The notes below the pieces were generated by a model. That model made no database searches. It was not told the origin of the DNA and was given only the letters and a program-made list of their open reading frames with translations. From Xanthobacteraceae bacterium (lineage in GTDB: Bacteria > Pseudomonadota > Alphaproteobacteria > Rhizobiales > Xanthobacteraceae), in assembly GCA_029239875.1 (NCBI GenBank), contig JARBUD010000016.1, positions 1 through 64,000 on the forward strand: a stretch of DNA of 64,000 bases, read 5' to 3'. Both the position numbers and the translations under genes were made by a program. Each line of letters opens with the position of its first letter. Position 1 is the stretch's first letter. Positions 1 to 64,000 of this stretch are shown in pieces.

Positions 1-389
1 GTCTCGCCGGCATAGCCTTCGAGGTCGTTCACCGTCGGCATCGGGTCGTCATAGAGGTCGAAGATGCGGGCATCGAGCAGCGCGAAGAAGGTCTCGCGCG
101 GCAGACGATGGGCGTGGATCGCGTCGAGCAGCGCCGCCGCCACCGGATTCGCCCGCACGTCGCCGCGCGCGCCGCCGATCAGCGCTTCGCTCCACCATTG
201 CAGCCGCACCTCGCCCGCCATCGGGTTGGTGATCGCCTCGCGCACCCGCGCGATCTCGACATTGAAGGCGTGCAGCGCCAGCAGCGCGCCGCGCTTGTCC
301 ACCGGGGCGAACAGGTCGGCGATGTAGCGGTCCCGGTCGAGCTCGCGCACCAGCTCGGTGCAATGGGCGATGTCGGCGGCGTCGGTCAT
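1..389 (-). CDS. Phytoene/squalene synthase family protein (5' part; continues beyond the window)
   Basis: About 129 N-terminal residues are visible; the rest lies left of position 1. The visible part matches the isoprenyl head-to-head condensing fold: a DRDRY stretch near residue 19, then ALHAFNVEIARVRE and RLQWW, the helix pattern of the squalene/phytoene synthase family around the first active-site aspartates. In Hyphomicrobiales this gene regularly sits after secD-secF and the Mth938 gene, as here. I chose the ATG at 389. An in-frame ATG at 419 is embedded in a palindromic intergenic repeat and has no spaced ribosome site. The family may make carotenoids or hopanoids, but this subfamily is often a nonspecific NDUFAF6-like protein, so the substrate is not assigned. 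Confidence 0.8.
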   Translation of the reverse strand, partial: MTDAADIAHCTELVRELDRDRYIADLFAPVDKRGALLALHAFNVEIARVREAITNPMAGEVRLQWWSEALIGGARGDVRANPVAAALLDAIHAHRLPRETFFALLDARIFDLYDDPMPTVNDLEGYAGE

Positions 390-416
390 GGGCTGCCAGG
401 GCTTGTCCTGTTGCAA

Positions 417-524
417 CATCCTTCGAGGCCCGGCTTCGCCCGGCACCTCAGGATGAGCTCGTCTTATAGAGGCACCTCATCCTGAGGTGCGAGCCCGGAC
501 TTGTCCGGGGAGCCTCGAAGGATG
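417..524. repeat. Palindromic intergenic repeat, family A (two units)
   Basis: Two inverted copies of the same element lie back to back. Unit one is 417-457 (CATCCTTCGAGG...CTCAGGATGAG); unit two is 475-524 in the opposite orientation (CCTCATCCTGAGGTGC...GCCTCGAAGGATG). The same unit recurs at 9525-9681 and 22651-22757. Each unit has conserved ends and a variable GC-rich centre and can fold into a long hairpin. Elements of this look are common between genes in Bradyrhizobium-like and Xanthobacter-like genomes. Confidence 0.85.
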
Positions 525-544
525 CTCAAGCCGCGCGAGGGATC

Positions 545-922
545 TCAAGGCACCGCCAGCAGGGCGGCGGCAACGGGGCGGCCCTCCGCCAGGAGGACAT
601 TATAGGTCGAGGCGGCCGCCCTTGTCGGCATGGCGTCGGCGGAGATGCCGGCATCGCGCAGCCGCCAGCGCAGCGCGTCGGGGATCGGCCAGGGGTCGAC
701 ACCGGTGCCGATCAGCAGGATGTCGATGTCGCGGGCCTGGGCGAACACGGCAGCGAGCGCCGCCGCGTCGATCTCCGCCGGCACCCGCGGCGCCCAGGCA
801 TGGATGCCGGAGGGCAGCGCCAGGATCGATCCCTCCGAGGCCATGCCGGCGAAGTGGAACGACCAGCGCCCATAGCCGTCTATGGGCACCTGGCGCGGCA
901 GGTGGGCGTCCTGTGTCGCCAT
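545..922 (-). CDS. Mth938-like domain protein (NDUFAF3 family)
   Basis: A 125-residue single-domain protein. The core has the family's pattern: an FAGMASEGSILALPSG strand-turn near residues 24-40, LLIGTGVDPWPIP near 69-82, and a C-terminal stretch reading ASTYNVLLAEGRPVAAALL. Mammalian NDUFAF3 is a complex I assembly factor; the bacterial members have no proven role. It follows secF on the same strand with about 90 bases between and precedes the phytoene/squalene synthase gene, a conserved alphaproteobacterial order. Length and start (ATG 922) are normal for the family. Confidence 0.85.
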   Translation of the reverse strand: MATQDAHLPRQVPIDGYGRWSFHFAGMASEGSILALPSGIHAWAPRVPAEIDAAALAAVFAQARDIDILLIGTGVDPWPIPDALRWRLRDAGISADAMPTRAAASTYNVLLAEGRPVAAALLAVP

Positions 923-1011
923 TCGCTAGCCTCAGAGCCTGACCCGCAACTGCCGAAAGAGCGGCCGACCTCCTTCTCCCCTCCGGGGACAGGGAATTGC
1001 AAGCCAGCCCC

Positions 1012-1971
1012 TCAGGGCGCGATGCGCTCGGCCTTGGCGTTCGGGCCCTTCACCTCGGCCTTCTCGGCCATGGTGCGGGTGGTGACGCCGAGATAGATCA
1101 GCAGCGGCGAGGCGATGAAGATCGAGGTGTAGGTGCCGACCAGCACCACGCCGAACATCATCGTCACCGAGAAGGAGTGGATCGCCCGCCCGCCGAACAG
1201 CACCAGCGCCAGCAGCGCCAGCGTCACCGTCACGTGGGTGATGACCGAGCGCGACAGCGTCGAGTTGATCGAGGCGTTGAGCAGCTCGTCCGTCGGCATC
1301 TTCTTGTAGCGCCGCAGCATCTCGCGGATGCGGTCATAGATGACGATGGTGTCGTTCAGCGAGTAGCCGAGGATGGTCAGCAGCGCGGCGACGCTGGTCA
1401 GGTCGAAGTCGATCTGGAAGATCGCCATGAACCCGATGGTCAGCACGATGTCGTGGAAGTTGGCGATCGAGGCGCCGAGCGCGAACTGCCATTCGAAGCG
1501 GAACCACAGGTAGATCAGGATGCAGAACACCGCCAGCATCAGGCCGACGATGCCGTAGCTGAGCAGTTCCTGCGACACGCGCGGGCCGACCACCTCGACG
1601 CGCCGGTACTCCACGCCCTCGCCGAGCGCGGCGCGCACCTTGCCGACGACCGCCTGCTGGGCCTGCTCGCCGCCCGGCTGCTGGGCGACGCGGATCAGCA
1701 CCTCGCCGTCGCCGCCGATCTCCTGGATCTGCACCTCGCCGAGATCGAGCGCCTCGAGCCTGGAGCGCACGTCGCCGATGTTCAGCGTGTTGTTGGCGTA
1801 GCGCACCTCGAGCAGCGTGCCGCCGCGGAAGTCGATGCCGAAGTTCAGGCCGAGCGTGAGGAAAGCCACCAGCGCCACGATCGACAGCAGGGCCGAGATC
1901 GGGAAGCTGATGCGCCGGAAGCGCATGAAGTCGAAATTGGTGTCGTCCGGGACGATGCGGAGCAGACGCAT
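1012..1971 (-). CDS. secF: Protein translocase subunit SecF
   Basis: SecF works with SecD in the inner membrane, using the proton gradient to help pull secreted proteins out of SecYEG. At 319 residues it has family length. The first membrane segment (about 21-43) is followed by the hallmark FGIDFRGG at 44-51, then a periplasmic domain, then five membrane segments with the conserved GYSLNDTIVIYDRIRE region around residues 202-217. It starts 14 bases after the secD stop on the same strand, so secD-secF are one transcript. SecD and SecF are separate polypeptides here, not a fusion. Confidence 0.97.
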   Translation of the reverse strand: MRLLRIVPDDTNFDFMRFRRISFPISALLSIVALVAFLTLGLNFGIDFRGGTLLEVRYANNTLNIGDVRSRLEALDLGEVQIQEIGGDGEVLIRVAQQPGGEQAQQAVVGKVRAALGEGVEYRRVEVVGPRVSQELLSYGIVGLMLAVFCILIYLWFRFEWQFALGASIANFHDIVLTIGFMAIFQIDFDLTSVAALLTILGYSLNDTIVIYDRIREMLRRYKKMPTDELLNASINSTLSRSVITHVTVTLALLALVLFGGRAIHSFSVTMMFGVVLVGTYTSIFIASPLLIYLGVTTRTMAEKAEVKGPNAKAERIAP

Positions 1972-1984
1972 GACGCTCGCTTTC

Positions 1985-3583
1985 TCAGATCGGCACGCGC
2001 TGGGGGCGGCGCCAGCGCACCCACACGGCAGCCATCAGGCGGGTCAGCGTGAAGGCGGTGAAGACGGTGGTGATGATGCCGATGCCGAAGGTGATGGCGA
2101 AGCCGCGCACCGGGCCCGAGCCGATATAGAACAGCACCGCCGCCGCAATGAAGGTGGTGATGTTCGAATCGAGGATGGTAGCCAAGGCACGGGTGAAGCC
2201 GGCATCGATGGCCGAGATGGCCGACCGCCCTGCCCTCGCCTCCTCGCGGATGCGCTCGTAGATCAGCACGTTCGAATCCACCGCGATGCCGACGGTCAGC
2301 ACCACGCCGGCGATGCCGGGCAGGGTCAGCGTCGCCCCGAGCATGGCCAGCACGCCGAAGATCATACCGACGTTGATGGCCACGGCCACCACCGCGATGA
2401 TGCCGAACAGGCCGTAGGTGGCGATCATGAACAGCGCAACCGCGCTCGCCCCGACGATCGAGGCGATGAGGCCGGCGCGGATCGAATCGGCGCCGAGGCC
2501 CGGTCCGACCGTGCGCTCCTCCACCACCTGCAGCGGCACGGGCAGCGCGCCCGCGCGCAGCAGGATGGCGAGGTCGTTTGCCTGCTGCACGGTGAAGTTG
2601 CCGCTGATCTGGCCCGAGCCGCCGAGGATCGGCTCGCGGATCACCGGCGCCGAGATCACGTGGTTGTCGAGGATGATGGCGAAGGGCCGGCCGACATTGG
2701 CCTGCGTCGCCTCGGCGAAGCGGCGCGCGCCGTTGGTGTTGAAGCGGAAGGTGACGATCGGCTCGCGGGTCTGCGGGTCGAAGCCCGGCTGGGCGTCCGT
2801 CAGGTCCTCGCCGGCGACCAGCACGCGCTGTTCGATGAGATAGGGGACCGGCGGGTTGTCCTGCGAGTACAGCACCTCGGTGCCCGCGGGCGGACGACCC
2901 TGCAGCGCCTGCTGCGCGCTCATCGAATTGTCGACGAGGCGGAAGGTGAGCTTGGCGGTCTGGCCGAGCAGCGCCTTCAGGCGCGAGGGATCCTGCAGGC
3001 CCGGCACCTGCACCTGGATGCGGTCGGCGCCCTGGCGTTGGATCGACGGCTCGGTGGTGCCGAGCTGGTCGATACGCTTGCGGATGATCTCGATGGACTG
3101 CGACACCGCCTGGATGGTGCGCGACTGCACGCCGGCCGCGGAGGGCGTCAGCGTGATCGTGTTGCCGTCGCGGGCGACGTCGGTGTCGAGCTGGCCGGTG
3201 GTGGCGAGCGCGCCGCCGATCGGCTGCGCCAGCGTGCGCAGCTGGGTGAGGGCCGCGTCGGCATCCTGGCCGTCGCGGATGCGCACCTGCACCGAATTGC
3301 CCTGTATGTTCAGGCCGGTATAGCCGACCTTGGCGTCGCGCAGGACGCGCCGGGCATCGTCGCGCAGCTGTTCGAGGCGCGCCGTGCGCACCTCGTTGGC
3401 GTCGACCTGGAGGACGATGTAGGAGCCGCCCTGAAGATCGAGGCCGAGCACGATCTTGCGCTGGAGGAAGCCCGGGAGGCTGTCATAGACCCTCGGCGGC
3501 ACGAGGCTCGGCACCACCATCAGGCAGATGATGGCCGAGACCGCGAGGATCGCGAAGGCCTTCCATTTCGAGAAGTAAAGCAT
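1985..3583 (-). CDS. secD: Protein translocase subunit SecD
   Basis: A 532-residue partner of SecF. An N-terminal membrane segment (about 7-29) is followed by GLDLQGG at 47-53, the P1 head region of the periplasmic domain, then five further membrane segments. AVDSNVLIYERIREE near the C-terminus is the SecD counterpart of the SecF TIVIYDRIRE proton-pathway motif. The gene lies between yajC and secF, all on the minus strand, matching the yajC-secD-secF operon of most Gram-negative bacteria. Nothing looks truncated. Confidence 0.97.
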   Translation of the reverse strand: MLYFSKWKAFAILAVSAIICLMVVPSLVPPRVYDSLPGFLQRKIVLGLDLQGGSYIVLQVDANEVRTARLEQLRDDARRVLRDAKVGYTGLNIQGNSVQVRIRDGQDADAALTQLRTLAQPIGGALATTGQLDTDVARDGNTITLTPSAAGVQSRTIQAVSQSIEIIRKRIDQLGTTEPSIQRQGADRIQVQVPGLQDPSRLKALLGQTAKLTFRLVDNSMSAQQALQGRPPAGTEVLYSQDNPPVPYLIEQRVLVAGEDLTDAQPGFDPQTREPIVTFRFNTNGARRFAEATQANVGRPFAIILDNHVISAPVIREPILGGSGQISGNFTVQQANDLAILLRAGALPVPLQVVEERTVGPGLGADSIRAGLIASIVGASAVALFMIATYGLFGIIAVVAVAINVGMIFGVLAMLGATLTLPGIAGVVLTVGIAVDSNVLIYERIREEARAGRSAISAIDAGFTRALATILDSNITTFIAAAVLFYIGSGPVRGFAITFGIGIITTVFTAFTLTRLMAAVWVRWRRPQRVPI

Positions 3584-3631
3584 GGGGTTCCTTCCGGCCG
3601 CCCGCCATGGAGCGGCCGCAAGAGGTCAGCG

Positions 3632-3976
3632 TCAGGATTCGCTATCTTCCTTGGCCGGCTCGCCCTTGGCGCGCACGTCCGAGATCATGCTGCGCAGCTG
3701 GCGGATCTTCACGCCTTCGGCGAGCTGCAGCTCGATCTCGCTGTCGTCCACCACGCGAGAGACCTTGCCGATCAGGCCGCCGGAGGTGACGACCGTGTCG
3801 CCGCGCCGGACGCTCTTCACCATCTCCTGGTGCGCCTTCACCTTCTTCTGCTGCGGGCGCAGGATCAGGAAGTACATGATCACGAAGATCAGCACGAAAG
3901 GCAGCAGCGACATCAGCATGTCGGTACCGCCGCCCAGGGGGGAGGCACCCTGCGCGAAGGCGGGCGTGATGAACAT
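3632..3976 (-). CDS. yajC: Preprotein translocase accessory subunit YajC
   Basis: A small inner-membrane protein of 114 residues that associates with SecDF-YidC. One membrane helix spans about residues 20-40 and is followed by the family signature RPQQKK at 40-45, then a cytoplasmic domain with RRGDTVVTSGGLIGKV at 57-72. It is the promoter-proximal gene of the yajC-secD-secF operon. A divergent gene (DUF815 ATPase, start 4174) lies about 200 bases upstream, so the promoters of both fall in 3977-4173. Confidence 0.95.
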   Translation of the reverse strand: MFITPAFAQGASPLGGGTDMLMSLLPFVLIFVIMYFLILRPQQKKVKAHQEMVKSVRRGDTVVTSGGLIGKVSRVVDDSEIELQLAEGVKIRQLRSMISDVRAKGEPAKEDSES

Positions 3977-4173
3977 GTCGGTTCCTTGTCCGTCGATCGA
4001 AGGCGGGCGAAAGGCCCGGCGAAGCGGCGCGGACTATACTGAGGCGCCCGCCGATTGCAAACGGCGTCAGCACGACGCTGCGTCACGTCTGCGAAAGAGA
4101 GTAACCGGCGTTACGGTTATGCTTGTGTCGCCGGCCGCAGATGGCTATTCCGGCTCCGCCAAGGAGCTCCATC

Positions 4174-5070
4174 ATGACCCACACCTCGGACGATCTCGGC
4201 GCCGTTCTCTCCCGCATCGCCGATGCGCTGGAGCGCATCGCGCCGACGCGCGCCGCCACCGCCGACTTTGACGCCGCCGATGCCTTCGTCTGGCACGCCG
4301 ACGACAAGCGGCTGGAGCCGGTGCCGCGCGTCAACAAGGTGGAGATGGAGCTGCTCAAGGGCATCGACCGCACGCGCGACCAGCTGATGGACAACACGCT
4401 GCGCTTCGCCCGCGGCCTGCCGGCCAACAACGCGCTACTGTGGGGCGCGCGCGGCATGGGCAAGAGCTCGCTGGTCAAGGCCTCCCACGCGGCGGTCAAC
4501 GCCGACATGGGACGCGAGGGCAAGCGGCCGATCAAGCTGGTGGAGATCCACCGCGAGGACATCGAGACGCTGCCGGCGCTGATGAGCCTGATGCGGGCGT
4601 CGCAGTACCGATTCGTCGTGTTCTGCGACGACCTCTCCTTCGACGCCGACGATACCTCCTACAAGTCGCTCAAGGCGGTGCTGGAGGGCGGCATCGAGGG
4701 GCGGCCGGAGAACGTCATCTTCTACGCCACCTCCAACCGCCGGCATTTGCTGCCGCGCGACATGATGGAGAACGAGCGCTCGACCGCGATCAATCCCGGC
4801 GAGGCGGTGGAGGAGAAGGTCTCGCTGTCGGACCGTTTCGGCCTGTGGCTCGGCTTCCACAAGTGCAGCCAGGACGAGTATCTCGCTATGGTGGAGGGCT
4901 ACGTCGCCCATTTCGGCGTGCCGGTCGACGCCGAGACGCTGCGCCGCGAGGCGCTGGAATGGTCGACCACGCGCGGCGCGCGCTCGGGCCGCACCGCCTG
5001 GCAATATGTGCAGGATGTCGCGGGGCGGCTCGGCGTTTCGCTCAGCGAGCCGCCTGCCGCCCCGCGCTGA
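4174..5070 (+). CDS. DUF815 family P-loop ATPase
   Basis: A 298-residue AAA-like ATP-binding protein. The Walker A motif is GARGMGKSS at 91-99 and a Walker B-like FVVFCDDLSF lies at 147-156; ATSNRRHLLPR further on resembles a sensor-1 region. The start at 4174 is set by an AAGGAG seven bases upstream (4161-4166); an earlier in-frame ATG at 4123 lacks this. DUF815 genes sit beside yajC and the nlpD-like gene in many Hyphomicrobiales, but no biochemical role is established. It is convergent with the M23 gene that follows. Confidence 0.9.
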   Translation: MTHTSDDLGAVLSRIADALERIAPTRAATADFDAADAFVWHADDKRLEPVPRVNKVEMELLKGIDRTRDQLMDNTLRFARGLPANNALLWGARGMGKSSLVKASHAAVNADMGREGKRPIKLVEIHREDIETLPALMSLMRASQYRFVVFCDDLSFDADDTSYKSLKAVLEGGIEGRPENVIFYATSNRRHLLPRDMMENERSTAINPGEAVEEKVSLSDRFGLWLGFHKCSQDEYLAMVEGYVAHFGVPVDAETLRREALEWSTTRGARSGRTAWQYVQDVAGRLGVSLSEPPAAPR

Positions 5071-5119
5071 CCGGCGCCAAGGTCCGAACGTCGCGCCGGC
5101 AAAAACGGCGGCGTGACGC

Positions 5120-6313
5120 TCAGAGGCCGGCGAGGTACTGCGACGGGTCGACCGGCTGCGAGCCCTTGCGGATCTCGAAGTGAACCTGCGGCGAGGAGAC
5201 GTTGCCGGTCTGGCCGGCCTTGGCGATTACCTGGCCGCGCTTGACGGTGTCGCCCTTCTTCACCTCGAGCTCGCTGTTGTGAGCGTAGGCGGTGACCCAG
5301 CCGTCGGCGTGCTTGACCAGCACGAGGTTGCCGTAGCCTTTAAGCTCGCTGCCGGCATAGGCGACGACGCCGTCCTCGGCCGCCTTGACCGAGGTGCCTT
5401 CCGGCACCGAGACGTTGATGCCCTCGTTCTGCTGGCCGCCCGGCTTGGGGCCGTAGCCGGAGATGACGCGCCCGCGCACCGGCCAGCGGAACTGCGGGCC
5501 GGCGGAGGCGGTACGGGCCTCGTCCGGGGTCTCGGACGGCTTCACCGCGGCGATGACCTGCGGCTTCTCGGCGGCGGGAGCCTGCGCCACCGGAGCCGGC
5601 GCAGCCGGGGCGGTCGCGACAGCGGGGGTCGGGGCCGGCTTGATGGCCGGGGTCGCCGCGACCGTGGTGGGCGTGAGAGGCTTCGGCGCCGTGGCGACGA
5701 CCGGCCCGCCGGGCGCGGGAACGTTCAGCTTCTGGCCGGTGCGCACCTGCGCATTGATGTCGAGGCCGTTGGCGGCGGCGATCGTGCCGCGCGGCACGCC
5801 ATAGGTGCGGGCGATGGAGCTCAGCGTCTCGCCCGGCCCGACGACATGGCCGCCGCCGGCGGCGGCGCGCGGCGCGGCGGGAGCGGCGGCCGCGAGCGGC
5901 TGCGGCTTGGTGCCGTAGAGCGGCTGCGTGCCGCCATAGCTCGGCTGCGCCGGCGGGGTGTAGGTCGGGTTGGCGCTCGCCACCTGATGCGGCGCGCCAT
6001 AGGGCGAGGCCGGGGCGGCCGGCGCTCCATAGGGCGAGGGATAGGCGGAGGCGACGCCCTGCCCGGCCGGGGGCGCCATCGGCGCACCGGACATGGGCGA
6101 CCCGCCGATCGGCGAGCGCTGCACCTGCCCCGTCGGCGCGGAGGCGACCGAACCCGTATAGGCCGGCGAGCCCTGCGCGGAGAAGGGATTGGTGTTGGGA
6201 TCGTTGAAGCGGGATGTATCCGAACTGCAGGCGGCCGCGCCGCTCGCGAAGAGGGCAACGATGGAAAGCCGCACCAGTGGGCCAGAACCGGACGCCGACA
6301 GAAGATTACGCAT
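5120..6313 (-). CDS. LysM/M23-domain lipoprotein, NlpD-like amidase activator
   Basis: A 397-residue envelope protein. The signal peptide ends in a lipobox-like GAAACS, so C29 is the likely lipid-carrying residue. A long Pro/Ala/Gly linker leads to one LysM domain (about 156-198), a second linker, and an M23 (LytM) domain at about 290-390. The M23 metal ligands are mostly gone: the usual HxGxD reads NEGIN near 296-300 and the HxH pair reads QVH before FEIR. Such degenerate LytM domains activate cell-wall amidases rather than cut peptidoglycan, as known for E. coli NlpD. It ends the surE-pcm-nlpD run and may share its transcript. Confidence 0.9.
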   Translation of the reverse strand: MRNLLSASGSGPLVRLSIVALFASGAAACSSDTSRFNDPNTNPFSAQGSPAYTGSVASAPTGQVQRSPIGGSPMSGAPMAPPAGQGVASAYPSPYGAPAAPASPYGAPHQVASANPTYTPPAQPSYGGTQPLYGTKPQPLAAAAPAAPRAAAGGGHVVGPGETLSSIARTYGVPRGTIAAANGLDINAQVRTGQKLNVPAPGGPVVATAPKPLTPTTVAATPAIKPAPTPAVATAPAAPAPVAQAPAAEKPQVIAAVKPSETPDEARTASAGPQFRWPVRGRVISGYGPKPGGQQNEGINVSVPEGTSVKAAEDGVVAYAGSELKGYGNLVLVKHADGWVTAYAHNSELEVKKGDTVKRGQVIAKAGQTGNVSSPQVHFEIRKGSQPVDPSQYLAGL

Positions 6314-6421
6314 CGCACCACACCCGAACGCTAGACTCGTCCGGATTAATGCCCCGTACAGGTAAACACCGGCTTAAGTCCGACGCATCACGTCAGGAAA
6401 AACGGCGGATTCACGGCAGCT

Positions 6422-7072
6422 TCACAGTACAGAGGCCACGCCGGGCCGCATCGGCACGAAGCGCACCAGCCCGAGCTCGCGCTTCTCGAGCCCTTCCTCG
6501 CCCTTCCGGTAGCGCGTCAGCATCTGCGTCGCCTCCGCCGGCCCGACCGGCGCGACGAGGATGCCGCCGGGCTTGAGCTGCTCGAACAGGACCTCCGGCA
6601 CCTCGCCGACCGCGGCGTTGAGCACGATGCGATCGAAGGGCGCGCGGGCGGGATAGCCGAGCATGCCGTCGGCGATGAACACCTCGACATTGTCGAGGCC
6701 GAGCTCCTTGAGCCGCCCGGCCGCCAGCTCGGCGAGCGTGCGGAAGCGCTCGACGCTCACCACCTGGCCGGCGATATGACCGAGGATGGCGGCGTGGTAG
6801 CCGCTGCCGGTGCCGACCTCCAGCACGGTGTGCGCAGGCTTCAGCTCCAGCGCGTCGGTCATCATGGCGACGACGGCCGGCTGGCTGATGGTCTGGCCGC
6901 AATCGATCGGCAGCGCCTGGTCTGTCCAGGCGATGTCGCGGAAGCCCGCCTCGACGAAGAGGTCGCGCGGCACCTGCTCGAAGGCGCGCAGCACCATGGT
7001 GTCGCGTATGCCGCGCTTGCGCAGCGCCAGCAGCAGCTCGGCGCGCTCCAGCGCTCCATCCCTCTCGGTCAC
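6422..7072 (-). CDS. pcm: Protein-L-isoaspartate O-methyltransferase
   Basis: It uses S-adenosylmethionine to methylate isoaspartyl residues in aged proteins, starting their repair. At 216 residues it has family length. The substrate-side motif DQALPIDCGQTISQP lies at 51-65 and the SAM-binding motif I, VLEVGTGSG, at 83-91. It follows surE on the same strand with a 42-base gap, the classic surE-pcm pair. A second, divergent homologue lies at 32631-33293. This copy keeps all key motifs and is the likely functional enzyme. Confidence 0.96.
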   Translation of the reverse strand: MTERDGALERAELLLALRKRGIRDTMVLRAFEQVPRDLFVEAGFRDIAWTDQALPIDCGQTISQPAVVAMMTDALELKPAHTVLEVGTGSGYHAAILGHIAGQVVSVERFRTLAELAAGRLKELGLDNVEVFIADGMLGYPARAPFDRIVLNAAVGEVPEVLFEQLKPGGILVAPVGPAEATQMLTRYRKGEEGLEKRELGLVRFVPMRPGVASVL

Positions 7073-7114
7073 GGCAGCCTCCCTCGTCCTATCGGACCAC
7101 CGGACGGGAAGTTG

Positions 7115-7879
7115 TCAACGACCAAATACCTGGGCCAACCTGGTCATCATCGGCTCGTCGGTCATGTCGAGCCTGAGCGGCGTCACCGAGATGCAGCCCT
7201 GGTCGAGCGCATGCAAGTCCGAGCCGTTGACGGTCTCGAAGATGCGCTTCTCGAAGGCGATCCAGTAATAGGGGTTGCCGCGCCCGTCGGCGCGCTCATC
7301 GATGCGCAGGAGGTCCTGGTTGCGCCGCCCCTGCGCGGTCACGGCGATGCCCGTCACCTGGTCCGGCCGACGGTTGGGGAAATTGACGTTCACCAGTATG
7401 CCGTCGGGGATCCCCTCCTCCAGCAGCGTACGGATGACCTTCGGCCCCCAGTGCTCGGCGGCGTCGTAGGGCGGCGCCTGCTTCGTCTCGAAGCCATAGG
7501 CCTGCGACAGCGCGATGGAGGGGATGCCGAGCACCGTGCCTTCCATGGCGCCGGCGACCGTGCCGGAATAGCCGACATCCTCGGCGACGTTCTGGCCGCG
7601 ATTGACACCGGAGAGCACGAGGTCGGGCTTGCCGTCCTTGAGGATGTGGCGCACCGCCATGATCACGCAGTCGGTGGGCGTGCCCTTCACCGCGAAGCGC
7701 CGCTCCTCCACCTGCCGCAGCCGCAGCGGATCGGAAAGCGAGAGCGAATGCGACACGCCGGACTGGTCGAATTCCGGCGCCACCACCCAGACATCGTCCG
7801 ACAGCGCCCGCGCGATGCGCGCGCAGGCATCGAGGCCGGGGGCGTGGATGCCGTCGTCATTGGTGACCAATATGCGCAT
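7115..7879 (-). CDS. surE: 5'/3'-nucleotidase SurE
   Basis: A metal-dependent phosphatase acting on nucleoside monophosphates. The 254-residue protein starts with the canonical MRILVTNDDG, giving the metal ligands D8 and D9. S40 (in FDQSGVSHS) and N93 (in LSGVNRGQN) complete the site. An upstream in-frame start at 7933 exists, but it runs into repeat family B, and the family always begins at MRILxTNDDG. Transcribed with pcm and probably serS upstream. Confidence 0.97.
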   Translation of the reverse strand: MRILVTNDDGIHAPGLDACARIARALSDDVWVVAPEFDQSGVSHSLSLSDPLRLRQVEERRFAVKGTPTDCVIMAVRHILKDGKPDLVLSGVNRGQNVAEDVGYSGTVAGAMEGTVLGIPSIALSQAYGFETKQAPPYDAAEHWGPKVIRTLLEEGIPDGILVNVNFPNRRPDQVTGIAVTAQGRRNQDLLRIDERADGRGNPYYWIAFEKRIFETVNGSDLHALDQGCISVTPLRLDMTDEPMMTRLAQVFGR

Positions 7880-7900
7880 CTCGCCCCTGTTCCTTTGCAC

Positions 7901-7981
7901 GACGTCATGGCCGGGCTTGTCCCAGCCATCCACGTCTTAACCCCGAAGGCGCGGATCCCCGGGCCAAGCCCGGGGATGACG
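7901..7981. repeat. Palindromic intergenic repeat, family B
   Basis: Between serS and surE lie two arms of another dispersed element: 7901-7936 (GTCATGGCCGGGCTTGTCCC...CCACGTC) and 7951-7981 (GCGGATCCCCGGGCCAAGCCCGGGGATGACG). The second arm is itself a near-perfect palindrome. A diverged copy with the same layout lies at 26348-26437. It is noncoding and may act as an mRNA hairpin between the two genes. Confidence 0.8.
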
Positions 7982-7994
7982 CCACACCAGCGGC

Positions 7995-9431
7995 TCAGTT
8001 CTTCTCGATCCGCCGCACCCCGCCCATATAGGGCACCAGCACGTCCGGCACCGTCACCGAGCCGTCCTCGTTCTGGTAGTTCTCGAGGATCGCCACCATG
8101 GCGCGGCCGACCGCGACGCCCGAGCCGTTGAGCGTGTGGACGAAACGCGGCTGCTTGGCGCCCGCCGGCCGGTAGCGGGCGTTCATCCGCCGCGCCTGGA
8201 AGTCGGTGCAGGTCGAGACCGAGGAGATCTCGCGATAGGCGTTCTGCCCCGGCAGCCAGACCTCGATGTCGAAGGTGCGGGCCGAGGCGAAGCCCATGTC
8301 GCCGGTGCAGAGCGTCACCACGCGGTGGTGCAGGTCGAGCTTCCTGAGCACCGCCTGCGCGCAGGCGAGCATGCGCTCCTGCTCGTCGAGCGAGGCTTCC
8401 GGCGTGGTGATGGAGACCATCTCCACCTTGTTGAACTGGTGCTGGCGGATCATGCCGCGGGTATCGCGCCCCGCCGATCCTGCCTCGGCGCGGAAGCAGG
8501 GCGTGAGCGCAGTGAAGCGCAGTGGGAGTTCCTCTTCGGCGAGGATGCTCTCGCGCACGAGATTGGTCAGCGGCACCTCGGCGGTGGGGATGAGCCAGAG
8601 CGAAGCCCGTTCCTTTTCCAGATGAGCAATATTGGCGCGGATCATCCGCTTCAATTCCGCAAGACTTGGGACATCCTCAGACTGTGTCGCCGAATCCCAA
8701 AGCGCACGATCTTCAGCTATCTTCAGCTCTTCATCGCTCAGGGTGCGGTTGGCTTTGAACTGATCGTCCTCAAACTTCGGCAGCTGCGCCGTGCCGAACA
8801 TCGCCTCGTCCTTGACGAGGATGGGCGGGGCGACCTCGGTGTAGCCGTGCTCTTCGGTATGCGTGTCGATGAAGAACTGGCCGATGGCGCGCTCCAGCCG
8901 CGCCAGCCGGTTCTTCAGTACGACGAAGCGGGCGCCGGAGAGCTTGGCGGCCAACTCGAAATCCATCTGGCCGAGCGCCTCGCCGATCTCGAAATGCTGC
9001 TTCGGGGCGAACGCATAGCTGCGCTTCTCGCCGACCTTGGCGATCTCGACATTGTCGTGCTCGTCCTTGCCCTCCGGCACGATGGCGAGCGGCGCGTTGG
9101 GGATGGCGGCGAGCTTGTCGTTCAGCTCGGTCTCGGCCGCCTTCACGTCTTCTTCCAGCGCCGGGATGTCGGTCTTGAGCTTGCCGACCTCGGCCATCAG
9201 CGTCTCGGCGCGCGCATCGTCGCCGGCCTTCTTGGCGCCGCCGATCTCCTTGGAGGCGGCGTTGCGGCGGGCCTGCAGCTCTTCCAGCTTCACGATGCCG
9301 GAGCGGCGGCGCTCGTCGAGCGCGACGAGGCTATCGACCAGCGCCTGCGCCTCGGCCGCATCGCTGCCGCGCCGCACTAGCGCCTCGACGAGGCCCTGCG
9401 GCTCCTCGCGGATCCATTTGATGTCGTGCAT
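7995..9431 (-). CDS. serS: Seryl-tRNA synthetase with an internal insert
   Basis: Class II synthetase charging tRNA-Ser. The 478-residue protein has the N-terminal coiled-coil arm (about 30-105), then the catalytic domain with [10 protein letters not shown] at 211-220, [14 protein letters not shown] at 281-294, motif 2 around [21 protein letters not shown] (313-333) and the C-terminal [15 protein letters not shown] (437-450). It is about 50 residues longer than the usual 425-430. The excess sits between PKFEDDQFK and LWLIPTAEV, residues about 226-277, directly before the serine-binding TAE loop. The start at 9431 ([10 protein letters not shown]) matches the family; longer in-frame extensions run into repeat family A. 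It follows tatC. Confidence 0.95.
8601..8756 (-). other. In-frame insert inside serS, about 52 codons, lower GC
   Basis: This stretch encodes roughly residues 226-277 of SerRS, which most SerRS proteins lack. By hand count it is about 53 percent G+C, well below the flanking serS sequence. It would encode two charged helices ([16 protein letters not shown] and [21 protein letters not shown]) with no stop or frameshift. It enters just before the serine-binding TAE loop. The edges are estimated from family knowledge and may be off by several codons. Confidence 0.7.
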
Positions 9432-9524
9432 GGAAGTCTCGCTTTCGCCTCGTGGCGTTTTTCCGGCCCCGACGTACCGAAAGGCCGCGACCGCGACAAG
9501 TCCCGCGTGGAGCGGGCCTGCGTG

Positions 9525-9681
9525 CTTCGAGGCTCGCTTCGCTCGCACCTCAGCATGACGACGTTAGGAGCAACCTCATCCTGAGGTGCCCGGCCAGAGG
9601 CCGAGCCTCGAAGGATGCTCATCCGGGTGCGCTTAACTCACCATCCTTCGAGGCGCGCTGCGCGCGCACCTCAGGATGAGG
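9525..9681. repeat. Palindromic intergenic repeat, family A (three units)
   Basis: Three family A units fill most of the gap between tatC and serS: 9525-9558 (TTCGAGGCTCGC...CAGCATGACG, a slightly decayed end), 9574-9617 in inverted orientation, and 9642-9681. Ends match the units at 417-524 and 22651-22757. Their position between cotranscribed tatC and serS suggests they could act as mRNA hairpins, partly separating the two genes; that role is inference. Confidence 0.85.
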
Positions 9682-9700
9682 ATGTTCCGGGAGGGACCCG

Positions 9701-10492
9701 TCAGGCCGTCGAGCTCTCCGCCGCCTCGGCCGCGGCGCGCCGCTTCTCGATCATGCGCACGAGATAGACCGAGATCTCGTAGAGCAGCAGGGTCGGGATG
9801 GCGAGGCCGAGCTGGCTGATCACGTCCGGCGGCGTCAGCACCGCCGCCACCACGAACACGCCGACGATGGCGTAGCGGCGGAAGCGCTTGAGCTGGTCGG
9901 AGGTGACGACGCCGATCTGCGCCAGAAGGGTGAGCACCACCGGCAGCTGGAAACAGATGCCGAAGGCGAAGATCAGCGTCATGATCAGCGACAGATATTC
10001 GCTGACCTGCGGCAGCATGGAGATTTCCGGCGAGTCCGGCCCGGCCATCTGCTGCATGGAGAGGAAGTAGGTCATCGCCAGCGGCATGGCGACGAAATAG
10101 ACGAAGGCCGCCCCGATCAGGAAGCACACCGGCGTCGCCACGAGATAGGGCCGGAAGGCGTTCTTCTCGTGGCTGTAGAGGCCCGGCGCCACGAACATGT
10201 AGATCTGCGTCGCCACCACCGGGAAGGAGATGAACGCCGCGCCGAACATGCCGAGCTTGATCTGGGTGAACAGGAATTCCTGCGGCGCCGTGTAGATGAG
10301 CTTCACGTGCTCGGTGCCGCCGGCCGCGAACTCATACGGCCAGAGCAGGATGTTGTAGATGAACTTGCCCAGCATGAAGCAGGCGAAGAAGGCGATGAAG
10401 AAGGCGATGAGCGACTTGATCAGCCGCGCGCGCAGCTCGATCAGGTGCTCGATCAGCGGCGCCTTGGTCGCGTCGATGTCTTCCTGGCTCAT
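9701..10492 (-). CDS. tatC: Sec-independent (Tat) translocase subunit TatC
   Basis: The receptor subunit of the twin-arginine translocase, which recognises the RR signal peptide. It has 263 residues with six membrane segments. The N-terminal LIEHLIELRARL (13-24) and the FVAPGLYSHEKN loop (about 100-111) are the family's signal-peptide binding regions. Its ATG overlaps the tatB stop (ATGA-type, 10489-10492), indicating translational coupling. At least the FhuD-like and LivK proteins of this window carry Tat-type signals. Confidence 0.97.
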   Translation of the reverse strand: MSQEDIDATKAPLIEHLIELRARLIKSLIAFFIAFFACFMLGKFIYNILLWPYEFAAGGTEHVKLIYTAPQEFLFTQIKLGMFGAAFISFPVVATQIYMFVAPGLYSHEKNAFRPYLVATPVCFLIGAAFVYFVAMPLAMTYFLSMQQMAGPDSPEISMLPQVSEYLSLIMTLIFAFGICFQLPVVLTLLAQIGVVTSDQLKRFRRYAIVGVFVVAAVLTPPDVISQLGLAIPTLLLYEISVYLVRMIEKRRAAAEAAESSTA

Positions 10493-11301
10493 GCCGCAGG
10501 TCCTTCGCCGCCCGACGCCTTCGGCCTGACGCGCGGCTTGGCGGCGGTCTTTGCAGGCTTGGTGGCAGCCGATGCCGGCGCATCGAGATCGGCCACGGCC
10601 TCGGCGACCTCGCTCTCCACCTTCGCGGCCGCCGGCTTGCGCGCGGCGCGCTTGGAAGCGCCCTCGGCCGGCGTGGCGCCGCCGGAGGTTTCCGCCGCAG
10701 GCTTGGCGGCGATGCGGGGGCGCTTCGGCTTGGTCTCGGCCTTAACCTCAGGCGCCGCCGGCGGTGCATTGGTCGGCGGCGCAGCAGCCGCGACAACCGG
10801 CTTCGCCTCGGCCTTGGGAGGCTCGACCTTCGCGGGCTCGGATTTCGTGGGTTCCACAGGCACTTGCGCGGCGGCGCTGCGCACTTCCTGCTCGATGGTC
10901 TCGAAGGGGTTCGGCTCCAGGTCGCCCGGCGGCGGCAGCTGCGCCTCGACCGCTTCGGCCGACGGCAGGTCGCCGCGCTCGACCGAGCCGGTCGGCGCCT
11001 TCAGGTCGGCCTCGATGTCCTGCAGCGGATTGGTGGGCATCGCCTCGGCCAGCGAGTCGCGCGCGCCGGTGGCGAGGCCCGCGAGGTCGTTCTTCAGCGA
11101 GGTGACGTTGTCCTTGAGGTCGGACAGCTCCGCCTCGCGCAGCGCCTCGTTGAACTGCCCCTGGAATTCGCCCGCCATGCGCCGCAGCTTGCCGATGCCC
11201 TGCCCCACGGTACGCAGGACGCGCGGCAATTCCTTCGGCCCGATCACCACGAGGGCGACGATGCCGATCACAAGCAGCTCGGACCAGCCGATATCAAACA
11301 T
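10489..11301 (-). CDS. tatB: Sec-independent (Tat) translocase subunit TatB
   Basis: One N-terminal membrane helix (MFDIGWSELLVIGIVALVVIGPKELPRVLR) with the conserved GPKELP hinge at 21-26, then an amphipathic helix to about residue 60. The remainder, to 270 residues, is an Ala/Pro/Glu/Lys-rich tail, much longer than in E. coli (171) but usual in Hyphomicrobiales. TatB and TatC form the receptor for Tat substrates. The gene lies between tatA and tatC on the same strand. Confidence 0.95.
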   Translation of the reverse strand: MFDIGWSELLVIGIVALVVIGPKELPRVLRTVGQGIGKLRRMAGEFQGQFNEALREAELSDLKDNVTSLKNDLAGLATGARDSLAEAMPTNPLQDIEADLKAPTGSVERGDLPSAEAVEAQLPPPGDLEPNPFETIEQEVRSAAAQVPVEPTKSEPAKVEPPKAEAKPVVAAAAPPTNAPPAAPEVKAETKPKRPRIAAKPAAETSGGATPAEGASKRAARKPAAAKVESEVAEAVADLDAPASAATKPAKTAAKPRVRPKASGGEGPAA

Positions 11302-11312
11302 GCATCAAGACG

Positions 11313-11331
11313 GGGCCGCGCTCCGCGGCCC
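11313..11331 (-). other. Stem-loop between tatA and tatB
   Basis: GGGCCGCG (11313-11320), a three-base loop, then CGCGGCCC (11324-11331) form a perfect 8-bp stem in the 57-base gap between tatA and tatB. There is no T-run, so it is not a classic terminator. It may attenuate or shield the message so that more TatA than TatB is made; that role is inferred. Confidence 0.5.
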
Positions 11332-11358
11332 TCCCCGGTCAGAGGCCGACGGACGGGA

Positions 11359-11577
11359 TCAGCTGACCTTGGTCTGCTCGGCTTCCACCTTGGGCTGACG
11401 GTCGATCGAACGCACCGGCTCGGCCGGCTTGGTGTCCTCGTCGTCGGCCATGCCCTTCTTGAACGCCTTGATGCCCTTGGCGGCATCGCCCATCAGCTCC
11501 GACAGCTTGCCGCGACCGAAGAGGAGCAGCACGACCACCAGAACGATGATCCAATGCCAAATGCTCAGCGAACCCAT
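11359..11577 (-). CDS. tatA: Sec-independent (Tat) translocase subunit TatA
   Basis: The pore-forming Tat subunit, 72 residues. It begins [25 protein letters not shown]: one membrane helix, the FGRGKL hinge at 20-25, and an amphipathic helix with [15 protein letters not shown] used the ATG at 11577, which gives the standard N-terminus; a start 48 bases upstream would add a non-family extension. It is first in the tatA-tatB-tatC run. The ABC ATPase gene upstream ends only 66 bases away and may be cotranscribed. Confidence 0.96.
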
Positions 11578-11643
11578 AACCAAACTCCCTGTCCGAAACG
11601 CCGCCGGCCCCTCGCGGCCACGCATCGCAATTAAAGCCGGACA

Positions 11644-12723
11644 CTAGGGCCGGGCCGTGGCGAACACAAGAACCTCTCCCAGCTCCACGTTCACGCCGAC
11701 GTCATGCCCACGCAGCAATCCCGCCTTGCTGCGGCGTCGGGCTACCAGCGGTCGGTCGAGACCGGACACCGCAACCTCATAAAGGTCGAGCTCGCCGAGG
11801 AATCGGTGCGTCACTACCCGCCCCGGCACGCCCGAGCCGGGGGCCATCACCTCGATCCCCTGCGGGCGGATCGCGGCCACCGCCACGCTGCCCTCGGCAA
11901 GGCCGGGGGCCGGGAAGCGGCCGAGCGCGGTCTCGATGCGACCGTTGCGCACGATTCCCGATACTTCGTTGATCTCGCAGAAGAAACGCGCCACTTCGAG
12001 GTCGGCGGGACGGCGGTAGAGCTCCTCCGGGGTGCCGACCTGCACCAGCTCGCCCTTGCGCATCAGGGCGATGCGGTCGCCGAGCCGCATGGCCTCCTCG
12101 GGGTCATGGGTGACGATGATCGAGGTGGCGCGGGCATCGCGCAGCACCTGCAGCGTCTCGGCGCGCACACTGCCGCGCAGGCGACTGTCGAGCCCGGAGA
12201 AGGGTTCGTCCATAAGGAGAATGCCGGGGCGCGGCACGAGCGCGCGGGCCAGCGCCACGCGCTGCTGCTCGCCGCCGGACAGGGCATGAGGATAGTCTTC
12301 CGCGTGCTCCTCCAGCCTCACCCGCGCCAGCGCCCGGAGGGCCTCGTCGTGCGCCTCGGCCGGCTGCAGCGCGCGCAGGCCGAAGGCGACGTTCTGGACA
12401 TTGGTGAGGTGCGGGAACAGCGCATAGTCTTGGAAGACCAGCCCGATATTGCGCTTCTCCGGCGGCACATAGGCGCCGGGGCCTGCCACCACCTGGCGGT
12501 CGAGCAGGATGCGGCCGCTGGTCGGGCGTTCGATGCCGGCGATGAGGCGCAGCAGGGTGGTCTTGCCGCAGCCGGACTGGCCGAGCAGGCAGACGATCTC
12601 GCCCGGCTCGACGGTGAGCGAGACGCCGCGCACCGCTTCGACCTCGTCATAGCCGTGGCGCACGTCCTCCAGCATCAGGCGGCTCGCCAGCGAGACGGGG
12701 GTGCGGACCGGCGCCTGGTACAT
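11644..12723 (-). CDS. ABC transporter ATP-binding protein, FbpC-like, without a permease nearby
   Basis: A 359-residue ATPase of the ferric iron/spermidine/sulfate type. Walker A is GQSGCGKTT (48-56), the Q-loop is FQDYALFPH, the signature is LSGGEQQ (148-154) and Walker B is ILLMDEP (168-174), with a switch His in VTHDPEEAM. The last 110 residues resemble a TOBE regulatory domain (VAAIRPQGIEV). Such ATPases pair with inner-membrane permeases and a binding protein, but none is encoded next to it. It interrupts the usual scpB-tatA order. The substrate cannot be told from the sequence. Confidence 0.9.
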   Translation of the reverse strand: MYQAPVRTPVSLASRLMLEDVRHGYDEVEAVRGVSLTVEPGEIVCLLGQSGCGKTTLLRLIAGIERPTSGRILLDRQVVAGPGAYVPPEKRNIGLVFQDYALFPHLTNVQNVAFGLRALQPAEAHDEALRALARVRLEEHAEDYPHALSGGEQQRVALARALVPRPGILLMDEPFSGLDSRLRGSVRAETLQVLRDARATSIIVTHDPEEAMRLGDRIALMRKGELVQVGTPEELYRRPADLEVARFFCEINEVSGIVRNGRIETALGRFPAPGLAEGSVAVAAIRPQGIEVMAPGSGVPGRVVTHRFLGELDLYEVAVSGLDRPLVARRRSKAGLLRGHDVGVNVELGEVLVFATARP

Positions 12724-12761
12724 GCGGGAGGTCTCCTGTCGCGGTATAGGCGAGGACGCGC

Positions 12762-13499
12762 TCAGCGCTCCTCGTCCTCGTCCTCGCCCGGCTCGGGTTC
12801 AGGCGCGAAGGAGAGATCGAATTCCGGCTCCAGCGGGTCCTCGTCGTCCTTCAGCGCCGGATCGTCGCTCGGCAGGGGCACCGTTAGGCCCGCGGAGACC
12901 CGCGCGTCAATCAGCCCGGTGCCGCGCAACTCGTCGAGGCCGGGCAGGTCGCCGATGGCGTCAAGCCCGAAATGCACCAGGAAGGTCTCGCTGGTGCCGT
13001 AGGTCACCGGCCGGCCAGGGCTGCGCCGGCGCCCGCGCATGCGCACCCAGCCCGCCGCGAGCAGCACGTCGAGCGTGCCCTTGTTGGTGGAGACGCCGCG
13101 TATCTCCTCGATCTCGGCGCGGGTCACCGGCTGGTGGTAGGCGATGATGGCGAGCGTCTCCAGCGCCGCGCGCGAGAGCCGGCGCGGCTCCGGCTTGTCG
13201 CGCGCCAGCAGGAAACCCAGGTCCGGCGCGGTGCGCAGCATCCACTTGCCGGCGACGCGCACGAGATTGACCCCGCGCGGGGCATAATCGGCGGAGAGCT
13301 CGGCCAGCAGCGACCGCACGTCCGAGCCTTCCGGCAGCCGGGCGGCGATGGTCGCCTCGTCGAGAGGCTCGCCGGCGGCGAACAGCATGGCCTCCAGCAG
13401 CCGCAGCGCCGGCTCGCGCGCGATCCGGGACGCGGCGTGCGTCTCCTGTTCGAGGTCCTCGGGAGCAGTTCGGGCGCTGCGGGCGGCTTCCGCGTTCAT
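12762..13499 (-). CDS. scpB: Segregation and condensation protein B
   Basis: ScpB joins ScpA and SMC in the bacterial condensin complex. The 245-residue protein has the two winged-helix domains: RLLEAMLFAAGEPLDEATIAARLP (about 33-56) and LETLAIIAYHQPVTRAEIEEIRGV (about 133-156), the latter the most conserved ScpB segment. An acidic tail ends the protein. Its start overlaps the scpA stop (13496-13499), so the two are translationally coupled. Confidence 0.95.
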   Translation of the reverse strand: MNAEAARSARTAPEDLEQETHAASRIAREPALRLLEAMLFAAGEPLDEATIAARLPEGSDVRSLLAELSADYAPRGVNLVRVAGKWMLRTAPDLGFLLARDKPEPRRLSRAALETLAIIAYHQPVTRAEIEEIRGVSTNKGTLDVLLAAGWVRMRGRRRSPGRPVTYGTSETFLVHFGLDAIGDLPGLDELRGTGLIDARVSAGLTVPLPSDDPALKDDEDPLEPEFDLSFAPEPEPGEDEDEER

Positions 13500-14317
13500 G
13501 CGCCCTCCCCCGAGCCACCGTCGCTGCCGCCTTCGCCGCGGCCGCGGATCCAGATCGGAGAGAAGGCGTCATCCTGCTGAACGTCGATCAGCCCCTCGCG
13601 CACCATCTCCAGCGTCGCAGAGAAGCCGGAGGCGAGCGCGGTCGCCCGCATCTTCGGATCGGCGATCCAGTTCAGCAGGAATCCGTCGAGCCGCGCCCAT
13701 TCGCCGTGCAGCGAGAGACGGCCGATCAGCCGCTCCAGCCGCTCGCGCGCCTCGGCCAGCGAGATCACGTTGCGCGGGGGGAAGCGCACCCGCGACAGCG
13801 CCACCTTCTGGCGTTGCGCGCCATAGGCGGCGAGCAGGTCATAGAGCGTCGCCTCGTAGACGACGGGACCTGAGCGCTGCAGCGGCTCGGGCGCGCCGCG
13901 CGCGAACACCTCGTGGCCGATGCGGTCGCGGGTGGCGAGATGGGCGGCGGCGCCGCGGATGCGCTCCAGCCGGCGCAGCCGCTCGGCGAGGTTGGCGGCG
14001 AGGTCGGCGGCGCTGGGCCCCTCCTCCTTCGGAGGGTCGGGCAGCAGCAGACGCGACTTCAGATAGGCGAGCCACGCCGCCATGACGAGATAGTCGGCGG
14101 CAAGCTCCAGCCTTATGCGCCGCGCCTCCTCGACGAAGACGAGATACTGCTCGGCCAGCTCGAGGATGGAGATGCGCGAGAGGTCCACCTTCTGGGTACG
14201 CGCCAGCGCCAGCAGCAGGTCGAGCGGCCCCTCGAAGCCGTCGACGTCGACTACCAGAGCGGGGTCGCCCGCCTGGCGCACGGCATCGGCTTCGAAGGAG
14301 AACTGGCTTTGAACCAT
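13496..14317 (-). CDS. scpA: Segregation and condensation protein A
   Basis: The kleisin subunit of the SMC-ScpAB condensin. It has 273 residues: the N-terminal SMC-neck binding region starts with VDVDGFEGPLDLLLALARTQKVDLSRISI (about 22-50), typical for ScpA, and a C-terminal winged helix binds the SMC cap. It lies directly after nagZ (20-base gap) and overlaps scpB, a standard alphaproteobacterial arrangement. Confidence 0.95.
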   Translation of the reverse strand: MVQSQFSFEADAVRQAGDPALVVDVDGFEGPLDLLLALARTQKVDLSRISILELAEQYLVFVEEARRIRLELAADYLVMAAWLAYLKSRLLLPDPPKEEGPSAADLAANLAERLRRLERIRGAAAHLATRDRIGHEVFARGAPEPLQRSGPVVYEATLYDLLAAYGAQRQKVALSRVRFPPRNVISLAEARERLERLIGRLSLHGEWARLDGFLLNWIADPKMRATALASGFSATLEMVREGLIDVQQDDAFSPIWIRGRGEGGSDGGSGEGA

Positions 14318-14336
14318 TGCGGACCGCGGCTGGCGT

Positions 14337-15365
14337 TCAGGACGCCGCGATCATATCCGAAAAACGCGCGCGCGCCTCACTTTGCGCGATCTGGCCGGCC
14401 GGATGCAACCGCGCCAGCGCCTCGACGCAGCGGCGCGCCGCCTCGCCCGCGAGCAGCGGGGAGCGGGAGGCTACCTCGGCCATCTCGTCGAGGCGGCCGT
14501 TGCAGTGGAGCGCGAGGTCGCAGCCGGCGGCAAACGCCGCCTCGGCCCGGACGGCCAGCGAGCCGGCGAGCGCGCCCATGGAGAGGTCGTCGCTCATCAG
14601 CGCGCCGTCGAAGCCGATATGGCCGCGGATCACCTCGTCGATGACGCGCTTCGAAGTGGTGGCCGGGAGGTCGGGGTCGATGGCGGCGTAGACCACATGG
14701 GCGGTCATGCCGAGCGGTAGGTCGGCGAGCAGGCGGAACGGCTCGAAATCCGTCGCCTCCAGTTCCTCGCGGGAGGTCTCGACGACAGGCAGGCTCTCAT
14801 GGCTGTCGGCGCGCGCCCGGCCATGGCCGGGAATGTGCTTGAGCACCGGCAGCACGCCGCCTTCCATCAGTCCTTCCGCCGCGGCGCGGGCGAGATGCGC
14901 CACCTGCGCCGGGGTCGAACCATAGGCACGGTCGCCGATGATGCCGTGGCCTTCCGGCAGGCGAAGATCGGCGCAGGGAACGCAATCGACATTGATGCCG
15001 AGAGCCGCGAGGTCGTCGGCCATCAGCCGTGCGCCGAGCCGGGCGGCGTCGGCTGCGCCCACATTGTCGCCGGCCTCGGCGCGGCGGGCGAAGATCTCGG
15101 CCGGCGGGTATTTCGGCCAGTGCGGCGGGCCGAGGCGCTGCACCCTTCCGCCTTCCTGGTCGATCAGCACCGGTGCGTCCTCGCGGCCGACGACGGCGCG
15201 GAAGGCAGCGACCAGCGCCGCCACCTGCGCGGGCGTATCGACGTTGCGGCGGAACAGGATGAGGCCCCAAGGGGCGGACTGCCGGAGGAAATCCTCTTCC
15301 TCCGGCGTGAGCACGAAGCCGGCGCAGCCGGTGATGAAGGCGCGCGGCGCCAGCGGAACGGTCAT
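14337..15365 (-). CDS. nagZ: Beta-N-acetylhexosaminidase NagZ (glycoside hydrolase family 3)
   Basis: It removes N-acetylglucosamine from anhydromuropeptides during peptidoglycan recycling in the cytoplasm. The 342-residue barrel carries LIDQEGGRVQR (67-77), KHIPGHG (176-182), the catalytic-loop histidine in DSHESLP (187-193) and the nucleophile region SDDLSMGAL (258-266). No signal peptide is seen, in line with cytosolic NagZ. In organisms with AmpR-AmpC its product pathway feeds beta-lactamase induction; no such genes are in this window. It is cotranscribed with the SPOR-domain gene upstream (8-base gap) and scpA downstream. Confidence 0.95.
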   Translation of the reverse strand: MTVPLAPRAFITGCAGFVLTPEEEDFLRQSAPWGLILFRRNVDTPAQVAALVAAFRAVVGREDAPVLIDQEGGRVQRLGPPHWPKYPPAEIFARRAEAGDNVGAADAARLGARLMADDLAALGINVDCVPCADLRLPEGHGIIGDRAYGSTPAQVAHLARAAAEGLMEGGVLPVLKHIPGHGRARADSHESLPVVETSREELEATDFEPFRLLADLPLGMTAHVVYAAIDPDLPATTSKRVIDEVIRGHIGFDGALMSDDLSMGALAGSLAVRAEAAFAAGCDLALHCNGRLDEMAEVASRSPLLAGEAARRCVEALARLHPAGQIAQSEARARFSDMIAAS

Positions 15366-15372
15366 TGCTGGA

Positions 15373-17211
15373 TCAGTTACGCTGGACCATGCAGTCGCCG
15401 CCCTGCGCGCGCAGCGCCTCGCACAGCTTCACCGCATCGTCGCGGCCGCTGAACGAGCCGACCTGGGCGCGGTAGTAGACGCCGCGGTCGCCGAGATCGG
15501 CGCGCTTCACCGAGAAGGGCTGGTTGCTCAGGAGGCCCGGATACTTGCCCTGCATCGAGCGCCAGGTCGCCTGCGCCTCCTGTTCCGAGCGTACCGAGGC
15601 GATCTGCACGACATAGGCGCCCGCCGGAGCCGGGCTGGCCGACGGCTGCGGCGCCTGCGCGGCCGGAGCCGGCGCGGCAGCCGGGGCCGCCGCGACGCGC
15701 TCCTGCGCCGGGACGTTGTCGACGATCGACGGGGTGGCCGAGAGCGGCGTCGGGCTGGTCGGCACCGGCCCACCGGTGCCCGTGTTCAGCGGGATCGGGG
15801 TGGAGACCGCCGACTGGCCGGACGACGGCAGCGAAGTCGGCGCGACCGGAGTCGGAGCCGGCGCGGAATCGTCGGGGACTACAGTGCCGTCGGCACGCAC
15901 GGTGAGCGTGCGCACGCGCTTCGGCTCGGCGGAATTGGACGACGCGGAGGACTGCGACGGCGTGGTCTGGATCACCCGCGGCTGCTGCGGCTGCGCCGCC
16001 TGCGAGACATCGACCGGCTGCTCCTCGCTGGAGACCACCTGCTCGTTGCCGGTGGTGGCGTTGCCGCCGACGCGGTCATAGATCAGCTTCTGCCCATCGC
16101 TCGCCTGCTGCTCCGGGGCCGGCTGGGCCGGGGTGACCTTGTTCGGACCCTGGTCGGCGCGGATCACCGGCGGCTCGCCCGAGGGTCCGGAGGCGCCCTG
16201 CGGCCGCATGAGAACGACATAGGCGCCGGCCGTCACGGCGACGGCGGCGACCATCAGCCCGCCGATCAGCAGCAGCCGGCGACGGCCGCGCCGCTCCGGC
16301 ACGTCGGCACCGGAATCGTCGTCATAGGCCTCGGCGGACTCGCCGTCATAATCGGCGGCCGAGCGGCCATAGTCGTAGGCGTCCTCGTCCAGATCGAACT
16401 GGCGCGCCTGCACCGGCGCCGCGGCGCGGGCTGCGGGCTGCGCAGGAGCGGCCGGAGACTGGTCGGCATTGTTGGCGGCGGCACGCGCCATCCAAGACGG
16501 CAGGCGCGATTCCGCTTCCGCGGCAGGCTCCTGCGGCACCTCGGCGCGCTGGGGCTGGCGAGGTGCCTCGTAACGAGGGGCTTCAGGACGCGGAGCCTCG
16601 GGACGCGGCGGCGCCGCACGAGGTGCTTCCGGACGCGGCGGCACCGGGCGCACCGGCTCTCCGGCGGGAGCCATCGGGGCGGGAGCCATGGGCGCGCGCG
16701 CCACCGCCTCGCCTGCCGCGGCATGCGAGGGAGCGACCGGAGGACGGCGCGGCGGCTCGATGGGCTGCGGACGCGGCGGCACATAGGGCGCACGCGGCTC
16801 GGCGGAGCGGGCCTCCGGCGCAGCAGGCGACGACGGACGCGGCGCCGGCGCCTCGGGGCGGCTGAAGCTGCGATTGGCCTCGCGCGCGGCATCCTCGATC
16901 GAGTGGCGCGGCGTCGGCGCGGCGGGACGCGACGTGCCCTCGCCATAGACCTCGGCGGCCAGCGCGGCGAAGGAGCCGGGCGCGGGACGGCCCGGCTCGG
17001 GAGCGCGCGGCGCGGCAGGCCGCGGCGACGGCGGGTATGGAGAGGGCCGCGGCGCCGCCGACTGCGGCGCAGGAGCGGCCGGCCGGCGGGCAGTCTCGGA
17101 CTGGCGCAGCAGATCGGCGAACTCGTCTTCCTGACCCATCAGGCGAGCAAGTTCGGCAAGCGGATCCTCGGCCGGGACTTCCTGCCGATTGCGCACGGTT
17201 TCATTGCCCAT
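15373..17211 (-). CDS. SPOR domain-containing membrane protein
   Basis: A 612-residue division-site protein. A Pro/Ala/Arg-rich disordered cytoplasmic region (about 1-300) is followed by one membrane helix after RRGRRRLLL, a periplasmic linker, and a C-terminal SPOR domain (about 535-612) containing YVVQIASVRSEQEAQATW and YYRAQVGSFSGRDDAVKLCEAL. SPOR domains bind septal peptidoglycan lacking stem peptides. The order argS-SPOR-nagZ-scpA-scpB is typical of alphaproteobacteria. I start at ATG 17211 (MGNETVRN); an upstream in-frame ATG at 17247 would add an atypical 12 residues. Confidence 0.9.
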   Translation of the reverse strand: MGNETVRNRQEVPAEDPLAELARLMGQEDEFADLLRQSETARRPAAPAPQSAAPRPSPYPPSPRPAAPRAPEPGRPAPGSFAALAAEVYGEGTSRPAAPTPRHSIEDAAREANRSFSRPEAPAPRPSSPAAPEARSAEPRAPYVPPRPQPIEPPRRPPVAPSHAAAGEAVARAPMAPAPMAPAGEPVRPVPPRPEAPRAAPPRPEAPRPEAPRYEAPRQPQRAEVPQEPAAEAESRLPSWMARAAANNADQSPAAPAQPAARAAAPVQARQFDLDEDAYDYGRSAADYDGESAEAYDDDSGADVPERRGRRRLLLIGGLMVAAVAVTAGAYVVLMRPQGASGPSGEPPVIRADQGPNKVTPAQPAPEQQASDGQKLIYDRVGGNATTGNEQVVSSEEQPVDVSQAAQPQQPRVIQTTPSQSSASSNSAEPKRVRTLTVRADGTVVPDDSAPAPTPVAPTSLPSSGQSAVSTPIPLNTGTGGPVPTSPTPLSATPSIVDNVPAQERVAAAPAAAPAPAAQAPQPSASPAPAGAYVVQIASVRSEQEAQATWRSMQGKYPGLLSNQPFSVKRADLGDRGVYYRAQVGSFSGRDDAVKLCEALRAQGGDCMVQRN

Positions 17212-17306
17212 ATCACAGAACCTGTTCGCTGCGCCGTTACACACCACCGCCCGGAGCGGACGGCATCACAGCGGCGGCAGGCCGAACGTTCTGTCGCGCG
17301 ACACGC

Positions 17307-19073
17307 TCACCGCATTTCTTCGGGAGCACCGACTCCGAGGATCGAAAGTCCTGAAGCGATGATCAGCGCGACGGCGTGCACAAGCGCCAGCCGCGCATAA
17401 GTTGATTTTCGATCATCTTCGATAATGAAGCGTAAATGTGGCAGGTCTTTCCCGCGATTCCACTGTGCGTGCAGGGCACTGGCCAAATCGTAGAGGTAAA
17501 ATGCCAGCCGGTGCGGCTCGCGCGCGGCCGCCGCCTGCTCGACGATACGCGGATAGCTGGCTATCAGCTTGATGAGCGCAACCTCGCCCTCGTCCTCCAG
17601 CAGCGTCAGCTCGGCGCTCGAGAACGCGGCAGGCTCGGCCGGCAGGTCGGCGAAGGCTTCCCTGGCGTTACGCAGGATCGAGCTCGACCGCGCATGGGCG
17701 TACTGGACGTAGAAGACCGGATTGTCGCGACTCTGCTCGATCACCTTGGCGAGATCGAAGTCCAGCACGGCGTCGTTCTTGCGGTTGATCATCATGAAGC
17801 GCACCGCGTCGCGCCCCACCTCGTCGACCACCTCGCGTAGGGTGACGAAGTCCCCTGCCCGCTTCGACATCTTCACCGGCTCGCCGGCGCGCAGGAGGCG
17901 CACCAGCTGGCACAGCTCGACGTCGAGGCTGGCCTCGCCGCCGCTCGCCGCCTTCACCGCCGCCTGCATGCGCTTGACGTAGCCGCCATGGTCGGCGCCC
18001 CAGACGTCGATCATGTGCTTGAAGCCGCGATCGTACTTGTCCTTGTGGTAGGCGATGTCGGCGGCGAAATAGGTATAGGCGCCGTCCGACTTCATCAGCG
18101 GCCGGTCGACGTCGTCACCGAAATCGGTGGCGCGGAACAGCGTCTGCTCGCGATCCTCCCAGTCCTCGATCGGCTGGCCCTTGGGCGGCGCCAGGCGGCC
18201 CTCATAGACGAGGTCGCGGGCGCGCAGTTCGTCCAGCAGCCGGTCGATGATGCTCGGCTGGCCGTCCGGCCGGGCGTGCAGCGTGCGCTCGGAGAAGAAC
18301 ACGTCGTGACGGATGTTGAGCGCGGCGAGATCGTCGCGGATCATCGCCATCATGGCGTCGATGGCCGCCTTGCGCACCGCCGGCAGCCATTCCGCCTCGC
18401 CCCTGTCCAGCATGGTGCGGCCGTACTTGGCGACCAGCGCCTTGCCGACCGGGACGAGATAGTCGCCGGGATAGAGCCCTTCCGGGATCGAGATCGTCTC
18501 GCCCAGCGCCTCGCGGTAGCGCAGGTAGGCGGAGCGGGCGAGCACGTCGACCTGCGCACCAGCGTCGTTGATGTAGTATTCGCGCGTCACCTGCCAGCCG
18601 GCGAAGGCGAGCAGGTTGGCAAGCGCGTCGCCGAACACCGCGCCGCGGCAATGGCCGACATGCATCGGCCCGGTCGGGTTGGCGGAGACATATTCGACAT
18701 TGATCTTCCGGCCGCCGCCGACATCGGCGCGGCCGTAGTCACGGCCAGCGTCGAGCACGGCGGCGAGAATCTGCGGCCACCAGGAGCCGTCGAGCGCGAT
18801 ATTGATGAAACCGGGGCCGGCGACGTCCACCTTCGTCACGCCGGGCAGCGCCGCGAGCTTCACCGTCAGCTTCTCCGCCAGGTCGCGCGGCTTCAGCCCG
18901 GCATCCTTGGCCAGCACCATCGCCGCATTGGTGGCGAGGTCGCCATGGCTCGCGTCGCGCGGCGGCTCCACCACCACACGCGCCGTGTCGATGCCGGCGG
19001 GCACCGCCCCTTCGGTGGCCAGCTGGGCGACGGCGTCGCGGACGTGATCGGCGAAGATCGCGAACAGATTCAT
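17307..19073 (-). CDS. argS: Arginyl-tRNA synthetase
   Basis: Class I synthetase, 588 residues. The N-terminal Add-1 domain contains [15 protein letters not shown]; the active site has the HIGH-type HVGH at 138-141 within [11 protein letters not shown] and the KMSKS-type KMSKR at 401-405; the C-terminal DALR helical domain ends with [22 protein letters not shown]. All parts are present at normal length. It lies between dgt and the SPOR gene. Confidence 0.97.
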
Positions 19074-19117
19074 GGTCAGAAAACTCCGGCAGGCAGGCCC
19101 GAGAAGGGCTGCTGCCG

Positions 19118-20290
19118 CTACCGCAGTTCCGGTGCCCTGTCAAAGAGCCGGGCATATTCGGCGAGCGCGTAGCGGTCGGTCTGCCCAGCGAGGAAATCGG
19201 CGACGCGGCGCGCCCGCGCCGCCTCGGTCCGGCCCTCGACGCTGGCGCGCCATTCCTCCGGCAGCGCGCCCGTGTCGGCCATGTAGCGCTGGAAGAGATC
19301 GCGTACCACGTCGCCGGCCGCCTCCATCTCGCTCATTACGCGCGGGTGGCGGTACATGCGCGGGAACAGGAAGGCCTTCACCGCCCGCTCGGCCTGCGCC
19401 GTCGCCTCCGAGAAGCCGACCATCGGCCCGCCAAGGCGGCGTATGGCATCGGCGTCGGCAGGGCCGGCGATGGCGATCCGCCGGCGGGTCTCCGCCACCA
19501 CGTCGTTGATCAGGGCGGTGATCATGCGCCGGCCGAGCTCATGGATGAAGCGGGCGCGATCGAGGTCCGGCCAGCGCTCCTCGATCCCGACGATGATCCC
19601 GCCGACCAGCGGCAGGCCGGTCAGCTCCGCCGTGCCGAAGAGGCCGGCGCGCAGCCCGTCGTCGAGGTCGTGCACGTCATAGGCGATGTCGTCAGCGATG
19701 GCCGCGACCTGCGCCTCGGCTGAGGGCCAGCTCCACAGCCACAGATCCTGCCGCTCGGCATGCACGGCGATGGCGTGCGGGAGCGGTCCCGCCTGCGGGC
19801 CGTTGTGCTTGACGATGCCCTCGTGAACCTCCCAGGAGAGGTTCAGCCCGTCGAAATCCGGGTAGCGGTTCTCCAGCCTTGTGACGACGCGCAGCGACTG
19901 GGCGTTGTGGTCGAAGCCGCCATAAGCCGCCATGCAGGCGTCGAGCACCCGCTCGCCCGCATGAGCGAAGGGCGGATGGCCGAGATCATGCGCCAGCGCC
20001 AGCGCCTCGCTCAGGTCCTCGTCGAGGCCGAGCGCGCGGGCGATGGAGCGCGCCACCTGCACCACCTCCAGCGTATGGGTCAGCCGGGTGCGGTAATGGT
20101 CGCCCTCGTGATAGGCGAAGACCTGCGTCTTGTAGGCGAGCCGGCGGAAGGCGCTGGAATGGATGATGCGGTCGGCGTCGCGGCGGAAGGCGCTGCGGGC
20201 GTCGCCGCCCGGCTCGGGATAGAGCCGGCCGCGGCTCTCCTCCGCCTTCGACGCCCAAGGCGCGCGCGGCTCAGATCCGGCCACCGCCAT
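19118..20290 (-). CDS. dgt: Deoxyguanosinetriphosphate triphosphohydrolase-like protein
   Basis: HD-superfamily dNTPase, 390 residues. Metal ligands fit H72 (RLTHTLEV) and the HD pair 101-102 in [13 protein letters not shown]; a later [14 protein letters not shown] supplies the last aspartate region. Start 20290 is preceded by GAGGAGGG six bases away. A longer frame from 20356 would overlap the divergent erpA promoter. It lies upstream of argS on the same strand, 44 bases apart. Confidence 0.93.
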
Positions 20291-20399
20291 GCGCGTCCCT
20301 CCTCGAATGAATGCTAGCCCTGCAAAATGCCCCCTTTGACTCGGGGGCGGCAGCACTTAACTATTGAGACAGGTCATATTCAACTCGAAGTCCCGCGAC

Positions 20400-20759
20400 A
20401 TGAGCGCAAGCCCGTCGATCACTTCCGATCCGTCCCACCCGGTTGGCGTCACCGCCAGCGCCGCGCGCCGCATCGCCGAAATTCTCAGCGGCGAGCCGGC
20501 CGATGCCATGCTGCGCGTCAGCGTCGAGGGCGGCGGCTGCTCGGGATTCCAGTACAAGTTCGACATCACCCGCGAGCGCGAGGCCGACGACCTCGTGCTC
20601 AGCGAGGGCGAGGCGACTGTGGTGATCGACCCGGTGTCGCTGGAATACATGGCCGGCTCGAACATCGACTTCGTCGACGACCTGATCGGCGCCTCCTTCC
20701 GCATCGAGAATCCGCACGCCACCGCTTCCTGCGGCTGCGGCACCAGCTTCGCGCTCTGA
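20400..20759 (+). CDS. erpA: Iron-sulfur cluster insertion protein, ErpA/A-type carrier
   Basis: A 119-residue A-type carrier delivering Fe-S clusters to target enzymes. The three cluster cysteines are all present: C47 in GGGCSGFQY and C111/C113 in SCGCGTSF. The gene is divergent from dgt with a 109-base shared promoter region and ends two bases before the nucleosidase gene starts, so those two are probably cotranscribed. ErpA and IscA cannot be fully separated by sequence alone, but the dgt-erpA divergent layout is typical for erpA. Confidence 0.88.
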   Translation: MSASPSITSDPSHPVGVTASAARRIAEILSGEPADAMLRVSVEGGGCSGFQYKFDITREREADDLVLSEGEATVVIDPVSLEYMAGSNIDFVDDLIGASFRIENPHATASCGCGTSFAL

Positions 20760-20761
20760 GG

Positions 20762-21511
20762 ATGCGTCCGATCGGCGTGCTCTGCGCCCTGCCGCAGGAG
20801 CTCGCCTTCCTCGTCGACAACCTCACCGCAACCGAGACGATCGAACGGGCCGGCATGGTCTTCCATACCGGCCGGCTCGACGGCCATGAGGTGGTGCTGG
20901 CGCGCGCCGGCATGGGCAAGGTCAACGCCGCCATCGCCGCGACGCTGCTCATCGAGCGATTCGACTGCCGCCTCGTGCTGTTCTCCGGCATCGCCGGCGG
21001 GCTCGATCCGCAGCTCGCCATCGGCGATGTGGTGATCGCCGATCACGTGGTGCAGCACGACGCCGGCTATACCTCGGAGGAAGGTTTCGTCGTCTACCAG
21101 GCGGGCTATCTGCCCTTTTTCAGCCCACACGAGGATCTCGGCCACGCCGCCGACCGCGAACTGATCGAGCGGGTGCGCGCGGCGCTGGCCGAGCTCGCTC
21201 TGACGCCGCTCTCGGCCCGCGCGGACGGGCAGCCGCCGCGGCTGCATTACGGCCGGGTGCTGACCGGCGACCAGTTCGTCAATTCGGAGACGTTGCGCGA
21301 AAAACTGTTCCGCGAGCTCGGCGGCGCGGCGGTAGAGATGGAGGGCGCGGCGATGGCGCAGGCCTGCGCCGCCTTCGGCGTGCCATGGCTGGTGGTGCGG
21401 GCGCTCTCCGACCTCGCGGGCAGCGAATCGCATTTCGATTTCAAGCAGTTCGTCGACGAGGTGGCGCTGTCCTCGGCGCTGATCGTGCGCCGGCTGCTGC
21501 CGGTCCTCTGA
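20762..21511 (+). CDS. 5'-methylthioadenosine/S-adenosylhomocysteine nucleosidase family protein
   Basis: PNP/UDP-phosphorylase-fold nucleosidase, 249 residues. Residues aligning with the MTAN site are present: E13 (ALPQELA) as acid, MEGA with E194 for ribose, and D217 in RALSDLAG. VVIADHVVQHDAGYT near 100 is also typical. It would hydrolyse methylthioadenosine or S-adenosylhomocysteine to adenine and a ribose thioether. The start two bases after the erpA stop implies translational coupling. It is slightly longer than E. coli Pfs (232). Confidence 0.9.
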   Translation: MRPIGVLCALPQELAFLVDNLTATETIERAGMVFHTGRLDGHEVVLARAGMGKVNAAIAATLLIERFDCRLVLFSGIAGGLDPQLAIGDVVIADHVVQHDAGYTSEEGFVVYQAGYLPFFSPHEDLGHAADRELIERVRAALAELALTPLSARADGQPPRLHYGRVLTGDQFVNSETLREKLFRELGGAAVEMEGAAMAQACAAFGVPWLVVRALSDLAGSESHFDFKQFVDEVALSSALIVRRLLPVL

Positions 21512-21626
21512 GGGCAGCAGGTTTTTACCGGCGCTTTATGGCGCCGCTCAGCTTTTCCAATCGAAACCTGATGTGCGGCTGCCGATATTGATCGGCAACG
21601 GCCGATCCCGGCCGATGGAGCCCATA

Positions 21627-21761
21627 ATGATCCTTCTCTCCCTGCGCGCCGCGGTCGCCCACGCGTTCGGCTGGCTCGACCGCAGGCTCACCGACGGTGC
21701 CTACCAGCACGGCCGCTACTGCGTCAGCGACCAGAAGATCCGCCGCCGCACCGCGTACTGA
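21627..21761 (+). CDS. Small hypothetical protein, 44 residues
   Basis: A short frame with coding-like codon use between the nucleosidase and xthA. ATG 21627 has a GGAG six bases upstream; an ATG at 21615 is an alternative. The product begins with a hydrophobic/amphipathic stretch (MILLSLRAAVAHAFGWL) and ends basic (SDQKIRRRTAY). I do not recognise it. Only conservation in relatives would show that it is a gene. Confidence 0.45.
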   Translation: MILLSLRAAVAHAFGWLDRRLTDGAYQHGRYCVSDQKIRRRTAY

Positions 21762-21843
21762 GTACGCCAGAGCATTTGCGCCGCATCCGGCGAGGCGGCA
21801 TGCTGGCGGCCTGATTTGCCTCGCTATGAACGGACCTTCGCGC

Positions 21844-22632
21844 ATGCGCATCGCCACCTGGAACGTCAATTCGGTCAAGCAGCGGCTCGAGCACGCGGTG
21901 ACCTGGCTCGGCGAGACCAGGCCGGACGTGGTCTGCCTGCAGGAGATCAAGTGCGTCGACGAGGCGTTTCCGCGCGAGGCATTCGAATCCCTCGGCTACA
22001 ACGTCGCCGTGCACGGCCAGAAGGGATTCAACGGCGTCGCCGTACTCTCGCGCCTGCCCTTCGACGAGGTCTCCTCCGGCCTGCCGGGCGACGAGGGCGA
22101 CGTGCAGTCGCGCTTCATCGAGGTGGTCATTTCCACGCCCGAGGGCGTGGTGCGGGTTTGCGGCATCTATTTGCCGAACGGCAACCCGGTCGACACCGAG
22201 AAATACCCCTACAAGCTGAGCTGGATGAAGCGGCTGAAGGCGCATGTCGCGGGCCGCCTCGCCTATGAGGAACCGCTGATCGTCTGCGGCGACTACAACG
22301 TCATCCCCGAGCCGGTGGACGCCGCCAACCCGGCGGCCTGGCTGAACGATGCGCTGTTCCTGCCGCAAACCCGCTCGGCCTTCCGCGAGCTGATCCATCT
22401 CGGCATGACGGAAGCGCTGCGCGCCACGACCGACGAGGCCGGGCTCTACAGCTTCTGGGATTATCAGGCCGGCGCCTGGCAGCGGAACAACGGCATCCGC
22501 ATCGACCATCTGCTGCTCTCGCCGCAGGTCGCCGACCGGCTCAAGGCGGTCGGCATCGACAAGCATGTGCGGGCCTGGGAGAAGCCCTCCGATCACGTGC
22601 CGGTCTGGGTCGACCTCGCCTTCAGAAGTTGA
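21844..22632 (+). CDS. xthA: Exodeoxyribonuclease III
   Basis: Mg-dependent AP endonuclease and 3'-exonuclease of base excision repair, 262 residues. Catalytic residues of the exonuclease/endonuclease/phosphatase fold are all seen: E34 (LQEIK), Y109 (IYLPNGNP), D150 and N152 (CGDYNV), D221 (GIRIDHLL) and H251 (SDHVPVW). MRIATWNVNS is the family's normal start. Followed by family A repeats, then by the converging exoR-like gene. Confidence 0.96.
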   Translation: MRIATWNVNSVKQRLEHAVTWLGETRPDVVCLQEIKCVDEAFPREAFESLGYNVAVHGQKGFNGVAVLSRLPFDEVSSGLPGDEGDVQSRFIEVVISTPEGVVRVCGIYLPNGNPVDTEKYPYKLSWMKRLKAHVAGRLAYEEPLIVCGDYNVIPEPVDAANPAAWLNDALFLPQTRSAFRELIHLGMTEALRATTDEAGLYSFWDYQAGAWQRNNGIRIDHLLLSPQVADRLKAVGIDKHVRAWEKPSDHVPVWVDLAFRS

Positions 22633-22650
22633 GCCCGCCCCCGTTAACAC

Positions 22651-22757
22651 CCTCATCCTGAGGTGCGAGCGAAGCGAGCCTCGAAGGATGGCCGCTCAAT
22701 CGCACCCGGATGAGTATCCTTCGAGGCCCGGCAAATGGCCGGGCGCCTCAGGATGAG
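22651..22757. repeat. Palindromic intergenic repeat, family A (two units)
   Basis: Two units between the convergent ends of xthA and the exoR-like gene: 22651-22690 (CCTCATCCTGAGG...CGAAGGATG) and 22716-22757 (ATCCTTCGAGG...CTCAGGATGAG), in inverted orientation. A hairpin between convergent genes may serve as a bidirectional transcription end; that is inference. Confidence 0.85.
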
Positions 22758-22802
22758 AGCGGGAGCGACGAATGGAGCCTTAGATCAAGCACTTATCGAG
22801 TC

Positions 22803-23654
22803 TTAGCGCCGGGTCTTCATGTACTGCTCGAGATAGACCAGCGCCATGGCGCGCTCGTCGCCATTCGCGCCGGCGAAGGCTTCCTCGTAGAGGTCCACCA
22901 CCCATTTGTCGTCCGGGCCGGCGGCCGAGTCGCGGGCGACGGTGAGCCACATCAGGCCGCGTGCGGCCTGGCGGGGAATGCCGTCATCACCCTTGAACAG
23001 CAGCCCGCCCAGCGCCGCCTGCGCCTGGTACTGGCCTTTATGCGCGGCGAGCCCGAGCCAGCGGGCGGCAAAGCGCGGGTCGCGCTCCACGCCGTCGCCG
23101 TCGATGTAGAGACGGGCGAGGTGGTACTGCGCGTCCGGATCGCCGAAATAGGAAGCGGCGTAGGCGAACATGTCGCGCGCCCGGGTCGGGTCGCGGCGGA
23201 TCTTGCTGTTGGGGATGCCGACCAGATAGTAGCCGCCCAGCGCGACGAAGGCGTCGGCGGTGAAGCGCGCCTCCGGCGAGGCCGGATTGTCGTCGGCATG
23301 CATGTTGGCGATCTGGCTGAAATATTCGAACGCCTTGATGTCGTTGCGCTCGACGCCCTCGCCTTCCGCATACATGCGGCCGAGCTTCCACTGCGCGCCG
23401 GCATGGCCCTGGTCGGCGGCGTAGCGCAGCGAATCGATGCCCTTCTCGGTCTCGCCCGAGCGCAGCGCCTGCGCCCCGAAGCGTACGAACTCCTCCACCG
23501 AACGGGGCTTGCCCGACGGCGAGAGGATGGTCGGCGCGGCGGCGTTGCCGCCGCCACCGGGCGTGCCGTCGAACGCCAGGGCCGGCGCGACGGCAAGAGG
23601 CGCCAGAAGGGTGGCCAGAAGGGCCAGGAGGGCTGGGCGATCAGATATCCGCAT
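22803..23654 (-). CDS. ExoR-like periplasmic Sel1-repeat protein
   Basis: A 283-residue exported protein: a signal peptide (about 1-27, ending PALA), then Sel1/TPR-like repeats, e.g. [46 protein letters not shown] and a later [12 protein letters not shown]. This matches ExoR of rhizobia, which binds and restrains the ExoS sensor kinase and thereby exopolysaccharide synthesis and motility. The start at 23654 overlaps the ilvD end by 14 bases, suggesting coupled expression. ExoS/ChvI-type genes are not in this window, so the functional link is by homology only. Confidence 0.75.
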
Positions 23655-25368
23655 AGCACGTCGTCTCGGCCGCGCCGCCCGGATGGGTGACCGCGCCCTC
23701 ACGGGCGGGCCCCACGGCTTGCGCGAACTTCCAGATGGCCCCCGAGCCGACGGGCGAGGGACGCGGCACCCATTCCGCCTTGCGGGCGGCGAGTTCCTCG
23801 TCCGAGAGCGCCACGTCCAGCGTGCCCTCTACTGCGTCGATGGTGATGATGTCGCCGTCGCGGATCAGCCCGATCGGGCCGCCGATCGCCGCCTCCGGCC
23901 CGACATGGCCGATGCAGAAGCCGCGGGTGGCGCCGGAGAAGCGTCCGTCGGTGATCAGCGCCACCTTGTCGCCCACGCCCTGTCCATAGAGCGCGGCGGT
24001 GGTGGAAAGCATCTCGCGCATGCCGGGACCGCCCTTCGGGCCCTCATAGCGGATGACCAGCACGTCGCCTTCCTCGTAGGCGCGCTTGGTCACCGCCTCG
24101 AAGCAGGCCTCCTCGCCGTCGAAGCAGCGGGCCGGCCCGGTGAATTTCTGGTTCTTCAACCCCGCCACCTTCACGATGGCGCCGTCGGGCGCGAGGTTGC
24201 CCTTCAGCCCGACCACGCCGCCGGTGGGGGTGATCGGGTCGTTGGCCGGGCGGACCACGTCCTGGTGCGGGTTCCACTTCACCGAGGCCATGTTCTCGGC
24301 GATGGTGCGGCCGGTCACGGTGAGGCAGTCGCCGTGCAGGAAGCCGTGCTCCAGCAGCGTCTTCATCAGCAGCGGGATGCCGCCGGCCTCGAACATGTCC
24401 TTGGCGACGTAGCGCCCGCCGGGCTTGAGGTCGGCGATATAGGGCGTGCGGCGGAAGATCTCGGCGACGTCGAACAGGTCGAACTTGATGCCGACCTCAT
24501 GCGCCATGGCCGGCAGGTGCAGGGCCGCGTTGGTCGAGCCGCCCGAGGCGGCGACCACGGTGGCGGCGTTCTCCAGCGCCTTCAGCGTGACTATGTCGCG
24601 CGGGCGGATATTGCGGGCGATCAGCTCCATGATCTGCTCGCCGGCGGCGGCGCAGAACTTGTCGCGGATCTCGTAAGGCGCCGGCGCGCCGGCCGAATAG
24701 GGCAAAGCGAGGCCGATCGCCTCGGAAACGGTCGCCATGGTGTTGGCGGTGAACTGGGCGCCGCAGGCGCCGGCCGAGGGGCACGCCACCTGCTCGATCT
24801 CGTCGAGGTCCTCGTCGGACATCAGCCCGACCGAGTGCTTGCCGACCGCCTCGAACATGTCCTGCACCGTGACCGGCTGGCCGCGGAAGGAGCCAGGCAG
24901 GATCGAGCCGCCATAGATGAAGATCGACGGCACGTTGAGGCGCAGCATCGCCATCATCATGCCGGGCAGCGACTTGTCGCAGCCGGCGAGGCCGATCAGG
25001 GCGTCATAGGAATGGCCGCGCATGGTGAGCTCGACCGAGTCGGCGATCACCTCGCGCGAAGCCAACGAGGCCTTCATGCCCTCATGGCCCATGGCGATGC
25101 CGTCGGTGACGGTGATCGTGCAGAACTCGCGGGGGGTACCGGCGGCGGAGGCGACGCCCTTCTTCACCGCCTGCGCCTGGCGCATCAGCGAGATGTTGCA
25201 GGGCGCGGCCTCGTTCCAGCAGGAAGCGACGCCCACCAGCGGCTGGTGGATCTGCTCCCTGGTCAGGCCCATCGCGTAGAGATAGGAGCGATGCGGGGCG
25301 CGTGCCGGGCCTTCCGTCACGTGGCGGCTCGGCAGGTTCCGCTTGTCGATGATGGTCCTGGCGTCCAT
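23641..25368 (-). CDS. ilvD: Dihydroxy-acid dehydratase
   Basis: It dehydrates 2,3-dihydroxy-3-methylbutanoate and its homologue in valine and isoleucine synthesis, using an Fe-S cluster. The 575-residue protein has the three cluster cysteines of the [2Fe-2S] type: C57 (AAPCN), C130 (GCDKSLPGM) and C201 (SAGACGAQF). TDGRFSG and the C-terminal region are intact. Start at ATG 25368 ([20 protein letters not shown]) matches the family; upstream in-frame extension to 25524 is not family-like. Confidence 0.96.
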
Positions 25369-25558
25369 TTCGTACTTCACGCATCCCGGCGCGGGGGTTT
25401 CACTCGGGTAACGGCACCCGGACACTACTATCCCCCGTCTATCCGTCGGATTTCGTGCCGGTTTGTGGCGGCTTCGCGGCGCTTGGCCCGCCGGGCTGCT
25501 ATTATGGTTGCGAATGCGTGACACTGTTGCTGAGGTGACACGCTAAATCGGTACCGAG

Positions 25559-25575
25559 ATGCCGTAAAACGGCAT
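25559..25575. promoter_or_regulatory. 17-bp perfect inverted repeat upstream of the DUF1311 gene
   Basis: ATGCCGT-AAA-ACGGCAT is a perfect 7-bp stem with three central bases, 54 bases before the DUF1311 start and about 190 bases upstream of ilvD. Its size fits a repressor operator, or a short hairpin in the leader. No bound protein can be named. Confidence 0.35.
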
Positions 25576-25628
25576 TGTCCGCAAATCGCCGACTACCTTC
25601 AAGTCCTTGTTAACCAAGGGAAAATGAA

Positions 25629-26048
25629 ATGCTTGCATTCGTATTGAGGTGGGCGGTTGCCGCTGCCATCGCCCTTCCGGGCCTGACCGTCGGTCCCGCG
25701 CGGGCACAGGATTGCGCCGATCCCACGCAGATGGGGCTCGACCAGTGCGCCGGCGCGGCCTTTAAGAAATCCGACGCGCGGCTGAACCAAATCTATGGCC
25801 AGATCTCCGCCCGTCTCTCCGGCGATGCCCCGACCAAGGCCAAGCTCGTCGCGGCCCAGCGTGCCTGGATCGCCTTCCGCGATGCCGAGTGCGCCTTTCG
25901 CGCCGCGGGCGTCGAAGGCGGCAGCATCCATTCGATGACGGTGACGCTGTGCCGGACGGATGTCACCGACCGCCGCGTCACCGAGCTGGAACCTCTGCTG
26001 AAGTGCGAGGAAGGCGACACGAGCTGCCCGGTGCCGGCGGCGCAGTAG
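25629..26048 (+). CDS. Lysozyme inhibitor LprI-like protein (DUF1311)
   Basis: A 139-residue secreted protein: a signal peptide to about residue 26 (GPARA), then the DUF1311 pattern with CADPTQMGLDQCAGAAFKKSD and AQRAWIAFRDAECAF. Cysteines at 29, 40, 88, 108 and near the C-terminus could form disulfides. In Mycobacterium, LprI inhibits lysozyme; most homologues are uncharacterised. An AAGGGA ribosome site lies just upstream. Confidence 0.85.
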   Translation: MLAFVLRWAVAAAIALPGLTVGPARAQDCADPTQMGLDQCAGAAFKKSDARLNQIYGQISARLSGDAPTKAKLVAAQRAWIAFRDAECAFRAAGVEGGSIHSMTVTLCRTDVTDRRVTELEPLLKCEEGDTSCPVPAAQ

Positions 26049-26130
26049 CCGTCGCGCGATCGTCACATTCCTTGGCAGGACGTATGTTACGCACCGCTAT
26101 CCGCAGGTGAGCGGCGTAACGGAGGACGGA

Positions 26131-26331
26131 ATGTCGAGCGGCAACATCGTCGAGCGGCTTAGGGCCATGGCAGCGGACCTTGACCGGTTCCCCCGCGACA
26201 AGGTCGAGGACGAACTATCCGAGGCTGCGGACGTGATCGAGCGCCTGCGCGCCGAGCTCGACCGCGTGCTGCCGCCGGCCGCGACCGACGAGCCCCATCC
26301 GCCGGTGCCGCCGGCCTCTCCTGCCGCGTAG
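26131..26331 (+). CDS. Small hypothetical coiled-coil protein, 66 residues
   Basis: ATG 26131 is preceded by GGAGGA four bases away, a strong site. The product is one charged helix with heptad-like spacing (IVERLRAMAADLDRFPRDKVEDELSEAADVIERLRAELDRV in part) and a Pro/Ala tail. No family recognised. It stands alone between the DUF1311 gene and repeat family B; its stop is followed by the convergent valS. Confidence 0.6.
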   Translation: MSSGNIVERLRAMAADLDRFPRDKVEDELSEAADVIERLRAELDRVLPPAATDEPHPPVPPASPAA

Positions 26332-26347
26332 CTTACATTCAAAATCT

Positions 26348-26437
26348 CCCTCATGGCCGGGCTTGACCCGGCCACCCACACTTCGGGCCGGGCACGAGCG
26401 GAACGGCTGGGTCCCCGGGTCAAGCCCGGGGATGAGG
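26348..26437. repeat. Palindromic intergenic repeat, family B
   Basis: CTCATGGCCGGGCTTGACCCGGCCACC at the left and GGGTCCCCGGGTCAAGCCCGGGGATGAGG at the right repeat the layout seen at 7901-7981 with a different spacer. It lies between the convergent 66-codon gene and valS, where it could end transcription from both sides. Confidence 0.8.
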
Positions 26438-26462
26438 GGTGGTGTTGTTAACGGCTATGCCG

Positions 26463-29300
26463 CTACGCCGCCTTGCCGAGCCGGGCGAGCGCCTCGCGGA
26501 TTTTCTCGGCGCGGGCCTGGGCGCTTTCGCGGCGCTCGCGCTGCTCCTCGATCACCTCTTCCGGCGCCCGCTTGATGAAGTCGGCATTGCCGAGCTTGGC
26601 GTCGACCTTGGCGATGTCGTCGGCGGCCTTGGCGAGCTCCTTGCCGAGCCGCGTGGCCTCCGCCTCCATGTCGATGATTCCGGCGAGCGGCAGCGCCGCC
26701 GTCTCTCCGCGCACCACGACCTGCACCGAGCCGGCCGGCGCGTCCTCGGCGAAGGAGACGCCCGACAGCCGGGCGAGCCGCACCAGCACGTCGTTCCACA
26801 CCGTCACCCGGTCCGTCGTCGCCCTGTTCGCGCCGACCAGCACGAGCGGGATCTGCGCGCCGGCCGGCACGTTCATCTCGGCGCGGACCGAGCGAATCTC
26901 GGCGATCAGGTCGATCACCCAGCCGATCTCGCCTTCCGCATGCGGCGCTTCCAGCCCGTCGAGCGTCGACCACGGCGCCAGCGCCAGCAGGCTGGCACGG
27001 GGGGCGCCGCCCTCGGCGGTGCGCGCCCACAGCTCCTCGGTGAGGAAGGGCATGAAGGGGTGCAGCAGCTTGAGGATCTCGTCGAGCACGAAGGCGGTGG
27101 TCGCCCGCGTCTCCGCCTTCAGCGCCTCGTCGGCACCGGTGAAGACGGGCTTGGCGAATTCGAGATACCAGTCGCAGAAGATGTTCCACACAAAGCGGTA
27201 GGCCGCGCCCGCCGCCTCGTTGAAGCGGTAGGCGAGGATCGCTTCGGTGATCTCCTCGCCGGCCTTCTGCGTCTCACCGATGATCCAGCGGGCCAGCGTC
27301 GATTCGACCTTGCGCGGGTCAAAGCCGGCATCGCGCCCGCAGCCGTTCATCTCGGCGAAGCGGGCAGCGTTCCAGAGCTTGGTCGCGAAGTTGCGGTAGC
27401 CCTCGACGCGGCTGGTCGCCAGCTTGATGTCGCGCCCCTGCGCCGCCATGGCGGCGAGAGTGAAGCGCAGTGCATCGGCGCCGTACTTCTCCACGAGGTC
27501 GAGCGGATCGATGACGTTGCCCTTGGACTTCGACATCTTGGCGCCCTTCTCGTCACGGACGAGGGCGTGGATGTAGACGTCCTTGAAGGGAACGACGTCG
27601 TCCATGAAGTGCAGGCCCATCATCATCATCCGGGCGACCCAGAAGAAGATGATGTCGAAGCCGGTGATCAGCACCGAGGTGGGGTAGTAGCGCTTCAGCT
27701 CAGGCGTCTCGTCCGGCCAGCCGAGCGTCGAGAACGGCCACAGCGCCGAGGAGAACCAGGTGTCGAGCACGTCCTCGTCGCGGGTGATCAGGTTCGCGCG
27801 CTTGTCGGCGTCAACGGCCAGCTCCTGCGCCTCCGCGTCGGTGATGATGCCGGCCTGGACGCAATGGGCGAGCGCCGCCGCGACCGCCGCCTCTTCCGTC
27901 TCCTCGACGAAGACGGTGCCGTCCGGCCCGTACCAGGCCGGGATCTGGTGGCCCCACCAGAGCTGGCGCGAGACGCACCAGGGCTGGATGTTCTCCAGCC
28001 ACTCGAAATAGGTCTTCTCCCAGTTCTTCGGGACGAAGTTCGTGCGTCCCTCGCGCACGGCGGCGAGCGCCGGCTGGGCCAGCGTGTGGGCGTCGACATA
28101 CCACTGGTCGGTGAGCCAGGGCTCGATGACGACGTTGGAGCGGTCGCCATGCGGCACCATGTGAGTGTGCGGCTCGATCTTGTCGACGAGGCCGCGCTCC
28201 TCCATCAGCGCGATGACCGCCTTGCGGGCGGCCTCGCGGCTCTGGCCGTCCAGCGCCAGCACGGCGTCGAGGTCGGCGCCCGTCTGCGCGCCCTCAAGGA
28301 AGTCGGCATTGCCGGCGAGCGTCATCCGCGCCTCGGCGTCGAGCACGTTGATCATCGGCAGGTCGTGCCGCCGGCCGACCTCGAAGTCGTTGAAGTCGTG
28401 CGCCGGGGTGATCTTCACCGCGCCGGTGCCCTTGGTCGGATCGGAATACTCGTCCGCGACGATGGGGATCAGCCGGCCGACCAGCGGCAGGCGCACCTTC
28501 GCCTTGGCCGCGACCAGTCCCTGGTAGCGCGGATCCTCCGGATGCACCGCGACCGCCGTGTCGCCCAGCATGGTCTCCGGCCGCGTGGTGGCGACGACGA
28601 TGTAGTCGCGGGTCTCGAACTCATAGGGAAGGCCGTTCTCGTCGAAGGCGATCGGGTGCTCATAGGTCACGCCGTCGGCGAGCGGGTAGCGGAAGTGCCA
28701 GAGATGGCCCTTCACCTCGACCTGCAGCACTTCGAGATCGGAGATCGCCGACTGGAACTTCGGGTCCCAGTTCACCAGGCGCTTGTCCTTGTAGATCAGC
28801 CCTTCCTTGTAGAGCCGCACGAACACCTTGAGGACGGCGCGCGACAGCCCTTCGTCCATGGTGAAGCGCTCGCGCGACCAGTCGCAGGAGGCGCCGAGCT
28901 TCTTCAGCTGGTTGATGATGGTGCCGCCGGACTCTTCCTTCCACGCCCAGACGCGCTCGACGAAGGCCTCTCGGCCCATCTCGCGGCGGCCGGGAAGCTG
29001 GCGCTCGGCGAGCTGGCGCTCGACCACCATCTGCGTGGCGATGCCGGCATGGTCGGTGCCGACCTGCCAGAGCACGTCCTTGCCCCGCATGCGCTCGAAG
29101 CGGCAAAGGATGTCCTGCAGCGTGTTGTTGAGCGCGTGCCCCATATGGAGCGAGCCGGTGACATTCGGCGGCGGGATGACGATGCAGTAGGGCTCGGCCC
29201 CTGCCCGCTCGGGCCGTCCGGCCTTGAACGCGCCCGCCTCCACCCAGCCCTGGTAGATGCGGTCCTCAACGGCGGCGGGATCGAACCTGTTGTCGAGCAT
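26463..29300 (-). CDS. valS: Valyl-tRNA synthetase
   Basis: Class I synthetase of 945 residues. HIGH-type HMGH is at 52-55 in [12 protein letters not shown], the KMSKS motif at 588-592 ([12 protein letters not shown]), the editing domain contains [17 protein letters not shown], and the C-terminus has the tRNA-binding coiled coil ([19 protein letters not shown] onwards). Complete and of normal length. popZ lies upstream on the same strand, 121 bases away, as in Caulobacter and Hyphomicrobiales. Confidence 0.97.
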
Positions 29301-29421
29301 TTTGGCTCCGGCACCTCGAATGAAACGGGTGCGAGAGAAAGCGGAGCCGGCCTCTCAAGTCAACACGGCAAAGGGCAAGGCAGGGCTGCGGCAGCGCGGA
29401 TTTCGTCTCCGCACCGACGGT

Positions 29422-30876
29422 TCACTGGCCCTGGCGGGCAACGCGCTCGATCTCGGCACGCACGAGGCGCTCGACCAGCGACGGCAGGTTCTCGTCGAGC
29501 CAGGCCTTCAGCATCGGCCGCAGCGCCTCGGTGACGAGGTCGTCGACGCTGCGCGCGCTCGGCGCCACGCTGCGGTGGAGCGAGCCGAAGGCGGAGGACA
29601 CGGCGCTGTTGGTCGGGCCGGAGACCAGCCGCTCGCGGGGCACCTCGGACGACGCAGCGGCGTCACCGGCAGTTGTCGTCCGGCCTATGGTGAAGCGGTT
29701 CTCGGGCTGCGGCGGCCGCGGCTCGGAACGGAAGGACGGGACGAAGGCGCGCGGCATCGCCGGAGCCGGCTTGGCCGACGCCGCTTCGGGCTCCTCCGGC
29801 TTGGCCGGCTTGGCCGGCTCGGCCGTCGCGGCGGCGCTCTCCGGCTCAGTGGCCGCAGCGTTGGCTGTTTCCGGCACGACCGGTTCGCCGTTGTCCTGTT
29901 CCTTCGTCGCCTGAAGCTGCATGTTCGCGGTCTCCGCTGCAGGGGCCGGCTCCGTGACGGCGGACGTCGCATTCGACGTTGCCGGAGCTTCGGCGACAGG
30001 CGGCGCGATCTGCGCCTTCGCCATCGGCTCGAAGGCGGCGAGTTCCGCCTGCACCGCCTGCTCGACCAAAGCGAGGTCGAGCAGCACACTCGCCAGCGGC
30101 GCGTCGAGCTCGTCGCCGGCCCGCGGCCTGGAAGCCACCGGCTTGAGCCCGGCGGACGGCGCGACAGGCGTGGGCGCGACAGGGGGAATCGCGACAGGCC
30201 TGGGCGCGATCTCGGCAACAGGTGCCTGCTCGGGCTTCTCCACCGGCAGGGCCCGTGCGGAGGCGAGTCCCGACGCGCTGCGCGGACGCGGCGCGAACGG
30301 GTCCGTCGCCGGCACGCGGCCGGCCGGCGCGTAGCTCGGTGCGGCCGCGGCGCTGCGGAAACCGGGAACAGTGGAGCCGTAGGAATAAGGCGATTCCGTC
30401 GCCGGGCGGGCACCGGAGGACACAGGCGGCAGCGGCGCCGGCCCGAGAGACCTCGCCGGAGGCACCGGGCGGGTCGTGGCCGACGCTACCGGCAACACCG
30501 GCGCTTCCGGGCGCGGCCGCAGCGGCGTCGCGGCTGCAAAATCGCTGCGGGTCGATGTGGCCGAACCGTTCACGGGCTCGCGTCCGACGAAGGTCACGCG
30601 GCCGTTCGGCGTCCCGTGGAAGGGCGCCGCATCGCGCGCGGCCATGTCGCGCGGCGTCTGGGCCGGCACAGGTCGAACGAAGGTCTCGCGCACGGGTGTC
30701 TCGCGGGCCGGCATCTCACGCGGGGGGATGGAGCGGGCCGAGGCCGATGTCGGCCGGGATGCGGCGGGCGCCGGCGGCGCGGCCGGTTCGGGAGAAACTT
30801 CGTCGGCAATGATGCGCCGGATGGAGGCGAGAATTTCCTCCATGGACGGCTCGCTGGCCCTCGCACTCACCGACAT
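29422..30876 (-). CDS. popZ: Polar organizing protein PopZ (DUF2497)
   Basis: PopZ assembles into a polar network that anchors chromosome centromeres and cell-cycle factors. The 484-residue protein has the conserved N-terminal helix (SMEEILASIRRIIADE, 11-26), a very long Pro/Ala-rich disordered middle (about 30-400) and the C-terminal oligomerisation helices (RSVDDLVTEALRPMLKAWLDENLP and LVERLVRAEIERVA). The middle is much longer than in Caulobacter PopZ (177 residues), as is common in rhizobial relatives. Position next to valS supports the call. Confidence 0.9.
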   Translation of the reverse strand: MSVSARASEPSMEEILASIRRIIADEVSPEPAAPPAPAASRPTSASARSIPPREMPARETPVRETFVRPVPAQTPRDMAARDAAPFHGTPNGRVTFVGREPVNGSATSTRSDFAAATPLRPRPEAPVLPVASATTRPVPPARSLGPAPLPPVSSGARPATESPYSYGSTVPGFRSAAAAPSYAPAGRVPATDPFAPRPRSASGLASARALPVEKPEQAPVAEIAPRPVAIPPVAPTPVAPSAGLKPVASRPRAGDELDAPLASVLLDLALVEQAVQAELAAFEPMAKAQIAPPVAEAPATSNATSAVTEPAPAAETANMQLQATKEQDNGEPVVPETANAAATEPESAAATAEPAKPAKPEEPEAASAKPAPAMPRAFVPSFRSEPRPPQPENRFTIGRTTTAGDAAASSEVPRERLVSGPTNSAVSSAFGSLHRSVAPSARSVDDLVTEALRPMLKAWLDENLPSLVERLVRAEIERVARQGQ

Positions 30877-31010
30877 GTGCTGTTTTCCGATCGCTCAGAC
30901 CGACGGGCGCGAACAGTGCGGCCGCGCACCGCACGAATCAGTTCTTAACACTTCATGAAGTCTGTACCGGCCAAGGCGGGACGCCAAGCCGCAATAGCTT
31001 GATGACTGTG

Positions 31011-31032
31011 GACGGCGCCCGCAGGCGCCGTC
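31011..31032 (-). terminator. GC-rich hairpin downstream of tolC
   Basis: GACGGCGCC (31011-31019), a four-base loop and GGCGCCGTC (31024-31032) form a perfect 9-bp stem starting eight bases after the tolC stop. No clear T-run follows in the minus-strand direction, so termination efficiency is uncertain; it may also be a 3' stabiliser. Confidence 0.55.
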
Positions 31033-31039
31033 CGCGTCC

Positions 31040-32449
31040 TCACTGCCCGCCGGGCGTACGCACCCCGACCCAGGCGTCGCGCACCTGGTTGTAGTGGATC
31101 TGCGGGTTGTAGAGCGGCACCTTGAGGCCGAGCTTGGTGGCCCCCAGCTCGCCGCTCGCCGACAGCACCGAATAGGAGGCGACCACGCGGTCGCGCTGGG
31201 CGATGACGAGGCTCGCGCGGGCGTCGAACAGCGCAGTCTGCGCGTTCAGCACGTCGAGCGTAGTGCGCTGGCCGACGCGCCATTCCTCGCGCACGCCGCG
31301 CAGCGCGATCTCGTTGGCGGCGACGGAGGCCTGCGCCGATTCGATGGCCGCCTTGGCCGCTTCCAGGGCGCCCCAGAACTGCACCACATTGGCGCGGACC
31401 TGCTCGCGGTTGACGTCGACCTCGATGCGCAGCTGGCCGAGCGTCTCCTTGGTCTGGCGGATCGTCGCGTATTCGGCGCCGCCCTGGTAGATCGGCACGG
31501 TCAGGTTCAGCGTCGCCGACGCCGCCGTCTGCCGCTCGACATTGTCCGTGCTGTTGTAGTCGGACGAGGCGCTGCCGTTCAGCGTCAGCGTCGGCGACAG
31601 CGCCGCCTCGGCGACCTTCACGTTGGACAGGCCCGCATCCACCGCGAACTCCGCAGCCTTGACCGCCGGATGACGGCTCAGGCCGAGATCGACGGCAAGA
31701 TTGAGGTTCTTCGGCAGCAGGCGGTCGATTGGCCGGCCCGGCGTCAGCTTGGTCGGACGCAGCCCGATCACCTGGTAGAACACGGCGTTGGCGGTGTTCA
31801 GGTTGGACTGCGCCAGGGCCAGCTCACTCTCGGCATTGGCGACGCTCGCCTCGGCCTGGGCGACGTCGGTGCGGGTGATCTCGCCCACCGCGAAGCGGTC
31901 GCGAGCCGCGCGCAGTTCCTCGCGCAGCGCTTCGAGGTTCTGCTTCTGCAGTTCCAGCAGGGCGGCGTTCTGAAGCACGTTCATATAGGCGGTGGCGGCA
32001 TCGAGCAGGACGAGCTGCTCGGTGTTGCGCAGCAGCTCGCGCTGGCCCCTCACCTGCGATTCGGCGCTGCGCACGGAATTCGCCGTCCTGAGCCCGTCAT
32101 AGATGGTCTGGCTGATGGTGACGCCGAATCCCGACGGGAAGGTCAAGGTGTTGCTGAGCGACCCGGTGCCCTGCAGCGCGGCCGCCGAGCGGTCGAGCCG
32201 CGTCTCGCTCCACTGCACACCCGTATAGGCCGTGCCGAAGATCTGCGGGCGGTAGCCCGACAGCGCGATCGGCACATACTCGTCGGTGGCGCGGGTAGCC
32301 GCGCGCTGGGAATTCAGGGTTGGGTTATTCCGATAGGCAGCCACGAGAGCCTGTTCCAGGGTCTGCGCGTGTGCCGGGAGCGAAAATCCCATGCCAAAAA
32401 CGACCGCCGCGAATGCGACGACCTTGCCCCCGGTAGTCGACAGCCACAT
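31040..32449 (-). CDS. tolC: TolC-family outer membrane channel protein
   Basis: Outer-membrane exit duct for type I secretion and RND efflux. It has 469 residues; the signal peptide ends near residue 29 (LPAHA-Q). Two OEP repeats follow, with the TolC periplasmic helices (e.g. AESQVRGQRELLRNTEQLVLLDAATAY, and the repeated REEWRVGQRTTLDVLNAQT near the end). The preceding gene is a pcm-like methyltransferase, an arrangement conserved in alphaproteobacteria. No membrane-fusion or RND partner is nearby, so it probably serves several systems. Confidence 0.92.
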   Translation of the reverse strand: MWLSTTGGKVVAFAAVVFGMGFSLPAHAQTLEQALVAAYRNNPTLNSQRAATRATDEYVPIALSGYRPQIFGTAYTGVQWSETRLDRSAAALQGTGSLSNTLTFPSGFGVTISQTIYDGLRTANSVRSAESQVRGQRELLRNTEQLVLLDAATAYMNVLQNAALLELQKQNLEALREELRAARDRFAVGEITRTDVAQAEASVANAESELALAQSNLNTANAVFYQVIGLRPTKLTPGRPIDRLLPKNLNLAVDLGLSRHPAVKAAEFAVDAGLSNVKVAEAALSPTLTLNGSASSDYNSTDNVERQTAASATLNLTVPIYQGGAEYATIRQTKETLGQLRIEVDVNREQVRANVVQFWGALEAAKAAIESAQASVAANEIALRGVREEWRVGQRTTLDVLNAQTALFDARASLVIAQRDRVVASYSVLSASGELGATKLGLKVPLYNPQIHYNQVRDAWVGVRTPGGQ

Positions 32450-32630
32450 GGTCCAACCTCTGCGAACGCTCTACTTGACCGGAGTCGCCTGCCCTAGAGC
32501 GACTCTCATTTCTCTGCATGACGCGAACGCAGAATAGGTGTTGGAAGAGGGGCTGTGAACTGGTCGGTTCACCGAGGCGGACGATTTAGTCGGACACGCG
32601 GCAGATCAGCCACAGCGTCGCCGCAAGCCC

Positions 32631-33293
32631 TTAGAATACAAAGCCCGGACGTGCCTCGAAGCCCGGCAGGGCGGGCACCGCGGCGTCGAAAACGATACGC
32701 GACCCGATGCCGCCCGACGTGTTCGTGAACACCGTGGCGCGGCCCGAACGGCCCCGTCCGACCACCGCCACCAGCCGTCCACCCGGCTTGAGCTGCGCCA
32801 GCAGCGCCTCGGGCGCCGAATCGATCGAACCGTTCAGCAGAATCGCGTCGTAGGGCGCCTCGGCCGGCCAGCCCGTGGTGAGCGGCCCCTGGACATAGGC
32901 GGCGTTGAGCAGGCCGAGCTCGACCAGCACGCCGGAGCCCTGCGCCGCCAGCTCGGCGTCCTCCTCGAGCGCGACCACCTGGCCGGCCAGCTTGGCGAGC
33001 ACCGCAGTCGAGTAGCCGCTCGTGGCGCCGACATCGAGCACCAGCGCCTCGGGACCGATCTCCGCCGCCTGCAGCAGCTTGGCGAGCACCATCGGCTCCA
33101 TCAGGTAGCGCGACGGAGAGCCCTCCTTCACCAGCAGGTCGTCGTCGATATAGGCGAAGTTGCGCAGTCCCGCCGGCACGAAGCGCTCGCGCGGGGTCTC
33201 CAGCATGGCGGCGACGATGCGCAGGTCGGTGACGTCGTTGGCGCGCACCTGCGCATCGACCATGGCGCGGCGCATCTCGGCGAAATCGATCAT
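32631..33293 (-). CDS. Protein-L-isoaspartate methyltransferase-like protein (divergent paralogue)
   Basis: A 220-residue SAM-dependent methyltransferase fold related to Pcm. Compared with the copy at 6422-7072, the substrate motif DQALPIDCGQTIS is replaced by DDDLLVKEGSPSRYLMEPM (about 50-68), and SAM motif I reads LDVGATSGY rather than LEVGTGSGY. It may thus act on another substrate or have lost isoaspartyl repair. It starts upstream of tolC (181-base gap, same strand), a conserved pairing. Confidence 0.85.
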   Translation of the reverse strand: MIDFAEMRRAMVDAQVRANDVTDLRIVAAMLETPRERFVPAGLRNFAYIDDDLLVKEGSPSRYLMEPMVLAKLLQAAEIGPEALVLDVGATSGYSTAVLAKLAGQVVALEEDAELAAQGSGVLVELGLLNAAYVQGPLTTGWPAEAPYDAILLNGSIDSAPEALLAQLKPGGRLVAVVGRGRSGRATVFTNTSGGIGSRIVFDAAVPALPGFEARPGFVF

Positions 33294-33602
33294 TCGGCGA
33301 CAACCTCGAAAGGGAACGGGCAGGCGCGCGGCCGCGCGCGAGGGCGGCCGCGGAACCGGCAGAGAATTGCGGCAGGCACGCGCGCAATGCAAGCGTTCTG
33401 GAGCCCCTATCTCGAAGATTCGCGCCTTGAGATCGCGCTCCGGGCCACGCTCCCTCGTCCGTCGCCTCGCGGGCCGGCGCGGCGGCCGGGCATATCGCCG
33501 CGCCCTCCCGCCCGCCCATCCGCGTTGCCCATCGCTGAGAGCTCTGTTATGAGGCGCGCCGGTCCAATCGGGCGGCGGCAGAGATGCGCGGCACGTCCGG
33601 TC
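33294..33602. other. 309-base intergenic stretch without a recognised gene
   Basis: The region between the pcm-like gene (leftward) and tRNA-Cys (rightward) must hold both promoters. I see no convincing coding frame: the open frames present are GC-biased shadows without a ribosome site. A weak TTGCCC (33525-33530) and TATGAG (33548-33553), 17 bases apart, are a possible tRNA-Cys promoter. Confidence 0.4.
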
Positions 33603-33676
33603 GGCCACGTGGCGGAGTGGTTACGCAGCGGACTGCAAATCCGTGCACCCCGGTTCGATTCCGGGCGTGGCCTCCA
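33603..33676 (+). tRNA. tRNA-Cys (GCA)
   Basis: A complete cloverleaf can be drawn: acceptor GGCCACG pairs with CGTGGCC, the anticodon loop is CTGCAAA with GCA at 33635-33637, the T-loop is GGTTCGATTCC, and CCA (33674-33676) is encoded. The discriminator base is T (U), the main identity element for CysRS. It stands alone. Confidence 0.97.
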
Positions 33677-33684
33677 GTTCACGC

Positions 33685-33720
33685 ACGCGCCGCCGGCTGA
33701 AGATACTGCCGGCGGCGCGT
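33685..33720 (+). terminator. Stem-loop after tRNA-Cys
   Basis: ACGCGCCGCCGGC (33685-33697) pairs perfectly with GCCGGCGGCGCGT (33708-33720) across a ten-base loop, nine bases after the tRNA. The 13-bp GC stem is strong, but no T-run follows, so it may be a terminator of the U-poor kind or a processing signal. Confidence 0.55.
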
Positions 33721-33926
33721 GTCGGCCACGCCGACGAGCTCTCCCCAAGCTGCGCCCAAATGGCCACAGGCGACACGGAGAGGTTGTCGCGACAGTGTCA
33801 TGTTACCGGTGCGGTTTGACATTGTTTTTGGATCGTCGTTGATGAACTCGCTCTCCCGCGCCGCACAAGCGTGCGCCTGGGGTTCCGCCCGGCCGGACCG
33901 GGTCTTCGTTTAAAGGATGCTGCCTG

Positions 33927-35726
<1,800 letters not shown>

Positions 35727-35852
35727 CGGCGCGCCGGCTTCCCCTCACCTCCCTCGCGCGGCGGCCCTCGATCGCCACCGCGCTTGCAGGCTCCGTCCTC
35801 CTGGGCATGGGCGCGCCTTGTGAAGGCCGCTCGAAGCGCTACATGGAGATTG

Positions 35853-35866
35853 AGGTTTGTAAACCT
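35853..35866. promoter_or_regulatory. Short inverted repeat upstream of tRNA-Asn
   Basis: AGGTTT-GT-AAACCT is a perfect 6-bp inverted repeat, 25 bases before the putative -35 box of the tRNA-Asn promoter. It could be an activator or repressor site; no protein is implied. Confidence 0.3.
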
Positions 35867-35890
35867 ATCCACATGGCGGCGGGTTTCGGC

Positions 35891-35919
35891 TTCACAAACC
35901 GGTCCTGCGTTGCTATATG
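35891..35919 (+). promoter_or_regulatory. Putative promoter of tRNA-Asn
   Basis: TTCACA (35891-35896) and TATATG (35914-35919) are 17 bases apart and close to the sigma-70 consensus. The -10 box ends 32 bases before the mature tRNA, a normal leader length. Confidence 0.5.
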
Positions 35920-35951
35920 GCCGGCCTCCGCGACGCCCTCGGCGTCCCCGG

Positions 35952-36027
35952 TCCCTGATAGCTCAGTTGGTAGAGCGTTCGACTGTTAATCGAATGGTCG
36001 CAGGTTCGAGTCCTGCTCAGGGAGCCA
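35952..36027 (+). tRNA. tRNA-Asn (GTT)
   Basis: Acceptor TCCCTGA pairs with TCAGGGA (36017-36023); the D-arm is AGCTCAGTTGGTAGAGC, the anticodon GTT lies at 35985-35987, the T-loop is GGTTCGAGTCC and CCA is encoded at 36025-36027. All stems pair. Confidence 0.98.
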
Positions 36028-36244
36028 CTCCCCCGTTTCCGGGCGGTCCAGACTTTTCCCACCTCGTCTCGCTATCCCTTGAGATAGCTGGATAGTTTCC
36101 TTCCAGCCTCTGCCGGTTCTCAGCGGGGGCGACACCCAGAATCACCCCATCCCGCAAATTTGCTGGCCTGCTGTCGGCCTCGACGCGATGTTTGCTGATC
36201 CGACACGGGGACAGAGGTCGGGCCCGATGGCGGCCGGGTATGCC

Positions 36245-36952
36245 TCAGCCCTGCCGTTCGAGCGGACAGGAGCCGCAATAGGGCAGCGAGGGGATGAGGT
36301 AGCGCAGACAGCACACACGGCGCAGGCGCGTGCCATCGGGCAGGTAGCGCACCGGTTCGAAAAGAGGATTGGCGTGACCGGGGGAAAGCCGGCGCCGTGC
36401 CAACATCTCTCGCCCGTGCCGCACGCCGGCATGGGCCTCGCTCAGCATCCCCGAGCAGTGGCTGACGACAGTCTCGAAGAGGTTGCCGGCATTGCTCCAG
36501 AGCACCCGCCGGCTCAGTCCGCTGACGCGGGCGATGCTGTCGATCACCACAGGCAGATGCTCGTCGACAAGGAAGCCGAAGCGTTCCTCCGCGTCGCGGG
36601 ACGGATAAAGCGCTCCCGGATGCGGCAAGGCGAAGGCGGTGACGCCGCCTTGCTCGTCGAGCGCGACCCGCATGTGTTCCGGCGCCAGCGGCAGGCGCCA
36701 GTCAAGGGCGATCGCGGCAGCCACAGCCGGCACCAGCAGGCGGGAGAAATACAGCTTCGACCATTGCGAGGCGACCGCGCGCGCCTCCGGTTGCTCATAG
36801 CGCGCGGCGAAGCGGGCGAGCACGGTGTCGAGGCGCTCGGCCTGCAGAAGCGCGGCAAGAGGTTCGAGCGACCCGCGGCCATCGTCGACGATGAGCGCGG
36901 CGCCGACGTCCTCCAGCGCCCCCCGGAACAGCGGAGCAAGCGGCTCGATCAT
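36245..36952 (-). CDS. fhuF: Ferric siderophore reductase, FhuF family
   Basis: A 235-residue cytoplasmic protein thought to reduce iron from imported hydroxamate siderophores. The C-terminal [2Fe-2S] motif CC-x10-C-x2-C is exact (C214, C215, C226, C229 in VCCLRYLIPSLPYCGSCPL). The start overlaps the permease stop by four bases (36949-36952), so it is the last gene of the siderophore uptake operon. Confidence 0.92.
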   Translation of the reverse strand: MIEPLAPLFRGALEDVGAALIVDDGRGSLEPLAALLQAERLDTVLARFAARYEQPEARAVASQWSKLYFSRLLVPAVAAAIALDWRLPLAPEHMRVALDEQGGVTAFALPHPGALYPSRDAEERFGFLVDEHLPVVIDSIARVSGLSRRVLWSNAGNLFETVVSHCSGMLSEAHAGVRHGREMLARRRLSPGHANPLFEPVRYLPDGTRLRRVCCLRYLIPSLPYCGSCPLERQG

Positions 36953-38952
36953 CGCCGCCCCATCATCATGGCGTAGCCCAGCGCGCCGATGACGGTGACC
37001 ACCAGCCCGGCGGGCGCATCCCAGGGGAAGGCGATCGTCCGGGCGAGGAGATCCGCCAGCATGAGCAGCGTCGCCCCGCCCAGCATGGCGCCGGCGATCT
37101 CGGCGAGCGGCGTCGCGAGGCCGGCACGCCGGGCGAGATGCGGCGCCAGCAGGCCGACGAAGCTCACCGGCCCGACGATCAATGTCGCCGCGGCCGTGAG
37201 CACCGCGGTGAGCAGGACGAGCACCAGCCGCGCCCGGCCGACGGCGATACCCGCAGCCGCCGCCGTCGCGCGACCGAGCGGCAGGAGGACGAGCCAGCGC
37301 CGGAGCGCAGGCAGCACCAGGACAGCGATGGCCAGCACCGCGAGGGCGAGGCCCGCGTCGAGCGGACGCACGGCATAGGTCGAGCCGGACAGCCAGCCCA
37401 GCAGCCGCGCCAGCCGGGGATCGCCGAACACCACCGCGACGGAAAGCACCGATCCGGCGAAAGCGCTGACCGCCACGCCGGTCAGCAAAAGCCGCTCGGG
37501 CGCGAAGCCGGAACGACCGGCGATGCGCAGGCACAGTCCCATCATGGCGAGCGCGCCGAGGCTGGCGAGCAGCATCGCCTCGCTGCGGCCCATCGGCGGC
37601 AGCAGCAGCACCGCCGGGATCATCACCAGCGCGGCGCCGGAGGAGACGCCGATCAGCTCCGGGCTCGCCAGCGCATTGCCGGTGAGCCGCTGCATCAGGC
37701 TGCCTGCCAGAGCGAGCATGGCGCCGGCGGCTCCCGCCGCCGCGAGGCGCGGCCAGCGCCAGGGCAGCAACTCCCGCCATTCGCTGCCGGTCGCGAGGAA
37801 CCAGCCGTCCGGCAGCCGGCCCAGCGACAGGCCCAACGCGATCGCCAGCACCAGCGCGACGGCCGCGAGCGACAGGACCGGTCCGGCTCGACGGCGCATG
37901 GCGGAAGGCGCGGATGCGTGTCGCGGCGGCGCAGGCGGCAGGCGGCCGAGCAGCACGATCAGCAAAGGCGCGCCGAAAATGGCGGTCACGACGCCGGCGG
38001 GAATGTCGAGCGCTCCCGACAGCAGGAGGGCCGTCTGGTCGGTGACGAGCAGCAGGCCCGCCGACAGCAGCGGCGCGACGATCAGGGACATGCCCGCCCG
38101 GCGGGCGCCCGAAAGATCGGCCAGCGCCGCGCCGGCGAGACCGACGAAGCCGAGAATGCCGAGTTCGGCACAGACCAGCGCCGCCGGCACCAGAGCGAGG
38201 ACAAGCGCGGCGAGCCGCAGCCGCGCCGGAGACAGGCCGAGCGCACGCATCGCATCGTCGCCCAGTTCGAGCAGGCCGAGCGGCCGGCGGATGAGCAGCG
38301 CACCCGCGCCGGTGGCGAAGACGGCGAAGGCCAGCAAACGGACGCCGGCCCAATTGTCCTGCACCAGGGAACCGGCCTGCCAGATCAGCAATTCGCCGAT
38401 CTCCTCGAAATGCACCAGGATGATCAGGCTGGTGAAGGCATCGAGGCAGAGCGACAGCACCAGCCCGTTGAGAACCAGACGCAGCGGCTCGAGCTTCGAG
38501 CGAACCGACAGCAGCAGGATGAGGCCGATGGCAAGACCGGCGCCGGCGAGAGCCGGCAGGAAGAATCCGGCGGCGAGGCCCGGCAGCCAGACGAGCGACG
38601 CGGCGACGCTGGCACGGGAAGCGGCGAACACGCCGAGCGTGCCGGCCTCCGCCAGCGGGTTGCGCAAGGTCTGGCGCAGCAACACCGCGCTGACGCCGAG
38701 CAGCCAGCCCGCGCACAGCGCTGCCGCCACACGCGGCAGCAACCCGTAAAAGACCCGCACCTCGGCAAGGTCGGTCATGTCGGGGGCCAGCAGCCGGAAC
38801 GACCAGTGGGTGACACCGCTGCCGGCGAGATTGACCGCGAACAGCGCCATGCCGACGCCGAGAAGCGCCATGGCCAGCGGCAGGCCGGGCAGACGGGCCC
38901 GCGATACGCGCCCACCCGTCATCGCGGCTTTGCCGGTCAGGGCGTCAACCAT
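36949..38952 (-). CDS. fhuB: Fe3+-siderophore ABC permease, double-length FhuB type
   Basis: At 667 residues it carries two FecCD-type permease halves in one chain (about 15-335 and 345-665), as in E. coli FhuB, which binds FhuD and FhuC. Repeated features include the GxxLQ/LRQTLRNPLAEAGTLG segment in half one and LMQRLTGNALASPELIGVSSG in half two. Start ATG 38952 overlaps the end of the binding-protein gene; ATG 38922 is an alternative. No ATPase gene accompanies it in the window, so it must share an ATPase encoded elsewhere. Confidence 0.93.
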   Translation of the reverse strand: MVDALTGKAAMTGGRVSRARLPGLPLAMALLGVGMALFAVNLAGSGVTHWSFRLLAPDMTDLAEVRVFYGLLPRVAAALCAGWLLGVSAVLLRQTLRNPLAEAGTLGVFAASRASVAASLVWLPGLAAGFFLPALAGAGLAIGLILLLSVRSKLEPLRLVLNGLVLSLCLDAFTSLIILVHFEEIGELLIWQAGSLVQDNWAGVRLLAFAVFATGAGALLIRRPLGLLELGDDAMRALGLSPARLRLAALVLALVPAALVCAELGILGFVGLAGAALADLSGARRAGMSLIVAPLLSAGLLLVTDQTALLLSGALDIPAGVVTAIFGAPLLIVLLGRLPPAPPRHASAPSAMRRRAGPVLSLAAVALVLAIALGLSLGRLPDGWFLATGSEWRELLPWRWPRLAAAGAAGAMLALAGSLMQRLTGNALASPELIGVSSGAALVMIPAVLLLPPMGRSEAMLLASLGALAMMGLCLRIAGRSGFAPERLLLTGVAVSAFAGSVLSVAVVFGDPRLARLLGWLSGSTYAVRPLDAGLALAVLAIAVLVLPALRRWLVLLPLGRATAAAAGIAVGRARLVLVLLTAVLTAAATLIVGPVSFVGLLAPHLARRAGLATPLAEIAGAMLGGATLLMLADLLARTIAFPWDAPAGLVVTVIGALGYAMMMGRR

Positions 38953-39859
38953 GGCGGAAGGTCGAAAGGCTCGACGCCAGGGAACGGGCCAGGCGCGTGA
39001 CCGAACGCGGTCCGCCATTGGGAAAGACCACGGGAACGCGCACGACCCGCCCTTCCCTCACCGCCGGCAATGCGTTCCACACCGGGCTTTCAGCCAGACG
39101 GGAGAGCGCCGCGCGGGTCTCGATGCCGCGGTCGAAATGCACGATCACCGCCTCGGGATGCTCGGCGAGGCGCAGCATAGGGGCATTGGTGACGCCGAAG
39201 CCGTTGACGCGGCCGGCATACGCATTGGCAAGACCGAGGCGGTTCAGCGTGTCACCAACCATGCCGCCGCCGCCGAACAGGGCGAGATTGCGCCCATCGC
39301 GGTTGAACCGGCAGACATATACCGGGCGAGAGAAACCATTCAGGGCTGCGGCGGCGTCCGCCAATGCCGTCTCGCATTCCTGGATGGCGGGGTCTGCGCG
39401 GGACGGCTCCGCCACCAGCTCGGCGACGAGGCGGAGCAGTTCCTCGCCATGCGCCACCGCCGGTCGCCGACCGGCCAGTACCGGAAGCGGCACGAGCGGC
39501 GCGATGCGGGCGAGATTCTCCAGTCCCGCACCCTGCCAGTCGGCAAAGAGGATGCGGTCGGGTGCGAGGTATCGAAGATACTCAAGGTTAGGCTCGGCGA
39601 CCGGCCCGAGGTCCCGCACCTCCTCCGGCAGCACCGGATCGGCCACGAGCCGCCGGTAGAGCGCCACGTTCGGGGTCGCCAGTGGCGTAACGCCGAGCGT
39701 GAGCAGGAGCTCGGTGATCAACAGGTCCATGCTGACCAGCCGCGGCGCCGCGCCGGCCACGACTTTGCTTCCCGCGAGCAGCAGGGGCGCCGCGATTGCC
39801 CCGGCGAGGAGCCGGCGTCGGTCGATGCCCCTGCCGGTCGCCGGCACCCCCCTCACCAT
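38945..39859 (-). CDS. Fe3+-siderophore ABC periplasmic binding protein, FhuD-like
   Basis: A 304-residue class III binding protein. The N-terminus has a twin-arginine-like signal (RRRLLAGAIAAPLLLAG, 14-30). Two lobes joined by a long helix follow, with PNLEYLRYLAPDRILF and VFPNGGPRSVTRLARSLA near the end, typical of FhuD. It should pass a ferric siderophore from the receptor to FhuB. Its start overlaps the receptor stop region (39853-39859). Confidence 0.9.
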   Translation of the reverse strand: MVRGVPATGRGIDRRRLLAGAIAAPLLLAGSKVVAGAAPRLVSMDLLITELLLTLGVTPLATPNVALYRRLVADPVLPEEVRDLGPVAEPNLEYLRYLAPDRILFADWQGAGLENLARIAPLVPLPVLAGRRPAVAHGEELLRLVAELVAEPSRADPAIQECETALADAAAALNGFSRPVYVCRFNRDGRNLALFGGGGMVGDTLNRLGLANAYAGRVNGFGVTNAPMLRLAEHPEAVIVHFDRGIETRAALSRLAESPVWNALPAVREGRVVRVPVVFPNGGPRSVTRLARSLASSLSTFRHG

Positions 39860-42327
39860 TTATAGCTGAGCGTGCCGATGACGGTCGCCGGCACGCCATA
39901 ACGGCAACCGTCGAGCGAGACGCAGGTGAAGTAGTCCTCGCCGAACAGGTTGCGGGCGTTCACCCGCAGCGTGGTGCCGTTGAGCTTCGGGTTGTAGGCG
40001 CCGAGGTCGATACTCGCCATGGCGTCGACCAGCGTGTAGGCGGGGACCTCGAAAGCGCTGTCGGTGAGGTTGGTGGTGCCGATATAGCGAACGCCGGCCC
40101 CCACCTTCACGCCGCGCAGGCCGAGATCGTCGAGCGCGTAGTTGATCCAGAACGACGCCGCGTTGCGCGGCACCAGCGCCACTTGCTGGCCCACTTCCGA
40201 GGCAAAGGCGCTCTCGGTCACGGTGGCGTCGGTATAGCTGTAGGCGGCGATCAGTTCCAGCCGGCCGACGGTGCCGCGCGCTTCGAATTCGAAGCCGCGC
40301 GAGTGCACCTCGCCCTGCTGGTAGGAGTAGCCCAGCGCGTCATAGGTTACGACATTGGTCTGCCGGATGTCGTAGACCGCCGCGCTGAGCAGCAGGTTCT
40401 GCCCGACCGGCTGGTAGCGCACGCCCGCCTCGTATTGCAGGCCCTCGCTCGGGTCGAGCGGGGCGCCGGTGGCGTAGTTGAGTCCCGCCTGCGGCTGGAA
40501 GGACTGGCTCACGCTGGCATAGGGCGCGAGGCCGTTGTCGAAGAGATAGACGAGGCCGGCGCGGCCGGTGAAGGCGCTGTCTTCCTGATCGGTCTTCTCG
40601 TCGGTCTGGTAGCTGGTGGTGGTGCTGTTCGCCCAATCCTGCCGGCCGCCGAGCAGCAGCACCCAGCGGTCGCCGAACTTGATCTGGTCCTGGACGAACA
40701 CGCCGTACTGGTTCGCCAGCGTGTCGGACCCGCGATCGATCGCGTAGTTGATGTTGGGGTCGCCGTAGGAGACGCCGGTGTCGAGATCGAGGAAGCTGTA
40801 GGAACCGCCGCGGTAGCGGTGGGTGTCGTAGGAGCGCAGATAGTAGTCGAAGCCGACCAGCACCGTGTGTTCGGCCCCGAGCGCGTCAAAGCTGGCCTCG
40901 AGCGAATTAGCCGAGGTCACGCCGTAGGAGCTGTCGAACCGGGTCTGCGCGATGCGGGCCAGCATCCCTCCCGTCGATGCCAGCGGCGCCAGGTTGCCGA
41001 CCATGTAGTTCCAGTCGACATCCGCCTCGTAATAGCGATTGTTGCTGCGGAAGATCACGCCGTTGTCGAAGCGGTGCTCGAACAGGCCCGCTATCGTGGA
41101 GCTGTCGCTCTCATAGCCGTCGAACCAGTCGATGCCGAGGAACGCGTCGCGCGGGATGTTGCCGCTGCTGACATCGTCATATTGCAGCGGCGTGGCGAAC
41201 TTCGTGTCAACGCTCTGGTAGCTCGCCAGAAGGGTGAGCGAGGTGTCGTCCGTCGGCTTCCAGGTGAGTGCCGGCGCGATGTAGATCTTGTCGTCCGGCG
41301 TGTTTTCCACCCAGTTGTCGGCGTCGCGGTAGAGGCCGGTGAGGCGGTAGGTCAGCGTGCCGTCTTCCGTCAGCTTGCCGCCGAAATCGGCCGAGAGCTG
41401 AGTATCGTTGTAGTTCCCGTATTCGAGATTGACCTCGCGCAGCGGCTCCTCCGTCGGCCGCTTGGAGATGGCGTTGACCACGCCGCCCGGCGACATCTGG
41501 CCATAGAGGATCGAGGCCGGGCCGCGCAGCACCTCGACCCTTTCGAGGCCATAGGGCTCCTGTCCGCCGCCATAGACGTTGGACTGGAATTGCATACCGT
41601 CGCGCAGCATGCCGCTCGCCCCGTCAGCGACGTTGAAGCCGCGCATCATCAGGTCGTCGACCATGCGGGAAAAGGCGCCGGACTGGGCGACGACGCCGGG
41701 CGTGTACAGCAGCGTGTCCGTGAGCGAGGTGGCGTTCTGGTCCCTTATCTGGTCGGCGGTCACGACGCTGATCGACTGCGGCGTCTCGATGATCGGCGTG
41801 GCGACGCCGGTGCCGGACGAGGTGGTGGTCGCGAGATAGCCGTCGACCGGGCCGAATGGATTCTGCTCTCCCTGGACCTCGATGGTGCCGAGCTCGATCG
41901 ACCCGTCTGCGGCGGCGCCGCTCGACGCGGCGGAGGGCCCGGTGATGGTGAGGGTGTTGCCGCTGATGCGGTAGGACAGCCCCGAGCCGGCCAGAAGCTG
42001 GTTCAGCGCCTCGGCATTGGTGAGGTTGCCCCCGACGGCCGGCGCGTTCCTGCCCCGCGCCAGGCCGGCATCCAGGAACAACTGAAAGCCGGCGGCGTGC
42101 GAGAAGGCGATCAGCGCCCGCGACAATGGCTGGGCGGGAATGTCGAAACGGGTGCGGGCCTCGACAGGCGCAACCTGGGCGCGGGCGGGCGTCACCAGTA
42201 CCGGCGTGGCAATGAGGGAGCTGCTCATCATCAGCGACAGCAACAGTGCGGAACGCCCGCGTCGCGGGGCCGGCGCGCTACGGCCCGGCATCCCGCCCGA
42301 CGTTTTCCCGATGTCGCGTGCCTGCAT
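39853..42327 (-). CDS. TonB-dependent siderophore receptor with STN signalling domain
   Basis: An outer-membrane receptor of about 824 residues. After a signal peptide (ending near VTPARAQ) comes an STN/secretin-like domain (FDIPAQPLSRALIAFSHAAG onward), the domain that passes the ligand signal to a FecR protein. Then a plug (IETPQSISVVTADQIRDQ) and a 22-strand barrel ending in SYKW, with the terminal aromatic residue needed for membrane insertion. I chose ATG 42327; in-frame ATGs at 42348 and 42411 are possible. With FecI/FecR just upstream it forms a cell-surface signalling unit. Ligand probably a hydroxamate siderophore, judged from FhuB/FhuD/FhuF neighbours. Confidence 0.92.
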   Translation of the reverse strand: MQARDIGKTSGGMPGRSAPAPRRGRSALLLSLMMSSSLIATPVLVTPARAQVAPVEARTRFDIPAQPLSRALIAFSHAAGFQLFLDAGLARGRNAPAVGGNLTNAEALNQLLAGSGLSYRISGNTLTITGPSAASSGAAADGSIELGTIEVQGEQNPFGPVDGYLATTTSSGTGVATPIIETPQSISVVTADQIRDQNATSLTDTLLYTPGVVAQSGAFSRMVDDLMMRGFNVADGASGMLRDGMQFQSNVYGGGQEPYGLERVEVLRGPASILYGQMSPGGVVNAISKRPTEEPLREVNLEYGNYNDTQLSADFGGKLTEDGTLTYRLTGLYRDADNWVENTPDDKIYIAPALTWKPTDDTSLTLLASYQSVDTKFATPLQYDDVSSGNIPRDAFLGIDWFDGYESDSSTIAGLFEHRFDNGVIFRSNNRYYEADVDWNYMVGNLAPLASTGGMLARIAQTRFDSSYGVTSANSLEASFDALGAEHTVLVGFDYYLRSYDTHRYRGGSYSFLDLDTGVSYGDPNINYAIDRGSDTLANQYGVFVQDQIKFGDRWVLLLGGRQDWANSTTTSYQTDEKTDQEDSAFTGRAGLVYLFDNGLAPYASVSQSFQPQAGLNYATGAPLDPSEGLQYEAGVRYQPVGQNLLLSAAVYDIRQTNVVTYDALGYSYQQGEVHSRGFEFEARGTVGRLELIAAYSYTDATVTESAFASEVGQQVALVPRNAASFWINYALDDLGLRGVKVGAGVRYIGTTNLTDSAFEVPAYTLVDAMASIDLGAYNPKLNGTTLRVNARNLFGEDYFTCVSLDGCRYGVPATVIGTLSYKW

Positions 42328-42441
42328 CAACCCAGCCCCTGTTGCCATCTGTCCGCGAAGGGCGCATCGCGCAGCCTTCACAAGGTCAGACACCCGGGGC
42401 GGGCGATCCAATGAGCCGGCGATCGAAAAAATTCCGTCCGT

Positions 42442-43371
42442 TCACCGGCCATAGACGACCGCGATCAGGCCACCATCCACCACCCGCACCGGCAGGGCGG
42501 ACGCGATGGTGGCAAGCGCGGCGTCGACATTGGTGGTCTCGAACACGGCCGTCACCGGCATGGCGCCGGCGGCCCGGTCCATCAGGATGATCCGGCCGCG
42601 CCGGTAGCGTTCGAGCTCGCGCAGCACGGCGGCGAGCGGCACGTCCTCGAACACGATGCGGTCCTGCCGCCACGCCTGCACCAGCCCGGTATCGACCTCC
42701 ACCGGGCGCGTGAGGCCCACCGGGCCATAGCTCACCTGCCAGCCGGCCTCCAGCGTCAGGGGAGCGCCGTTCGCGACCGCCACGGCGACGGCGTGCTCCA
42801 TGACGGTGACGGCGACGGTGTCCTCGTCGAGCTTCACGTTAAAGGCGGTGCCGAGCGCACGGGTGCGCCCGATCCCCGCCTCGACGACGAAAGGCCGCGC
42901 CGCATCGGGAGCGACCTGAAAGAAGCCCTCGCCTTCCAGCAGCGCCACGCGGCGCAGGCCGGCGGAAAAATCCACCGACAGCGCCGAGGCGCTGCCAAGT
43001 TCCACCTGGCTGCCGTCATCGAGCGTGAAACTGCGCCGCTCGCCGGCCGCGGTACGCCAGGTCGCGAAGATCAGGTCACGGTTGAGCGCGACATAGCCGG
43101 CCGGAATCGCGACGAGCGCCGCCAGCCCGCCGAGCAGAACGTCGCGGCGGCCGAGCCCGCCGGCCTTGCGCCGCCGGCGGAATTCCGGCTCGACGACGTC
43201 GAAACGGTTCCACAGCGCTTCCGCCTGCTCGAAGGCAGGCCGGTTCGCCGGATCGGCCACGAGCCAGGCCGCGAAGGCGCGGCGATCCTCGGCGTCCGCC
43301 TTGTCGTCGCGGATGCGCACGAACCATTCCAGCGCTTCCATGTGAACGGGATCGGTCGAAGGATCGCTCAT
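42442..43371 (-). CDS. FecR family anti-sigma factor/transducer
   Basis: A 309-residue inner-membrane protein. An N-terminal cytoplasmic domain (HMEALEWFVRIRDDKADAEDRRAFAAWL, DUF4880) should bind the sigma factor, one membrane helix lies at about 78-95, and the periplasmic FecR domain (about 105-195) plus a C-terminal STN-contacting domain follow. It relays receptor occupancy to the ECF sigma factor next door. The ATG at 43371 gives the family N-terminus; the frame continues upstream without another good start. Confidence 0.92.
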   Translation of the reverse strand: MSDPSTDPVHMEALEWFVRIRDDKADAEDRRAFAAWLVADPANRPAFEQAEALWNRFDVVEPEFRRRRKAGGLGRRDVLLGGLAALVAIPAGYVALNRDLIFATWRTAAGERRSFTLDDGSQVELGSASALSVDFSAGLRRVALLEGEGFFQVAPDAARPFVVEAGIGRTRALGTAFNVKLDEDTVAVTVMEHAVAVAVANGAPLTLEAGWQVSYGPVGLTRPVEVDTGLVQAWRQDRIVFEDVPLAAVLRELERYRRGRIILMDRAAGAMPVTAVFETTNVDAALATIASALPVRVVDGGLIAVVYGR

Positions 43372-43433
43372 GCGCGTTGCGTCGGGTCCGGGAGAGGCGG
43401 CACGGGCCAAGGCCATGCGGAACGTGGCAATAT

Positions 43434-43943
43434 CTACAGGCGCCGGCTGAGTTCGGCCATGGCCGCGACGATATGGGTGATCACCGTGTTGCGCGACACG
43501 CCCATGCGCGCGGCCACTTCGTCATAGGAGAGTCCCTCGATGCGGCTCAGCACGAAGGCCTCCCGCCGGCGCGGCGGCAGCGCGGCCAGCGCGGTGAGCA
43601 GGCGCATGAGTTCGCTGCGATGCACCGCTGCCATTTCTGGCGAGGGGGCGAGATCGGCAATCTCCTCCACATGCTCGCTGGCTATCTCGACCTGCGCCCG
43701 CCGGCGGGTGTCACGCAGGTGATTGAGCGCGAGATTGCGCACGGCCTGCATCACATAGGCCGAACTCGGCGCCTCCCCATGCCTGGGCCGGCCGAGCAGG
43801 TTGACGAAGGCCTGCTGCACGACGTCCTCGGCCGTTGCCGGATTACGCAACATACGGCGCACATAGGCGCGCAGGCGCCCCTGCTCGGCGACGTAGAGCC
43901 GCGTTATGTCCAGGCGGTGTGCAGTCATCTCGTCATGGATCAA
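43434..43943 (-). CDS. ECF RNA polymerase sigma factor, FecI type
   Basis: A 169-residue sigma factor with region 2 (YVRRMLRNPATAEDVVQQAFVNLL) and region 4 (LPPRRREAFVLSRIEGLSYDEVAARMGVSRNTVITHI), the standard iron-starvation sigma pattern. It should switch on the downstream TonB receptor when FecR signals. ATG 43928 is an alternative start. The gene begins the siderophore operon; an AT-rich stretch upstream (about 43998-44040) is the likely promoter area, though I could not pick a convincing Fur or RirA box. Confidence 0.9.
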   Translation of the reverse strand: MIHDEMTAHRLDITRLYVAEQGRLRAYVRRMLRNPATAEDVVQQAFVNLLGRPRHGEAPSSAYVMQAVRNLALNHLRDTRRRAQVEIASEHVEEIADLAPSPEMAAVHRSELMRLLTALAALPPRRREAFVLSRIEGLSYDEVAARMGVSRNTVITHIVAAMAELSRRL

Positions 43944-44220
43944 AAGGCAAGGCCGTGGGGCCGGAAGAGATGCGCACCCTATTCATGCAGATGACGCGAT
44001 TCAATGCTCATAGTTTTTAGTTGTTACAATATAAAACCATGTGCACGGATTACATCCGCCGCTTTATACTTCTGCGCATTTTGGCAGGGCCGAGAGGATG
44101 GCGTGAGCGGAGGGCGATGAACCGGGATGGCTCCCGTCTTCAGGAAGGACACCGCTTGAACTCGCCGGGTCGGCGGTCATCCACCGCCGATCGCCACCAT
44201 GGCAATGGCGGCCATCGCGA

Positions 44221-45171
44221 TCATGCCCCGTCAGCAGTCGACGATAGCCGGGACTGCGCCGCGAGCCACTTCAATGGGCCGGCGGGGCTGCGAAAATCCT
44301 CGAAGGCCCGCACCGGCACCTCAGGCAGCAGATCGGCTGCGAGCCGGGTCAAGCTGTGGCCGGGACCGATCTCCAGCGCGCAAGTTGCACCTCGCTCCCC
44401 CGCAAGCTCCAGGCACCGGCGGAAATCCAGCGGCTTCCAGAGCTGCTCGGAAAGGGCCGCGACGGCGCTGTCACGGTTCCCAATCAATCGCCCGTCAATG
44501 CCCGACAGCACCGGGATTCGCGCCGGCTTCCATGGAGCACGCGCCAGCGCCGCGGCAAAGGCCGGCCCGGCATCGGCGATGAATGGCGTATGCGAGGCCA
44601 CCCGCACTTGGAGCCGCTTCACATTGCGCGCGCCCCTGGCCTCCAGCGTCGGTTCGAAACGGTCCAGCGCCTCGACAGGCCCGCCGAGCACGACATGATC
44701 GGCACCGTTGATGATGGCGACCGCGAGCCCGGCCTCGGTCGCGAGCGTCCCTATCGTGGCGAGCGGGATGCCGATCACGGCCAGCATGCCTTGTGCGCGC
44801 GCCCTGGCCCGGCAGGCCTCGTCCATGCAGTGCACGCGTTGCTCGATCAGGTCGAACGCGGCGGCGGCGTCGAGTGCGCCCGCACATGCATTGGCGGCGA
44901 TTTCGCCGACACTGTAGCCGACGCAGATATCCCCCACTTCCGCGCCCAGCACCGCGCGCACGGCCAAGCAATGAGCGGTGATCAGGATCTGCGCGACGCG
45001 GTTGTCGGCATAGTCCAGGCCGTCTTCAGCGGTGCCGAGGCGGCGCAGGTCGAGATCCAGGCGGGCCGCGGCGATATCGAGCACCTCCCGCGCGGCCGGT
45101 TCGCCGACCAGCCGCTCGAACATGGCCGGGTGCTGGCTACCCTGGCCCGGACACAGCAGCATCACGCCCAT
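44221..45171 (-). CDS. mdcH: Malonate decarboxylase epsilon subunit (malonyl transferase)
   Basis: Charges the decarboxylase acyl carrier protein with malonate: an acyltransferase-fold protein of 316 residues with LCPGQGSQHP (6-15), the active serine S87 in GYSVGE and the catalytic His in RVASHTPF. Fits MdcH. Its start overlaps the mdcB end by ten bases. It is the last gene of the mdc operon; the gap to fecI (44221-43943) holds no gene. Confidence 0.93.
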   Translation of the reverse strand: MGVMLLCPGQGSQHPAMFERLVGEPAAREVLDIAAARLDLDLRRLGTAEDGLDYADNRVAQILITAHCLAVRAVLGAEVGDICVGYSVGEIAANACAGALDAAAAFDLIEQRVHCMDEACRARARAQGMLAVIGIPLATIGTLATEAGLAVAIINGADHVVLGGPVEALDRFEPTLEARGARNVKRLQVRVASHTPFIADAGPAFAAALARAPWKPARIPVLSGIDGRLIGNRDSAVAALSEQLWKPLDFRRCLELAGERGATCALEIGPGHSLTRLAADLLPEVPVRAFEDFRSPAGPLKWLAAQSRLSSTADGA

Positions 45172-46043
45172 GCGGCGCCCGGTTCACGCGTGATCACCCC
45201 GCCTTCGGCTGCAAGGAACAGCGTCGCGATGAGCAGATCCGCCGAGCCGCCGGGGCTGAGGCGGCGTGCCACGAACCGGCGGTGCAGCGCGACCGCGCGC
45301 GCCCGGCCTCCCGGCGCGAGCATGCCGCCGGCGGACAGGAAATCCTGCGCCAGCCCGCGCGCCTGCGCCAGGCCGTCGATGCCGCCGCGATAGAGCAGGT
45401 TGTTATCGTCGAGCACCGCCATCGCCGCATAGAAGGCCTGAAGCGCGGCAAGTTCCAACGAGCTGCTCCGGGCATAGGCGGCGCGGAACGCCGGCAAAGT
45501 GTGGAACGCGATCGTCGGGAAGCCGCTTGCGGCCTCCTCGCGGGCGCCGGGCGCGCCGTATCGGACACGCACCTGCGCCCCGTGGCTGGTATCGCGCGGC
45601 ACCCGGCTTTCCAGAATCGGGCGCCCCCAGCGCTCCACCGTCCGGCAGATGCGCAACGGATCCGGCGGGCCCGGCAAGGTCCGGCAAAGACCCGCCGCCG
45701 CGGCCAGCAGCCCAAGCGAGAAGATCGCGCCGCGATGGGTGTTGACGCCTCCGGTTGCCGCGAACATGCGCCGCTCGGCCTCGATGCCGATGGCCTTGAG
45801 CGCGGCGAAATCGGCGCCCCGCGCGCCGGCGCGTGCCATCTCGCCGAAATAGCCCGCCAGCGCATCGGCACTGCGCCGGAAGGTGCCGGCATCCATGTCC
45901 TCATGGCTGCCGGCATCGACGACGCTGACAAGTCCCGCCTTGGGATAGAGCCCGACCTCGGCATGCAGCGACCAGATCGCGAGACGATCGATCTCGTCGC
46001 TGGCACGGACCGACAATCCGGGAGAGATCAGCAGCGCGCTCAT
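45162..46043 (-). CDS. mdcB: Triphosphoribosyl-dephospho-CoA synthase MdcB
   Basis: Makes the 2'-(5-triphosphoribosyl)-3'-dephospho-CoA prosthetic-group precursor for MdcC. The 293-residue protein has the CitG-family signature GVNTHRGAIFSLG (99-111) and PKAGLVS (34-40), and DDNNLLYRGG later on. Start ATG 46043 overlaps the mdcG end (46040). In many mdc operons mdcB lies second; here it sits sixth. Confidence 0.92.
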   Translation of the reverse strand: MSALLISPGLSVRASDEIDRLAIWSLHAEVGLYPKAGLVSVVDAGSHEDMDAGTFRRSADALAGYFGEMARAGARGADFAALKAIGIEAERRMFAATGGVNTHRGAIFSLGLLAAAAGLCRTLPGPPDPLRICRTVERWGRPILESRVPRDTSHGAQVRVRYGAPGAREEAASGFPTIAFHTLPAFRAAYARSSSLELAALQAFYAAMAVLDDNNLLYRGGIDGLAQARGLAQDFLSAGGMLAPGGRARAVALHRRFVARRLSPGGSADLLIATLFLAAEGGVITREPGAAWA

Positions 46044-46741
46044 GCTGCCCGCTCCCGCCGAAGCCCGGCGAGAAGGGGCGCCGCAGGAACGAGGGAAAGC
46101 GTACCGCGCCCGCGCAGCAGCACCTCGTCGGGTGAGGCGAGCAGTTCGCGCCAAGCCACCGCGCGATCGGGCGCGACGACGAGTTCGCCGTCGAGACGCG
46201 GCGAGACATCCGCCGCCATGGAGTGGAAGGCATCCAGCGCGTCATCGACATCGAAGCCCGGTCGCGGCGCGATGAGCAGGTCGATATCGGAAGCTGGATG
46301 GAGGTAGACCTCGCCGGTCAGACGCTGCCAGCCGAGCGAGCCGTAGACAAACGCGGCCGCGCCGCAGCCCCCCAGCAGCGATGCGACCTCCGCAAGCCTT
46401 TCCCGCCAGCGGCGAGGAGCCGTCGAAATGGCGGCGGCGAGCGACGGAAAGCGGCCGCACCGCACCACCGCATCGGCGGGGGCCTGAAGCGCGAGACGGC
46501 GGCGGCCGAGACGCTGCGGCAGCGGAATGCCGAGCGCGACCGTGGCCGCCGCCCCCGCCCCATTGCCCGGCGCGTCCTGGCGACGGACCACGGCGGGATG
46601 CCCTGCGGCGATCCAGCCATGTACGTGCTCGCGCATCTCGACCGGGAGTTCGAGCATCGGCCATGCGGCCGGATCGAGCCAGACGAGATCGTGCCGGGCC
46701 AGCACCGGCTCAGGCCCCGGCACGCACGCGCGTCGCGACAT
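46040..46741 (-). CDS. mdcG: Phosphoribosyl-dephospho-CoA transferase MdcG
   Basis: Attaches the prosthetic group to MdcC. The protein (about 233 residues) begins near ARHDLVWLDP, the usual MdcG start, and has the nucleotidyltransferase pattern VYGSLGWQ (132-139) with SDIDLL (151-156). ATG 46741 overlaps the mdcE end by 32 bases; ATG 46771 is another possible start. Tight overlaps on both sides suggest translational coupling. Confidence 0.9.
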   Translation of the reverse strand: MSRRACVPGPEPVLARHDLVWLDPAAWPMLELPVEMREHVHGWIAAGHPAVVRRQDAPGNGAGAAATVALGIPLPQRLGRRRLALQAPADAVVRCGRFPSLAAAISTAPRRWRERLAEVASLLGGCGAAAFVYGSLGWQRLTGEVYLHPASDIDLLIAPRPGFDVDDALDAFHSMAADVSPRLDGELVVAPDRAVAWRELLASPDEVLLRGRGTLSLVPAAPLLAGLRRERAA

Positions 46742-47423
46742 CCAGCGCCGCCGTGCGCCCACCGCGCTCATGGCCCAGCCGGCGGCGATCGTCGCCGGGC
46801 TCGGGTCGTTCGGCCAGCGCTACCCGCAGATGGCCGGCGAGGTCACCGGACCACACGCCGGCAATGGCCCCTACCCGCATGAAATTTTCCACGCCGGGCC
46901 CGAGAACCGGCGATGTCGCGCACAGCTCGGTCAGCCGGTCGAGCGGAACCTTGGTGACGCGCGCCATGGCGCCCAGCGCCATCACCCGCACCTCGGCTCC
47001 GGGCAGCGCGTAGCAGGCGTCGGTCGCCATGCCCAACGCCATGAAGCCGGCGCTGACCGCCAGCTCGTTGACCAGCCCGATGACGCGGTGGCCGCGCCGG
47101 CGCGCCGCGTAAAGACATTTGGTGAGGTGCGCGATGCAGCCATTATTGCCCATCAGCTCATCCCAGCGGCCCAGCCGGTGCCCGCTGTTGTCGACGATGA
47201 TCAGGATCGGCTGGCCGGGCTTGTCACGTACGATGTCGAGCACACACCGCGCCATGGCGACCGCGACATCGGCGCCGATATAGGTGCGGTCCGTCGTGCC
47301 GATGATGCTGATGGAGCGCCCGTCGAGGCGGCCTTCGCCGGTCACGAGATCGCCCGTGCGCTCGATCTCGGCCGCGTCGAACATCGCCGCGATCAACCGT
47401 TCGGTGGAGGACGGCTCGGTCAT
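46710..47423 (-). CDS. mdcE: Malonate decarboxylase gamma subunit
   Basis: Together with MdcD forms the decarboxylase component acting on malonyl-S-ACP. The 237-residue protein has a carboxyltransferase/crotonase-type core with PILIIVDNSGHRLGRWDELMG and VIGLVNELAVSAGFMALGM, matching MdcE. It starts at 47423, overlapping the mdcD stop by four bases. Confidence 0.93.
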   Translation of the reverse strand: MTEPSSTERLIAAMFDAAEIERTGDLVTGEGRLDGRSISIIGTTDRTYIGADVAVAMARCVLDIVRDKPGQPILIIVDNSGHRLGRWDELMGNNGCIAHLTKCLYAARRRGHRVIGLVNELAVSAGFMALGMATDACYALPGAEVRVMALGAMARVTKVPLDRLTELCATSPVLGPGVENFMRVGAIAGVWSGDLAGHLRVALAERPEPGDDRRRLGHERGGRTAALDVATRVRAGA

Positions 47424-48316
47424 CGGCGCGCTCCTTCCAAGGCATCGACGAGGGCATTGAACTCGTCCGCCTCGATGTCGGACACGCGGTCGGGATCGTT
47501 CACGCCGAGCCGGGCCCACACGTCGCGCCCGTCGGCAGCGTCGCGAAAGCGCGACAGCCGGTCCACGAGCCGTGCGTGCTCGGCCTCCAGCGCGTCGAGG
47601 TCCATCGGCCGGCTGTCGCCGATGTGGCCGGCAATGGCGTCGCGAAACGCGTCTATGTCGTCGCGTACGAGGATGTCGATCTCCCCGATCAGGCGGCGAT
47701 GCTTGGCACCCATCGTGCGCCACACCAGCGCGCGGTCGCGCGCATCGAACTCCTCGATGCCCTCCACCGCCTCGATCACCTCGGGGCCGGAAATGGAGAG
47801 GCGCCCCTCCTCGCTGGCGATGATCACATCGCAGGAGCGCGCCACGATGGAGGTGCCGCCATAGCAGCCATTGCGTCCGCCGATGACGGCGACCAACGCA
47901 ATGCCGGCGGCACGGGCGTCGAACACTGCGCGCTGGATTTCGCCCATGGCGATCAATCCGGCATTGGCCTCGTGCAGCCGCACCCCGCCGCTGTCGAGCA
48001 GCAGCACCACCGCGTCCGGCCGGATGTCGAGCGCACGCTCGATCAGGCCCGCAAGCTTGGCGCCGTGGACCTCGCCGATGGCGCCGCCCATGAAGCCGCC
48101 CTCCTGCGCCGCAATCAGCACCGGGCGGCCATCGATCCGGCCCTCGCCGACCACGATGCCGTCATCGAACGCCACCGGCATGCCGAGTGCCGGCAGATGT
48201 GGGCTGGTCTGCCGCGCCCTGGGGCCGCAGAACTCGCGGAACGTTCCCGCATCCAGTATGCCCGCCAGCCGGGCACGGGCGCTGGCTTCGAGGTAGCTGT
48301 GGCGGGGCGGGATCAT
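47420..48316 (-). CDS. mdcD: Malonate decarboxylase beta subunit
   Basis: A 298-residue acetyl-CoA carboxylase beta-like subunit. VVGEGRIDGRPVLIAAQEGGFMGGAIGEVHGAK and VLLLDSGGVRLHEANAGL are the acyl-binding segments; GGRNGCYGGTSIVA holds the oxyanion-type turn. No zinc-ribbon is present, as expected for MdcD. The start at 48316 overlaps the mdcC stop (48313). Confidence 0.94.
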   Translation of the reverse strand: MIPPRHSYLEASARARLAGILDAGTFREFCGPRARQTSPHLPALGMPVAFDDGIVVGEGRIDGRPVLIAAQEGGFMGGAIGEVHGAKLAGLIERALDIRPDAVVLLLDSGGVRLHEANAGLIAMGEIQRAVFDARAAGIALVAVIGGRNGCYGGTSIVARSCDVIIASEEGRLSISGPEVIEAVEGIEEFDARDRALVWRTMGAKHRRLIGEIDILVRDDIDAFRDAIAGHIGDSRPMDLDALEAEHARLVDRLSRFRDAADGRDVWARLGVNDPDRVSDIEADEFNALVDALEGARR

Positions 48317-48633
48317 CGCGGCGGCTTCCCGAGATTGGCCAGCGCCTGGTCGAGCCGCAGCGCCACGACGGCGGGCGTCGCTCCGCCATCGTTGATCGAG
48401 ACCCTGACATTGCCCAGGCGATGACGCTCCATGAAATCGCGGAGCACGCTCTCCCAGGTCTCGACGAAGCCGTTGATCGAGGTATCGACGGTGACGAGGC
48501 ATTCCCCGCCGAGGTCGACCTGCTCGATCATGACTTCGAGATTGCCGGAGCCGACCACCCCGACAAGGGCCTCGCCATCGCTCGCGGCCGGCGCGTCGGC
48601 GCGGCCGGCGAAGCGGAATTCCAGACGCTCCAT
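48313..48633 (-). CDS. mdcC: Malonate decarboxylase acyl carrier protein (delta subunit)
   Basis: A 106-residue carrier protein. The prosthetic group (2'-(5-phosphoribosyl)-3'-dephospho-CoA) attaches to a serine in the VGSGNLEV motif, S29 here. The pattern is shared with citrate-lyase gamma (CitD) but the mdc context decides. Located eight bases after mdcA. Confidence 0.94.
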   Translation of the reverse strand: MERLEFRFAGRADAPAASDGEALVGVVGSGNLEVMIEQVDLGGECLVTVDTSINGFVETWESVLRDFMERHRLGNVRVSINDGGATPAVVALRLDQALANLGKPPR

Positions 48634-48641
48634 GTCGTCTC

Positions 48642-50300
48642 CTACCAGTTGCGGAAGCGCGCCGGCGGCGCGTAGAGCCCGTCGGACCAGCGGACGAGAT
48701 CCTTGATCGAGCGGGCGGCGAGCAGGTCGCGGTTCGCCAGCCGCTTATCCACGCCGATGTCCTCGGGATAGAGGATGGCGCCGCGTTCGCGCAGCGTCTC
48801 GACCATGTGGCGGTCGCGGGCGCGGCCCACGGCCGTATAGCCGGCGACGCCACGGATCGCCTGCGCGCGTTCCGCCAGCGTGTCGCACAGCAGCAGGTTG
48901 GCGATGCCTTCCTCGGTGACGATGTGGGTCAGGTCGTCGCCATAGACCATCACCGGCGGCAGCGGCATGTCGAAGGTGTCCATCAGCTCCCACGCATCGA
49001 GCTTCTCGACGAAGGTCGACGACAATCCCTCGCGGAAGGTCTCGACCATCTGGACCACCAGCTTGCGCCCCCTCGGCATGCCGGCGCGATGCGCTTCGCG
49101 CCCTGCCTGGAGCCAGGCGGGGCTGCCATGGCGACGGCCTCGCGATTCCGAACCGAAATTCGGCGCTCCGCCGAAACCGGTGATGCGGGCCAGCGTCGCG
49201 GTCGAAGAATTCCCCTCGAGGTCGATCTGCAGCGTCGAGCCGATGAACAGGTCGGCATAATGGCCGGCGAGCTGGCAGAAGATGCGGTTGGACCGCATCG
49301 AGCCGTCGCGGCCGATGAAGAACACGTCCGAGCGTTCGGCGACATAGCGCTCCATGCCGAGTTCCGACCCGGCGCAATGGATGGCCTCGACGAAACCGGA
49401 TTCGATCGCGGGTATGAGCGTCGGGCAGGGATTCACCGACATGTAGCGGCAGATCTTGCCGCGCAGGCCGAGTTCCTCGGCATAGGTCGGCAGGATCAGC
49501 TCCACCGCCGCCGTGTCGAAGCCAATACCGTGATTGAGCCGGGTGACGCCGTATTTCTCATAGATGCCGCGCACCACCATCATCGCCATCAGCACCTGGA
49601 TTTCGGTGATGGCGGCGGGATCGCGGGTGAAGATCGGCTCGATGTAGTGAGGCGTCGGGGCCTCCACGACGAAGCTCACCCAATCCCCCGGCACGTCAAC
49701 GCGCGGCAGCTTGTCGACGATGCGATTGACCTGCGCGATCAGGATACCGGACTTAAAGGCGGTGGCCTCGACGATCGCCGGCGTGTCTTCGGTATTGGGG
49801 CCGGTGTAGAGATTGCCGTCCCGGTCCGCCGCCTCCGCCGCGATGAGGCTGACGCGCGGGGTCAGGTCGGTGAAGTAGCGGCTGTAAAGCTCCAGATAGG
49901 TATGGATCGCACCGACCTGGACCTTGCCGTCGGCGACGAGCTGGGCGAGCCGCAAGCCCTGCGGGCCGGCGTAGCAGAAGTCGAGCCGACGGGCGATGCC
50001 GGCCTCGAAGATGTCGAGATGCGGCGCGAGCGCGATGTTCGACTGCACGACATGCAAATCGTGCACCCGATCGGGCGAGACGGTGGCCAGCGCCTTCGCC
50101 AGGAAGTCGGCATGCTTCTGGTTGTTGCCCTCGATGCAGATGCGGTCGTGCGGTTCGATCACCGCCTCCAGCAGTTCGGTGGCACGGTCCGGCGCGACGA
50201 CCTTGCCGTCGGCCAGCGCGCCGCCACGCAGCATGCGGGCATCGTAATTGCGGGCGAGCGAGTTCCAGCCCGTGCGGGGCGGGCGAGGCGAAGCGTCCAT
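48642..50300 (-). CDS. mdcA: Malonate decarboxylase alpha subunit (acetyl-S-ACP:malonate ACP transferase)
   Basis: It swaps acetate for malonate on the carrier protein. The 552-residue protein shows MdcA segments such as EPHDRICIEGNNQKHADFLAKAL (about 45-67), the GxGxP-like IGRDGSMRSNRIFCQLAGHYADLFIGSTLQ and ITGFGGAPNFGSESRGRRHGSPAW. I took ATG 50300 (MDASPRPPRTGWN); an in-frame ATG at 50438 would add 46 unconserved-looking residues. First gene of the mdc operon, divergent from the tct transporter. Confidence 0.93.
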   Translation of the reverse strand: MDASPRPPRTGWNSLARNYDARMLRGGALADGKVVAPDRATELLEAVIEPHDRICIEGNNQKHADFLAKALATVSPDRVHDLHVVQSNIALAPHLDIFEAGIARRLDFCYAGPQGLRLAQLVADGKVQVGAIHTYLELYSRYFTDLTPRVSLIAAEAADRDGNLYTGPNTEDTPAIVEATAFKSGILIAQVNRIVDKLPRVDVPGDWVSFVVEAPTPHYIEPIFTRDPAAITEIQVLMAMMVVRGIYEKYGVTRLNHGIGFDTAAVELILPTYAEELGLRGKICRYMSVNPCPTLIPAIESGFVEAIHCAGSELGMERYVAERSDVFFIGRDGSMRSNRIFCQLAGHYADLFIGSTLQIDLEGNSSTATLARITGFGGAPNFGSESRGRRHGSPAWLQAGREAHRAGMPRGRKLVVQMVETFREGLSSTFVEKLDAWELMDTFDMPLPPVMVYGDDLTHIVTEEGIANLLLCDTLAERAQAIRGVAGYTAVGRARDRHMVETLRERGAILYPEDIGVDKRLANRDLLAARSIKDLVRWSDGLYAPPARFRNW

Positions 50301-50486
50301 GGCGCGGCGTTTCAGCGGCGCCGACAGAGGCGGGGTTCGCGCCGGAGAATGGAATTCGAAAGACCAACCGGCATGAGAGGCTCCCTGAAATACTTCTTGT
50401 ATGTTACCGTCGGGAAAGCGCCCAAATGATGTTGGCATGGCGCTTTCCTCATGTGCCGCATGGTAGCGCGACGCTTGCCCGTTTCG

Positions 50487-50515
50487 CAACTAGCATATTT
50501 GAAATATACTAGTTG
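50487..50515. promoter_or_regulatory. 29-bp near-perfect palindrome in the mdcA/tctC divergent promoter
   Basis: CAACTAG(C)ATATTT-G-AAATAT(A)CTAGTTG: 13 of 14 base pairs match around a central G at 50501, the only mismatch being C50494/A50508. It lies 186 bases before the mdcA ATG and 71 bases before the tctC ATG, in an AT-rich island. The size and symmetry are those of a dimeric repressor site. GntR proteins of the MatR/MdcY type control malonate genes elsewhere, but the sequence is not that of their known TTGTATACAA-like sites. Confidence 0.65.
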
Positions 50516-50585
50516 AACATCATAGAGAATTGAATTACCACGGTTCCAAGGTGCGGAAACACGCGCCAATTTGGAGGAACCGACC

Positions 50586-51569
50586 ATGAAAACAGTGACC
50601 CTAGCGGGGGCAGCCCTGCTGCTCTCCACCCTCGCCGCATCCGCGTGGGAGCCGACCAAATCCGTCGAGATCATCGTGCCGTTCGGGCCCGGCGGCGCAT
50701 CCGACCAGATGGCTCGCACCATCCAGGCCATCATCCAGAAGCACGGCCTGTCGAAGGAATCCTTCATCGTCGTCAACAAGCCCGCGGCCACGGGCGGCGA
50801 GGCGATGATGGACATCAAGAAGTCGCTGCGCGATCCGCACAAGCTGATCACCACGTCGAGCACCATCTACATGACGCCGCTGGCGACCAAGCTGCCTGTG
50901 AGCTGGCAGGACTTCACGCCCGTGGCGATGGTCGCGCAGGACGAGTTCGCCCTCTGGGTAAACAATGAATCGCCCTACAAGACGCTCCCCGATCTGGCCG
51001 CAGCTGCCAAGACCGCAAGCCCGCCGCTCAAGATCGGCGGCGGCGGCTCCAAGCGCGAGGACGAGCTCATCACCTTCGGCGTGTTCTCCGAGCTGAACAC
51101 CCCGATCTCCTACATCCCCTACAAGAGCGGCGGCGAGGCTTCGACCCAGCTCGCCGGCAACCACATCGCCGCGGAAACCAACAACCCCTCGGAGGATGTC
51201 GCCAACTGGCGAGCCGGCCTCACCCGGCCGCTCTGCGTGCTGTCGCCCCAGCGCATGAGCTACAAGACGAAGATCACCGCCGACATGTCGTGGAACGACG
51301 TGCCGACCTGCGGCGAGCAGGGACTGAAGTTCAACTACAACATGCTGCGCGGCCTGTTCATGCCCGGCAACGTCACGCCGGAGCAGCAGGCCTACTACGT
51401 CGATCTGATGAAGAAGGTCGTCGAGACGCCCGAGTGGAAGGAATATCTCGAGCGCAACGCCCTGCTGCCCGACTTCCGGTCCGGCCAGGCCTATGTCGAC
51501 TTCCTCACCGCCGACGAAGCCAAGCACAAGGACCTCATGGCGAAGGCCGGCTTCCTGTCGACGAACTGA
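50586..51569 (+). CDS. tctC: Tripartite tricarboxylate transporter substrate-binding protein (TctC/Bug family)
   Basis: A 327-residue periplasmic protein with a signal peptide ending near ASA-W (about 20) and the Bug-family opening VEIIVPFGPGGASDQMAR, whose loop binds a carboxylate. PYKSGGEASTQLAGNHI is the second conserved ligand loop. GGAGGA precedes the ATG. Being divergent from the malonate decarboxylase operon, it probably captures malonate; that is an inference from context. Confidence 0.92.
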   Translation: MKTVTLAGAALLLSTLAASAWEPTKSVEIIVPFGPGGASDQMARTIQAIIQKHGLSKESFIVVNKPAATGGEAMMDIKKSLRDPHKLITTSSTIYMTPLATKLPVSWQDFTPVAMVAQDEFALWVNNESPYKTLPDLAAAAKTASPPLKIGGGGSKREDELITFGVFSELNTPISYIPYKSGGEASTQLAGNHIAAETNNPSEDVANWRAGLTRPLCVLSPQRMSYKTKITADMSWNDVPTCGEQGLKFNYNMLRGLFMPGNVTPEQQAYYVDLMKKVVETPEWKEYLERNALLPDFRSGQAYVDFLTADEAKHKDLMAKAGFLSTN

Positions 51570-51632
51570 ACCCTTCTCCGAGCACGGCGGCCTGCCCTCG
51601 CGGCGGCCGTCGTCTTCCGTCAGGAGCGACGC

Positions 51633-52130
51633 ATGTCATCCTTCGACCCATACGAGACCGAATCCGGCCTCTCCCGCCGCACGGCCGAATGCACGGTGGC
51701 CGTCATCCTCCTCGCCATCGCCGCCGGCGTCCTGTGGGACAGCTACCAGCGCGGCGCCGGCTGGAACGGCGGGCCGCAGACCGGCTTCTTTCCGGCGCGC
51801 GTCGCGTGGATCCTGCTCGCCGCCTCGGCCGCCGTCTTCTATCAGGGCCTGCGGGCGTCGGACCGCGTGCTGGTCACCTGGGTGCAGTTGCGCCAGGTCG
51901 GGCAGGTCTTCCTGCCGCTCACCCTCTATATCTTCGCCATCGACTATCTCGGCATCTATGTCGCCTCGGCAATCTTCATCGGCGGCTTCATGGCCGTGTT
52001 CGGCACGTTCCGCTGGTGGGCGATCATCGCCGCCGCGGTGCTCATCCCGCTGGTGACCTTCTGGACGTTCGAGCTTCAGTTCCAGGTGCCGCTGCCCAAG
52101 GGGCCGCTTGAAATCATGCTCGGCTACTGA
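51633..52130 (+). CDS. tctB: Tripartite tricarboxylate transporter small membrane subunit TctB
   Basis: A 165-residue protein with four membrane segments (about 20-38, 53-72, 92-112 and 120-150), the usual TctB layout, including NGGPQTGFFPARVAWILLA. It starts 63 bases after tctC and ends 11 bases before tctA. It stabilises TctA in the membrane. Confidence 0.9.
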   Translation: MSSFDPYETESGLSRRTAECTVAVILLAIAAGVLWDSYQRGAGWNGGPQTGFFPARVAWILLAASAAVFYQGLRASDRVLVTWVQLRQVGQVFLPLTLYIFAIDYLGIYVASAIFIGGFMAVFGTFRWWAIIAAAVLIPLVTFWTFELQFQVPLPKGPLEIMLGY

Positions 52131-52141
52131 GGACGCATCAG

Positions 52142-53653
52142 ATGGAAAACATCAGCCTGCTCCTCGAGGGTTTCCAGGTCGCGCTGACCTGGCACAACAT
52201 CGCCTTCATGTTCCTCGGCGTGCTGCTCGGCATCGTCGTCGGCGTGCTGCCAGGGCTCGGCGGTCCGAATGGCGTCGCCATCCTGCTGCCGCTGACCTTC
52301 AGCATGGAACCGACCAGCGCCATCATCCTGCTGACCTCGATCTATTGGGGCGCGCTGTTCGGCGGGGCCATCACCGCCGTGCTGTTCAACATTCCCGGCG
52401 AGCCCTGGTCCGTCGCCACCACCTTCGACGGCTATCCAATGGCGCAGCAGGGCCGCGCCGGCGAGGCGCTGACCGCCGCCTTCACCGCCTCCTTCGTCGG
52501 GGCGATCGCCGGCGTGGTGCTGATCACCTTCCTCGCGCCGCTGGTGGCGAAATTCGCGCTGCGCTTCGGGCCGGCGGAATTCTTCGCCGTGTTCTTCCTC
52601 ACCTTCTGCAGCTTCATCGGCATGGGCAAGGAGAACAAGGCGAAGATCGTGGTCTCGCTGTCGCTCGGGTTCCTGCTGGCCGGCGTCGGCATCGACACCA
52701 TCTCCGGCGACATGCGCATGACCTTCGGCGTCGGCGAGCTGATGAACGGGTTCGACTTCCTCGTCGTCGTCATCGGCATGTTCGGCGTGTCGGAAATCCT
52801 GCTGACGCTGGAAGAGGGGCTCGAATTCAAGGGCAAGAAGGCGCGCATAGACCCGATCGTCGTGTTGCGCACCTGGATGCAGATGCCGCTCTACTTCATG
52901 ACCTTCGTCCGCTCGTGCCTTGCCGGGATCTGGCTCGGCATCTCGCCGGGCGGCGCGGTGGCGGCGTCCTTCATGGGCTATGGCCTTGCCAAGCGCTTCT
53001 CCAGGAGGGGCAAGAAATTCGGCAGTGGCGAGATCGAGGGCGTCATCGCGCCCGAGACCGCGGCCCATGCCGCCGGCACCTCCGCCCTCCTGCCGATGCT
53101 GGCGCTCGGCATTCCGGGTTCGGCGACGGCGGCCGTGCTGCTGGGCGGGCTGATGATCTGGGGCCTGCAGCCCGGCCCCCTGCTGTTCGTCGAGCAGAAG
53201 GATTTCGTCTGGGGCCTGATCGCCTCGATGTATCTCGGCAACATGGTCGGCCTGTTCGTGGTTCTGGCGACCGTGCCGCTGTTCGCCTCGATCATGCGCA
53301 TACCGTTCGCGCTCATCGCGCCGGTCATCCTCATGGTCTGCGCGATCGGCGCGTTCACCGTCGCCAATTCCAGCTTCGACATCTGGCTGATGCTGATCTT
53401 CGGCGCGGTGGGCTATGCCTTCAAGAAGCTCGACTACCCGCTCGCCCCGATGGTGCTGGCGCTGGTGCTGGGCGACCGCGCGGAGGATGCCTTCCGCCAG
53501 GCGCTGATCGGCTCCGCGGGCGACCTGTCCGTGTTCATGGACAATGGCCTCGTCGCCACGCTGATGATCATCTCGTTCGCGCTCCTGCTGTGGAGCCCGA
53601 TCAGCGAGTTGATCGGCAGACTGCTGCGCCGCCCGGCCGTCGCCGCCGAGTGA
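52142..53653 (+). CDS. tctA: Tripartite tricarboxylate transporter large membrane subunit TctA
   Basis: A 503-residue, about 12-span permease with the TctA signatures GVLPGLGGPNGVAILLPLTF (about 36-55), SIYWGALFGGAITAVLFNIPGEP (about 66-88) and a repeat of the same pattern near PETAAHAAGTSALLPMLALGIPGS. It imports the TctC-bound acid with cations. It is the last gene before a strong terminator. Confidence 0.95.
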   Translation: MENISLLLEGFQVALTWHNIAFMFLGVLLGIVVGVLPGLGGPNGVAILLPLTFSMEPTSAIILLTSIYWGALFGGAITAVLFNIPGEPWSVATTFDGYPMAQQGRAGEALTAAFTASFVGAIAGVVLITFLAPLVAKFALRFGPAEFFAVFFLTFCSFIGMGKENKAKIVVSLSLGFLLAGVGIDTISGDMRMTFGVGELMNGFDFLVVVIGMFGVSEILLTLEEGLEFKGKKARIDPIVVLRTWMQMPLYFMTFVRSCLAGIWLGISPGGAVAASFMGYGLAKRFSRRGKKFGSGEIEGVIAPETAAHAAGTSALLPMLALGIPGSATAAVLLGGLMIWGLQPGPLLFVEQKDFVWGLIASMYLGNMVGLFVVLATVPLFASIMRIPFALIAPVILMVCAIGAFTVANSSFDIWLMLIFGAVGYAFKKLDYPLAPMVLALVLGDRAEDAFRQALIGSAGDLSVFMDNGLVATLMIISFALLLWSPISELIGRLLRRPAVAAE

Positions 53654-53664
53654 CATCGGCACAA

Positions 53665-53701
53665 GGCGGCGCTCCGTCGCTGGGCGCCGCCGGCATTTTT
53701 T
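53665..53701 (+). terminator. Rho-independent terminator of tctCBA
   Basis: GGCGGCGC (53665-53672) pairs with GCGCCGCC (53684-53691) and is followed by GGCA and six T residues (53696-53701). It starts 12 bases after the tctA stop. This is the clearest intrinsic terminator in the window and separates the malonate module from the next cluster. Confidence 0.9.
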
Positions 53702-53764
53702 CAGCCGGCTCCCCTCCCCTCTGGCAGAAGCGCCAGCACGGGACGCAGCCACCTCCAAAACCTG

Positions 53765-53797
53765 TTGCCAGACATCAGATGCACATTTAATATGTCA
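53765..53797 (+). promoter_or_regulatory. Promoter with overlapping operator-like site before the DUF6166 gene
   Basis: TTGCCA (53765-53770), a 17-base spacer and TAATAT (53788-53793) form a sigma-70-like promoter. The -10 box lies inside TAATATGTCA (53788-53797), whose complement TGACATATTA is one base from the TGACATATCA sites found near the liv and adh genes. About 35 bases around it align, on the opposite strand, with the liv promoter region at 60521-60560. Confidence 0.55.
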
Positions 53798-53811
53798 GAT
53801 GTAGGTGGAAA

Positions 53812-54120
53812 ATGGATAGTGCCATGAAGACTTATCGCGGAGACAGGACCATCGATGGCATCGCGGTCACCGTCGATGGCAGTCCGTTGCCGGATCGCAC
53901 GGACATCAAGGAGATCAGCCGGGACGGCTTCGAATGGAGCTATGAGGGCATCGCTCCGGCGCAGCTCGCGCTCGCCATCCTGGCCGACCATTTTGGTTCC
54001 GCGTCGCTGGCGCTGCAGCACCATGAGCGCTTCATGCGCGATGTCGTCGCCAATTTCGGCAATGAATGGGAATTCACCACCGCCGACATAGACACGGCCC
54101 TCGCAGCGCAAGCGGCCTGA
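53812..54120 (+). CDS. DUF6166 domain protein
   Basis: A 102-residue cytosolic protein with the pattern YRGDRTIDGIAVTVDG... and FEWSYEGIAPAQLALAILADHFG, which I recognise as the DUF6166 family. No function is known. ATG 53812 follows AGGTGG; ATG 53824 is an alternative. The stop is six bases before the hydrolase start, so the two are probably cotranscribed. Confidence 0.75.
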   Translation: MDSAMKTYRGDRTIDGIAVTVDGSPLPDRTDIKEISRDGFEWSYEGIAPAQLALAILADHFGSASLALQHHERFMRDVVANFGNEWEFTTADIDTALAAQAA

Positions 54121-54125
54121 ATCCG

Positions 54126-54905
54126 ATGGCCCTCATCGCCACCGACGACGGCGTCCTCGAATGGATCGATGCCAATCCCGGCACGGCCCCGGCGGGCGGC
54201 TCCCTCGTTCTCCTTCACGGCATCCAGGGTACGGCGGCGACATGGGGCGATGTGGCAAGCCGCCTTGCCGACAAGCTCGGAACGAGGCGTGCGGTCATCG
54301 TGCCGAACCTGCGCGGCCGAGGCGCCTCGATGGCCCCGACCCTGCCCCACGCCTACGGCCTCGATGATTTTTCGGGCGATCTGCGGGCGGTGATAAGCAT
54401 GGCGCCCAAGCCCATCACGCTTGTCGGCTGGAGCATGGGCGTGGTGGTCACGCTCGCTTATCTCGCCCGCTATGGGGAGTTGGAGCTCGACAGCCTGGTG
54501 CTCGCCAGCGGAACGGCGCACGCGGGCGGCGAGGCGGTATGGTTCCATGCCGAAACTCTCGCGGACCTCGCTGTGGAAGCACGCGAGCGAGCGGAACGGC
54601 TGGCCCTCACATCCTACGCCTCGCCGCCGGCGGTTGCCGGTGCCTGGGCGTCTGTGCGTGCCGCCGATCTTCGCCCAACGCTCCCGCAGATCTCGTTGCC
54701 GACCCTCGTGCTGCACGGCGACCTCGACGATCAATGTCCATTGGAGCATGGCCGGCGCATCGCCTCGGCCATTCCGGGGGCGTCATTGGAGATCTGGTGG
54801 GGAAGCGGGCATAATCTGATGGCCGACGATCCGCAGCGTTTTGCTGATACCGTCCTGCGTTTCTATGCCGCTGTGCAAACAGATATCTTTGTTGCGACTC
54901 AGTGA
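54126..54905 (+). CDS. Alpha/beta hydrolase
   Basis: A 259-residue hydrolase. The oxyanion HG lies at 31-32, the nucleophile S103 in GWSMG, the acid D201 or D202 in HGDLDDQCP and H229 in GSGHNLM: a full catalytic triad. NLRGRGAS after strand 4 resembles carboxylesterases and C-C hydrolases such as 3-oxoadipate enol-lactonase. No signal peptide. The substrate is unknown; the setting with a hydroxylase, dehydrogenase and ABC importer suggests a catabolic step. Confidence 0.88.
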   Translation: MALIATDDGVLEWIDANPGTAPAGGSLVLLHGIQGTAATWGDVASRLADKLGTRRAVIVPNLRGRGASMAPTLPHAYGLDDFSGDLRAVISMAPKPITLVGWSMGVVVTLAYLARYGELELDSLVLASGTAHAGGEAVWFHAETLADLAVEARERAERLALTSYASPPAVAGAWASVRAADLRPTLPQISLPTLVLHGDLDDQCPLEHGRRIASAIPGASLEIWWGSGHNLMADDPQRFADTVLRFYAAVQTDIFVATQ

Positions 54906-54912
54906 TATCTCA
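54903..54912. promoter_or_regulatory. Operator-like site before the GntR gene
   Basis: TGATATCTCA differs by one base from TGATATGTCA, the complement of the TGACATATCA sites nearby. It overlaps the hydrolase stop codon and lies 67 bases before the GntR start, where an autoregulatory site would be expected. Confidence 0.4.
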
Positions 54913-54978
54913 ATAATGTCCTTGTAAATCACACGCCGTCGACCGTCGTCGGCGGTCTTTATCCCGCCTGGAGTTCCC

Positions 54979-55713
54979 ATGTCCCCAGCAGGCACCAAGC
55001 GCGCAACGGCACCGGCAGCGAAGAAGTCGCCGACAGGAACGCGATCCCGGCGCACCGAGAAGGTGGTCGAGGTCGAGGATGTCACCCTGACGGACCGTGC
55101 CTATCGCCTGCTGGAGGAACTGATTTCGACGCTCCAGCTTCCGCCCGGCACGGTTCTCTCCGAGCTCACCTTGGCGCAGCGGCTGAACATCGGCCGGACG
55201 CCGATCCGCGAGGCCTTGCAGCGCTTGGCGCGCGACGGGTTGGTGGTGGTGCTGCCGCGCCGTGGCGTGCTGGTCTCCGAGATAAACCTGCGTACCCAGC
55301 TTCGGTTGCTCGAGACCCGGCGCGTGCTGGAGCGGCTGATGGCGGAACTGGCGGCCGAGCGCGCCAGCGACGAGGAGTGCCAGAGCTTCGCCAAGGTCGC
55401 CGATGGCATGCGCGAGGCTGCGCAGCGCTCGGACGGCATCGAGTTCATGCGCCTGGACCGCAAGCTGAACCTCATGATCTCGGAGGCCTCGCGCAACGAG
55501 TTCGCCAGCCGCTCCATGGGCCTCATGCACGCGCTGTCGCGCCGGTTCTGGTACCAGCACTACAAGCGCGTCGCGGATCTGCCGCTGGCCGCCAAGCTGC
55601 ACTCCGAGCTCGCCGCCGCCATTGCCCAGCGCGACGGCAAGCGCGCCGCCGCGGCGTCCGACAGGCTGATCGACTACATCGAATCCTTCGCCCGCAAGAC
55701 CCTGGACGACTGA
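54979..55713 (+). CDS. GntR-family transcriptional regulator, FCD (FadR-like) type
   Basis: A 244-residue repressor-like protein. A basic 35-residue leader precedes the winged helix-turn-helix (about 36-103: LAQRLNIGRTPIREALQRLARDGLV and RRGVLVSEI), followed by an all-helical FCD ligand domain (about 108-230). Of the usual FCD metal ligands, D160 is present, but the first His of the DxxxH pattern reads Asn (LDRKLNLM), so ligand binding may differ. It separates the hydrolase from the convergent liv operon and is the only regulator in this cluster. Confidence 0.93.
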   Translation: MSPAGTKRATAPAAKKSPTGTRSRRTEKVVEVEDVTLTDRAYRLLEELISTLQLPPGTVLSELTLAQRLNIGRTPIREALQRLARDGLVVVLPRRGVLVSEINLRTQLRLLETRRVLERLMAELAAERASDEECQSFAKVADGMREAAQRSDGIEFMRLDRKLNLMISEASRNEFASRSMGLMHALSRRFWYQHYKRVADLPLAAKLHSELAAAIAQRDGKRAAAASDRLIDYIESFARKTLDD

Positions 55714-55739
55714 TCTCGGCTGCCGGCGAGGATGCGCCG

Positions 55740-56471
55740 TCAGGCAGACGCCATCTCGTCGACGTCGATCTCGCCGGCGATGACGCGCATCACCGCGCGG
55801 TCGCGCCGCGCCTGCGCCAGCGTGCCGGTGAAGATCATCTCGCCGCGCTCGATCACATAGAGCCGGTCGACATATTCCGGCACGTGGTGGACGTTGGATT
55901 CCGCCATCAGCACCGCCTCGCCCATGGCACGGATCGAGGCGACGCCCTCCGAGATCACCGGAATGATCGCCGGCGACAGTCCCTCGAACGGCTCGTCCAG
56001 CAGCAGCAGGCTCGGGTCGAGCGCCAGGGCCCGCGCCACCGACACCATCTTGCGCTCGCCGCCGGAGAGCTGCTGCCCGCCACGCGTCAGATACTGCCGC
56101 AGCTTGGGGAATACATTGAGCGAGCGCTCGACCCGCGCTTCCTCGGAAAGCGGGGACGCCCGCGTCCAGGTCGGCAAGGCGATGTTGTCGGCAACGCTCA
56201 GGTCGGCATAGACGTCGGATTCCTCCGGCGAATAGCCAATGCCGAGCTGCGCGATCTTGTAGGTCGGCAGGCCGACGAGTTCCTGCCCCTTGAAGCTGAT
56301 CGACCCCGCCACCGGCTGGCGATAGCCCATGATTGAGCGGAAGGTGGTGGTCTTGCCGGCGCCGTTGCGCCCGATCAGGCAGACCAGCTCGCCCGGCTCC
56401 ACCGTGAGGTCGAGGCCGTTGAGGATGCGGCTGCCGCCGATGTCCACCTTGAGGCCGGAGATCTTCAGCAT
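55740..56471 (-). CDS. livF: Branched-chain amino acid-type ABC transporter ATPase LivF
   Basis: A 243-residue ATPase: Walker A GRNGAGKTT (34-42), signature LSGGERKM, Walker B LLLLDEPFEGLSP with the LivF-type EGLSP. It ends the five-gene liv operon and overlaps livG by seven bases. Liv-type systems carry amino acids, but also urea, amides and aromatic acids, so the solute is open. Confidence 0.93.
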   Translation of the reverse strand: MLKISGLKVDIGGSRILNGLDLTVEPGELVCLIGRNGAGKTTTFRSIMGYRQPVAGSISFKGQELVGLPTYKIAQLGIGYSPEESDVYADLSVADNIALPTWTRASPLSEEARVERSLNVFPKLRQYLTRGGQQLSGGERKMVSVARALALDPSLLLLDEPFEGLSPAIIPVISEGVASIRAMGEAVLMAESNVHHVPEYVDRLYVIERGEMIFTGTLAQARRDRAVMRVIAGEIDVDEMASA

Positions 56472-57301
56472 GCCAGGCTCCTGTTGTTCCGGCTGTCCTG
56501 CCCCGCGAAGGCCGTGGCTTCCCCGGTCGATTTCGCCTTCGTCTGCGGCGGCTTGGTCCCGACCACGGCGGCGATCAGCGCCGGGTCCCTGAAGAAGGTC
56601 TCCGGCTTTTCGTCCGCCAGCATCGTTCCCGCCTGCAAGGCGACGATGCGGTCCGAATAGCGGGCGACCAGATCCATGTCGTGCTCGACCTGAATGATGG
56701 CGCGCACCCCGGCCTTCCGGCAGGCAGCGATCAAAAGTTCCATGATGGCGTGCTTGTCGCCGGTGGAGACGCCCGAGGTCGGCTCGTCGATGAGGATCAG
56801 TTCCGGCTTCAGGGCGAAGGCGCTGGCGACATCCAGCAGCTTCTTCTCGCCTTGCGAGAGCGCGGATGCCCGCTGGCCGAGGCGATGGCGCAGGTTGAAG
56901 ATGTCCGCCACCTCCTCCACCGCCTCATTGATCTCGCGATCGCGGCCGAGGCTGCGGAACGGGTTGCCGATGCGCTTCAGCCGCGAGGACGCCGCCACCG
57001 CCAGCGTCTCCCGCACGGTCAGCGCGGGAAAGATGTTCACGAGCTGGAAGCCCCGCGCCATGCCGCGCCGGGCAAGTTCGACCGGGCCGATGCCGCCAAT
57101 ATCGGCGCCGCGAAACTCGACCCGCCCGGACGTCGGCTTGAGCAGCCCGGTCAGCACGTTGACCAGTGTGCTCTTTCCGGCGCCGTTGGGGCCGACGATG
57201 GAGATGAACTCGCCATCGGCGATGGAGAGCGAGATATCCCTCAGCGCATGGAAGGCGCCGTAGCTCTTGCAGACCGATTGCGCAGCGAGAAGTGCCGACA
57301 T
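56465..57301 (-). CDS. livG: Branched-chain amino acid-type ABC transporter ATPase LivG
   Basis: A 278-residue ATPase with Walker A GPNGAGKST (about 36-44), signature LSQGEKK and Walker B LILIDEPTSGV, followed by the H-loop VEHDMDLV. The Gln in LSQGEKK in place of the usual Gly/Tyr, and a 20-residue C-terminal tail beyond the family end, are mild deviations. Three bases separate it from livM. Confidence 0.93.
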   Translation of the reverse strand: MSALLAAQSVCKSYGAFHALRDISLSIADGEFISIVGPNGAGKSTLVNVLTGLLKPTSGRVEFRGADIGGIGPVELARRGMARGFQLVNIFPALTVRETLAVAASSRLKRIGNPFRSLGRDREINEAVEEVADIFNLRHRLGQRASALSQGEKKLLDVASAFALKPELILIDEPTSGVSTGDKHAIMELLIAACRKAGVRAIIQVEHDMDLVARYSDRIVALQAGTMLADEKPETFFRDPALIAAVVGTKPPQTKAKSTGEATAFAGQDSRNNRSLAC

Positions 57302-57304
57302 GGT

Positions 57305-58321
57305 TCAGCTCCCGCGCTTGAAGCGGTTGAGGACATTGGAGGCGATGCCGGACAGGCCGCCGGGGAAGAAGACCACCAGCAGGATCAGCACGCTGCCCAT
57401 CACGAACCGCCAGTATTGGGTGTGCGACATCACCGCGTCCTGCAGCAACACGAAGGCGAGGCTGCCGACCACCGGGCCGGCAAACGCGCCGGAACCGCCG
57501 AGGACCGCCATGAAGACGAGATTGCCGGACTGGGTCCAATAGACGATCTCGGGATCGGCAAGGCCGATGGTGATGGCGAGGATCGCTCCTCCGACGCCGC
57601 CATAGATGCCGGAGATGACGAAGGCGGCGAGCCGCATCCGCGTGACGCGGACGCCGAGATACGACGCCTTCTGCGCATTCTCGCGGATCGCCTGCAGATG
57701 CAGGCCGAACGGCGACTGCACGATGCGCCACATCACCAGCCCGAGCACTGCAAGCAGGCCGAGCGCGTAGTAGTAGAACGGCCCGGTGAGGAAGGCGGTC
57801 TTGCCGCCCTCCGCTTCCATGCCGAACAGCAGCGGACGGAGCACACGCATGCCCTGGTCGCCACCGGTGAGCCCGTAGAACTTGTACAGGATCGAATGGA
57901 ACAGCATGCCGAAGGCCAGCGTCAGCATGCCGAAGAAGATGCGGGTATAGCGCACGCACAGGAAGCCCACCGGGATCGCGACGATGGCCGCGGCGGCGAT
58001 CGAGGCGAGCAGGATCAGCTCGAACGACAATATGCCGAGCTTCGAGGTCATCACCGCCGCCGTATAGGCGCCGATGCCGAGGAACATGGCGTGGCCGAAA
58101 GACAGCAGCCCGGTATAGCCGAACAGCAAGTTGAACCCCAGCAGGGCGATGGCGAGCCCGAAGAACGGCACCATCAGGGTCAGCGTATAGCTGGACGCGA
58201 AGAAGGGCAGGCCCGCCATCGCGACAAGGATCACGAGGAACGCCCAGAGGCCGGAAGGCCGGGCGACGGGGAAAGCGGTGGCGGGAACCACGGCGCTCTC
58301 GACGATATGGGGCGCGCTCAT
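57305..58321 (-). CDS. livM: Branched-chain amino acid-type ABC permease LivM
   Basis: A 338-residue permease of the LivM type: about nine membrane segments, with GYTGLLSFGHAMFLGIGAYTAA (about 68-89) and the EAA-like loop ENAQKASYLGVRVTRMRLAAFVISG. Its start overlaps the livH stop (58318-58321). Confidence 0.93.
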   Translation of the reverse strand: MSAPHIVESAVVPATAFPVARPSGLWAFLVILVAMAGLPFFASSYTLTLMVPFFGLAIALLGFNLLFGYTGLLSFGHAMFLGIGAYTAAVMTSKLGILSFELILLASIAAAAIVAIPVGFLCVRYTRIFFGMLTLAFGMLFHSILYKFYGLTGGDQGMRVLRPLLFGMEAEGGKTAFLTGPFYYYALGLLAVLGLVMWRIVQSPFGLHLQAIRENAQKASYLGVRVTRMRLAAFVISGIYGGVGGAILAITIGLADPEIVYWTQSGNLVFMAVLGGSGAFAGPVVGSLAFVLLQDAVMSHTQYWRFVMGSVLILLVVFFPGGLSGIASNVLNRFKRGS

Positions 58322-59199
58322 GCCATCGCCTTTCCGAACAGGCCGGCCGGACGCAGGATCAGCGCCAGGATGACGACTAGGTAGATCGACAGGATTTCCG
58401 CCTCCGGCAGCACCATGATCGCCACCGCGCGAATGAGGCCGACGATAAGCGCGCCGGCTATCGCGCCGCGCATCGAGCCGAGGCCGCCGATGACCACGAC
58501 CGCGAACGCCTCGACCACGAGCTCCACCGCCATCTCGAGCGAAGCGGCCGAGGCCGGCACGACCAGCGCGCCGCCGACCGTGCCCAGCATGCAGCCGACC
58601 GTGAAGACGGCGGCGAACACCCGGTCGGAATTCACCCCCAACCCTTCGGACATTTCGCGGTTCTCAGCCGTGGCGCGGATGATGCGCCCGGTGCGCGTGC
58701 GCTGCAGGAACAGGCCAAGCGTAACGGCAATCGCGATGCTGGCGGCGATCACCAGCAGATTGTAGGTCGGCACCCGCACGCCGAGAATCTCCGCCGTGCC
58801 ATAGGCGAGATAGGCGTTGTCGAGCGTGCGCGGGGTGGCGCCCCAAAAGAAGCGCAGAACGTCCTGAAACACCAGCAGCAGGCCGAAGGTCAGCAGGAGC
58901 TGGTGGCTCTCGTCCCGACGGTAGACCGTGCGCAGCAGCCGCTCCACCGGCAGCCCGATCAGCCCGATAGCGAGGCCGGCAAGCAGCAGCACGGGCAGGA
59001 ATGCCACGCCCGGCAGGCCGAGCGAGGTCGCGACGGCAACCGAGGTAATCGCGAAATAGGCGCCCAGGGCATAGAAGGAGCCGCAGGCAAGGTTCACGAT
59101 CTTCTGGACGCCGAACACGAGCTGGAGCCCGGCGGCGACGAGGAAGAGGACGGCGGCGTGGAAGACGCCGCCGAGGATCATGTCGACGAAGACGTTCAT
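58318..59199 (-). CDS. livH: Branched-chain amino acid-type ABC permease LivH
   Basis: A 293-residue permease with eight membrane segments, VNLACGSFYALGAYFAI near the N-terminus and the ATAENREMSEGLGVNSDRVFAAVF cytoplasmic loop that contacts the ATPase. ATG 59199 is 12 bases after the livK stop. Confidence 0.93.
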   Translation of the reverse strand: MNVFVDMILGGVFHAAVLFLVAAGLQLVFGVQKIVNLACGSFYALGAYFAITSVAVATSLGLPGVAFLPVLLLAGLAIGLIGLPVERLLRTVYRRDESHQLLLTFGLLLVFQDVLRFFWGATPRTLDNAYLAYGTAEILGVRVPTYNLLVIAASIAIAVTLGLFLQRTRTGRIIRATAENREMSEGLGVNSDRVFAAVFTVGCMLGTVGGALVVPASAASLEMAVELVVEAFAVVVIGGLGSMRGAIAGALIVGLIRAVAIMVLPEAEILSIYLVVILALILRPAGLFGKAMA

Positions 59200-59210
59200 C
59201 GCGTCGCTCC

Positions 59211-60485
59211 TCAGACCGGCAGCTTCGACGTCTTCAGCCACTCCCAGAAATCCATGCCGGGCGGCTTCTGAAGCTGGTCGGCGGTGAAGGAATCGACGGT
59301 CTTGAGCGTCGGAAAGTCGAACGAGTTCTCGTTGGTCGACAGGCCCTGATAGAAGGTCTGCTCCGCGATCTTGTCGGCGCGGAAGCGGCCGGGGCCGCCG
59401 AGGCTCTGCACTTCCTGCTTCGGAATGGCGTCGATCACCTCCTCGAGCTTGGGCCAGCGGCCGGTCGCCTTCTGCGCGGCCTCGACGCCGGCCTTGTAGG
59501 CGGCAAGCGCGAAATAGGCGCGGTCGGCCTCCCAGTTCGGGGCCTCCTTGTAGCGGGCCATGTAGTCGTCGACGAACGCCTTCTGCAGCGGCGAGGCGGT
59601 GGGCAGCGCGAAGTAGAGCGTGTTGTGCCCGAACACGATGTTCTCGGGCATGAAGCTCTTCTTGAGCTGGTTGATCTGCCAGCCGGCCGCCGGCAGAGCG
59701 AGATTGACGCCCTCGAACAATCCCGCCGCGCTGCCCTGCTTCATGAATACGGGCAGGTCGGCAAACAGCATCGAAGAGAAGATGAAGTCGGGCTTGGCCG
59801 CCTTCAGCGCCGCGACGTGCGAGGTGAGGTCCATGGTGCCGACCTTGGGCCACTGCTCGGCCACCATCTCGGCCTCGACCCCGGCGCGTTTCAGGATCTG
59901 GCGGAAGGCCTCCCAATTGTTGCGGCCGTAGGAATAGTCCGGGTTGATGCCGGCGATGCGCGTGATCTTGCCGGGGAAGTACTTCACGGCGAGCAGCGAG
60001 GACATCACCGCCTCGCACTCATTGTCGGTCGAGCGGAACACGTAGCGCGCGTCCGGCATCGCCTCCTTCACGCCGTCCTGCGTGGTGCCGTCCCACATAA
60101 TGAGGAGCGCACGCTCCTCCTCCGCGACCGGCGCGACGCCCATGCTGACGCCGGTGGAGATGAGGCCCTGCACGACGTCGACCTTTTCCTGCAGCACCAG
60201 GCGACGGAAGCGCTCGATGGTGTCCTTCGGCGAGGTCTCTTCCTCGATCACCAGTTCGATGGAGCGGCCGCCTATGCCGCCATCCTTGTTCATGCGCTCG
60301 GCAGCCCATTGGACCGCTCGAATGCCGCATTCGCCGACAGTGCCCATGGCGCCAGAGCGGGGAGCGAGAATGCCGACGCGCAACGGCGTGGACTGTGCGA
60401 TGGCCGGAGAGAAGATGCCGGGGGCGGCAGCGGCGAGACCGGCAGCACCGACCCCCCGCATCAATGTGCGGCGGCTTATGCTCAT
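59211..60485 (-). CDS. livK: ABC transporter substrate-binding protein, LivK type
   Basis: A 424-residue periplasmic binding protein with a twin-arginine signal (SISRRTLMRGVGAAGLAAAAPG) ending near AIAQ at 31. The Leu/Ile/Val-binding fold begins VGILAPRSGAMGTVGE. The insert-rich sequence differs from amino acid-binding LivJ; it may bind an amide, carboxylic acid or aromatic compound. First gene of the liv operon, so its ligand should define the system. Confidence 0.9.
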   Translation of the reverse strand: MSISRRTLMRGVGAAGLAAAAPGIFSPAIAQSTPLRVGILAPRSGAMGTVGECGIRAVQWAAERMNKDGGIGGRSIELVIEEETSPKDTIERFRRLVLQEKVDVVQGLISTGVSMGVAPVAEEERALLIMWDGTTQDGVKEAMPDARYVFRSTDNECEAVMSSLLAVKYFPGKITRIAGINPDYSYGRNNWEAFRQILKRAGVEAEMVAEQWPKVGTMDLTSHVAALKAAKPDFIFSSMLFADLPVFMKQGSAAGLFEGVNLALPAAGWQINQLKKSFMPENIVFGHNTLYFALPTASPLQKAFVDDYMARYKEAPNWEADRAYFALAAYKAGVEAAQKATGRWPKLEEVIDAIPKQEVQSLGGPGRFRADKIAEQTFYQGLSTNENSFDFPTLKTVDSFTADQLQKPPGMDFWEWLKTSKLPV

Positions 60486-60524
60486 CAGACTTCCTCCCTG
60501 CGGGTCTAACGCCCGTTACAAGTC

Positions 60525-60560
60525 TGACATATCATAAATATGCACACTGAATGTCTGCAA
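60525..60560 (-). promoter_or_regulatory. Promoter with overlapping operator-like site before livK
   Basis: On the minus strand, TTGCAG (60560-60555), an 18-base spacer and TATGAT (60536-60531) make a sigma-70-like promoter. TGATATGTCA (60534-60525), a near-palindrome, overlaps the -10 box. The livK ATG is 40 bases downstream. About 35 bases of this region match the DUF6166 promoter region on the opposite strand. Confidence 0.6.
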
Positions 60561-60720
60561 GAGGAATCTTGATTTAGATCAATTCGCCTCTACGTCAGCA
60601 CCGTGTCAAACCATTAACTCGTTGATATTCATCCGCTTCCCGAGACCCCTTCTGTTCACGCGCCTGACACAGGGCCTCTGAGCACGACGAACGGCGTTGC
60701 CTTTCGATCTGCCATGCGAT

Positions 60721-60730
60721 TGACATATCC
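60721..60730. promoter_or_regulatory. Operator-like site before the ABM-domain gene
   Basis: TGACATATCC matches nine of ten bases of the TGACATATCA sites upstream of livK and adh; it lies 68 bases before the start at 60798. The preceding T makes a TTGACA -35 match, so the site may also be part of a promoter. The rest of the 60561-60797 stretch shows no gene. Confidence 0.4.
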
Positions 60731-60797
60731 ATGGTCGGTCTGGTCTGATTTCATGTCAGCCGCCGGCGTGCCGTGCGCTGCAGAGGGAGCCGCTGCC

Positions 60798-61157
60798 ATG
60801 ATCGCTGTCATTTTCGAGGTATGGCCGGCGGAGGGCGAGCGGCAACATTATCTCGACATCGCCGCCGAGTTGCGCGCCGAGCTGGTGCTGGTCGATGGCT
60901 TCATTTCCATCGAGCGCTTCCAGAGCCTGACCAATCCCGACAAGATGCTGTCGCTGTCCTTCTGGCGTGACGAGGACGCGGTCCGGCAATGGCGCAACCT
61001 GCCCAATCACCGGATCGCACAGGCCAAGGGCCGCGCCGGCGTGTTCCGCGACTATCGCCTGCGCATCGCCTCCGTGGTCCGCGACTACGGCCTGACCGAG
61101 CGTGACGAGGCGCCCGGCGACAGCCGGCGGGCGCATAATCGCACCTTGCCGGTCTAG
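60798..61157 (+). CDS. Antibiotic biosynthesis monooxygenase (ABM) fold protein
   Basis: A 119-residue ferredoxin-like fold protein: VIFEVWPAEGERQHYLDIAAEL, DGFISIERF and LSFWRDEDAVRQWRNLPNHRIAQAKGR follow the ABM pattern shared by small cofactor-free oxygenases and heme-degrading IsdG-like proteins. ATG 60798 has GGGAG eight bases upstream. Convergent with the alcohol dehydrogenase gene. Its role is unknown; many ABM proteins assist oxidation steps or bind flavin or heme. Confidence 0.8.
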   Translation: MIAVIFEVWPAEGERQHYLDIAAELRAELVLVDGFISIERFQSLTNPDKMLSLSFWRDEDAVRQWRNLPNHRIAQAKGRAGVFRDYRLRIASVVRDYGLTERDEAPGDSRRAHNRTLPV

Positions 61158-61168
61158 CCGCCGCCCGC

Positions 61169-62278
61169 TCAGAACATCACGACGCTGCGGATGGTCTCGC
61201 CGCGCTTGAGTGCGCCGAAGCCGTCGTTGATCTCATCCAGCGCGATGCGGCGGGAAATCATCTCGTCGAGCTTCAGACGCCCGTCGAGATAGGCCCGCGC
61301 CAGCAGCGGAAAGTCCCGGCGCGGCCTTGCACCCCCATAGGAGGAACGGCGGATCCGTTTCTCGCCCATCAGCGAGCCCCAGCGAAAGGCCACATCCTTC
61401 GCGACGTCGATCTTGCCGAGCCAGATCACCTCGCCGCCCGGCCGCACGGCCTCGGCGCTGACACGGAACGCCGCGAGGCTGCCGGCCGATTCCATCACCA
61501 CATCCGCCCCGCGCCCGCCGGTGGCGTCCCGCGCGATTTGCGCCGCATCCTGCCGGGCGGCGTTGACCAGCGTGGTAGCCCCCAGCGCGGAGGCCAGCGA
61601 GAGCTTGTCGTCGTTGAGGTCGACCGCGATGATGTTCTCCGCGCCCGCCAACCGGGCACCCTGCACGGCCGCGAGCCCTACCGCGCCGCAGCCGATCACC
61701 ATCACCGTGTCGCCGTGCCCTATCGACGCGACATTCATCGCCGCTCCCGCCCCGGTCATGATCCCGCATCCGATCAGGCAGGCGCGATCGAACGGAATCT
61801 CGCGCGGCACCGGGATCGCCTGCTGGTCCGGCACGATGCAATATTCCCCAAACGCCCCGAGAAACATCAATTGCTGCAACGGCCGGCCATCGGCGAGCCG
61901 CGAGCTCGGCTCGCCATGGAACGACATCGCCTTCGGTCCCTGCTCGAGATAGCCCTCGCACAGGATCGGCAAGGCGCGGTCGCAATAGAAGCAGCCACCG
62001 CAATGCGGGTTCCATGACAGCACGACATGGTCGCCGACCTTCACGCCGCGCGCCTGAGGCCCGACCTGTTCGACGATGCCGGCCGCCTCGTGCCCCAGCA
62101 CGATCGGCATGGGATAGCGCAGCCCGCCCTCGATGACCTCCAGGTCGGTGTGGCAGAGCCCGGCCGCCTTGATCCGCACCAGCACGTCCGCAGCGCGCAG
62201 CGGTTCGGCGGTCACCGTCTCGATCGACAATGGCTGGTGCGCGCCGTGAAGGATCGCCGCCCTGTAGCTCAAACTCAT
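61169..62278 (-). CDS. Zinc-dependent alcohol dehydrogenase, long-chain/class III-like
   Basis: A 369-residue medium-chain dehydrogenase. Catalytic zinc ligands C42, H63 (with E64) and C171 are present, and the structural zinc has the exact Cx2Cx2Cx7C (C93, C96, C99, C107). The Rossmann motif GCGAVG (196-201) with D220 points to NAD. Closest in style to formaldehyde/aryl-alcohol dehydrogenases (Adh class III); it should oxidise a primary alcohol made nearby, perhaps by the hydroxylase at 62494. Confidence 0.92.
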   Translation of the reverse strand: MSLSYRAAILHGAHQPLSIETVTAEPLRAADVLVRIKAAGLCHTDLEVIEGGLRYPMPIVLGHEAAGIVEQVGPQARGVKVGDHVVLSWNPHCGGCFYCDRALPILCEGYLEQGPKAMSFHGEPSSRLADGRPLQQLMFLGAFGEYCIVPDQQAIPVPREIPFDRACLIGCGIMTGAGAAMNVASIGHGDTVMVIGCGAVGLAAVQGARLAGAENIIAVDLNDDKLSLASALGATTLVNAARQDAAQIARDATGGRGADVVMESAGSLAAFRVSAEAVRPGGEVIWLGKIDVAKDVAFRWGSLMGEKRIRRSSYGGARPRRDFPLLARAYLDGRLKLDEMISRRIALDEINDGFGALKRGETIRSVVMF

Positions 62279-62325
62279 CGAATGCTCCCCGTGCCCCCGG
62301 CGCGTCGGCGACCGGCGAACGTTAA

Positions 62326-62335
62326 TGACATATCA
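62326..62335. promoter_or_regulatory. Operator-like site before the alcohol dehydrogenase gene
   Basis: TGACATATCA, identical to the site before livK, lies 48 bases upstream of the adh ATG in the divergent adh/hydroxylase promoter region. Confidence 0.5.
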
Positions 62336-62390
62336 ACGACACATCATGCTGACGGCTCGATGCCGGACCCAAGTTCCGCCATCAAGGCGC

Positions 62391-62419
62391 TTGCCAACTA
62401 ATGTAACACTGATATGTTA
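62391..62419 (+). promoter_or_regulatory. Promoter with overlapping operator-like site before the hydroxylase gene
   Basis: TTGCCA (62391-62396), 16 bases, TATGTT (62413-62418). The -10 box lies within TGATATGTTA (62410-62419), one base from TGATATGTCA. This is the same TTGC-type -35 box and -10/operator overlap seen before DUF6166 and livK. Confidence 0.55.
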
Positions 62420-62493
62420 GATGCATTCTACAGATAGGGCAATTGGGCGCCGCGTGCGTGCCGCCCCGAAAAGCCGCCCGTAAGGAGGAAGAC

Positions 62494-63285
62494 ATGGAAC
62501 TCGCCGTCAGTGCCATGACCGAACGTCAGAGGAAATACCGGTCCACGTATCGCGAGCGCGTGGCCGGCTGGTACAATGGATGGCTGCATATCGCCGTCAT
62601 CTACACGATCGGCTTCACGGCGCTCTATGTGTACATCTCGAATCTGAAGTCGGTTCAGTGGTGGGAATGGCTGATCATTCCCATCGTGTTTCTGTTCTGC
62701 AATTTCTTCGAATGGGCGCTGCATCGCTACGTCATGCATCGGCCCTCGCGCATCCCGCTGCTGCGCGCGGTCTACAACCGCCACACGCTGATGCATCACC
62801 AGTTCTTCACCGAAGAGGAGATGCGCTTCGCCGACCACCACGACTGGCGCGTCACCTTCTTCCCGCCCTATGCGCTGGTGACCTTCACGCTGATGTCGAT
62901 CCCAGGCGCCGTCGTGCTGTCCTATCTGGTCTCGGCCAACGTGGCGTGGCTGTTCATCATCACCACGACCTCGGTCTATCTGCTCTACGAGTTCATGCAT
63001 TTCTGCACGCACATCGACGAGAACTGGTTCGTGCGCAACGTGCCGTTCATCAACACCATTCGCCGTCACCACGCCGCCCATCACAACCAGTCGATCATGA
63101 TGGAGCGCAACATGAACCTCACCTTCCCGGTGATGGATTGGCTGTTCGGCACGTCGGACCTCAACCGGGGCCTGCTCGGCCATCTCTTCAATGGCTACGA
63201 CACCCGCTACGTGAAGCAGGACATGCGCAAGACCTCGCGCACTCCCAGGCCGGAAGCGTCATTGGCGCAACAGCCGGCCGAATGA
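62494..63285 (+). CDS. Membrane hydroxylase, fatty acid hydroxylase/sterol desaturase superfamily
   Basis: A 263-residue di-iron membrane oxygenase. The His clusters are all there: HRYVMH (77-82), HTLMHH (97-102) and RRHHAAHH (190-197), plus HFCTH (169-173). About four membrane segments (33-49, 58-74, 125-145, 150-170). TAAGGAGG lies ten bases before the ATG. The family hydroxylates lipids, sterols or hydrocarbons with O2; the substrate is unknown, and the divergent adh gene is a natural partner for the alcohol formed. Confidence 0.88.
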   Translation: MELAVSAMTERQRKYRSTYRERVAGWYNGWLHIAVIYTIGFTALYVYISNLKSVQWWEWLIIPIVFLFCNFFEWALHRYVMHRPSRIPLLRAVYNRHTLMHHQFFTEEEMRFADHHDWRVTFFPPYALVTFTLMSIPGAVVLSYLVSANVAWLFIITTTSVYLLYEFMHFCTHIDENWFVRNVPFINTIRRHHAAHHNQSIMMERNMNLTFPVMDWLFGTSDLNRGLLGHLFNGYDTRYVKQDMRKTSRTPRPEASLAQQPAE

Positions 63286-63342
63286 AAAGGCGCGTGGCGG
63301 CACCGCCGCCACACCCCGACCTTCTCGCTCAAGGAGCCTGTC

Positions 63343-63738
63343 ATGAGTGCCATAGAGCCCAATATCACGTCCCTGCTTTGGTTCGCCCTGTTCTGGACAT
63401 TGTGCTGCATCGGTTTCCTCGCGCTATCGGGCTCGTTCCCGCTCAGTGTCGCGCGGGAGCGCGGCCGGGCCTCGAACGCGGCGCTTGCGATCTTCAATGG
63501 CGGGCTGATGGCGGTCCTCGCCGCCCTGACGCTTGCCTATGGCTATGTCGAGCTGCGCATTTCCACCCTGATCGTCGTCATGGGGCTGGCCTTCCTTTTC
63601 GCGCCGGCCTCGTTCGAGATCTGGCCCGAGCGTTGGCGCGACGGACGCGGCCTGCTTGCCACGCTGCTCGTGTTGCAGGTCGTCGCCATCACCGCGCTGT
63701 ACCAGGTCGGCAGCGGCCTGCTCGACCCCGTCAGCTGA
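63343..63738 (+). CDS. Hypothetical four-span membrane protein
   Basis: A 131-residue protein with about four hydrophobic helices (about 11-30, 45-67, 74-92, 103-120) and a charged loop at SVARERGRASN. CAAGGAG precedes the ATG. I do not recognise the family. It lies 57 bases after the hydroxylase and probably shares its transcript; it could be an electron-transfer or assembly partner, which is only a guess. Confidence 0.7.
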   Translation: MSAIEPNITSLLWFALFWTLCCIGFLALSGSFPLSVARERGRASNAALAIFNGGLMAVLAALTLAYGYVELRISTLIVVMGLAFLFAPASFEIWPERWRDGRGLLATLLVLQVVAITALYQVGSGLLDPVS

Positions 63739-63789
63739 CGGAGCGGGCCATGTGTCACGGCCGCACCAGACAGAAATCCGGAGCCAACA

Positions 63790-63981
63790 ATGCCGACGTT
63801 TGTGAAAGTGACCATCTCTCTGATCGTGATACTTGTCGCGGCTGCGGGCTATGCCCTGCAAGCGCATCTCGGACAGACCGGACCAAAGTACGCGGTCATA
63901 TTCCTCGGGATCTTCATGGTCGTGGCCATGTGGATGTTCCCCGAAGTGACGCGTAAGGAAACCAGGAAGAAAGCTTCCTGA
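63790..63981 (+). CDS. Small hypothetical membrane protein, 63 residues
   Basis: Two hydrophobic helices (about 5-22 and 33-51) and a basic tail (TRKETRKKAS). GGAG lies nine bases upstream of the ATG. It follows the four-span protein by 51 bases and reads as the third member of a hydroxylase operon. No family recognised. Confidence 0.6.
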   Translation: MPTFVKVTISLIVILVAAAGYALQAHLGQTGPKYAVIFLGIFMVVAMWMFPEVTRKETRKKAS

Positions 63982-64000
63982 AGTTCAGCGCGTCGCTTTC

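Follow-up and report, generated by a model that had tools for sequence, protein, structure and literature searches.

The gene cluster and its palindromic sites

The window, i.e., the whole 64-kb stretch of DNA analyzed here, contained six matches to TGAYATRTCA with at most one mismatch. All six sites listed in the initial annotation were recovered, and no other match was found. The first site (TAATATGTCA, 53788..53797; PWM score 19.9) covers the -10 box of the promoter TTGCCA-17-TAATAT (53765-53793) found by a consensus scan, and precedes the gene of a DUF6166 protein (53812..54120, plus strand; Pfam PF19663). The same position is occupied in the loci L034-L036, and the site reads TTTAATATGTTA in L033. 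Duplicates included, the DUF6166 gene occurred in 96 of the 100 loci fetched and the following gene, encoding an alpha/beta hydrolase (54126..54905, plus strand; Pfam), in 13. Downstream lies gntR (54979..55713, plus strand), of which the product carries the domains of the FCD (FadR) subfamily of GntR regulators (PF00392, 62 bits; PF07729, 77.4 bits; both over the cut-offs) and is the presumed binder of the sites (mean pLDDT of the structure model, 81.9). The site preceding gntR (TGATATCTCA, 54903..54912; PWM score 16.5) shares its first three letters with the TGA stop codon of the hydrolase gene, which ends at 54905, and these letters are thus constrained. This putative operator is therefore weaker than was initially implied, although L033-L036 retain its flank.

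The ABC transporter operon livF, livG, livM, livH, and livK (55743..60485, minus strand) is a conserved block in relatives and is headed by livK (59214-60485). Only livK was assigned by Pfam, and the other names follow the initial annotation and gene position. An exact copy of the motif (TGACATATCA, 60525..60534; PWM score 20.9) precedes livK, and a box upstream of the livK promoter (TTGATTTAGATCAA, 60569..60582), presumably FNR/FixK-like, is kept in the livK promoters of the Ancylobacter/Xanthobacter type. The gene of an ABM-domain monooxygenase-like protein (60798..61157, plus strand; PF03992) most likely starts at 60798, as the RBS-like GAGGGAG precedes this position and relatives align from there, so that its site (TGACATATCC, 60721..60730), with the lowest PWM score of the six (13.7), is most likely intergenic. 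An alternative ATG at 60714 would place this site within the ORF.

The gene adh, encoding a zinc-dependent alcohol dehydrogenase (61169..62278, minus strand; Pfam; the best NCBIfam match, TIGR03989, fell under its cut-off), is preceded by the second exact copy of TGACATATCA (62326..62335; PWM score 17.7), and TTGACATATTAAC was found at the equivalent position in L033. The highest score in the cluster (22.1) was that of the site TGATATGTTA (62410..62419), which covers the -10 box of the promoter TTGCCA-16-TATGTT (62391-62418; consensus scan). A degenerate second box (62399..62408; PWM score 9.2, the seventh in the window) lies 11 bp upstream of it. The gene downstream, FAH (62494..63285, plus strand), encodes a membrane hydroxylase belonging to the fatty acid hydroxylase/sterol desaturase family (PF04116, 36.2 bits against a cut-off of 31). 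Two genes for small hydrophobic proteins follow on the plus strand, namely hyp131 (63343..63738; 81 of the 100 fetched loci, duplicates included), for which the Pfam search gave no match, and hyp64 (63790..63981; 63 amino acids), detected by tblastn with E<=0.01 in 90 of the 91 distinct FAH loci. Three sites had initially been described as overlapping a -10 box. The consensus scan agrees for DUF6166 and FAH but gave no such -35/-10 pair for livK, of which the promoter (TTGCAG-18-TATGAT, minus strand) was read by eye and is kept in L033-L036.

Frequency and conservation of the motif

After shuffling, the window contained 1.48 matches on average, and six were reached in one of 100 shuffles. The whole genome (5.07 Mb) had 51 places matching TGAYATRTCA with at most one mismatch, against 20 for the reversed pattern, and the only two exact copies, at 60525 and 62326, are both in the cluster. 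Six of the 51 places, genic and intergenic positions pooled, fall inside the 8.6 kb of the cluster. Of the outcomes named initially as refuting, equal frequency elsewhere and a lack of conservation in orthologous promoters (see below) were thus not observed. From the 45 places in the remaining ~5.06 Mb, 0.08 are expected per 8.6 kb, and the Poisson probability of six is ~3e-10, a figure that ignores the choice of the motif after the sites had been seen. We thus regard the conservation in relatives as the real test. Likewise, the PWM was made from sites preselected by their match to the 10-mer, and the order in which it ranks the window sites is therefore circular in part and was not retained as proof. 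Among the 40 of the 45 outside places that were fetched and scored, four one-mismatch places exceeded the weakest site in the window (C62:192051, 18.8; C19:72511, 16.1; C64:5302, 15.7; C30:12679, 14.1). Thus, the initial reading of the cluster as one regulon is largely supported by the concentration and conservation of the candidate sites, but the confinement of the regulon to the cluster is unproven. Nor did it hold that every exact TGATATRTCA is a site: at 18 loci in the genus bearing an isolated exact copy (L178-L195), 16 had no GntR-like match in the stretch. The two exceptions were L192 (E 1e-19, >4 kb from the copy) and L194 (a weak match, E 9e-9, ~0.5 kb from the copy), neither with a GRTP helix by pattern.

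The motif was conserved in orthologous promoters across many genera. A site was found within 320 bp upstream of the FAH relatives in 79 of the 80 named loci (the remaining locus has an exact site at -422) and in 90 of the 91 distinct loci. When the motif was not assumed, ATATATCA was the commonest 8-mer in the 59 non-redundant FAH upstream regions, occurring in 38 of them, versus 1.35 for random stretches. The gene order varies among the FAH loci; the sites nonetheless favor operon heads (191/294, all cluster genes considered) over internal genes (29/319). As heads of operons, FAH (74/74), the MFS transporter gene (28/30), livK (24/26), and adh (8/11) mostly had a site, and those headed by DUF6166 (18/68) and gntR (27/63) did so less often. 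Judged from sequence, the same sites stand before an uncharacterized membrane hydroxylase in many alphaproteobacteria. A run of uncharacterized genes thereby becomes one defined candidate regulon with a transferable motif.

Association of the motif with a GntR clade

Homologs of GntR (E<1e-56) and FAH (E<1e-60) co-occurred in 21 of 200 genomes, including that studied here, and each was found alone in one; the GntR threshold was set after the list had been seen, the next match being at 5.2e-56. We analyzed 12 GntR relatives outside FAH clusters, and eight had a strong copy of the motif nearby, three a weaker or altered palindrome, and one (L047, 58% identity) no site. The eight strong copies, all from genomes that lack FAH at E<=1e-60, scored 21.0-26.7, and the highest score in 300 simulated 14-kb stretches with the composition of the window was 17.9. 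L199 gave a further score, 19.4, at a place not beside its GntR. The weaker or altered palindromes, which precede the respective GntR genes, were CGATATATCG, TAATATATTA, and TAATATACTA, and two of the loci bearing them (L202 and L203) are not fully separate contexts because they lie ~10 kb from an FAH cluster possessing its own GntR. The helix GRTP[IV]REAL was found in 19 of the 20 aligned GntR sequences. The neighbors of the motif-bearing relatives outside FAH clusters are different, comprising members of the acetamidase/formamidase family, a P450, glyoxalase/dioxygenase-like proteins, and DHDPS with DAO.

As the motif also adjoins GntR relatives in genomes lacking FAH, the GntR protein is indicated as the binder, and the six sites are very probably its real binding sites. 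It is very improbable that gntR is a passenger and that the sites are bound by another regulator whose gene lies elsewhere: L150, an FAH locus with long flanks, does have a site while no GntR was detected over its 20.8 kb, but GntR, present in 71 of the 80 FAH loci, is the sole regulator among the named ORF families (families in >=5 of the 80 loci were considered, and several of those in 5-8 loci are unannotated), and the motif follows GntR relatives into differing neighborhoods. The motif should make the targets of this clade predictable in many alphaproteobacteria. Separately, a 30%-identical FCD regulator in another genome (G014) has three motif copies within ~10.5 kb, which is only suggestive.

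Proposed operator architecture and repression

The logo of 59 sites extends the motif beyond the 10-mer to CTGAYATRTCAG and gives CTGATATRTCAG as the fuller operator, which is over or beside the core promoter and often accompanied by a half-box 11 bp away. We consider it highly likely that the sites are operators at which the GntR protein represses the unit heads of the cluster. A GntR dimer would bind the palindrome CTGATATRTCAG, which overlaps the -10 box, directly follows it, or falls between the -35 and -10 boxes, and would thereby block RNA polymerase where the hydroxylase, transporter, dehydrogenase, and DUF6166 units begin. The half-box suggests that the protein occupies one DNA face as two dimers or as a tetramer, and its release would be brought about by a small inducer, which is probably a pathway product or an acid. 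With candidate operators at the heads of transport and enzyme units and the regulator gene nearby, the cluster has the layout of a local catabolic regulon, provided that the regulation is as proposed.

PDB entry 6z74, which we take to be Atu1419, is among the sequence relatives of the GntR protein (E 1.7e-11). Atu1419, from the alphaproteobacterium Agrobacterium fabrum, is a VanR-group FCD GntR repressor that controls a catabolic cluster and is described as a tetramer with methylene-tetrahydrofolate as the effector (PMC7797058). It binds 10-bp palindromes over the -10 box or between the -35 and -10 boxes, as well as a degenerate second palindrome (PMC7797058), and both arrangements have counterparts in the sequences here. 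On the other hand, the Atu1419 palindrome is ATGTATACAT, and binding was lost when G3 was replaced by A and C8 by T (PMC7797058). The operators here lack this essential guanine, having G at position 2 and A at position 3, the latter in 59 of 59 sites preselected at no more than one mismatch to the 10-mer.

The FadR subfamily shares with our system the combination of GntR and FCD domains, short AT-rich palindromes, and additional weaker half-sites, which in the subfamily are placed 7-12 nt from the site center (Suvorova 2015, PMC4494728). Neither the logo CTGATATRTCAG nor the de novo 8-mers contain the TKGT/ACMA boxes of the subfamily consensus (PMC4494728), the GT/AC pairs having A and T here in place of G and C. 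As exceptions to this rule have been described, such as the FadR-subfamily regulator BioR with its different consensus TTATMKATAA (PMC4494728), we regard the operator as a variant in the subfamily rather than a reason for exclusion from it. The departure from the GT/AC rule at a base essential in Atu1419 makes a switch in DNA specificity testable. Among 20 of the 30 papers containing TGATATATCA, judged by title and abstract opening, no GntR operator was the subject.

It is improbable that the GntR protein binds the sites but mainly activates or acts in both ways. HypR of Streptomyces coelicolor, which, as described in PMC6608401, is an FCD GntR repressor covering the -10 region with a motif, CTNTGC(A/C)ATGTCAC, unlike the palindrome here, left one promoter with decreased activity when deleted (PMC6608401), and some Methylobacterium sites lie >280 bp upstream of FAH. 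However, these distant sites themselves sit, as read by eye, between a TTGACA-like -35 box and a -10-like box, and the core promoter is overlapped or adjoined by many of the sites. The overlap of several sites with -10 boxes, together with their AT-richness in a GC-rich genome, could be taken to mean that, instead of operators, they represent extended -10 boxes conserved as promoter elements. This is very improbable, since the sites are palindromic with symmetric variants (CGATATATCG and TAATATATTA), shift relative to the -35 and -10 boxes among clades (by eye), and occur near GntR relatives in FAH-less genomes.

The hydroxylase and its possible pathway

Thirteen His columns were invariant among 18 FAH sequences, including H77, H82, H97, H101, H102, H192, H193, H196, and H197. 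As a speculative scheme in which we place little confidence, the operator might mark an undescribed O2-dependent catabolic system distributed across Alphaproteobacteria, in which FAH, the two small membrane proteins, and the DUF6166 protein oxidize an imported acid at a methyl group to give CH2OH. The zinc dehydrogenase or, through a retro-aldol reaction, a dedicated second PanB would then act on that group; the GntR clade would read operators in which the guanine is shifted, and the signal that it senses may be an acid or one-carbon intermediate. General chemistry led us to consider pivalate, pantoate/pantothenate, trimethylpyruvate, and N-methyl compounds as substrates; no result supports any of them, and none is claimed. 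Our literature search found no paper mentioning DUF6166, and none in which sterol desaturase and GntR appear along with ketopantoate hydroxymethyltransferase. A 'fatty acid hydroxylase' preceded by a nod-box is mentioned for Mimosa symbionts (PMC5789663). Among the recurring partners at the FAH loci are several types of transporter and two enzymes that were never seen at the same locus, and these partners leave fewer substrates to consider for this unstudied membrane hydroxylase.

Distribution of the operator in the window, genome and related loci

The initial annotation had linked the genes of the cluster through six near-palindromic sites (TGAYATRTCA with at most one mismatch; 53788 to 62419), and a scan of the 64-kb window recovered all six and no further site at this tolerance. 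With the operator score matrix (PWM), the same six ranked first to sixth in the window (22.1, 20.9, 19.9, 17.7, 16.5, and 13.7), followed by a tandem box at 62399 (9.2, seventh), but this ranking is partly circular because the matrix came from 55 sites already selected with the 10-mer. In the 5.07-Mb genome, 51 places matched versus 20 for the reversed pattern, and both exact copies of the 10-mer were within the cluster. Four of the 40 scored places outside the window exceeded 13.7, the best being 18.8. Isolated exact copies in the genus were mostly background. The site assigned to gntR (gene at 54979) is present where it was placed but overlaps a stop codon, and only AGTGATAT of it was kept in two related loci, L037 and L039.

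The motif was also recovered without assuming it. Among 59 non-redundant 300-bp regions upstream of FAH, the membrane hydroxylase gene of the fatty acid hydroxylase/sterol desaturase family (62494-63285, forward strand), the commonest 8-mers were ATATATCA, ACTGATAT, and CTGATATA, found in 38, 29, and 28 regions, respectively, while 20 sets of random stretches of the same loci gave means of 1.35, 1.00, and 1.05.

Conservation was examined in 20 regions around GntR relatives (those of L042 and L046 being shorter and ending at contig ends). In 19 of them, FAH or livK was preceded by a site (up to one mismatch), and the order and direction of liv, adh, FAH, DUF6166, and gntR varied among the regions. 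The site precedes FAH, not livK, in L052, and neither cluster nor site was found in the L047 region. Among the best 80 of 263 FAH loci from named genomes (Xanthobacter, Ancylobacter, Afipia, Bradyrhizobium, Methylobacterium, Skermanella, Reyranella, Paracoccus, Roseovarius, and others), 79 had a site within 320 bp upstream of FAH, and the remaining one (L110) had an exact site at -422.

Sites favour operon heads. We examined 91 distinct loci (100 minus 7 near-duplicates and 2 without FAH). A 180-bp gap between genes of the cluster was taken to mark a head; some heads may therefore sit inside operons that include genes not on our list. Sites were found at all 74 FAH heads, 28 of 30 MFS transporter heads, 24/26 for livK, 8/11 for adh, 5/8 for ABM, 5/12 for panB, 27/63 for gntR, and 18/68 for DUF6166. 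Only 29 of 319 internal genes had one, and 16 of these were FAH closely behind another gene.

Association of the operator with GntR relatives

FAH (E<1e-60) and GntR (E<1e-56, a threshold chosen after viewing the list, the next match being 5.2e-56) co-occurred in 21 of 200 relatives' genomes, that of the window included; G076 (79% complete) had only FAH, and G151 had only GntR. No GntR was found in eight distinct FAH loci, seven of which have a contig end near the cluster; in L150, GntR was not found although the locus spans 20.8 kb.

The strongest evidence that the motif would belong to the GntR protein comes from sites near relatives outside FAH clusters, which account for 12 of 33 GntR places. 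In L174-L177 (GntR identity of 42-48%), CTGAYATRTCAG with PWM scores of 21.0-23.2 lies about 1.7-1.8 kb upstream of GntR, and an acetamidase/formamidase-family gene stands between the two in L174, the one annotated locus of the four. In L196-L199, scores of 22.9-26.7 occur close to GntR, with neighbours including a P450, a glyoxalase/dioxygenase-like protein, and a DHDPS and DAO pair; L199 has an additional score of 19.4 distant from its GntR. FAH was absent, at E<=1e-60, from the genomes of all eight loci. For comparison, the best score averaged 6.6 over 300 simulated 14-kb stretches of window composition and reached 17.9 at most. Weaker or altered palindromes, CGATATATCG, TAATATATTA, and TAATATACTA, stand immediately before GntR in L200, L202, and L203, respectively, the latter two at a distance of some 10 kb from another GntR that belongs to an FAH cluster. 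No palindrome was found near the GntR of L047.

Two side observations concern more distant regulators. In L173 (genome G014), three copies of TGATATATCA (5161, 10976, and 15633) surround an FCD regulator of 30% identity that has a GRTP helix, and an isolated exact copy at 5390 of L194 has a weak GntR-like match (4033-4857, E 9e-9) roughly 0.5 kb away.

The GntR of the window bears Leu63 and Pro75 at what we take, by our own correspondence and assumed FadR numbering, to be HTH positions 28 and 40, and Arg at the position matching 28 was found in none of 20 aligned GntR sequences. Suvorova et al. (PMC4494728) link Arg at position 28 to G, describe Pro at position 40 as avoiding G/C, and give TKGT/ACMA for FadR-subfamily sites; in contrast, the G and C of the GT/AC pairs are A and T in the operators here. 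Atu1419 is reported to lose binding to ATGTATACAT when G3 is changed to A (PMC7797058), so the clade of the window GntR should read a different base pattern, though the Arg-Thr pair of the helix is kept.

Operator shape, promoter position and proposed action

The aligned FAH sites have the consensus CTGATATRTCAG(A/T). Their preferences for T at -11 (41/59), A at -9 (40/59), and T at -8 (50/59) show a second half-box in an 11-bp register, and weaker boxes lie 21 bp from the main operator, on one or both sides, near the GntR relatives of L174-L177. Together, the two spacings suggest that more than one dimer may sit on one DNA face. Extra half-sites 7-12 nt away are reported by Suvorova et al. 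(PMC4494728).

In the window, the operator overlaps a -10 box at FAH and DUF6166 and, as judged by eye, at livK. By our reading, its position in other clades is just past -10 or between -35 and -10. Repression is the best explanation for a factor that sits at all three promoter positions. The livK promoter is preceded by a conserved FNR/FixK-like palindrome, TTGATTTAGATCAA (60569-60582), so this promoter may also be under oxygen or redox control. Of the 34 livK promoters in the fetched loci, nine contain the box at up to one mismatch, and two of these nine are duplicates.

Gene content of the cluster and its flanks

Pfam identified DUF6166, an alpha/beta hydrolase, GntR with FCD, a periplasmic binding protein (livK), ABM, a zinc alcohol dehydrogenase, and a fatty acid hydroxylase in the cluster; the other liv names follow the initial annotation and position. 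Upstream, the cluster is flanked (48642-53653) by a malonate decarboxylase alpha gene, identified by Pfam, and by the genes of a tct transporter, of which tctC was identified by Pfam and tctB and tctA were named from position. The same neighbours occur in L033 and L037-L039, and mdcA is also present in L125. The window scan at up to one mismatch found no site among these genes. A terminator-like hairpin (53665-53691) 3' of tctA would set the DUF6166 unit apart from the tct genes.

FAH, hyp131, hyp64, and DUF6166 recur together across loci. Behind FAH come genes for two small hydrophobic proteins of 131 and 63 aa (62494-63981 with FAH), and the 63-aa protein was detected by tblastn (E<=0.01) in 90 of the 91 distinct FAH loci, which suggests a membrane complex. 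By identity thresholds, and with some loci cut, none of the 91 loci had both adh (56 loci) and panB (22), and 13 had neither; on the same terms, livK (31) and the MFS transporter (30) were never together, and 30 loci had neither. Cluster panB-family genes are exemplified by L108 (11864-12760), L050 (13293-14186), and L134. The panB of the cluster is an additional copy, since, among 20 genomes searched, all 13 with a cluster panB had two or more panB-family genes above the cut-off and all seven whose cluster is without panB had one.
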